Positions 1 through 29,851 of a stretch of DNA of 29,851 nt are shown piece after piece; position 1 is the first letter of the stretch, and each line of letters starts with the position of its first letter. A program made the position numbers and the translations under genes. Origin of the DNA: JBDROU01 sp043809745 [NCBI: bacterium] (lineage in GTDB: Bacteria; Elusimicrobiota; JBDRMW01); assembly GCA_043809745.1 (NCBI GenBank), contig JBDROU010000092.1:1-29851 (forward strand), written 5' to 3'. The notes below the pieces were generated by a model. That model ran no database searches. It was given only the letters and a program-made list of their open reading frames with translations, and was not told where the DNA came from.

Positions 1-141
1 GAGATGGTAATGCCTGGAGATAATGTGGAGTTGGAAGGAGAGTTGATAACCCCGATAGCCATGGAGAAGGGCTTAAGGTTTGCGATAAGAGAAGGCGGCC
101 ATACGGTAGGAGCTGGGGTGGTTTCTGAAATTATTGAGTAA
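1..141 (+). CDS. tuf: Elongation factor Tu, C-terminal end (partial)
   Basis: The window opens in frame in the last 46 codons of EF-Tu, the GTPase that brings aminoacyl-tRNA to the ribosome. The visible part is the end of beta-barrel domain 3, with the family motifs [25 protein letters not shown] and HTVGAGVV before the stop at 139–141. The start and the GTPase domain lie outside the window. Only 47 bp separate it from rpsJ, the usual tuf–rpsJ arrangement, so the two are probably cotranscribed. Confidence 0.95.
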
Positions 142-188
142 GGTTAATAAAACGAATAAAAAAAACATATAGTCGAGGAACATCATTT

Positions 189-521
189 ATGACAACAGTG
201 ACTAATGAATCAGTGCAGCATCAAAAAATTAGGATTAGACTTCGCGCATACGATCATCGTATGCTGGATGATTCTCTGTTAAGAATTATTGACACCGCAA
301 AAAGAACTGGGGCTTCAATTTCCGGACCGGTACTATTGCCGACCGATATCAAAAGATACACGGTACTCAGGTCCCCTCATGCGGATAAGAAGTCTAGAGA
401 TCAATTTGAGATGAGGGTGCATAAGCGGTTAGTTGATATTTATGAGCCCACGCCAAAAACAGTGGAAGAGTTGATGAAATTGGACTTGCCTGCTGGTGTT
501 GATGTTGAAATAAAATTGTAG
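189..521 (+). CDS. rpsJ: 30S ribosomal protein S10
   Basis: S10 (NusE) sits in the head of the 30S subunit and also takes part in NusB/NusG antitermination. The 110-residue product has the family core: [16 protein letters not shown] near residue 15, then a GPVLLPT loop and the [16 protein letters not shown] signature near residue 62. A short N-terminal extension of about 12 residues precedes the core. A GAGGAA Shine-Dalgarno-like sequence lies about 9 bases before the ATG. It is the first gene of the S10 block, 47 bp after tuf, and is followed by an unusually wide gap of 99 bp. Confidence 0.97.
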
Positions 522-620
522 TATTTATTTTGATAGTAAGGAAAAACTGATATCAGAATAGAGTGTAAAAAGATTGTTGTTAGGTGTTTTAAGCAAGCAA
601 ACAAATTTAAGGAAAAAAAA

Positions 621-1337
621 ATGGCTTTAGGATTAATAGGTAAAAAATTGGGGATGACGCAAATATTCGATTCGAGCGGAGAGCTGGTTCCAATAACAGT
701 TATAGAAGCCGGACCATGCAGTGTGGTTCAGAAGAAAACTGGGGAAACTGACGGCTACAATGCCGTAAAAATAGCATTTGGTAATGATTTTAAGGAGAAA
801 AATATTTCAAAAGCGCATAAGGGGATATTTGTTAAATCTTCACTTCCAACAAAAAAGCACTTTAAGGAATTCCGCGTCAATAATATTGGCGAGGTGAATG
901 TCGGTCAGGAGTTTAAGGCTGATATATTCAAACCTGGCGATTATGTGGATGTGGCAGGGGTAAGTAAGGGAAAGGGATTCACGGGAGTTATGAAGCGCCA
1001 TAATTTTCATGGACTTGGACATTCGCATGGTGGCGGTGAGTATCGGCGGCATGCGGGTTCAATTGGTTCTTCGAGTTTCCCATCTAGGGTCTTTAAGGGG
1101 ATGAAGATGGCCGGTCATATGGGCTGCGAAAATGTAACAATTCAGAAATTAGAAATTGTCTTTATTGATGTTGAGAAGAATATAATTATGTTAAAAGGTT
1201 CGGTTCCGGGCGCTATTGAAAGTGTTGTTACGATAACTCCGACAATTAAAAGATTAAAGTCTAAGAAGACTAAAAATGTTGAGCAGGAGCAAGTGGAAGA
1301 TCTGAAAAAGAAGAAGACAAAAAAGGCGGGAAAATAG
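621..1337 (+). CDS. rplC: 50S ribosomal protein L3
   Basis: L3 is an early-assembly 50S protein whose central loop reaches toward the peptidyl-transferase centre. The 238-residue product begins ALGLIGKKLGMTQIF and carries the VDVAGVSKGKGFTGVMKRH and RVFKGMKMAGHMG motifs in the right order. It is about 30 residues longer than the usual 205–210. The excess is a lysine-rich, low-complexity C-terminal tail from about residue 208 onward, ending in a run of KK pairs. An AAGGA ribosome-binding site lies about 8 bases before the ATG. rplD follows after 4 bp. Confidence 0.97.
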   Translation: MALGLIGKKLGMTQIFDSSGELVPITVIEAGPCSVVQKKTGETDGYNAVKIAFGNDFKEKNISKAHKGIFVKSSLPTKKHFKEFRVNNIGEVNVGQEFKADIFKPGDYVDVAGVSKGKGFTGVMKRHNFHGLGHSHGGGEYRRHAGSIGSSSFPSRVFKGMKMAGHMGCENVTIQKLEIVFIDVEKNIIMLKGSVPGAIESVVTITPTIKRLKSKKTKNVEQEQVEDLKKKKTKKAGK

Positions 1338-1341
1338 ATAA

Positions 1342-1965
1342 ATGGAAACAGAATTGTTAAATATTAAAGGTGATAAAATTGGTAAGGTGGAATTACCAAA
1401 AGAAATATTTGGACAAAGTGTGAGCGTACAGTTTTTGCATGAGGTAATACAATATTACCTTGCAAAAAGGCGAGCTGGATCAGCTTCGACAAAGACGAAA
1501 GCCGAAGTTCGCGGCGGCGGAGCAAAGCCGTGGCGGCAGAAGGGCACCGGCAGGGCACGAGTTGGATCTATAAGATCCCCTTTATGGCGTAAAGGAGGAG
1601 TTACATTTGGGCCAAAACCGAGGAGTTATGAACAGGGGCTGCCTAAAAAAAAGATTAAGAAAGCTTTATTCCAATCACTATCTCAGAAATATAATGATGG
1701 CGGGGTAAAAGTAATTGAAAAAATTGAATTATTTAATAAGGAAAGCGCAGCTGTTAAAACAAGGGTTGTGCATAATTTTTTGAATAAGCTTAAACTGTCC
1801 CAAAATCTTATTATAGTAAAAAAGGGCAGAGATGAAAAATTCGAGCGTGCTTCTTTAAATATACCCAAGTTAAAGATTACAGAGTTTAATAGATTAAACG
1901 CATATGATGTGATAAGAGCAGAAAATATTTTGTTTGAAAAAGATATTTTTACAAAGGATAATTAA
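1342..1965 (+). CDS. rplD: 50S ribosomal protein L4
   Basis: L4 lines the peptide exit tunnel and, in enterobacteria, also represses the S10 operon; I see no obvious S10-type leader hairpin here. The 207-residue product has the normal family length. It shows the tunnel-loop signature TKTKAEVRGGGAKPWRQKGTGRARVGS near residues 50–77 and the GPKPRSY motif. It starts 4 bp after rplC and is followed 14 bp later by rplW, so translational coupling is likely. Confidence 0.97.
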   Translation: METELLNIKGDKIGKVELPKEIFGQSVSVQFLHEVIQYYLAKRRAGSASTKTKAEVRGGGAKPWRQKGTGRARVGSIRSPLWRKGGVTFGPKPRSYEQGLPKKKIKKALFQSLSQKYNDGGVKVIEKIELFNKESAAVKTRVVHNFLNKLKLSQNLIIVKKGRDEKFERASLNIPKLKITEFNRLNAYDVIRAENILFEKDIFTKDN

Positions 1966-1979
1966 GGAGAGTTGTTAAA

Positions 1980-2276
1980 ATGGCGACAGATGCTTACGAC
2001 ATAATTGAAAAGACGGTTATATCAGAACGAACAAGCCTGTTAAGAGAGCAGGGGAATAAGTATGTTTTTAAGGTTTCGATTAAAGCCAATAAAAATGAAA
2101 TTCGCAAGGCTGTAGAGGAACTGTTTAAGGTTGATGTTATAAAAGTTAACACAAGCATTATGTCAGGCAAAAGAAGGCGTATGGGTAAATATGAAGGCAT
2201 AAGGCCTGATTGGAAGAAAGCGATTGTGACTGTTAAAGAAGGCCAGGAGATAAAGGCTATAGAGGAAAAAGCATAA
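1980..2276 (+). CDS. rplW: 50S ribosomal protein L23
   Basis: L23 sits at the exit of the peptide tunnel and is the docking site for trigger factor and SRP. The 98-residue product has the expected size. It shows the IIEKTVISERTSLL start, the FKVSIKANKNEIRKAVEELF segment and the SGKRRRMGKYEG loop followed by DWKKAIVTVKEGQ. TAAGGAGAG gives a strong ribosome-binding site about 8 bases before the ATG. It lies between rplD and rplB, its normal place. Confidence 0.96.
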   Translation: MATDAYDIIEKTVISERTSLLREQGNKYVFKVSIKANKNEIRKAVEELFKVDVIKVNTSIMSGKRRRMGKYEGIRPDWKKAIVTVKEGQEIKAIEEKA

Positions 2277-2313
2277 GGAAAAAAGGGAATAAAGTATTAA
2301 AACGGAGAAAAAT

Positions 2314-3153
2314 ATGCCAGTAAAATTATATAAACCATATACCCCATCGAGGCGCTTTATAAGTGTTGAGGATTTCTCTAATATTACTAAAAAGAAACCC
2401 CATAAAGCATTATTAATGGCAAAAAAGAAAAAAGGCGGAAGAAATAATACAGGCGAAATAATGGTGAGATTTAGAGGCGGGGGTCACAAGCAGCGCTACA
2501 GGATTATTGATTTTAAGAGAGATAAATTCGGTATACCGGGAAAAGTTGTATCAATTGAGTATGATCCGAATAGATCCTCAAGAATAGCGCTGGTGTCGTT
2601 TATTGATGGTGAAAAACGGTATATTATTCAATCGGAAGGGCTTAAAGTTGGTGATACTGTTATGTCAGGTCCTAATGCAGAGATTCGTCCTGGAAACGCG
2701 CTGCCTTTAGAGAATATTCCGGTTGGTATAGTAGTTCACAATATAGAGATGAAAGCCGGTATGGGCGGTAAGCTTGTTAGAGCTGCCGGCGCTGGCGCTC
2801 AGCTCATGGCGAAAGAAGGTTCGCTGGCTACATTAAAGATGCCTTCAGGTGAAATAAGATATATTAGAGCAAACTGTGTGGCGACTATTGGGCAGGTTGG
2901 CAACATTGAACATGAAAATATAGTGCTTGGGAATGCAGGGCGTAAACGTCATATGGGCAGACGTCCGCATGTGAGAGGTACTGCTATGAACGCAGTTGAT
3001 CATCCTCATGGAGGAGGCCGCGGAAAATCAAAGGGAAATAACCAGCCCAGGTCTCCCTGGAACCAACCGGCTAAGGGATTTAAAACTAAGTCTAAAAAAA
3101 CAACTGATTGGATGATTATAAGAAGAAGAACAAACGCAGCGGATTTGGCATAA
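2314..3153 (+). CDS. rplB: 50S ribosomal protein L2
   Basis: L2 is needed for subunit association and supports peptidyl transfer. The 279-residue product has the usual family length. It contains the N-terminal RNA-binding region ([19 protein letters not shown] near residue 41) and the SH3-like core. The C-terminal [18 protein letters not shown] signature includes the conserved histidine near the peptidyl-transferase centre. An ACGGAG ribosome-binding site precedes the ATG. Its place between rplW and rpsS is standard. Confidence 0.98.
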
Positions 3154-3197
3154 TTATTTACAGAGTATAAAATTTAAAATAAAGGGGAAGGAATATA

Positions 3198-3485
3198 ATG
3201 AGTCGATCAGCAAAAAAAGGGCCGTTTGTAGATGAGAAGCTCGCAAAAAAGATAACTGAGCTGAATCAAACCAGACAAAAAAAGATAATAAAAACATATG
3301 CCAGATACTGTACTATCCCGCCTGATTTTGTAGGTCATACAATAGCTATACATAATGGCAGAAAGTTTATACCTATATATATTAGTGAACAGATGGTCGG
3401 CCACAAGCTGGGTGAGTTTTCGCCAACGAGATTCTTTAAGGGGCATGGAACAGCTCATACAAAAGAGGCTTCGGCATTAACTTAA
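3198..3485 (+). CDS. rpsS: 30S ribosomal protein S19
   Basis: S19 forms a complex with S13 in the 30S head and contacts tRNA. The 95-residue product begins [15 protein letters not shown] and ends with the [19 protein letters not shown] signature, so the assignment is secure. One thing is odd: residues 34–38 read YARYC where most bacterial S19 proteins have a WSRRS-type motif. The ribosome-binding site is a purine-rich GGGGAAGGA. rplV follows after 41 bp. Confidence 0.96.
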
Positions 3486-3526
3486 AAAAATTTAAGATTG
3501 AAAATATGATAAGTTAAGAGGAATAT

Positions 3527-3859
3527 ATGGAAGCAGTAAGCAGAGCAAGATTCGTAAGAATAAGTGATCGCAAGGTAAACCAGATACTTGCCGCAATAAG
3601 AAGAAAGCAAGTGGATGATGCGTTTAAGATACTGCAGTTTCTTCCAAAGGCCGCTACGTTGATAGTTGAAAAAGTGCTTCATTCAGCGGTATCTAATTTA
3701 GGGAAGGTTGAAAACCCTAAGCGTATCATTGTTAAAGAAGCCTATGTAGGCCAGGGGCCCGCAATGAAAAGGATGCGCCCTGCCGCAATGGGAAGAGGAT
3801 TTGGTTATAAGAGGAAATTATCTCATCTTACAATAGTAGTTGGAGAGAAGTTAAATTAA
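3527..3859 (+). CDS. rplV: 50S ribosomal protein L22
   Basis: L22 contributes an extended beta-hairpin to the peptide exit tunnel wall and binds all 23S domains. The 110-residue product has the normal length, with ARFVRISDRKVNQILAAIRR at the N terminus. The C-terminal hairpin region RMRPAAMGRGFGYKRKLSHLTIVV is the family signature. An AGAGGAA ribosome-binding site lies about 6 bases before the ATG. rpsC follows after 25 bp. Confidence 0.96.
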   Translation: MEAVSRARFVRISDRKVNQILAAIRRKQVDDAFKILQFLPKAATLIVEKVLHSAVSNLGKVENPKRIIVKEAYVGQGPAMKRMRPAAMGRGFGYKRKLSHLTIVVGEKLN

Positions 3860-3869
3860 TGTTTAATTG

Positions 3870-3877
3870 AAAAGGAG
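3870..3877 (+). promoter_or_regulatory. Ribosome-binding site that fixes the rpsC GTG start
   Basis: AAAAGGAG lies 7 bases before the GTG at 3885. It supports that GTG over the upstream in-frame TTG at 3867, which would place this purine run inside the coding region. Confidence 0.75.
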
Positions 3878-3884
3878 CGTTTTA

Positions 3885-4673
3885 GTGGGTCAAAAAGTTA
3901 ATCCTAAATTGTTGAGGGTAGGATATATCCGTTCTTGGGATTCGAAATGGTTTAGTCCCAGAGAACAGGCGGATTTGATAGAAGAGGATCTGAAGATAAG
4001 GCATTATCTGAAAGAGAAACTTAGAATGGCTGCTGTTTCAAAAGTAGAAATCGAAAGAGCAGGCAAATACCTGAGAATAAATATTTATACCGCAAGGCCG
4101 GGTATTGTCATAGGCAAAAAAGGTTCTGATATTGAGGCACTTCGGAAAGATTTAGAAGAAAGCACGAGCCGGAAGACTTTTGTAAATGTAATGGAGATTA
4201 AAAAACCGGAAATTGATGCCCAGCTGGTGGCAGAAAGTATAGCTATTCAGCTGGAAAAGAAGATCGCTTACAGACGCGCGATGAAAAAGTCTATAGAAAG
4301 AGCGATGGGAGCCGGAGCGGGCGGTATAAAGATACATGTAAGCGGACGGTTAGGAGGCGCCGAAATTGCCAGGAGAGAGTGGACCAAGGAAGGGCGCATC
4401 CCGCTGCAGACTTTTAGAGCAGACATAGATTATGGATTTGCAGAAGCTTTTACAAAGATGGGCCAGATAGGCGTAAAAGTGTGGATTTTTAAGAAAGAGT
4501 TGTTTAAGAAAACAGAAAAGGATTTGCTCGAGGAAGCTAAATTGGTTCAACAGGAGAAAGTAGAGGAAATTCTTAAGAAGAGTAAAGAAGAGTTGGAAGT
4601 TGAAGAAGCCATACTTGAAACAGATAATATTTTGGAAGATTCATCTGAAACAATTGACGATAAGGAAATATAA
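3885..4673 (+). CDS. rpsC: 30S ribosomal protein S3 with acidic C-terminal tail
   Basis: S3 forms part of the mRNA entry channel in the 30S head and has helicase-like activity there. I chose the GTG start, giving [23 protein letters not shown], the conserved S3 N terminus, preceded by AAAAGGAG. The KH domain is visible ([22 protein letters not shown]), as is the C-terminal [23 protein letters not shown] signature. The product is 262 residues. The last 50 or so, after the FKKELFKK segment, form an extra Glu/Asp-rich tail predicted to be helical and then disordered. That tail is longer than in typical S3 proteins of about 210–235 residues. rplP begins 5 bp after the stop. Confidence 0.96.
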
Positions 4674-4678
4674 AAATT

Positions 4679-5098
4679 ATGTTAATGCCGAAGAGGGTTA
4701 AATACAGAAAATCGCAAAGAGGCAGGTTAAGAGGTGTTGCCTGTAGAGGCAACAAAATTTCATTTGGGGAGTACGGATTAAAGGCTATAGAATCCGCGTG
4801 GATCACCGCCAGGCAGATTGAAGCGGCGCGCGTTGCTCTGGTTAGGTGCACCAAAAAAGGCGGTAAGATATGGTTGCGTATTTTCCCTGATAAACCTGTA
4901 TCAAAGAAGCCTGCTGAAACAAGAATGGGGAAGGGCAAAGGAGCCCCTGAGTTTTGGGTTGCTCCCGTTAAAAGAGGCAGAATTCTATTTGAGATCGAAG
5001 GCGTGCCAAAAGATCAAGTGAAAGAGGCGATGAAAAATGCCGGTCAAAAATTACCTATTAAAACGAAATTTTGCGAACGGGAAGGGATGGTGTTTTAG
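4679..5098 (+). CDS. rplP: 50S ribosomal protein L16
   Basis: L16 helps position aminoacyl-tRNA in the 50S A site. The 139-residue product has the full family pattern: [19 protein letters not shown] at the start, FGEYGLKA near residue 31, [13 protein letters not shown] near residue 41, and [20 protein letters not shown] near residue 82. The first ATG is preferred over the ATG two codons later because an AAGGA sequence lies about 12 bases upstream and the family usually starts MLMP. rpmC starts 2 bp after the stop. Confidence 0.96.
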
Positions 5099-5100
5099 CG

Positions 5101-5310
5101 ATGAAGGTGCAAGAGGAATTGATGAATTTAACTAAGCTTGAGTTGGAATCAAAATTGTTTCAGACCAAAGAGTCTATGTTTCAGGCACGTATGAGCAATT
5201 CAAACGGCACATTGAAGAACCCGCTTAAGATACGCAGTTTAAGAAGGAAAATTGCCCGTATTAAGACATTGCTTAATAATATAAAGGATGAAGCGCAGGT
5301 TTTGAAGTAA
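5101..5310 (+). CDS. rpmC: 50S ribosomal protein L29
   Basis: L29 is a small two-helix protein near the tunnel exit, next to L23. I chose the ATG at 5101, giving 69 residues beginning MKVQEELMNLTKLELESKL. The core has FQARMSNSNGTLKNPLKIRSLRRKIARIKT, the normal L29 pattern. An in-frame upstream start at 5071 would overlap rplP and adds residues with no family match. The gene follows rplP by only 2 bp, so coupled translation is likely. Confidence 0.93.
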   Translation: MKVQEELMNLTKLELESKLFQTKESMFQARMSNSNGTLKNPLKIRSLRRKIARIKTLLNNIKDEAQVLK

Positions 5311-5336
5311 TAATAAAATCAAAGAGGAACATAATA

Positions 5337-5597
5337 ATGACTGAAAAAGATAACAGGAAGCGCTTAACCGGAAAAGTAGTTTCGGATAAGATGGATAAGA
5401 CTAGGGTGGTTGCCGTTTCAAGAACTGTAACAGATCCGTTTTACAGCAAAGTTATAAGAATTAAAAAGAAGTATTATATTCATGATCAGAATAATGAATG
5501 CAGTTTAGGCGATGTTGTGCAGTTCAGGGAGAGCAGGCCGTTGTCAAAGCTTAAGAGATGGAGATTAGATAAAATACTCGTTAAGAGTAAAGCATAA
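5337..5597 (+). CDS. rpsQ: 30S ribosomal protein S17
   Basis: S17 is a primary 16S rRNA-binding OB-fold protein. The 86-residue product shows RKRLTGKVVSDKMDKTRVVAV at the start, the KKYYIHDQNNECSLGDVVQFRESRPLSKLKRWRL block and a short basic C terminus, all typical. An AGAGGAA ribosome-binding site lies about 9 bases before the ATG. It sits between rpmC and rplN in the expected order. Confidence 0.95.
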   Translation: MTEKDNRKRLTGKVVSDKMDKTRVVAVSRTVTDPFYSKVIRIKKKYYIHDQNNECSLGDVVQFRESRPLSKLKRWRLDKILVKSKA

Positions 5598-5649
5598 ACA
5601 TTGATCCGGCGCGCAATACCGAATCAGTGGAAAGAAAAGAAAAAATAAA

Positions 5650-6018
5650 ATGATTCAGGAACAAACGATACTAAATGTAGCAGACAATTCAGGAGCGCGG
5701 AAGGTTATGTGTTTCAGGGTGTTGGGCGGCACCAGAAAACGTTATGCCACTTTGGGAGATGTTATAGTTGCCAGCGTAAAATCAGCCTTGCCGGGCGCGG
5801 CGATAAAAAAGGGAGATGTTGTAAAGGCTGTTATAGTGCGTATTGTAAAGGAACGCAGAAGATTGGATGGGTCATACATAAAGTTTGATGAAAATGCGTG
5901 TGTGGTTATAAGCGATGATCTGGAACCAAAAGGAACTCGAATATTCGGTCCGGTTGCGCGTGAGTTGAGAGATAAGAAATACTTAAAGATAATTTCGCTT
6001 GCGCCCGAGGTGCTGTAG
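5650..6018 (+). CDS. rplN: 50S ribosomal protein L14
   Basis: L14 lies at the subunit interface and forms bridges to 16S rRNA; it is also the RsfS target. The 122-residue product has exactly the family length. It contains [43 protein letters not shown], the VVKAVIVRI strand and the C-terminal [26 protein letters not shown]. It is the first gene of the spc-type block and follows rpsQ by 52 bp, with no sign of a terminator between them. Confidence 0.97.
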
Positions 6019-6051
6019 GAGATATAAGAATTCATTTGGAGGAAGTAAAAT

Positions 6052-6384
6052 ATGCTGCATATAAAGAAAAAAGATAAAGTAGTCGTGCTCTCCGGCAAGG
6101 ATAAGGGTAAGCGGGGAGAAGTCCTGAAAATAATGGCTGACACACAGAAAGCGGTAGTCTCTAAGATCAGTTTTATAAAGAGACATACCAGGCCGACTCA
6201 AACGGATCCTGGTGGAATAAGGGAAAAAGAAGCCCCGATACATGTGTCAAAGCTGATGCTTGTTTGTCCTAAATGCGACAAACCTACGCGTCTGAAGGTA
6301 GACTATACAATGGACGGCAAAAAGATAAGGATTTGCAAGCAGTGCGGGGAGATGGTTTTATCAACTAGCGATAATAAATATTGA
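6052..6384 (+). CDS. rplX: 50S ribosomal protein L24, zinc-ribbon form
   Basis: L24 is a KOW-motif assembly initiator for the 50S subunit. The 110-residue product has the KOW segment ([20 protein letters not shown]) and the [18 protein letters not shown] strand. It then carries a four-cysteine ribbon, C72-x2-C75 and C95-x2-C98, which should bind zinc. A strong GGAGGAAG ribosome-binding site lies before the ATG. rplE follows after 7 bp. Confidence 0.95.
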
Positions 6385-6391
6385 GGTAGAT

Positions 6392-6946
6392 ATGAAAGAA
6401 AAAAATACGGCAAGAGTAAAAGAGAAATATCATAAAGAAGTAATTCCGTCGTTAATGAAGAATTTAGGAATTGAAAACGTATGCCAAGTCCCACGTTTGG
6501 AGAAAATAGTTGTTAATATAGGCGTGAATGATGCTAAGGAGAATATCAAGGTTCTGGACATCGCCCAGGTTGAACTTGCTGCAATTGCCGGGCAGAAACC
6601 AAAGGTTACGCGCGCCAAGAAATCTATCTCTAATTTTAAGCTCAGGGAAGGCATGCCCATTGGATTGACGGTTACGTTAAGGGGCAACAAGATGTATGAG
6701 TTTTTGGATCGGTTGATCAGCATAGCTATACCAAGAATAAGAGATTTCCGTGGACTTAATAAAAATAGTTTTGACGGTAAAGGTAATTATAATTTGGGGC
6801 TGAGAGAACAGTATATATTTCCGGAAATTGATTTAGATAAGTCGGATAAAACCCGCGGTATGAATATTACAATAGCGACTACCGCATCGAATAATAATGA
6901 GGCATTAGAATTGCTTAAATTGCTGGGAATGCCTTTTAAGATGTAA
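6392..6946 (+). CDS. rplE: 50S ribosomal protein L5
   Basis: L5 binds 5S rRNA and the P-site tRNA elbow. The 184-residue product matches the usual 179–185. It contains [16 protein letters not shown], a [32 protein letters not shown] block near residue 70, and the [29 protein letters not shown] signature. It closes with the [27 protein letters not shown] segment. It begins 7 bp after rplX and precedes rpsN by 33 bp. Confidence 0.97.
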
Positions 6947-6979
6947 ACAAAATAATTATATGCAGTAAAGGAGTATTGA

Positions 6980-7165
6980 ATGGCAACTATATCTTCCATG
7001 GCTAAGATGAGAAAGAATTTGAAATATTCAACTAGATACCGCAATCGATGCAGAAATTGCGGGAGAGCGAGAGGATATTATAGGGATTTTGGCCTGTGCC
7101 GGTTATGTTTTAGAAAACTTGTTTCTAACGCGGAAATTCCCGGCATAAGGATTGCAAGTTGGTAA
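6980..7165 (+). CDS. rpsN: 30S ribosomal protein S14, zinc-binding (type Z)
   Basis: S14 is a 30S head protein. At 61 residues this is the short zinc form rather than the roughly 100-residue zinc-free form. Cysteines C24, C27, C40 and C43 form the two CxxC pairs within RCRNCGRARGYYRDFGLCRLCFR, and the C terminus ends in GIRIASW as in the family. The start MATISSMAKMRK is a little longer than the common MAKKS start; the AAAGGAG before the ATG at 6980 supports it. Confidence 0.96.
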   Translation: MATISSMAKMRKNLKYSTRYRNRCRNCGRARGYYRDFGLCRLCFRKLVSNAEIPGIRIASW

Positions 7166-7192
7166 ATATTTTAGTGAGAGAGGGGAGTTAAA

Positions 7193-7591
7193 ATGGCAAG
7201 TACTGATCCGATTTCGGATATGCTGACAGTTATTCGTAATGCAAATATGAGATTATTGGAGAAGGTTGATCTCCCTGCGTCCGGAATTAAGGGTGAAATT
7301 GTAAAAATATTAAAGCAGGAAGGATATGTGGCAAATTATAAACGTATTGATGACAGGAAGCAGGGTTTGCTCAGAATTTATTTAAAATATGGGACAGATA
7401 AATCTAAGGTTTTAACAAATTTAAGAAGAATATCTAAACCCGGGTTGAGGGTCTACAAAAATTGGGATACTATCCCAAAAGGAAAAGAAGGTTTTGGGAT
7501 TTTTATATTATCTACATCTAAAGGTGTGATGACAGATAGAAAATGCCGCGAGCAAAAAGTCGGCGGCGAATTAATTTGCGAGGTGTGGTAA
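7193..7591 (+). CDS. rpsH: 30S ribosomal protein S8
   Basis: S8 binds the central domain of 16S rRNA and, in enterobacteria, represses the spc operon. The 132-residue product has the normal length. It shows the DPISDMLTVIRNANMRL start, KGEIVKILKQEGYV, LRRISKPGLRVY, and the C-terminal GFGIFILSTSKGVMTDRKCREQKVGGELICEVW signature. rplF begins 3 bp after the stop. Confidence 0.97.
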   Translation: MASTDPISDMLTVIRNANMRLLEKVDLPASGIKGEIVKILKQEGYVANYKRIDDRKQGLLRIYLKYGTDKSKVLTNLRRISKPGLRVYKNWDTIPKGKEGFGIFILSTSKGVMTDRKCREQKVGGELICEVW

Positions 7592-7594
7592 ACC

Positions 7595-8170
7595 ATGAGC
7601 AGAGTCGGCAAAAATCCGGTAATCATTCCGAAAGATGTTAAAGTTGCGCTGAATGACGGTGTTATATCTGTTAAAGGCCCTAAGGGGTCGCAGAGCTTAA
7701 AGCTTCCTAATATGATAGATGCTGTAATCGAAAATGATAAAATTATATTAAAAGTTAAAGATGATGATAAAAACAAGGATAAATCAACTGGCGCGCTTCA
7801 TGGTTTAACTAGAGCAAAGGTTAATAATCTGGTTCAGGGCGTTTTTCAGGGATTTCAGAAGAATCTTTCAATCGTTGGGGTGGGATACCGTGCTCAATCT
7901 GCCGGTACTTCGTTAAATTTGCAGTTGGGTTTTTCTCATCCTATAGAGTTCAAGCTTCCTGATGGGATAACCGCTCAGGTAGAAAAACAAACTTTGATTA
8001 AGTTAGCCGGTATTGATAAAGAACTTCTCGGTGAGATTGCCGCGAAGATTCGCGCATTAAGGCCTCCGGAACCGTATAAGGGCAAGGGAATACGATATTC
8101 TGACGAAAAGGTTTTACGTAAAGCAGGAAAAGTTGCTGGTTCAGGCGCTGGCGCAAAGGGAGGAAAATAA
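7595..8170 (+). CDS. rplF: 50S ribosomal protein L6
   Basis: L6 is a two-domain 50S protein near the factor-binding site. The 191-residue product carries MSRVGKNPVIIPKDV, LHGLTRAKVNNLVQGVFQGF at the interdomain region, the GVGYRAQ strand and the PPEPYKGKGIRYSDEKVLRKAGK signature. It is about 10–14 residues longer than average, mostly a Lys/Asp-rich loop near residues 52–60 and a short glycine-rich tail. It starts 3 bp after rpsH. Confidence 0.96.
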   Translation: MSRVGKNPVIIPKDVKVALNDGVISVKGPKGSQSLKLPNMIDAVIENDKIILKVKDDDKNKDKSTGALHGLTRAKVNNLVQGVFQGFQKNLSIVGVGYRAQSAGTSLNLQLGFSHPIEFKLPDGITAQVEKQTLIKLAGIDKELLGEIAAKIRALRPPEPYKGKGIRYSDEKVLRKAGKVAGSGAGAKGGK

Positions 8171-8174
8171 AAAT

Positions 8175-8534
8175 ATGATTTCGCCGAATAAACGATATCT
8201 AATAAGAAAGAAAAGAAGTAAAAAATATATCACAGGCAGCAGCAAAAAACCCCGTCTTTATGTGTACAGGTCTCTAAAACATATCTATGCTCAGCTTATA
8301 GATGATATTTCTGGGCGTACTATTCTGAGTATAGGGAGTTTAACTAAGGCCATGAATGAGAAAGGCAAAATGCAAGGAAATATAAAAGGCGCTGAATTTG
8401 TCGGAGAAGAATTGGCAAAGAAAGCCGACAAACTTGGAATAAAGGAAGTAATATTCGATAGAGGCGGAAGAATATATCACGGCCGCGTTAAGGCTCTTGC
8501 TGAAGGGGCGCGAAAAGGCGGATTAAAATTTTAA
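8175..8534 (+). CDS. rplR: 50S ribosomal protein L18
   Basis: L18 binds 5S rRNA together with L5. The ATG at 8175 gives 119 residues, the normal length, preceded by an AAGGGAGG ribosome-binding site inside the end of rplF. An upstream in-frame start at 8133 would only add residues overlapping rplF. Family motifs are KPRLYVYRSLKHIYAQLIDD and the C-terminal VIFDRGGRIYHGRVKALAEGARKGGLKF. Confidence 0.95.
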   Translation: MISPNKRYLIRKKRSKKYITGSSKKPRLYVYRSLKHIYAQLIDDISGRTILSIGSLTKAMNEKGKMQGNIKGAEFVGEELAKKADKLGIKEVIFDRGGRIYHGRVKALAEGARKGGLKF

Positions 8535-8542
8535 TATAGTGA

Positions 8543-8560
8543 AGCTGTTAAAAGACAGCT
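8543..8560 (+). other. Small perfect stem-loop between rplR and rpsE
   Basis: AGCTGT at 8543–8548 and ACAGCT at 8555–8560 form a 6-bp stem with a 6-base loop in the 58-bp rplR–rpsE gap. No U-run follows, so it is not a convincing terminator. It could be an RNA-processing or translational-control hairpin, or chance. Confidence 0.3.
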
Positions 8561-8592
8561 AGAGTTACGCAAAAAAGGGGAGGACACAAATT

Positions 8593-9102
8593 TTGGCTGA
8601 CAAAAGGGTTGCTGATAAAATTTCCGGAGAGCAGGGATTAAAAGAGACGGTGGTCACTATCAACCGCGTTACAAAAGTGGTAAAAGGCGGTAAAAGGTTT
8701 TCATTTAATGCGCTTGTAGTGGTGGGTGATAGAAACGGGCAGGTTGGTGTTGGTTTGGGTAAGGCAAAGGAAGTTCAGGCTGCTATTCAGAAAGCGATTG
8801 TTAAAGCTGGTAAAAATATGATTAAAGTAGCTTTGGTGGGTACTACAATACCTCATCAGGTTACAGGAATTTTCGGTGCAGGAAAGGTGCTTCTAAAACC
8901 TGCTGCGCCCGGAACAGGGGTTATCGCAGGAGGGAGTGTTCGTGCGGTTATTGAAGCGTGCGGAATTAGTGATGTTCTAACAAAATCGCTCCGCACTTCT
9001 AATCCTTTTAATGTTGTATATGCTACTATAGAGGCTTTGAATACGCTTAGAACAAAAGAGGAAGTTGCAAGGATCAGGGAAAAAGAAGTTGGAGAGATTT
9101 AA
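8593..9102 (+). CDS. rpsE: 30S ribosomal protein S5
   Basis: S5 contributes to decoding fidelity and the mRNA entry channel. It begins with TTG at 8593, supported by AAAAGGGGAGGA 8–19 bases upstream and by family length (169 residues). The double-stranded RNA-binding-like N domain shows [24 protein letters not shown], then [17 protein letters not shown], and the C domain has the [20 protein letters not shown] block. The usual next gene, rpmD (L30), is missing: rplO starts only 30 bp later. Confidence 0.96.
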
Positions 9103-9132
9103 TAAATATACAGAACAGAGTGGTAGTTAATT

Positions 9133-9582
9133 ATGAAAATTACAGACTTAAGGCCGTTTGAAGGTTCTAGAAAGAGGAGAAAGAGAATCGGGTGCGGAGA
9201 AGGTTCCGGTCACGGCGGAAGCGCTACCCGCGGGATGAAGGGGCAAAGATCGAGATCCGGCGATGGGAAACTTGTCGGGTTCGAAGGCGGCCAGATGCCG
9301 CTTTTAAGGCGTATTCCTAAAAGAGGATTTTCGCATAAGCGGTTTACAAAACCGTCTGCTATATTTAATTTAGGCTGGTTAGAAAAAAAGTTCGGGGATA
9401 ATTTGGAGATTAATCCCAAAAGCCTCTTTCTTAAAGGTTTGATTAAAGGCGGCGATAAAATAAAAATATTATCTCAAGGCGAGCTCACAAAGCCGTTGAA
9501 TATAAAAGCGCACGTTTTTTCTAAAACTGCTATTGAGAAAATACAAAATGCAAAAGGGAAATACGAATTGTTAAAGTCGTAG
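9133..9582 (+). CDS. rplO: 50S ribosomal protein L15
   Basis: L15 is a late-assembly 50S protein. The 149-residue product has the glycine/arginine-rich N-terminal tail typical of the family (RKRRKRIGCGEGSGHGGSATRGMKGQ). It continues with GFEGGQMPLLRRIPKRGF and a C-terminal globular domain with the GDKIKILSQGELTKPLNIKAHVFSKTA segment. It stands directly after rpsE, with no rpmD between, and 22 bp before secY. Confidence 0.96.
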   Translation: MKITDLRPFEGSRKRRKRIGCGEGSGHGGSATRGMKGQRSRSGDGKLVGFEGGQMPLLRRIPKRGFSHKRFTKPSAIFNLGWLEKKFGDNLEINPKSLFLKGLIKGGDKIKILSQGELTKPLNIKAHVFSKTAIEKIQNAKGKYELLKS

Positions 9583-9604
9583 ATTAAAATAAAGGATACA
9601 ATTA

Positions 9605-10933
9605 ATGATTCAATCTTTTGGTGATTTATTTAAGATACCGGAATTAAAGAAAAGAATTATTTTTACATTGATGATAATTGCTGTTTACCGCGTTGGTGCG
9701 GCAATACCTATACCCGGTATTAATGCTGAAGCGTTAAAAGCGATTTTTGAAAGTCAGGCTAATACAATGCTGGGATTTTTAGATATTTTCTCAGGCGGGG
9801 CATTAAGCAGGCTTTCGATATTTTCCATGGGTATAATGCCTTATATTAACGCTTCTATTATTATGTCTTTATTGACCGGCGCCCACGTTCTGCCTTATTT
9901 AGACAGGTTGTCAAAAGAAGGGGAGCATGGCCGTAAGAAGATTAATCAGATTACACGTTATATGACTTTAATACTGGGAGCTCTTCAGTCATTCGGCTTA
10001 ACAATGGTAATAAAGAATTTTCCTGTGCCCGGCAACATACCGGTAATAAAAGATGATACTACGGGGTTTATTGCTTTAACTGTACTAACGCTAACCACGG
10101 GGACAGTCTTCATAATGTGGCTTGGCGAACAGATTACCGAGAAGGGAATAGGGAACGGTATTTCACTTATAATTTTTGCAGGAATAATTTGCCGCCTCCC
10201 ATCTGCCAGCAGGGATCTTTATAGATTGGTGAGATTAGAGGAACTCTCATTATTCGCAGCAATTTTTTTAATAGCTGTTGTTTTTGTTGTAACAGGATTA
10301 GTTGTATGGGTTGAAACGGCTCAGAGGAAAATCCCGGTGCAATACGCGAAGCGCGTAATGGGGAGAAAGATGTACGGAGGCGCAAGCACATATCTGCCGA
10401 TAAAAGTAGATCAGTCCGGAGTTATAGCTGTAATTTTTGCTGTGTCGCTGCTTACGATGCCGATGACGGTTGCGCAATTCTTTCCCCAATCCGCAATAAC
10501 TAGAATCCTTCAAAGCTGGTGGAGCAACAACTCCATATATTATGAGTTGATATACGCAAGTTTGATCATTTTCTTCTGTTACTTTTATAACTCCGTTAGT
10601 TTTAATCCCACTGAACTGGCTGAAAATATGAAAAAGTGGGGTGGTTTTGTGCCCGGGATTAGGCCCGGACCGCCGACTGCAGAGTATATATCCAGAATTC
10701 TTGAAAGAATAACATTAGGCGGGGCGATATTTGTCGCATTAATAGCAGTAATGCCGGATTACTTGCGTAAATGGCTTAATGCGCCGTTCTTTTTCGGCGG
10801 CACGGCATTGCTGATTGTTGTAGGTGTTGCGCTGGACACGATCGGACAGATGGAGTCGCACCTGATTATGCGGCATTATGACGGATTTATGAAAAAAGGC
10901 AGAATCAAAGGCCGTTGGTTTAATGTTAAATAG
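9605..10933 (+). CDS. secY: Preprotein translocase subunit SecY
   Basis: SecY is the channel-forming subunit of the inner-membrane SecYEG translocon. The 442-residue product has the family length and about ten predicted membrane segments. Motifs include YRVGAAIPIPGI after the first segment, the SIFSMGIMPYINASIIMSLL region, ITEKGIGNGISLIIFAGI near residue 178 and the cytoplasmic loop ETAQRKIPVQYAKRV. The FNPTELAENMKKWGGFVPGIRPG block near residue 335 is present too. An AAAGGA ribosome-binding site lies about 8 bases before the ATG. Its place between rplO and adk is standard. Confidence 0.97.
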   Translation: MIQSFGDLFKIPELKKRIIFTLMIIAVYRVGAAIPIPGINAEALKAIFESQANTMLGFLDIFSGGALSRLSIFSMGIMPYINASIIMSLLTGAHVLPYLDRLSKEGEHGRKKINQITRYMTLILGALQSFGLTMVIKNFPVPGNIPVIKDDTTGFIALTVLTLTTGTVFIMWLGEQITEKGIGNGISLIIFAGIICRLPSASRDLYRLVRLEELSLFAAIFLIAVVFVVTGLVVWVETAQRKIPVQYAKRVMGRKMYGGASTYLPIKVDQSGVIAVIFAVSLLTMPMTVAQFFPQSAITRILQSWWSNNSIYYELIYASLIIFFCYFYNSVSFNPTELAENMKKWGGFVPGIRPGPPTAEYISRILERITLGGAIFVALIAVMPDYLRKWLNAPFFFGGTALLIVVGVALDTIGQMESHLIMRHYDGFMKKGRIKGRWFNVK

Positions 10934-10965
10934 CGCTCAGATGTTGGATTTGAAATAGGAAAATT

Positions 10966-11622
10966 ATGAAATTAATTATTGTCGGACCTCCTGGTGCCGG
11001 GAAGGGTACTCAGTCTGTAAGGATAGCCGATGAGCTAAATATACCCAGGGTTGTAACTGGCGACATATTAAGGGAATCGATAAGAAAAGGCAGTCCTTTG
11101 GGATTAAAAGCCAAGGCTCAAATGGACTCAGGCGGTTTGGTTTCCGATGATTTGGTCATTGATATAGTAAAAGAAAAACTAGATGATCCTCAGTTTAAGG
11201 ACAATTTTTTACTTGATGGATTTCCCCGCAATATTAACCAAGCTTTGGTTTTAGATAAGTATCTGGCAGAGAAGAATCAATCAATAGATATTGTAGTAGA
11301 GGTCAGTGTTTCTGATGATGTAATAGTCGACAGATTGTCAAAAAGGAGAATTTGTTTGTCGTGCGGTAAGGTATATAATCTTAATACAATACGTCCGGCT
11401 AAAGAGAGTATCTGTGATGCCTGCTCCGGCAAACTGATCGTTAGAGATGATGACAAACCGGATGTGGTAAAGAAACGTTTGGAGATCTATCATGCGCTAA
11501 CACAACCGCTGATTAATTTTTATGAGGATAAGGGTGTTTTTACAAGAATTGATGGCGCCCATGAGATAGGCAAGGTTTACAGGGAGTTGTTGGATCTAGT
11601 TGATAGCAAAATAGCAAAGTGA
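10966..11622 (+). CDS. adk: Adenylate kinase, zinc-lid form
   Basis: Adenylate kinase interconverts ATP + AMP and 2 ADP in the cytoplasm. The 218-residue product has the P-loop GPPGAGKGT at residues 7–15, the GDILRESI AMP-binding segment and the LLDGFPRNINQA signature near residue 84. The long LID domain carries C130-x2-C133 and C150-x2-C153, the zinc-binding arrangement. The KKRLEIYHALTQPLI segment follows. The stop overlaps the start of map by four bases (GTGA), suggesting coupled translation. Confidence 0.97.
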   Translation: MKLIIVGPPGAGKGTQSVRIADELNIPRVVTGDILRESIRKGSPLGLKAKAQMDSGGLVSDDLVIDIVKEKLDDPQFKDNFLLDGFPRNINQALVLDKYLAEKNQSIDIVVEVSVSDDVIVDRLSKRRICLSCGKVYNLNTIRPAKESICDACSGKLIVRDDDKPDVVKKRLEIYHALTQPLINFYEDKGVFTRIDGAHEIGKVYRELLDLVDSKIAK

Positions 11623-12377
11623 AGAAAATTTATTTAAATAGTTTGGAGGAGTTAAAGAAAATACAAAGTGCTGCAGAGACTACGGCATTAATCTTAAGTG
11701 AAGTCTCGACACTTGTGAAACCGGGTATAACAACAAAATATTTAGATGAAGCTGCTGCCGGGCTTATGAAACAGCACGGTGTTAAGGCGGCGTTCCTGAA
11801 TTATCGGGGTTATCCAGCTCATATTTGCACCTCGATTGACGAAGAAGTGGTTCATGGCATACCAAGCTCTAAAAGGTTTTTGAATGAAGGACAAACTATA
11901 AGCATTGATTTGGGTGTTTTAAGAGATGGCTACTACGGAGATATGGCAGTAACGCTTCCTGTTGGGAGCATAAGCGAAGAAAAGAAGAAGTTATTGAAAA
12001 TCGCGGAAGAAGCTCTCAAATGTGCCATAGATCAATGCAGGGTTGGTTTCAGGCTGGGCGATGTGTCGAGCAGTATTCAAAAAAAGGCTGAATCTGCTGG
12101 ATATAGTGTTGTAAGGGATTATGTAGGGCACGGAATAGGGCGCGCGATGCACGAGGAGCCGCAGATACCTAACTATGGTATGCCCGGGACAGGGATAAGG
12201 CTTAAGAGCGGCATGGTCTTTGCGTTGGAACCAATGGTAAATACTAAGACTCATGAAGTTGAAGTTTTAAAAGATGGGTGGACGGTTGTAACAAAGGATA
12301 GGAAACCTTCGGCGCATTTTGAGAAGATGGTTGCTATTACAGAAGAAGGCCCAAAGGTTCTTGCAACATTAAAGTAA
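11619..12377 (+). CDS. map: Methionine aminopeptidase, type I
   Basis: This enzyme removes the initiator methionine from nascent proteins. The 252-residue product starts at GTG, which overlaps the adk stop. The pita-bread fold motifs are visible: SIDEEVVHGIPS with the first active-site histidine, SIDLGVLRDGYYGDMAVT with two metal-binding aspartates, and the GHGIGRAMHEEPQIPNYG histidine. FALEPMV and HFEKMVAITEEG supply the glutamate ligands. There is no N-terminal zinc-finger extension. A 97-bp gap separates it from infA. Confidence 0.97.
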   Translation: MKKIYLNSLEELKKIQSAAETTALILSEVSTLVKPGITTKYLDEAAAGLMKQHGVKAAFLNYRGYPAHICTSIDEEVVHGIPSSKRFLNEGQTISIDLGVLRDGYYGDMAVTLPVGSISEEKKKLLKIAEEALKCAIDQCRVGFRLGDVSSSIQKKAESAGYSVVRDYVGHGIGRAMHEEPQIPNYGMPGTGIRLKSGMVFALEPMVNTKTHEVEVLKDGWTVVTKDRKPSAHFEKMVAITEEGPKVLATLK

Positions 12378-12394
12378 AACCGCAAATTATAGTA

Positions 12395-12435
12395 TTGTAA
12401 TTTAAAAGAACATAGTTGTTATATGAACCCGGTTC
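12395..12435 (+). promoter_or_regulatory. Weak promoter-like pair and an 11-bp dyad before infA
   Basis: In the map–infA gap, TTGTAA at 12395–12400 and TTATAT at 12419–12424 are 18 bp apart, a weak sigma70-like pair. Immediately downstream, GAACC-C-GGTTC at 12425–12435 is a perfect dyad about one base. Together they could mark an internal start for infA-rpmJ-rpsM and following genes, but both are short in an AT-rich gap. Confidence 0.25.
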
Positions 12436-12474
12436 TAAATATGTTCCGGATCTTGAAAAATAGGAAGATAATAA

Positions 12475-12693
12475 ATGGGAAAAGAAGACAAGATTGAAGT
12501 TGAGGGGAAAGTCTTAGAAGCTTTGCCGAACGCTATGTTTAAAGTGGAGCTTCCGGGAGGGCATAAGGTTTTAGCGCATATATCAGGAAAGATGAGGATG
12601 TATTATATTAAAATACTTCCCGGTGATAAGGTTAAAATGGAGTTGTCCCCGTACGATTTGACTCGCGGAAGGATAACCTTCCGGTCTAAATAA
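12475..12693 (+). CDS. infA: Translation initiation factor IF-1
   Basis: IF-1 is an OB-fold factor that occupies the 30S A site during initiation. The 72-residue product is the exact family length. It has [65 protein letters not shown]. The ribosome-binding sequence is AGGAAG, about 10 bases before the ATG. rpmJ follows after 24 bp. Confidence 0.97.
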
Positions 12694-12717
12694 TGAAGGA
12701 ATTGGAGAAAATATATA

Positions 12718-12831
12718 ATGAAAGTAAGAGCTTCTGTGAAACCAATCTGTAATAAGTGTAAAGTAATAAAAAGAAAAAGGGTAGTTAGAATTGTCTGTTC
12801 AAACCCAAAACACAAACAGAGGCAGGGATAA
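12718..12831 (+). CDS. rpmJ: 50S ribosomal protein L36
   Basis: L36 is the smallest 50S protein. The ATG at 12718 opens 37 codons, the standard length, beginning [20 protein letters not shown] and ending KHKQRQG. The zinc ligands C11, C14, C27 and H32 are all present, so this is the zinc form. An AATTGGAGAAA ribosome-binding site lies upstream, and the gene is in its normal place between infA and rpsM. Confidence 0.96.
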
Positions 12832-12857
12832 AATTTTATAATTTAATTGGAGGAAAC

Positions 12858-13253
12858 ATGGCTCGAGTTGCCGGGGTGGATTTACCAAAAGACAAACGGA
12901 TAGAGATAGCTATTACATATGTTTATGGAATAGGTAGATTTACTTCAGGAAAAATACTTTCCGAATTAGGCATAAATCCTGATACAAGGGTAAAGAATCT
13001 TACTGAATCCGAAGTAAATAAACTAAATTCAGTAATTACGCGTGAGTTTAAGGTTGAAGGTGATTTGAGGCGGGAAGTTCAGCAGAATATCAGAAGATTC
13101 ATTGATATAGGAAGTTACAGAGGATTAAGACACAGGAGGAATTTGCCGGCAAGAGGTCAGAGAACAAAGACAAATGCCAGAACAAAGCGCGGCAAGAGAA
13201 GGACTGTAGGTTCAGCTCGTGGTGTAGAAAAAGCTCCAGCCGCTGAGAGCTAA
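12858..13253 (+). CDS. rpsM: 30S ribosomal protein S13
   Basis: S13 contacts the P-site tRNA and forms inter-subunit bridges from the 30S head. The 131-residue product begins [20 protein letters not shown], has the helix-hairpin-helix segment [14 protein letters not shown], and ends with the [28 protein letters not shown] tail. The final 12 or so residues (ending EKAPAAES) are extra and less basic. TTGGAGGAAA is a strong ribosome-binding site. Confidence 0.96.
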
Positions 13254-13279
13254 ATATTAATTATTGAGGTAGATAATAA

Positions 13280-13726
13280 ATGAATGAAGAAATGTCTAGC
13301 GAAAAAAAAGAAGAAGTAAGCAAAGCAACTTCGAAAAAACCAAAGAGTAAAGGAAGATCCAAAAAGAAAGTCTGGAAAAATATTGCTCAGGCGAGGGCCA
13401 ATATACAGTCATCATTTAATAACACAGCGGTTACTATAGCGGATGAAAAGGGAAATACTATTGCTTGGTCCACAGCAGGGGCCTGCGGTTTTAAGGGAAC
13501 AAAGAAAGGCACACCCTTTGCAGCTCAGATTACATCTGAAAGCGCTGCAAAGAAAGCAAAAGAATTAGGAGTAAAGAGCGTATCTGTGTTTGTTCAGGGG
13601 CCTGGTTCGGGCAGAGAGACTGCAATTAGAGCGCTGCAGACAGCGGGTTTAACCATTGTTTCTATTAGGGATGTAACCCCTATCCCTCATAATGGCTGCA
13701 GACCGCCAAAACCAAGAAGGGTTTAA
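13280..13726 (+). CDS. rpsK: 30S ribosomal protein S11 with charged N-terminal extension
   Basis: S11 lines the platform of the 30S subunit and contacts mRNA at the E site. The core is clear: [58 protein letters not shown] and the terminal [16 protein letters not shown]. At 148 residues it is roughly 20 longer than usual. The surplus is a Lys/Glu/Ser-rich N-terminal stretch over residues 1–32. The ATG at 13280 lies 26 bp after rpsM; a shorter product would lack a recognisable alternative start in the extension. Confidence 0.95.
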
Positions 13727-13783
13727 ATAAGGAATATAGGAAGTAGATTATATATCAAATGTTAGTTTAAGGAGGTGTATTAA

Positions 13784-14410
13784 TTGGCTAGATATCATGG
13801 ACCTGTATGCAGGTTATGTCGAAGGGAAGGTGTAAAATTATTCTTAAAAGGTGAAAAGTGTTCTGCGAAATGCGTGTTAGATAAAAGAGCTACCCCGCCT
13901 GGACAGGCAAAAAAATCCCTTAAGATGAAAACATCTGAATATAGCAAAAGATTACGGGAAAAACAAAAGGCCCGTCAGTATATAGGTATGCTGGAAAAAC
14001 AATTTAGACGCTACTTCGAAAAATCGGAAAAACTGAAAGGATTAACAGGTGAAAATTTGCTGTGTATGTTAGAGACTCGATTAGATAATGTATGCAGGCG
14101 AATAGGTTTTAGCACATCTCTCAAAGGTGCCAGGCAGATGGTTTCTCACGGGCATATTCAAGTAAATGGCAGGAAAGTAGATATACCTTCTTTTCATGTG
14201 CAACCCGGAGATACAATTCAATTACTTGAAAACATGAAGAATAATGTTTTTGTTTCAAAGTCGTTAGAATTTTCCAGTGCCAGAGATCTTCCTTCTTGGT
14301 TGGAATATAAAAAGGATAGCTTGACAGCAAAAGTTGTTAAATTACCCGGTCGTGATGAAATCTCAATTCCGGTAAGCGAGCAGTTAATTGTGGAGTTGTA
14401 TTCTAAATAG
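13784..14410 (+). CDS. rpsD: 30S ribosomal protein S4, zinc form
   Basis: S4 nucleates 30S assembly by binding 16S rRNA and in many bacteria represses the alpha operon. It starts at TTG, fixed by AAGGAGGTG 7 bases upstream and by the MARYHGPVCRLCRREG N terminus. The 208-residue product has cysteines C9, C12, C26 and C30, the zinc-binding N-terminal arrangement. It then has the SEYSKRLREKQKARQYIGMLEKQFRRYF helix block and an S4 RNA-binding domain (LETRLDNVCRRIGFSTSLKGARQMVSHGHIQVNGRKVDIPS). A 106-bp gap follows before rpoA. Confidence 0.96.
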   Translation: MARYHGPVCRLCRREGVKLFLKGEKCSAKCVLDKRATPPGQAKKSLKMKTSEYSKRLREKQKARQYIGMLEKQFRRYFEKSEKLKGLTGENLLCMLETRLDNVCRRIGFSTSLKGARQMVSHGHIQVNGRKVDIPSFHVQPGDTIQLLENMKNNVFVSKSLEFSSARDLPSWLEYKKDSLTAKVVKLPGRDEISIPVSEQLIVELYSK

Positions 14411-14468
14411 AAAAAGTATCATACAGAGCATCAGCGTTGAAGCATATTAGTTGCAGCATGATTAGTAA

Positions 14469-14474
14469 TATAAT
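14469..14474 (+). promoter_or_regulatory. Perfect -10 hexamer (TATAAT) upstream of rpoA
   Basis: A consensus TATAAT lies 43 bases before the rpoA ATG, in the longest gap (106 bp) of the alpha block. No good -35 sits 16–18 bp upstream; the best spacing gives ATTAGT. It may be an internal promoter for rpoA-rplQ, or a chance match in an AT-rich gap. No terminator hairpin was seen in the gap. Confidence 0.35.
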
Positions 14475-14516
14475 ATTGTAATTTTAAGCAGAAATATTAA
14501 AGGGAGGCAAAACAGT

Positions 14517-15482
14517 ATGAAGTTTAATGATTTAGTTATTCCTCGGAAGCTGGATTTTATTAAGGAAAGCTTAACAGAAGATTATGGCAGATTTTTCGCT
14601 GAACCTTTTGAAAGGGGTTTTGCCCATACGATAGGTAACTCTTTAAGAAGAATTCTACTAGGCAGTTTGGAAGGTGCTGCTGTAACAGCAGTAAAGGTTA
14701 AAGGAGCATTGCATGAGTTTTCAACGATTAAAGGATTAAAGGAAGATGTGATTTCAATGATATTAAATCTGAGGCAGCTGAAGATGAAAATATTTTCAGA
14801 AGGTCCTGAGATGCTTTACCTTGCGCATAAGAAAGATGGAGTTATTCGGGCCAAGGAGATACAATCAAATCAAAATGTAGAAATACTAAATCCTGATCTT
14901 TATCTTGCTACTGCTCAGCACGGAGCGGATCTTGATCTGGAGATTGAGGTGTCGCGCGGTAGAGGGTATTTGCCGGCAGAAAAAAATAAGAAAGAAGAGC
15001 ATTCAGTAGGAACAATCCCGGTTGACGCGTTTTTTTCCCCGGTTAAAAAGGTCTATTATGAAGTGGGGAATGCAAGAGTAGGCCAGGTTACAGATTATGA
15101 TAGATTGGTTATCGAGATCTGGACAAATGGCAGCGTGTCCCCTGCGGATGCATTGGCATACGCGGCAAAGATTATCAAAGACAGCCTATCAATCTTTATT
15201 AATTTTGACGAAGAAGAAGTTCAAGTAAAAGATGTCCCGGTGCCAAAGTTGGAGGAAGATTCAAAGATGAAGGATATTCTTACGCAACCTGTCGATATAA
15301 TTGAATTATCTGTAAGGGCTTCTAACTGTTTAAAAATTGCTCGGATAAAAACAATCGGTGAGTTGGTAAGGAAAAAAGATGATGAACTTTTGTCATATAA
15401 AAATTTTGGCAACAAGTCGCTTGATGAGATAAAAGAGAGGCTTAAAGAGCTTCAATTATCATTAGGGATGGAAATAAGATGA
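14517..15482 (+). CDS. rpoA: DNA-directed RNA polymerase subunit alpha
   Basis: Alpha dimerises to seed RNA polymerase assembly; its C-terminal domain contacts UP elements and activators. The 321-residue product has the N-terminal domain motifs AEPFERGFAHTIGNSLRRILLGSLEGAAVTAVKV and HEFSTIKGLKEDV, with the second half of that domain at YYEVGNARVGQVTDYDRLVIEIWTNGS. The C-terminal helix-hairpin-helix domain is complete (RASNCLKIARIKTIGELV, FGNKSLDEIKERL). GGGAGGC precedes the ATG. The stop overlaps the rplQ start as ATGA. Confidence 0.97.
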   Translation: MKFNDLVIPRKLDFIKESLTEDYGRFFAEPFERGFAHTIGNSLRRILLGSLEGAAVTAVKVKGALHEFSTIKGLKEDVISMILNLRQLKMKIFSEGPEMLYLAHKKDGVIRAKEIQSNQNVEILNPDLYLATAQHGADLDLEIEVSRGRGYLPAEKNKKEEHSVGTIPVDAFFSPVKKVYYEVGNARVGQVTDYDRLVIEIWTNGSVSPADALAYAAKIIKDSLSIFINFDEEEVQVKDVPVPKLEEDSKMKDILTQPVDIIELSVRASNCLKIARIKTIGELVRKKDDELLSYKNFGNKSLDEIKERLKELQLSLGMEIR

Positions 15483-15832
15483 GCAAATTCAGTAAATCAA
15501 AAAAACTTTCAAGAACTTATGGCCACAAGAAAGCTATGTTAAAAAATATGCTTGCAAGTCTGGTGCTTCATGAGCAAATAAAAACAACTGCCGCAAAAGC
15601 GCACACGCTGAAAACTTCTGCGGATAAGATGATATCAAGAGCAAAAAAGAAGGACCTTAATGCTATTAGATATGTGTATAAAAGCGTAAATAATAAAGAT
15701 GCCCGTAAAAAAATATTTGATGTATTGGTCCCTCGTTATGAAGCCAGGATTGGCGGAGTTGCTCAAGTTTTCAGCATTGGCAAAAGGCTCTCTGACAATT
15801 CTGAAATGGCATTAATAAAGTTAATGAGTTAA
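15479..15832 (+). CDS. rplQ: 50S ribosomal protein L17
   Basis: L17 lies near the 50S tunnel exit on the solvent side. The 117-residue product has LSRTYGHKKAMLKNMLASLVLHEQIKTTAAKAHTLK and the C-terminal YEARIGGVAQVFSIGKRLSDNSEMALIKL segment. The ATG overlaps the rpoA stop by four bases, so translation is coupled. It is the last gene of the ribosomal superoperon; I see no clear intrinsic terminator in the 61 bp before mreB. Confidence 0.95.
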   Translation: MSKFSKSKKLSRTYGHKKAMLKNMLASLVLHEQIKTTAAKAHTLKTSADKMISRAKKKDLNAIRYVYKSVNNKDARKKIFDVLVPRYEARIGGVAQVFSIGKRLSDNSEMALIKLMS

Positions 15833-15855
15833 TTTGTATTTTTGCTAAAAAAGTA

Positions 15856-15885
15856 TTTTCAACTTAAATCAAAATAATGTAGAAT
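15856..15885 (+). promoter_or_regulatory. Promoter for mreB, giving a near-leaderless mRNA
   Basis: TTTTCA at 15856–15861 and TAGAAT at 15880–15885 are 18 bp apart and match the sigma70 hexamers 4/6 and 5/6. The mreB ATG at 15894 starts 8 bases after the -10, so the predicted transcript would start within about two bases of the start codon. No Shine-Dalgarno sequence is visible. Confidence 0.5.
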
Positions 15886-15893
15886 ACAAACGT

Positions 15894-16919
15894 ATGTTTA
15901 ACTATCTTTTCAGCATATTTTCTAATGATATGGGTATTGATCTGGGGACAGCTAACACCCTGGTTTATGTTAAGGGACAAGGTATAATCTTAAGCGAACC
16001 AAGCGTTGTTGCTATAGAAAAGGATTCCAGGAAAGTTCTGGCGATAGGTGTCGAAGCAAAAAGAATGCTTGGTAAAACACCTGCGAATATAATCGCTGTC
16101 AGGCCGTTGAGGAATGGGGTTATTGCTGATTTCGAGGTTACCGAACAGATGATCAGGTACTTCATAAAAAAGGTGCACAACAGGAGGAGCCTGCTGCATC
16201 CAAGGATCGTTATCGGTATACCTTCATGTATTACTGAGGTAGAGAAAAGGGCTGTTAGAGAATCAGCTGAGCAGGCAGGGGCCAGAGAGGTGTATTTAAT
16301 TGAAGAGCCTATGGCTGCGGCTATAGGAGCAAACATCCCGATTCATGAACCTGCCGGTAATATGATAGTTGATATAGGCGGGGGTACAACCGAGGTTGCC
16401 GTAATTTCTTTAGGAGGCATGGTGGTCTCTAAATCGCTTGATGTGGCAGGTGATGAGCTTGATGAAGCGATCTTGCAGTATTTTAGAAGAAAATATAATC
16501 TTTTGATAGGAGAATCCACATCAGAGGATGTAAAAATAAAAATTGGTTCAGCATTTCCATTGCAAGAAGAAAAAAGCATTGAAGTAAAAGGGAGGGATCA
16601 GGTTACAGGTTTGCCAAAAACAATTGTAATAACCTCCGAAGAGGTAAGGCAAGCTCTTTCCGAGCCTATTAAAGCAATTGTGGAATTAATAAAGAGTACG
16701 CTGGAAGAAACTCCTGCGGAACTCTCAGCAGATTTAGTTGATCGAGGGATAGTGTTAGCCGGAGGAGGCGCGTTAATTAGGGGATTGGCAGAGTTAATTG
16801 CCCAGGAGACGGAGTTGCCTGTCAATCTAGCATTAGATCCTCTGAGCTGTGTAGTGTTAGGCTGTGGTAAATATCTAGAAGAGTTAGATACGATTAGACA
16901 TGCGATAAAGAATCGCTGA
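15894..16919 (+). CDS. mreB: Rod shape-determining protein MreB
   Basis: MreB is the bacterial actin that moves along the inner membrane and orients lateral-wall synthesis. The 341-residue product has the actin ATPase motifs: phosphate 1 at [15 protein letters not shown] (D16), phosphate 2 at [16 protein letters not shown] (from D160), and the adenosine motif [18 protein letters not shown] near residue 284. The N terminus [10 protein letters not shown] is an amphipathic, membrane-binding type of segment. The ATG at 15894 matches the family N terminus but has no Shine-Dalgarno sequence; a promoter-like pair sits immediately upstream. It opens the elongasome block. Confidence 0.97.
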
Positions 16920-17035
16920 TGTTTAATAATTTGTGTCAAAGTTTTTTAATTCAGTCCTTTTTATTTGCATCTACGGGTTGAAGGGTTGGTTCTCCTCGAA
17001 AACTATTTGTTTTTTTCTCTGATATCTAAATACAA

Positions 17036-17878
17036 ATGAATTCTGAATTTCCAGGAAGATATTTCCCTACCATATTGTTAGTTTTTTTACTGTCTATTTC
17101 AATTTTTTTGCTCACCCTAAGGTTAGACCAGCGGATAGAATCATTTAAGAATTTATTACTTTATTTTATTTTCCCAAGTATTGAAACCTCTAATAAAGTG
17201 CTTAATTATGGTTTTGTAGTCAGTGATAATGTCTACAATTTACTAAAGGTGCAGCAGGAAAATGCTCGGTTAAAAGAGGAAAATGACCAGTTGGTCCGGT
17301 GGAAGACAGATTTTGAGGAGATTTTCACTGAATACCAGCGGCTTAAAGATTTACTAGTTCTTCAAAAAAAAGTTAATTATAAAACAACAGCCGCAAAGCT
17401 TATTGGAAGAGATTCTTCTGAATGGTTCAGCTCTTGCATAATAAATAAAGGAAGTGCGGATGGAGTTAATTTGGACGATTCGGTTATAGCGGTTCAGGGT
17501 ATGGTAAGCGGTTTGGTCGGAAGGGTAATTGAAGTGACGCCTAATACGAGCAAAATTTTATTTCTAATTGATGGACTTTCATCAATAGCCGCAAGCTGCA
17601 GAAGATCCGGTGATGATGGCATAATTCAGGGTAAAGGGACTTCAGAGTTATTATTAAAGTATATTATTCCCAAAGCTGATATTCGACCGGAAGATAAAAT
17701 AGTAACAGCAGGCACCGGCGGTATTTTCCCTGCAGGATTGGTTGTTGGAGAGGTTTCTGAAGTAACTCCCGAAAATTTAGGCGGATTCAGGGAAGCAAAA
17801 GTAAATCCAACTATAAATTTTAATAGGCTCAGAGAAGTTTTAGTTCTTAGTACGGCAAAAAAGGAAGGTTTTCAGTAA
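17036..17878 (+). CDS. mreC: Cell shape-determining protein MreC
   Basis: MreC is a bitopic membrane protein that activates PBP2–RodA in the periplasm. The 280-residue product has one N-terminal membrane segment (about residues 12–27) and a coiled-coil region near 66–110 (VQQENARLKEENDQLVRWK). The beta-domain follows with AAKLIGRDSSEWFSSCIINKGSADGV, GMVSGLVGRVIEVTP and VTAGTGGIFPAGLVVGEVSEV. It follows mreB after 116 bp with no visible Shine-Dalgarno. The octamer AATACAAA straddles the start and also occurs just before mreB. Confidence 0.94.
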   Translation: MNSEFPGRYFPTILLVFLLSISIFLLTLRLDQRIESFKNLLLYFIFPSIETSNKVLNYGFVVSDNVYNLLKVQQENARLKEENDQLVRWKTDFEEIFTEYQRLKDLLVLQKKVNYKTTAAKLIGRDSSEWFSSCIINKGSADGVNLDDSVIAVQGMVSGLVGRVIEVTPNTSKILFLIDGLSSIAASCRRSGDDGIIQGKGTSELLLKYIIPKADIRPEDKIVTAGTGGIFPAGLVVGEVSEVTPENLGGFREAKVNPTINFNRLREVLVLSTAKKEGFQ

Positions 17879-17889
17879 TTTTAAAAACT

Positions 17890-18420
17890 ATGTTAAAGAG
17901 ATTTGGATTCTATCTGATAACGCTGTTCGGTATAGTAATGCTTCATATAGTTATAAGAAAAAGCCTTATTATTATGGGAATCAGTCCTAATATTCTCTTG
18001 ATAGTAGTAATTTTCGTCGCCCTTATTAAGGGCATAGTATTTGGCCAGTTATTCGGATTTACTTTTGGGCTTATTACCGATACTTTATCAATTGGCCCTT
18101 TCGGCACAAATGCATTTTTGTTTACTTTGATAAGCTTCCTAAGCGGATTAATGAGCCGTAAATTGAACATAACACAGCCGAAGGCGCAGGTAGTATTTGT
18201 GTTTTTGCTTTCGCTTATCTACATCTTCGGTTTGTTTTTGGTACTGCTGATATTTTCTGATAGTTTCGGCGTGTTTCCATCGCTTAAAATATGGTTTGAA
18301 CCGTTCTTAAATGCCTTTTTTTCGCCGATACTCTATTTTGTTTTACGAAAATGGATAAAAATATGGTTTCCTAGACAGAAAATTGGGTTCTTATCTGTTA
18401 AAAAATATAACGTGCAATAG
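17890..18420 (+). CDS. mreD: Rod shape-determining protein MreD
   Basis: MreD is the small polytopic membrane partner of MreC. The 176-residue product is very hydrophobic with about five or six predicted membrane segments. The LLIVVIFVALIKGIVFGQLFGFTFGLITD region is the family's most recognisable part, followed by a GTNAFLFTLISFLSGLMSRKL segment. Sequence conservation in this family is low, so the position between mreC and the PBP2 gene carries much of the weight. No Shine-Dalgarno sequence precedes the ATG; it starts 11 bp after mreC. Confidence 0.88.
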   Translation: MLKRFGFYLITLFGIVMLHIVIRKSLIIMGISPNILLIVVIFVALIKGIVFGQLFGFTFGLITDTLSIGPFGTNAFLFTLISFLSGLMSRKLNITQPKAQVVFVFLLSLIYIFGLFLVLLIFSDSFGVFPSLKIWFEPFLNAFFSPILYFVLRKWIKIWFPRQKIGFLSVKKYNVQ

Positions 18421-18426
18421 GTTTTT

Positions 18427-20250
18427 ATGTGGCAAGGCAGCGATCTATTTGAACAAAAGCGTTTTGAGCGCAGATTAAAATTATTAGTGTTCTTGTTTGT
18501 ATTTTGTCTTTCGGTAGTGTTAATACGTTTATTCGTGCTTCAAATAGTAAAAGGTCAATATTATACAAATATATCCGAAAGAAATCGCACCCAGCTCTTT
18601 TTCCAGAGGGGACCTAGAGGTATTATTTATGATCGTTATAAGGTCCCGGTAGTAGATAACATTCCAAAAGTAGTGGTGCTTTTCTCACCTTTAAACTTAA
18701 GCAAGGAACTGCTTCAAAAAGTTATTTTCAGATTAAGCGGCATACTTGGAATGACGCAGGAATCAATTTGGGATATAGTGAGTAAAAAGAAAAAGGAATC
18801 TGCTGTATTGAGCATAGCGGAGGATATATCAAGGCAGGCGCTTTTTAAGCTGGAGGAACTCAAATTGCATCTCCCGGGTGTTTCGCTTGCAATAGAGCCT
18901 AAGAGGAGGTATTCAACAGGGAATCTTGCCAGCCATATAATCGGATACATCGGCGGCATCAGTAAATTGGAATTAAGCAACAGAATACAGGATGGATATA
19001 GAATGAGGGATATAGTTGGGAAATTAGGTGTTGAAAAGGTATATGATTCTTTTTTAAGGGGCAGGGACGGAGGGTTCCAGCTGGAAGTCGATGCTGTAGG
19101 CATGAGTAAAAGGATACTATATCAGATACCATCAAAACAGGGTAATAATATATATCTTTGTATCGATAAGGATGTGCAATCGGCATTGGAGAATGCTTTT
19201 TCAAAACGCAATTATGAAGGTGCCGGTGTGGTGATTAGCCCTGAGGATGGCAGTATACTTGCGCTTTGTTCATTCCCTAATTTCGATCCGAATGCATTTA
19301 TTGATACAAAAGCGGATGTGTCAAGCATTGTGTATGATAAAGAGACTAAACCGCTTTTTAACAGGGCATTGCAGGGGCAATATCCGCCCGGTTCAGTATT
19401 TAAGATTATTACTTCTATAGCTATGCTCGAGAAGGAAGGTTTCGATCCGGAATCAAAGGTTCGCTGCAAAGGTACATTTCATCTTGGCGGAAAAAGCGGA
19501 AGAACATTCCGTTGTTGGAAGGAGAAAGGCCATGGTTCTGTGGATTTCATGCAAGGCTTTGCTGAATCCTGCGATGTGTATTTTTATACTAAAGCTCTGG
19601 AAACTGGGGTGGATGCAATAGTGGAGGTAGCTTCGGATTTTAATTTAGGCCGGATCATAGGCATTGATATACCCGGCGAATCCGGCGGACTTCTGCCAAA
19701 TCCTTACTGGAAAAAGAGGGTAATGCATGAACCTTGGTATACGGGAGATACTGTTAATATGTCAATAGGACAGGGATTTTTGACTGTTTCTCCGCTTCAG
19801 GCGGCTATTCTGGCTGCAACTGTAGCTAACAGAGGGATGCTTTGGCGCCCGTACATAGTAGATAGAATTGTTGATAGCGATGGTTCTGTGCTTTATAAAA
19901 ATGAACCATATTTGGTAAGCAAAAACAGATATCTAGATGGCACATGGGAGCTTCTTGATGCGGCGTTAAAAGAGGTTGTTGAGTCTGGCACCGGAATGGC
20001 ATGCAAAATAAAAAGTATTGAAGTAGCCGGGAAAACCGGAACAGCCCAAAACCCGCACGGAGAAGATCATGCTTGGTTTGTTGCTTATGCTTCACTCCCT
20101 GGGGAAAAGCCTGAAATAGCCCTTTCTATTTTAGTTGTTCACGGTGAGCACGGCGCTTCTGCCGCGGCTCCAATTGCCAGAGAAGTAATACAGGCGTATT
20201 TCAAAGCGAAAGAAGAAAGATCAGAAAAAGCCTCTGATTTACTTAATTAA
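18427..20250 (+). CDS. mrdA: Penicillin-binding protein 2, elongasome transpeptidase
   Basis: PBP2 crosslinks peptidoglycan for lateral growth together with RodA. The 607-residue product has a cytoplasmic N terminus, one membrane anchor near residues 21–38 and the dimerisation (pedestal) segment with RGPRGIIYDR. The transpeptidase domain has the SxxK motif at S323–K326 (PPGSVFKI), the second motif S381-C-D383 and KTG at 536–538 (AGKTGTAQN). All catalytic motifs are intact. The ribosome-binding signal is weak (AATAGG). It starts 6 bp after mreD, and rodA follows after 9 bp. Confidence 0.96.
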   Translation: MWQGSDLFEQKRFERRLKLLVFLFVFCLSVVLIRLFVLQIVKGQYYTNISERNRTQLFFQRGPRGIIYDRYKVPVVDNIPKVVVLFSPLNLSKELLQKVIFRLSGILGMTQESIWDIVSKKKKESAVLSIAEDISRQALFKLEELKLHLPGVSLAIEPKRRYSTGNLASHIIGYIGGISKLELSNRIQDGYRMRDIVGKLGVEKVYDSFLRGRDGGFQLEVDAVGMSKRILYQIPSKQGNNIYLCIDKDVQSALENAFSKRNYEGAGVVISPEDGSILALCSFPNFDPNAFIDTKADVSSIVYDKETKPLFNRALQGQYPPGSVFKIITSIAMLEKEGFDPESKVRCKGTFHLGGKSGRTFRCWKEKGHGSVDFMQGFAESCDVYFYTKALETGVDAIVEVASDFNLGRIIGIDIPGESGGLLPNPYWKKRVMHEPWYTGDTVNMSIGQGFLTVSPLQAAILAATVANRGMLWRPYIVDRIVDSDGSVLYKNEPYLVSKNRYLDGTWELLDAALKEVVESGTGMACKIKSIEVAGKTGTAQNPHGEDHAWFVAYASLPGEKPEIALSILVVHGEHGASAAAPIAREVIQAYFKAKEERSEKASDLLN

Positions 20251-20259
20251 TAATCAAAT

Positions 20260-21636
20260 ATGGTAACTTTAACAATTACCCAAACCGGAAAGAAAGATAC
20301 TAAAAGTGTAGTTTTTAGATTATTGCGCCAGTTGGACTGGATGCTGATTGTGTGCATGTTCGTTCTTATTACCTATGGTCTGTTTGCAATCTATTCCGCA
20401 ACCTCGCGTTTTGGGAATCCGGAGATATTCTACTTTAAGCAGTTAACAGCATTAGGAATTGGTCTTGTTATATTGTTGATTATGGCGGGTATTAATTATA
20501 GGTTATTCAGACAGTATGCCTTGTTTCTTTATTGTTTCAGCGTACTGATACTCATTGCTGTGCTTCTTGTGGGTATTAAAAGCAGGGGCGCGAGGTCTTG
20601 GTTTGATCTGCATTTCTTTGCTTTCCAACCGGCTGAACTTACAAAAATTATTTTTGTCCTGGTATTAGCGGCATTCATAGATAAATATTGGATGCAGATA
20701 AAGAGTTTCAAAACAATAGTATTGGGTCTTCTGATAATGTCCGGTCACATTATTCTTATTCTGCTGCAGCCGGATTTTTCTTCATGTTTGGTATATTTTC
20801 CTATAATACTGGGAATGTTATATGCGGCCGGTGCTGCGCCTAGCCATCTTTTGGGCATCATGCTTTACGGCGGTATAACAGTAGTTGTGCCGTTGTTGAG
20901 CACTTTCTTGAAGCTTCAGCCGGAATTAATCAGCAAACATCCGTGTATAAGCTTTTTGTATGAATCTTTGCATGGCGTTCAATGGCAGTTATTTGCCTTA
21001 GTTATGGGCCTGATAATTCTTGTATTTTTCATATGGTGGATAATGAATAAATTTATGGTATTTATCCCTCTTTATATCCCGCTGATAGTTAGCTTGATAA
21101 TAGTGGCCGGTATGGCTTCAAGTAAGTTTTTTGAAGTTTCCATAAAAGAGTATCAGCAGAAACGATTAATTGTGTTTTTAAATCCAAAAATAGATCCGTT
21201 GGGTTCAGGTTATAACATTGAACAATCAAAAATTGCCATCGGATCGGGCAAAGTTTTAGGAAAAGGCTATCTTTCCGGAACACAGGCCAGATTGGGTTTT
21301 ATACCTGAACAGCATACGGATTTTATTTTTTCAGTAATAAGCGAGGAATTCGGTTTTTTTCGAGCAGGATTACTGCTCATTCTATATGGAGTGTTTATTG
21401 TAAGGTGTATGATAATAGCCAGGGACGCCCGTGACAGATTCGGTTCTTTAGTTGCAAGTGGATTAGCATGTATGTTTGTTTTTTATGCAGTAATCAATGT
21501 AGGAATGGTGATAGGCATGATGCCGGTTACCGGATTGCCTCTTCCATTTGTATCATACGGCGGGTCATCATTAGTTACCTCGTTTATTGCGGTTGGAATT
21601 CTAATCTCAATTCATTTGCGAAGATACACACATTGA
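20260..21636 (+). CDS. rodA: Peptidoglycan glycosyltransferase RodA (SEDS), with internal insertion
   Basis: RodA polymerises glycan strands from lipid II in partnership with PBP2. Family motifs include FAIYSATS near the start, GARSWFDLHFFAFQPAELTKI, LLQPDFSS (D172), DPLGSGYNIEQSKIAIGSGKVLGKGYL and GFIPEQHTDFIFSVISEEFGF with the putative catalytic aspartate D354. It closes with the GLPLPFVSYGGSSL signature. At 458 residues it is some 80 longer than typical RodA. The excess is an inserted, largely hydrophobic region of about residues 217–285 before the EYQQKRL motif. No Shine-Dalgarno sequence is visible. Confidence 0.95.
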   Translation: MVTLTITQTGKKDTKSVVFRLLRQLDWMLIVCMFVLITYGLFAIYSATSRFGNPEIFYFKQLTALGIGLVILLIMAGINYRLFRQYALFLYCFSVLILIAVLLVGIKSRGARSWFDLHFFAFQPAELTKIIFVLVLAAFIDKYWMQIKSFKTIVLGLLIMSGHIILILLQPDFSSCLVYFPIILGMLYAAGAAPSHLLGIMLYGGITVVVPLLSTFLKLQPELISKHPCISFLYESLHGVQWQLFALVMGLIILVFFIWWIMNKFMVFIPLYIPLIVSLIIVAGMASSKFFEVSIKEYQQKRLIVFLNPKIDPLGSGYNIEQSKIAIGSGKVLGKGYLSGTQARLGFIPEQHTDFIFSVISEEFGFFRAGLLLILYGVFIVRCMIIARDARDRFGSLVASGLACMFVFYAVINVGMVIGMMPVTGLPLPFVSYGGSSLVTSFIAVGILISIHLRRYTH

Positions 21637-21654
21637 AAAGTGATGAGGTAATAT

Positions 21655-24102
21655 TTGAATAATTTTTACGGAATAATTGAAAAGGTTAAAAAACCATCAA
21701 GGTATATTAACGGTGAATGGAATACTTATCATAAGGAAGAAAAAAAAGAAGCTGTAAAGCTCTGTTTAGCATTCCCGGATCTTTATGAGTTAGGCGCTTC
21801 CGGGTTGGGTATCGAGATTTTGTACCATATAGTTAATCAACGAGATGATTCGATTGCCGAAAGGGTGTTTGCGCCGGATTTTGATTTAGAAGAATTATTG
21901 CGTAGAAACGGTCATTCAATTCTTTCGTTAGAGCGCAGAATACCCTTAAAAGAGTTCGATATTTTGGGTTTTTCATTGGAATATGAGTTAACCTATACTA
22001 ATATTTTGACTATTCTTGATCTGGCAAAAATACCAATAAAATCTTCAGAGCGTGATATCTCGTTTCCATTAGTTATTGGAGGAGGCCCGTGCTGCTTAAA
22101 TCCGGAACCGATAAGTGATTTTTTCGATTTATTTGTTCTTGGTGACGGTGAAGAAGCAATACATAAAATTATTGATGTTGTCAAAGAATCAAAAGCAAAT
22201 AATCTTAAAAAATATGATTTGCTTGAACAACTCGGAAAAATTCCTGGAATATATATTCCTTTATTCTATGAATTTTCATATGGTGATGGCGGCAGAATAA
22301 AAGAAGTAAGTTTTAAGAGTGAATCAACAGCAAAATCAGTAGCCAGACAATCGGTAGATATTAATAAAGTGTACTTTCCTCACAATCAGATTGTTTCTTT
22401 TGTGCAGAGGGTGCACGATAGATTAAATATAGAGATAGCCAGAGGGTGTCCGAATAGGTGCAAATTCTGCCAGGCCAGGGATTACTATTATCCTTATAGA
22501 GAACGCTCAAAAGCCAATATAATAGAACTTGTCACAAAAGGGATCGATGCTACCGGTTACGATGAGGTTGCGTTAAGTTCTTTGTCAAGTTCATCATATA
22601 GTTCTATTAATGATTTACTAGTAGAGGTAGCCCATAAACTAAAATCAAGGCGTATTTCTATTTCACTTCCGTCATTAAGATGCGATGCTTCCTCTTTAGC
22701 TATAATTGATAAGTTAAAAGAGGTCAAGAAAAGCGGCCTTACTTTTGCCATTGAAGCAGGGACCGACAGATTAAGGAATTTTATAGGCAAGCCTTTGGAT
22801 GAACAGGAGATCTCTTCAATAATCTCTAAAGCATATTCATTAGGATGGAGATTGGTAAAGCTCTATTTCATGATAGGCCTGCCTACTGAAAATGATGAGG
22901 ATGTTGCTCAAATAGGGCAACTCATCCGATCTTTGAAAAAGGGCAATTCAAATATGAAGTTTAATATTTCGGTATCTCCGTTTGTACCTAAACCTCAAAC
23001 TCCGTTTCAATGGGTACAGCAGGACACAATAGAACAATGGAAGAGGAAAAAAGCAATACTCCTGAAAGCTTTTAACGGAAAGATTAAATTTCATGATTTA
23101 AGGGCATCCTTTTTAGAAAGTATTTTTTCAAGAGGGGATAGAAGGCTTAGCGCGTTGATTAAAAAGGCCTGGGAGCTCGGCGCAAGGTTTGATCAGTGGG
23201 GCGAATTCCTTAGGTTTGATATTTGGGAAAAGGCGGTTCAAGATTGCTCAGTAGATACAAACGAATATTTGCGAAAGAGGGATAATGATGAGATATTGCC
23301 CTGGGATCATTTAACCTCTAAACCAACTAAAGAACAGTTGCTTAAATCCTATAATGCTTCAGAAAGCCCTGAATCTAAGAATTATAAAGATTGGAATATG
23401 ATTAATTCAAATAAGAAGTCAATAAGTGAAGAACAATCTAAAACTGTTCAACGGTATCGCTTAAGATTTTCCAGGTTTGGGGATGTGCGGTTTATAAGCC
23501 ACAGGGAGCAGATAGAGATGTTTAGAAAAGTGTTTCAGCGCTCTAATCTTCCGCTTAAGTTTTCACAGGGTTTTAGCCCAAAAGCGTCAATTTCTTTCGG
23601 TCCAGCCATCTCTGTTGGTTATGAGAGTGAATCAGAATACTGTGATGTGGAATTAATTAAAAGAGTTAGTAATGATGAGTTGTGCGGCAGAATTAAGCGG
23701 CAGCTGCCAAGAGGATTCTCATTGTTGTCGTCTTCAACCTTGCCGGTTATTTTTCCTTCAATAGAGGTTAGTTGTAATGTTGTTCATTATGTTATAAGCG
23801 GAACATTTCCCCAAGGGATGAATAAATTAATAGAGGAGTTTTCCAGCAAAAATGAAGTATTTGTAAAACAGTTAAAGAAAGGCAAGGAAGTTGTAATTGA
23901 TGTAAAACCGGTAATAAAAGAAATTGCTTTTAATAATGATTTGCTTTCCGCATTTCTGTATTTTGGGCCGAAAAAGAATTTAAAGATTGAGAAAGTCATT
24001 GAAGCTATCGTTGGGAATAGAATAATAGAAGGAACTGTCATATGCCGCAAGGATATATTTATGATAAAAAAAGACGGATCTTTAGTTGGAATTAAAAACT
24101 GA
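21655..24102 (+). CDS. Radical SAM protein fused to a DUF2344 domain (TIGR03960–TIGR03936 type)
   Basis: An 815-residue two-part protein of unassigned reaction. The N-terminal part (FPDLYELGASGLGIEILYHI near residue 40, then VIGGGPCCLNPEP and a FVLGDGEEAI motif) resembles the cobalamin-binding-like segment of TIGR03960 proteins. The radical-SAM core carries the 4Fe-4S motif C265-x3-C269-x2-C272 (ARGCPNRCKFCQAR). From about residue 600 the DUF2344 domain begins (RYRLRFSRFGDVRFISHRE, LKFSQGFSPKASISFGPA). Start is TTG at 21655, with GATGAGG 7 bases upstream. In many genomes these two parts are adjacent or fused, and lie beside rng and rplU. Confidence 0.88.
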   Translation: MNNFYGIIEKVKKPSRYINGEWNTYHKEEKKEAVKLCLAFPDLYELGASGLGIEILYHIVNQRDDSIAERVFAPDFDLEELLRRNGHSILSLERRIPLKEFDILGFSLEYELTYTNILTILDLAKIPIKSSERDISFPLVIGGGPCCLNPEPISDFFDLFVLGDGEEAIHKIIDVVKESKANNLKKYDLLEQLGKIPGIYIPLFYEFSYGDGGRIKEVSFKSESTAKSVARQSVDINKVYFPHNQIVSFVQRVHDRLNIEIARGCPNRCKFCQARDYYYPYRERSKANIIELVTKGIDATGYDEVALSSLSSSSYSSINDLLVEVAHKLKSRRISISLPSLRCDASSLAIIDKLKEVKKSGLTFAIEAGTDRLRNFIGKPLDEQEISSIISKAYSLGWRLVKLYFMIGLPTENDEDVAQIGQLIRSLKKGNSNMKFNISVSPFVPKPQTPFQWVQQDTIEQWKRKKAILLKAFNGKIKFHDLRASFLESIFSRGDRRLSALIKKAWELGARFDQWGEFLRFDIWEKAVQDCSVDTNEYLRKRDNDEILPWDHLTSKPTKEQLLKSYNASESPESKNYKDWNMINSNKKSISEEQSKTVQRYRLRFSRFGDVRFISHREQIEMFRKVFQRSNLPLKFSQGFSPKASISFGPAISVGYESESEYCDVELIKRVSNDELCGRIKRQLPRGFSLLSSSTLPVIFPSIEVSCNVVHYVISGTFPQGMNKLIEEFSSKNEVFVKQLKKGKEVVIDVKPVIKEIAFNNDLLSAFLYFGPKKNLKIEKVIEAIVGNRIIEGTVICRKDIFMIKKDGSLVGIKN

Positions 24103-24126
24103 GATCTCTCAAATTAGGAGTTAAAA

Positions 24127-25593
24127 ATGAAAAAAGAAATTTTAGCAAATTCAAGCAAAGAAGAAACAAGGATTGCATTGCTGGAGGATTCTAAGTTGGT
24201 GGAGTTGTTTTTTGAACAGCAGGAGACCATAAAGCTGGTCGGTAATATTTATAAGGGTACTGTAAATAATACAGTGCCGGGAATTTCAAGTGCCTTTATT
24301 GATATAGGTTTGCAGAAAAACGGATACCTTTTTATTAATGATGCTCTGCATGGAGCGCCCCAGATTTATAGCCAGGGAATAGCAGCTCAATCAAAGCATA
24401 AGGAGTATAAGATTGAAAGTATGCTAAAAAAAGGACAAGAGGTAATGGTCCAGATAGACAAAGAAGCTATGGGCGACAAGGGTGTAAAGCTTACAATGGA
24501 CATATCATTACCCGGCAGGAATATTGTTTATTTGCCGTTTCAGAACAAAATAGGCATCTCCCGTCACATCGAAAGCAGGCAGGAACGGGATAGATTAAAG
24601 AAATTAGTTATGTCTAACGCTAAGTCCGGAGGATTTATTATTCGTACCGAGGCAGAAGATGTGGATGAAAAGGATTTATTAAGAGAGCTTAACTATTTAT
24701 TTAGATTGTGGAAGAATATCTTAAAAGAGTATCACAGAATACGTCCGAAAAATATTGTTCATAAAGATCTCGGACTTGCGTTTCAGATGGTAAGAGACAT
24801 TTTGTCAGAGGAGGTCTCAATTTATCTGATAGATTCTAAGGATGAATATAACGCAGTTTCAAACTTTCTGAATATAGTTTCTCCTGAGCTGAAAAATCGG
24901 GTGCAGTTTTATCAATCCAAGGTCCCTCTTTTTGAAGCATATAATGTAGAAAAGGAGATAGACAGCCTTAGAAGGTCAAAAATCAGGCTGCCGAGCGGAG
25001 GTTCAATAATAATTCAGGAAGCCGAGTCTCTGTGCGCTATAGATGTAAATACAGGAAAATTTGTCGGTTCTACATCTCAGGAGCATACAACTGTAACCAC
25101 AAACATTGAGGCAGCCCGTGAGATAGCCAGGCAGCTTCGTTTGCGCAACATAGGTGGAATTATAGTTATAGATTTTATTGATATGAAACATCATAAAAAC
25201 AGGCTGCATGTAGTTAGTGAGTTAAAAAAAGCAGTTGCTCCGGACAAATCAAAGATAAAAATTCTGCCTATAACAAGGTTAGGCTTAGTTGAGATGACGC
25301 GCCAGAGGAAAAGAGAATCGATTCAATCTTACATAAGCGATGAGTGCCCGGAATGCAAGGGATCGGGCAAAATACTTTCTACTCAAAGCATGTACATCAA
25401 GATTGTTAAAGATATACGACACATCGTAAGCGGACGCACGCCTCCTAAAATAAAAATAGTTTTGCATCCGGATATGGCGCAATACTTCAGGGAAAGAATA
25501 CCTAAAATCGAGCGCAATTTCAGAACTAAAGCAGAAATCAGCGAAAATTACCGCTTACCCCGCCAAGATTACCAAATAATCATCGGCGAATAA
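24127..25593 (+). CDS. rng: Ribonuclease G
   Basis: RNase G is an RNase E-family endonuclease that matures 16S rRNA 5' ends and degrades mRNA. The 488-residue product matches E. coli RNase G in length. It shows an N-terminal S1-like region (GNIYKGTVNNTVPGISSAFIDIGLQKNGYLF) and the metal-binding aspartates D306 (AIDVNTGKFVG) and D349 (VIDFIDM). The zinc-link C407-P-E-C410 (DECPECKGSGK) that holds the dimer follows. TTAGGAG lies before the ATG. It follows the radical-SAM fusion by 24 bp and is the last + strand gene of the core block. Confidence 0.96.
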   Translation: MKKEILANSSKEETRIALLEDSKLVELFFEQQETIKLVGNIYKGTVNNTVPGISSAFIDIGLQKNGYLFINDALHGAPQIYSQGIAAQSKHKEYKIESMLKKGQEVMVQIDKEAMGDKGVKLTMDISLPGRNIVYLPFQNKIGISRHIESRQERDRLKKLVMSNAKSGGFIIRTEAEDVDEKDLLRELNYLFRLWKNILKEYHRIRPKNIVHKDLGLAFQMVRDILSEEVSIYLIDSKDEYNAVSNFLNIVSPELKNRVQFYQSKVPLFEAYNVEKEIDSLRRSKIRLPSGGSIIIQEAESLCAIDVNTGKFVGSTSQEHTTVTTNIEAAREIARQLRLRNIGGIIVIDFIDMKHHKNRLHVVSELKKAVAPDKSKIKILPITRLGLVEMTRQRKRESIQSYISDECPECKGSGKILSTQSMYIKIVKDIRHIVSGRTPPKIKIVLHPDMAQYFRERIPKIERNFRTKAEISENYRLPRQDYQIIIGE

Positions 25594-25659
25594 TCGGGAT
25601 TAGATTCGGACATAGGGATTATCTCAACTGTCGTTGACAAAGTGGACTGGCTCATTTTT

Positions 25660-26802
25660 TTAGTTTTCAAATCCTGATTTTAATGCGGTTAAAGGCGTAA
25701 CTATTATATTATTTGATAATTTATATTTGGTTTTTCCTGGGTATATAATCCATAACTTGCTTAGATTCAGATCTTGGATTGCAATCTGCATAGATTTTGT
25801 AAGTTTTGGTGCATCGGAATACTTGAATTCAGCGCCCCAATTTTTTCCCATATCCTGCCAAAACAAATCAAGCTCAGCGCCGGAATGTATATTCCAGAAA
25901 TAAAGTTCTTCATCTCTCTTCTTTAGAATTTTAGCGACACATTCCAAGGCAAATCCTTCCCAAGAAGCGCCAAGTTTATTATGAGTGTTAAGTTGTTTTT
26001 TGCTGCTTATTGACATTAAAGAATGAAATATTCCGGAATCTCTTATATATAACTTTGGTCTTTTCACAAGTCTTTTTCCGATATTTGTAAACCATGGCTG
26101 CAGTGTTCTAACCATAAATGTATGTTCTAAAATGTCTATATATTTTCTAACTGTCATATCAGCTATGCCAAAAGACCTTCCAAGTTCTGAATAATTTAAT
26201 ATCTGTCCATGGTAATGACTCAGCATTATCCAAAATTTTCTTAATGTGTTAGATGTTATAGTAATACCCAGTTGAGGTATGTCTCGTTCTAGAAATGTCC
26301 TAATATAGTTTTCAATCCAAAGGAAACTTGCAGCATCAGAAGATGCGGTAAAGGCTCTTGGGAATCCTCCGCGAAGCCATAATGAATTCACTTCGGTTTC
26401 CTTTATTTCCGAAAGTCCGAACCCGCCTAAATAATAATAACCTATTCTTCCCGCAAGAGATTCCGAACTCTGCCGCATTAATACACCTGATGCGCTGCCG
26501 AGTATTAAATATTTTTGCTCTGGTTTATTATCAACAAGGTACCTGATTAATTTGAATAATTCAGGCAGTCGTTGCACTTCGTCAATTACAATTAAGCCCT
26601 TTAAATCTTCCAATGTAAGCTGCGGGTTCTCGAATTGAGCTAAGTCTCTGGGATTTTCTAAATCAAAATAATGATCATACTTAAATTGTTTTGCAAGAAA
26701 TGTTTTACCTGATTGTCTAGGCCCCAATAAAGCTGTAACTGGAAAATTATTAATTATCCGTTTGACATTGTCGATATCCTGGGGTCTTTTGATTATCTTC
26801 AT
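25660..26802 (-). CDS. AAA+ ATPase with C-terminal DUF4143 domain
   Basis: A 380-residue ATPase of a widespread family without firm function. Walker A is GPRQSGKT at residues 27–34, Walker B ends in D74-E75 (LIVIDEVQRLP), and the YLILGSASGVLM stretch supplies the sensor-like segment. A winged-helix-like segment lies mid-protein. The C-terminal DUF4143 part has an E310-L-D312…E325-F-K327 pattern like the PD-(D/E)XK nuclease fold; catalysis is unproven. It is convergent with rng, so it lies outside the core operon. No Shine-Dalgarno precedes the ATG; a promoter sits directly upstream. Members have been linked to accessory islands, but that is family context, not seen here. Confidence 0.85.
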   Translation of the reverse strand: MKIIKRPQDIDNVKRIINNFPVTALLGPRQSGKTFLAKQFKYDHYFDLENPRDLAQFENPQLTLEDLKGLIVIDEVQRLPELFKLIRYLVDNKPEQKYLILGSASGVLMRQSSESLAGRIGYYYLGGFGLSEIKETEVNSLWLRGGFPRAFTASSDAASFLWIENYIRTFLERDIPQLGITITSNTLRKFWIMLSHYHGQILNYSELGRSFGIADMTVRKYIDILEHTFMVRTLQPWFTNIGKRLVKRPKLYIRDSGIFHSLMSISSKKQLNTHNKLGASWEGFALECVAKILKKRDEELYFWNIHSGAELDLFWQDMGKNWGAEFKYSDAPKLTKSMQIAIQDLNLSKLWIIYPGKTKYKLSNNIIVTPLTALKSGFEN

Positions 26803-26810
26803 CTGTATCT

Positions 26811-26839
26811 AGTATACTACTAATATATTGAAATATCAA
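26811..26839 (-). promoter_or_regulatory. Promoter for the DUF4143 ATPase (minus strand), near-leaderless
   Basis: On the minus strand TTGATA (26834–26839) and TATACT (26811–26816) are 17 bp apart and match sigma70 hexamers well. The ATG begins at 26802, nine bases from the -10, so the predicted transcript starts about two bases before the start codon. No ribosome-binding site is present. Confidence 0.65.
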
Positions 26840-26865
26840 GCGCTAAGTATGAAAATTCAATAACT

Positions 26866-26881
26866 GGGGTCAGGCACTGAC
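26866..26881. repeat. REP-like hairpin, possible remnant of a RAYT-associated element
   Basis: GGGGTCAGGCACTGAC contains a 5-bp stem (GTCAG 26869–26873, CTGAC 26877–26881) around a GCA loop, with a GGGG leader. From memory this resembles the GGGGTCAGG-type repeats seen near REP-associated tyrosine transposases. Only one copy lies here and there is no transposase, so it is at best a solo element. It sits 13 bp downstream of the aminotransferase stop but lacks a U-run. Confidence 0.4.
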
Positions 26882-26894
26882 ATAGTGAAATAAT

Positions 26895-28118
26895 TTAACC
26901 TGCCAAACTGTCACTGGTTTTTCGTTGTGAAAGTTTTGATACCGCTTCTTCTATTCTGTCCAGGCCTTTTGTGATATTTTCCGTTGATGTGGCAAACGAG
27001 ATTCTTATATAATCATCGGCCCCGAATCCGTCCCCCGGGACTACAGCTACTTTTGCTTTTTCTAACAGATATTCAGCCAAATCGGAAGAACTCGTTATTG
27101 TCTTATCATCGTATTGCTTCCCGAATAATTTTGATATTTTCGGAAATACATAAAAAGAACCCTGAGGTAAGGAGCATTTAATGCCTTTTATATTGTTAAG
27201 CCTTTGATAAATATAATCTCTTCGTTTCTCAAATTCCTGCCTCATCATTTCAACAGATTCCTGCGGGCCGTTAAGGGCTTCCTCAGCCGCTTTCAAAGCT
27301 ATGGATGTAGGGTTGGAGGTGCTTTGGCTTTGGATGTCTGTTATTGCCTTAATTACTTCCGGGTTCCCAGCGCAGTAGCCGATTCTCCATCCTGTCATCG
27401 AATATGTTTTTGAGACGCCGTTAACTATTATCGTTTTCTGTTTTAGTTCTTCTGAGATCTGTGCTATTGAAGAAAATTCAAAATCGCCGAAAGTAAGTTT
27501 CTCATATATTTCGTCAGAAACAATGGTTAAGTTGTGATTTTTTAATACTTCAGCAATACCTTTAAGCTCTTCTCTGGAGTATGCTACTCCAGTTGGGTTA
27601 GAAGGTGAATTTATTATCACCGCTTTGGTTTTTTCATTAATTGCTTTTTCAAGTTGTTCCGGCATAACCCTGAAGCCATTTGTATCCTTTGTCTTTATTA
27701 TCCTTGGTTTGCCGCCGGCAAGCATTACCATCTCCGGATATGATACCCAGTATGGGGATATGATTACTACCTCATCACCTCTGTCAACTATTGCCTGGAA
27801 GATATTGTATAAAGAATGTTTAGCGCCGCACGAAACCACAACTTCATTCAGCTGATACTCAATTTGCTGATCCTTCTTGAATTTTTCTATAATGGCTTTT
27901 TTTAATTCGGGAGTCCCGCCTGACGGACAGTACTTGGTAAAACCATGATTAATTGCTTCTACCGCCGCCTGTTTTATGTTGTCCGGGGTATCAAAATCAG
28001 GTTCACCTGCACCAAAACCTATAACATCAATGCCCTGTTTTTTTAATGACTTTGCTTTTGCATCAATTGCAAGTGTAGGTGAAGGATGAATATTTTGAGC
28101 TCTTTTACTAAGTAACAT
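26895..28118 (-). CDS. Aspartate aminotransferase-like, class I PLP (AspB/AatA type)
   Basis: A fold-type I aminotransferase of 407 residues, probably transferring amino groups between aspartate or glutamate and 2-oxo acids. Motifs are VIGFGAGEPDFDTP near the N terminus, the NSPSNPTG block, DEIYEKLTFG and the PLP-binding lysine K237 in GVSKTYSMTGWRIGY. The YIRISFATS segment near the C terminus is also present. It belongs to the group containing bacterial AspB and bifunctional prephenate aminotransferases; substrate cannot be settled here. The ribosome-binding site is AAGGAGA, 4–5 bases before the ATG. It stands between two unrelated ATPase genes. Confidence 0.9.
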   Translation of the reverse strand: MLLSKRAQNIHPSPTLAIDAKAKSLKKQGIDVIGFGAGEPDFDTPDNIKQAAVEAINHGFTKYCPSGGTPELKKAIIEKFKKDQQIEYQLNEVVVSCGAKHSLYNIFQAIVDRGDEVVIISPYWVSYPEMVMLAGGKPRIIKTKDTNGFRVMPEQLEKAINEKTKAVIINSPSNPTGVAYSREELKGIAEVLKNHNLTIVSDEIYEKLTFGDFEFSSIAQISEELKQKTIIVNGVSKTYSMTGWRIGYCAGNPEVIKAITDIQSQSTSNPTSIALKAAEEALNGPQESVEMMRQEFEKRRDYIYQRLNNIKGIKCSLPQGSFYVFPKISKLFGKQYDDKTITSSSDLAEYLLEKAKVAVVPGDGFGADDYIRISFATSTENITKGLDRIEEAVSKLSQRKTSDSLAG

Positions 28119-28255
28119 ATAAATCTCCTTTAATCGATTTTTTAATTATAACTATTATAATTATTTCTTAAGAATAATTCTACTAATTTATAATAATTGA
28201 ATTACTTTAGACTATTAAATTGGTAAAGACAGATGCGCTAAGTAAATCATTGGGT
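28119..28255. other. AT-rich intergenic region upstream of the aminotransferase
   Basis: This is most of the 206-bp gap between the divergent aminotransferase and second ATPase genes. It is strongly AT-rich, with several TATAAT-like strings on both strands, so I could not choose one promoter for the aminotransferase. A 10-bp palindrome, TTCTTAAGAA, lies at 28165–28174. A partial match to the operator arms (GACTATTAAA) lies at 28210–28219. Confidence 0.4.
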
Positions 28256-28286
28256 GTCTATATTAATGTAACATATTAAAATAGTC
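28256..28286. promoter_or_regulatory. Operator-like dyad 1 upstream of the second ATPase
   Basis: GTCTATATTAA at 28256–28266 and TTAAAATAGTC at 28276–28286 are imperfect inverted arms (9 of 11 positions) around a 9-base centre. The element is repeated 34 bp downstream as dyad 2. Confidence 0.45.
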
Positions 28287-28287
28287 A

Positions 28288-28316
28288 TTGACTAAATTAA
28301 TGTAATGTGTTAATAT
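28288..28316 (+). promoter_or_regulatory. Promoter for the second ATPase, near-leaderless
   Basis: TTGACT (28288–28293) and TAATAT (28311–28316) are 17 bp apart; TATAGT at 28314–28319 is an alternative -10 with a 20-bp gap. Either gives a start at or within two bases of the ATG at 28325. No Shine-Dalgarno sequence is visible. Dyad 2 covers the spacer and the -10. Confidence 0.5.
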
Positions 28317-28320
28317 AGTC
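28290..28320. promoter_or_regulatory. Operator-like dyad 2 over the promoter of the second ATPase
   Basis: GACTAAATTAA at 28290–28300 and TTAATATAGTC at 28310–28320 are inverted arms matching at 10 of 11 positions around a 9-base centre. As a direct repeat of dyad 1 it matches at 25 of 31 positions. It overlaps the -35 end, spacer and -10, where a bound repressor would block transcription. Confidence 0.5.
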
Positions 28321-28324
28321 GTGT

Positions 28325-29545
28325 ATGAAGCATCGCTACTTAACATCTATTATAAAAGGGCTTTGTTTTGATAGCCATAAGATGGCCTTTGTTTCAGGGC
28401 CGAGACAGTGCGGGAAAACAACTTTTGCAAAGGCCCTCCTCCATAACCGCGGTGCGGGTTCTTACTTTAATTGGGATGAAACAAATTTCCGTAGATTATG
28501 GATTAAGAATCCATCACAGATAGTGCCAAAAATGAAAAAATATACTCCCTTAGTTATTCTTGATGAGATTCATAAAGCAAAGTTATGGAAAAGAACCTTA
28601 AAGGGAGTTTATGATACTCAGGAGTCCCCAGTAGACATATTAGTAACAGGGAGTGCAAGACTAAATGTATATAAAAAAGGCAGTGATAGTTTATTCGGGC
28701 GCTATTTCAATTTTAGATTGCATCCATTTACTTTAAGGGAAATTGATAAAATATCTCAAATAGCTACAGAGCATTTTATTGATAAACTCTTTTCACGTTC
28801 CCAGAAGTTATCAAACTCCAATATAACACAGTTTGATACATTGTTCAAATTTGGTGGATTCCCTGAACCATTATTTGCAGAGAGTGAAAAATTAGCAAGA
28901 TTATGGAAAAGAAGCAGAATAGATAAGGTTATTCGAGAAGATCTCCGGGATTTGAGCCGTATCCCTGAACTCAGTCAGATTGAGATGTTGGTAGCGCTTC
29001 TGCCAGAAAGAGTGGGATCTCTTTTTAGCATAGTTTCTTTACGTGAATATCTCGAGGTGAGCTTCCCAACAGTAAAACGTTGGATTAATTATCTAAAGGA
29101 GCTGTATTATCTCTTCGAAATAAAACCATATACTAAATCAATATCTCGTTCTTTACGGAAGGGTGGGAAAATATATTTATGGGATTACAGCGAAGTGACT
29201 CAGGAAGCAGCTCGTTTTGAAAACTTAATAGCCTGCCATCTTCTTAAAATATGTCATTACTGGACAGACTCCGGTGAAGGTCAATTTGATTTATTTTATC
29301 TTCGTGACAAAGAGAAACATGAAATCGATTTTCTTGTAACGAAAGACAAAATACCTTGGCTCCCAATTGAAGTTAAACTAAATGACACATCGCCTTCACC
29401 CCACTGGAGAAAGTTTTTAAAACAATTAAATTTAACAAAATCAATACAGATTGTAAAAGCTCATGGAGTTTGGAAAATGCATTCATTAGATGGTTCAAAT
29501 ATACTTATCGCAAGTGCCAGTGAAGTGCTTTCTTACTTTATTTAA
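28325..29545 (+). CDS. AAA+ ATPase with C-terminal DUF4143 domain (second, divergent copy)
   Basis: A 406-residue protein of the same family as the ATPase at 25660–26802 but clearly divergent. Walker A is GPRQCGKT at residues 25–32, Walker B ends in D80-E81 (LVILDEIHKAK) and DILVTGSARL follows. The DUF4143 part has E333-I-D335…E349-V-K351, a nuclease-like arrangement without proven activity. A helix-turn-helix-like segment sits near residues 238–262 (LREYLEVSFPTVKRWINYLKE). It is preceded by two dyad elements and a promoter abutting the start. Function unknown; the direction is opposite to the neighbouring aminotransferase. Confidence 0.85.
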   Translation: MKHRYLTSIIKGLCFDSHKMAFVSGPRQCGKTTFAKALLHNRGAGSYFNWDETNFRRLWIKNPSQIVPKMKKYTPLVILDEIHKAKLWKRTLKGVYDTQESPVDILVTGSARLNVYKKGSDSLFGRYFNFRLHPFTLREIDKISQIATEHFIDKLFSRSQKLSNSNITQFDTLFKFGGFPEPLFAESEKLARLWKRSRIDKVIREDLRDLSRIPELSQIEMLVALLPERVGSLFSIVSLREYLEVSFPTVKRWINYLKELYYLFEIKPYTKSISRSLRKGGKIYLWDYSEVTQEAARFENLIACHLLKICHYWTDSGEGQFDLFYLRDKEKHEIDFLVTKDKIPWLPIEVKLNDTSPSPHWRKFLKQLNLTKSIQIVKAHGVWKMHSLDGSNILIASASEVLSYFI

Positions 29546-29735
29546 CACTATATTTTATCATAAATTTCCTGCGTTGTGCTTTTCAACATTATTGTTACAA
29601 TTTGCGATGTATAGTGCTGCATTTATGTATCTATATATATAGCAAAACTTGCCCCCTTGTCCAAATCAGCTCAAAACTCATAAAAAGGCACTACCCCCAT
29701 TGAAAATTAACCCTTTCGGGGTTAAATTTGTATCG
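29546..29735. other. Intergenic region after the second ATPase
   Basis: 190 bp with no supported gene. It is AT-rich with a short TA-repeat near 29630–29642. A hairpin lies at 29707–29725, with TTAACCC and GGGTTAA arms around TTTCG, but no T-run follows. I found no convincing promoter for the gene that starts downstream. Confidence 0.4.
29707..29725 (+). other. Stem-loop before the terminal partial gene
   Basis: TTAACCC (29707–29713) pairs with GGGTTAA (29719–29725), a perfect 7-bp stem with a 5-base loop TTTCG, ending 10 bases before the ATG at 29736. It could affect translation of that gene or end transcription of the ATPase; no T-run supports a terminator. Confidence 0.35.
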
Positions 29736-29851
29736 ATGCTTAAAATTGAACAGCCGAATAAAAACAAGGATCTTTTACTGACGCGCAAACTCAGTAAATT
29801 ACTAATTATATTTATGTCATTCCTTTTTTTATTTGGCATTCCTAATACAAT
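29736..29851 (+). CDS. Start of a probable exported or membrane protein (partial)
   Basis: The ATG at 29736 opens a frame that runs to the window edge (38 codons plus two bases). The product starts MLKIEQPNKNKDLLLTRKLS, then a hydrophobic run LLIIFMSFLFLFGIP. That is a basic n-region followed by a 15-residue h-region, as in a signal peptide or N-terminal membrane anchor. Function cannot be judged. The frame is open upstream to a TAG at 29640–29642, so an earlier TTG start (29700) is possible. Ribosome-binding support is weak. Confidence 0.5.
   Translation, partial: MLKIEQPNKNKDLLLTRKLSKLLIIFMSFLFLFGIPNT

What the first reader, a model, noticed from the sequence alone, without database searches (positions are those of the whole stretch)
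28256..28320. Two tandem 31-bp dyads overlapping the second ATPase promoter
Each element is an inverted repeat (9/11 and 10/11 arm matches) and the two match each other at 25 of 31 positions, 34 bp apart. The second covers the -35 end, spacer and -10, so a repressor could silence the ATPase. I know of no regulator with this site, and none is encoded here except possibly the ATPase itself through its helix-turn-helix-like segment.
Basis: partly seen in the sequence, partly recalled or inferred. Interest (0 to 1): 0.6.

Follow-up and report, generated by a model that had tools for sequence, protein, structure and literature searches.

The report
Self-read operator of an ATPase-nuclease
The paired palindromes in front of this gene are best explained as the docking site of the gene's own protein, a member of a very common but untested candidate anti-virus ATPase family whose members each appear to read their own version of the same promoter site.

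Summary
In detail: two 31-bp dyads, 34 bp apart, cover the promoter of the AAA_14/DUF4143 ATPase at 28325-29545. They form one array of four half-sites in alternating orientation. The -35 starts at the array centre and the promoter is probably leaderless. The architecture is shared: of 229 non-redundant homologues, 128 exceed the best of 229 shuffles, against 0 of 292 control ORFs, and a 32-bp repeat dominates. Each half-site has a constant box (TGACTATTTT) followed by a short core that is mostly uniform within a gene but differs between genes. The core covaries with one protein position, residue 248 in the recognition helix of the ATPase's own winged-helix domain. That residue ranks first of 366 columns in phylogenetically independent pairs. 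It predicts base 12 in 108 of 143 genes from proteins less than 50% identical (baseline 31%). The best reading is an autoregulatory operator bound by the ATPase itself, probably repressive. Binding and repression are inferred, not shown. The protein also carries an intact PD-(D/E)XK-type motif and belongs to PDC-S01, an abundant defence candidate. My keyword searches of held papers listed no operator or DNA target for this family.

The parts
28255..28271 (+). half-site A (TGTCTATATTAATGTAA)
   Evidence: four-half-site register centred 28288, step 17, agreement 0.716
28271..28287 (-). half-site B (TGACTATTTTAATATGT on the - strand); A+B form the first dyad, centre 28271
28289..28305 (+). half-site C (TGACTAAATTAATGTAA), begins inside the -35
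28305..28321 (-). half-site D (CGACTATATTAACACAT on the - strand), covers the -10; C+D form the second dyad, centre 28305
28288..28316 (+). sigma-70-type promoter TTGACT-17-TAATAT
   Evidence: -35 starts at the array centre also in 86 of the 101 genes examined (there with a half-base offset, step 16)
28325..29545 (+). AAA_14 + DUF4143 ATPase (PDC-S01 family), 406 aa, probably leaderless start
   Evidence: Pfam 3e-26 and 1.9e-23, PADLOC PDC-S01 6.5e-54, AF2 model pLDDT 94
28970..29179 (+). winged-helix domain (residues about 216-285)
   Evidence: helices 216-229, 236-243, 247-259, then strands 263-268 and 282-285, in the model
29063..29101 (+). recognition helix, residues 247-259; P248 (29066-29068) is the proposed specificity residue
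   Evidence: covariation with operator bases 11 and 12; DSSP of the model
29219..29377 (+). PD-(D/E)XK-type motif residues E299, D335, E349, K351
   Evidence: E299, D335 and E349 invariant and K351 in 90% or more of 61 sequences; fold matches McrBC and EcoT38I at Z 8.2-8.4

Best explanation
The array is the autoregulatory operator of the ATPase gene. The ATPase's own winged-helix domain reads four half-sites, probably as two dimers on two dyads about three helical turns apart. It occludes the -35 and -10 boxes and so holds its own leaderless transcription down. Each half-site has a family-wide constant box (TGACTATTTT) that also supplies the promoter hexamers, and a gene-specific core at positions 11-13 read mainly by residue 248. 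In the window that residue is Pro and the core is AAT. Shown by computation: the array, its conservation upstream of homologues, the within-gene uniformity of the variable core, and its covariation with residue 248. Inferred: physical binding, dimer stoichiometry, repression, and that ATP or nuclease state could relieve it.
For: Lag-32 self-agreement upstream of 229 non-redundant homologues is 0.507 (other lags 5-49: 0.276 +/- 0.018; same genes at -130..-64: 0.272); it is 0.268 upstream of 292 control ORFs. 128 of 229 exceed the best shuffle (0.611); 0 of 292 control ORFs do, though 10 of 292 exceed the looser cut of 0.506. A central-dyad pattern hit 6 places in 247 genomes, all 6 in front of such ATPases (one broken); the reversed control hit once. 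Positions 11-13 agree within a gene at 0.66-0.72 but between genes at 0.27-0.42 (n=152). Half-sites A and B, outside the promoter hexamers, keep the constant box nearly as well as C and D, so RNA polymerase alone does not explain it (these 152 genes were chosen for a fair constant box pooled over all four). Residue 248 is the top column for base 11 (z 9.7) and base 12 (z 16.3, next 7.3). In 76 independent pairs, on a tree built without the helix, it is first of 366 columns for base 11 (p 3.8e-6) and base 12 (p 1.3e-6). Leave-relatives-out prediction of base 12 from residue 248 is right in 108 of 143; next best column 75 of 136, baseline 31%. All four other Pro-248 proteins among the 152 (37-42% identical to the window's) have A at base 12, as the window does.
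Against: No binding or expression data exist. 40 of 229 homologues fail the score cut of 0.506 or a step of 16-17, and 37 of the other 189 have a weak constant box. The closest full-length homologue found, L062 (52-55% identical), has only a partial array, score 0.43. The window's step is 17, whereas 123 of the 128 best have 16. For base 13, residue 249 is only second in independent pairs (p 2.8e-3, not significant after correction). For base 11, residue 248 is not among the six best columns in leave-relatives-out prediction. Among pairs 62% or more identical, the contrast weakens: core bases agree in 150 of 192 with the same 248 and still in 27 of 55 with a different one. Other protein columns keep residual association (mean z of the rest 0.9-2.0 with the looser clusters).
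Confidence: 0.82

Rival explanations
1. The ATPase binds the array, but as an activator or as a structural or partition complex (initiator- or centromere-like), and not as a repressor of its own promoter.
For: Foldseek ranks RuvB first and Cdc6/Orc1 bound to origin DNA second for this AAA+/winged-helix arrangement, with low TM-scores; initiators often bind repeats beside their own gene (recalled). The upstream dyad A+B lies outside the promoter hexamers.
Against: In the 101 of 152 genes whose array centre lies 31-37.5 nt before the ATG, the -35 starts at the centre in 86 and the -10 ends 6-7 nt before the ATG in 73. Dyad C+D buries both hexamers. I did not search for replication or partition partners.
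Confidence: 0.1
2. A separate host repressor binds the array.
For: Such promoters are often controlled by unlinked regulators (general knowledge).
Against: A single host regulator does not explain why the core differs between genes of one genome (G195: six genes, five different cores) and tracks residue 248 of each ATPase.
Confidence: 0.04
3. The array is chiefly the target or safety address of the ATPase-nuclease (cleavage, docking or self-marking), with transcription effects secondary.
For: Intact E299/D335/E349/K351 motif and PD-(D/E)XK-like fold. In G195 (4.2 Mb) a palindrome of the L084 core, with up to 3 mismatches, occurs at three places, each with 3 mismatches; two are the gene's own two dyads, and the reversed control also hit once per strand.
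Against: Its position on the -35 and -10 is what an operator needs and a docking site does not.
Confidence: 0.1
4. Chance palindromes in AT-rich DNA.
For: The intergenic region is 21% GC.
Against: 0 of 3000 dinucleotide shuffles, 0 hits at 0.60 in 473,711 bases, and conservation in homologues.
Confidence: 0.01

Closest known systems
PDC-S01 candidate defence proteins (AAA_14/PF13173 + DUF4143/PF13635)
   Same: Same domains and PADLOC family; ATPase fused to a PD-(D/E)XK domain as described for PDC-S01 (PMC12988326, passages)
   Different: The passages seen mention no operator, DNA target or regulation; here a self-specific operator and its reading residue are proposed
Archaeal ATPases SSO1545 (2fna) and PABY2304 (2qen)
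   Same: Best structural matches over residues 1-294, Z 14.2 and 15.2
   Different: Aligned only up to residue 294, so not over the C-terminal nuclease-like domain; nothing on operators was looked up for them
Autoregulated HTH repressors (phage CI/Cro type, controller proteins of restriction-modification systems; recalled)
   Same: Paired dyads over the protein's own promoter, recognition-helix residues setting specificity
Cdc6/Orc1 bound to origin DNA (2qby)
   Same: AAA+ plus winged helix bound to DNA (second Foldseek row, TM-score 0.32-0.34)
   Different: The array here is tied to a promoter; a replication role was not tested

Membership tests
PDC-S01 / DUF4143 ATPase | AAA_14 ATPase domain above curated cut-off | tested here: met
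   92.4 bits, cut-off 27
PDC-S01 / DUF4143 ATPase | DUF4143 domain above curated cut-off | tested here: met
   83.4 bits, cut-off 28.1
PDC-S01 / DUF4143 ATPase | PADLOC PDC-S01 profile match | tested here: met
   6.5e-54
PDC-S01 / DUF4143 ATPase | PD-(D/E)XK nuclease-like domain with catalytic residues | tested here: met
   E299, D335, E349 invariant and K351 nearly so in 61 sequences; C-terminal model aligns to McrBC and EcoT38I, Z 8.2-8.4 over 110-112 residues (such Z is modest, and the tied top row is a TBP-interacting protein; best Foldseek E 2.9e-3); catalysis not tested
PDC-S01 / DUF4143 ATPase | anti-phage activity | not testable with these tools
   no phage assay; experimental validation described as pending for most PDCs (PMC12988326, passage)
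Autoregulatory operator | dyads overlapping the gene's own promoter | tested here: met
Autoregulatory operator | conserved upstream of homologous genes and not at control genes | tested here: met
   128 of 229 vs 0 of 292 above 0.611; 6 of 6 pattern hits
Autoregulatory operator | site specificity follows the protein's own DNA-reading residues | tested here: met
   residue 248 with bases 11 and 12; base 13 inconclusive
Autoregulatory operator | purified protein binds and changes expression | not testable with these tools
   needs EMSA and reporter
Replication initiator with origin repeats (Orc1/Cdc6-like) | initiation from the array | not tested
   only a fold resemblance

The most novel reading that the evidence does not exclude
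The ATPase-nuclease keeps a private DNA address at its own promoter. Operator and recognition helix co-diversify so that each copy recognises only its own gene. The promoter-bound protein acts as a guard: when invading DNA or a nucleotide signal pulls it off, its own expression is released and its STAND-like ATPase/PD-(D/E)XK module is armed. One of the commonest untested defence candidates would thus be a self-addressed transcriptional sensor.
Probability: 0.15. Interest if true: 0.88.

Novelty: new variant of a known kind. Interest (0 to 1): 0.72.

Why it matters
PDC-S01 is described as the fourth most common defence across prokaryotes, with 29,494 bacterial instances counted, while validation is pending for most such candidates (PMC12988326, passages). 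A predicted DNA site for many members, with a specificity residue, turns a protein of unknown biochemistry into one with an immediate binding assay, a reporter assay and a specificity-swap test. It also implies that its winged helix reads sequence specifically, which constrains any model of what its ATPase and nuclease do.

Tried and rejected
No RNA family at gathering score and no tRNA in the window. Homologue searches with the single protein found nothing in genome contigs or viral contigs; ATPase-2 found nothing in viral contigs. A virus search with alignment A1 found 25 distant relatives (21-27% identical), not pursued. A search of 6 genomes of L010, L014, L018, L020, L026 and L029 at E 1e-60 found none. 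The window-like central dyad hit 4 viral contigs, two with the same flanks; by eye none shows the array, and no ORF over 60 aa starts within 80 nt downstream, so they were judged chance. Paralogue orthogonality: 2 of 78 within-genome pairs share a core against 4.3 expected, P=0.17; not shown; the subset at 45% identity or more (0 of 15) was chosen after seeing the data. The first mutual-information scan (68 genes) was noisy because rare residues inflated z; it was replaced. The ATPase-2 set shows no outstanding 32-bp lag (0.304, third; mean 0.277, sd 0.020).

Rows dropped and limits: 13 of 297 loci had no usable start or upstream, or a short ORF; 229 of 254 distinct proteins remained after removing those 85% or more identical; 40 of 229 were left out for score or step and 37 of the remaining 189 for a weak constant box before covariation (n=152). 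The homologues are those fetched (up to 30 loci a search, plus places asked for), not every match listed. Start codons were chosen by rule, so some array-to-ATG distances may be wrong. One search covers 101 of the 152 genes, chosen by array-to-ATG distance, and searched for hexamers only near the array. Shuffle controls are one mononucleotide shuffle a gene. Control ORFs are mechanical ORFs of 200 aa or more from L001-L031, not curated genes, scanned over 130 rather than 150 nt. Literature; listings only except the passages named; only open PMC papers are held, and the paper that defined PDC-S01 was not seen.

Full report
What is there. The two dyads are as described: 9/11 and 10/11 arm matches, 25 of 31 identical, 34 bp apart. 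A third dyad centred at 28288 makes the whole a run of four half-sites, + - + -, from 28255 to 28321 with a 17-bp step. Its four-way agreement, 0.716, was reached by none of 3000 dinucleotide shuffles (best 0.656). Nothing else in the window reaches 0.58, and nothing in 473,711 bases of 31 other loci reaches 0.60. The promoter-like TTGACT-17-TAATAT starts at the array centre, and the ATG follows 8 nt after the -10.

The gene. ORF 28325-29545 is an AAA_14 + DUF4143 protein, PADLOC family PDC-S01. The AlphaFold2 model (pLDDT 94) shows an ATPase domain, a winged helix with recognition helix 247-259, and a C-terminal domain. Modelled alone (pLDDT 94), that last domain aligns to McrBC and EcoT38I (Z 8.2-8.4, 110-112 residues; best Foldseek E 2.9e-3). 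Such Z values are modest, and a TBP-interacting protein ties for first. The domain carries E299, D335, E349 (invariant) and K351 (90% or more) in 61 sequences. Residues 1-294 match archaeal ATPases 2qen and 2fna best (Z 15.2 and 14.2). No clear sequence relative is solved (best E 0.04).

Homologues. No genome is held for the window. Entry to relatives came through rpoA (best 56% to a 'Deltaproteobacteria' MAG, 52-55% to Nitrospirae). Searching G001-G007 and the phyla of G007, G001, G002 and G792 and fetching further places gave 297 ATPase-positive loci, 284 usable, 254 distinct proteins and 229 below 85% identity. Upstream of these, self-agreement at a lag of 32 bp is 0.507, against 0.276 +/- 0.018 at other lags; it is 0.272 further upstream in the same genes, and 0.268 for 292 control ORFs. 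The four-half-site score exceeds the best of 229 shuffles in 128 of 229 genes and in 0 of 292 controls (10 of 292 pass the looser 0.506); 123 of the 128 have a 16-bp step. The window's step of 17 is a minority form, and its closest full-length relative found, L062, has only a partial array (0.43). In the 101 genes (of 152) with the array centre 31-37.5 nt before the ATG, the -35 starts at the centre in 86, the -10 lies 6-7 nt before the ATG in 73, and a Shine-Dalgarno-like word occurs in 2. Hence the leaderless reading.

Exclusivity. The pattern WWATAGTCTTGACTATWW occurs 6 times in 247 genomes (reversed control: once), and all 6 places lie in front of such an ATPase, one of them broken. In G195 a palindrome of the L084 core, with up to 3 mismatches, is found at three places, each with 3 mismatches: the gene's own two dyads 32 bp apart and one other; the reversed control hit once per strand, so the third is at chance level.

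Constant box and variable core. In 152 genes, positions 2-10 follow GACTATTTT. Positions 11, 12 and 13 agree among the four half-sites of one gene at 0.66, 0.68 and 0.72 but between genes at 0.27, 0.29 and 0.42; position 4 also varies between genes (0.79 vs 0.47). Positions 14 and 16 show less of this (0.40 vs 0.25 and 0.27), which serves as an internal control. Half-sites A and B, which are not promoter hexamers, keep the box nearly as well as C and D.

Who reads it. I asked which protein column tracks the core. With operator letters permuted only within protein clusters, residue 248 is first for base 11 (z 9.7) and base 12 (z 16.3, next 7.3), and second to 249 for base 13 (8.2 and 9.0). With tighter clusters it is again first for 11 and 12 (6.7 and 9.5) and second, behind residue 222, for 13 (4.8 vs 5.3). 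With 76 phylogenetically independent pairs on a tree that leaves out residues 244-256, 248 is first of 366 columns for base 11 (p 3.8e-6; next, residue 383, 1.9e-5) and base 12 (p 1.3e-6; next, residue 283, 5.8e-5); base 13 gives no column that survives correction. Predicting base 12 from residue 248 using only proteins under 50% identical is right in 108 of 143 cases; the next column reaches 75 of 136 and the baseline is 0.31. For base 11 residue 248 was not among the best six columns in that test, and for base 13 several columns were near 0.74 against a baseline of 0.66. The code: Asn with C12 in 31 of 36, Lys with G12 in 26 of 35, Arg with T11, G12 and C13 in 17 of 20 each, Pro with A12 in 5 of 5 (window included). 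Residue 248 is the second residue of the recognition helix. Among pairs 50-55% identical, the two core bases agree in 107 of 117 when 248 is the same and in 33 of 266 when it differs; at 62% identity or more the contrast is weaker, 150 of 192 and 27 of 55.

Mechanism. The simplest account is autoregulation: the ATPase's winged helices sit on two dyads about three turns apart and cover -35 and -10, so repression by occlusion is the likely sign. Binding, sign, and any role of ATP or the nuclease are inference. Diversification of the core between paralogues could avoid cross-talk, but the test was inconclusive (2 of 78 pairs share a core, 4.3 expected, P=0.17; even in G195 two of six genes share one). 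Bases 4 and 5 associate with residues outside the recognition helix (277, 329-330, 373) in some tests; I cannot yet explain this.

Known or new. DUF4143 appears in one held paper and PF13173 in one other. One passage lists a Thermus AAA_14/DUF4143 gene, TT_P0211, with fold change 6.6 in a plasmid-bearing strain (PMC4406477, passage), a lead only. PDC-S01 is named in three held papers; I read passages of two, and those passages describe abundance and architecture, not DNA targets. Keyword searches aimed at regulation or relatives of this family listed nothing on its regulation. Self-read operators are a known kind. A family-wide, co-diversifying operator read by a STAND-like ATPase with a nuclease motif is, as far as these searches show, a new variant.

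Noticed in passing
25660-26802 (-): A second PDC-S01 ATPase, from another subfamily. Relatives in the phylum of G002 often carry a single dyad over a leaderless-looking promoter (e.g. ACCATGAAAATC...GATTTTCATGGT type in L386, L388, L389, L392, L393); best dyad 10 or more of 12 in 9 of 39 rows (a few are the same gene twice) against 1.1% of shuffles. The window's own copy shows no clear dyad.
   Followed up: partly
L206 (G297:C74): An intact central dyad of the operator in front of a broken ATPase gene.
   Followed up: no
operator bases 4 and 5; protein residues 277, 329, 330, 373: These bases associate with residues in the wing and the C-terminal domain more than with the recognition helix; unexplained, possibly a second DNA contact.
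   Followed up: no
L068, L105, L113 and similar loci: A subgroup of 21 genes with half-site core TGC, most with Arg at 248, and a diverged constant box.
   Followed up: partly
189-15832: Ribosomal-protein operon with secY, adk, map and rpoA, followed by mreB and other cell-shape genes (names recalled from the translations); host phylum not determined, rpoA at most 56% identical to any hit.
   Followed up: no
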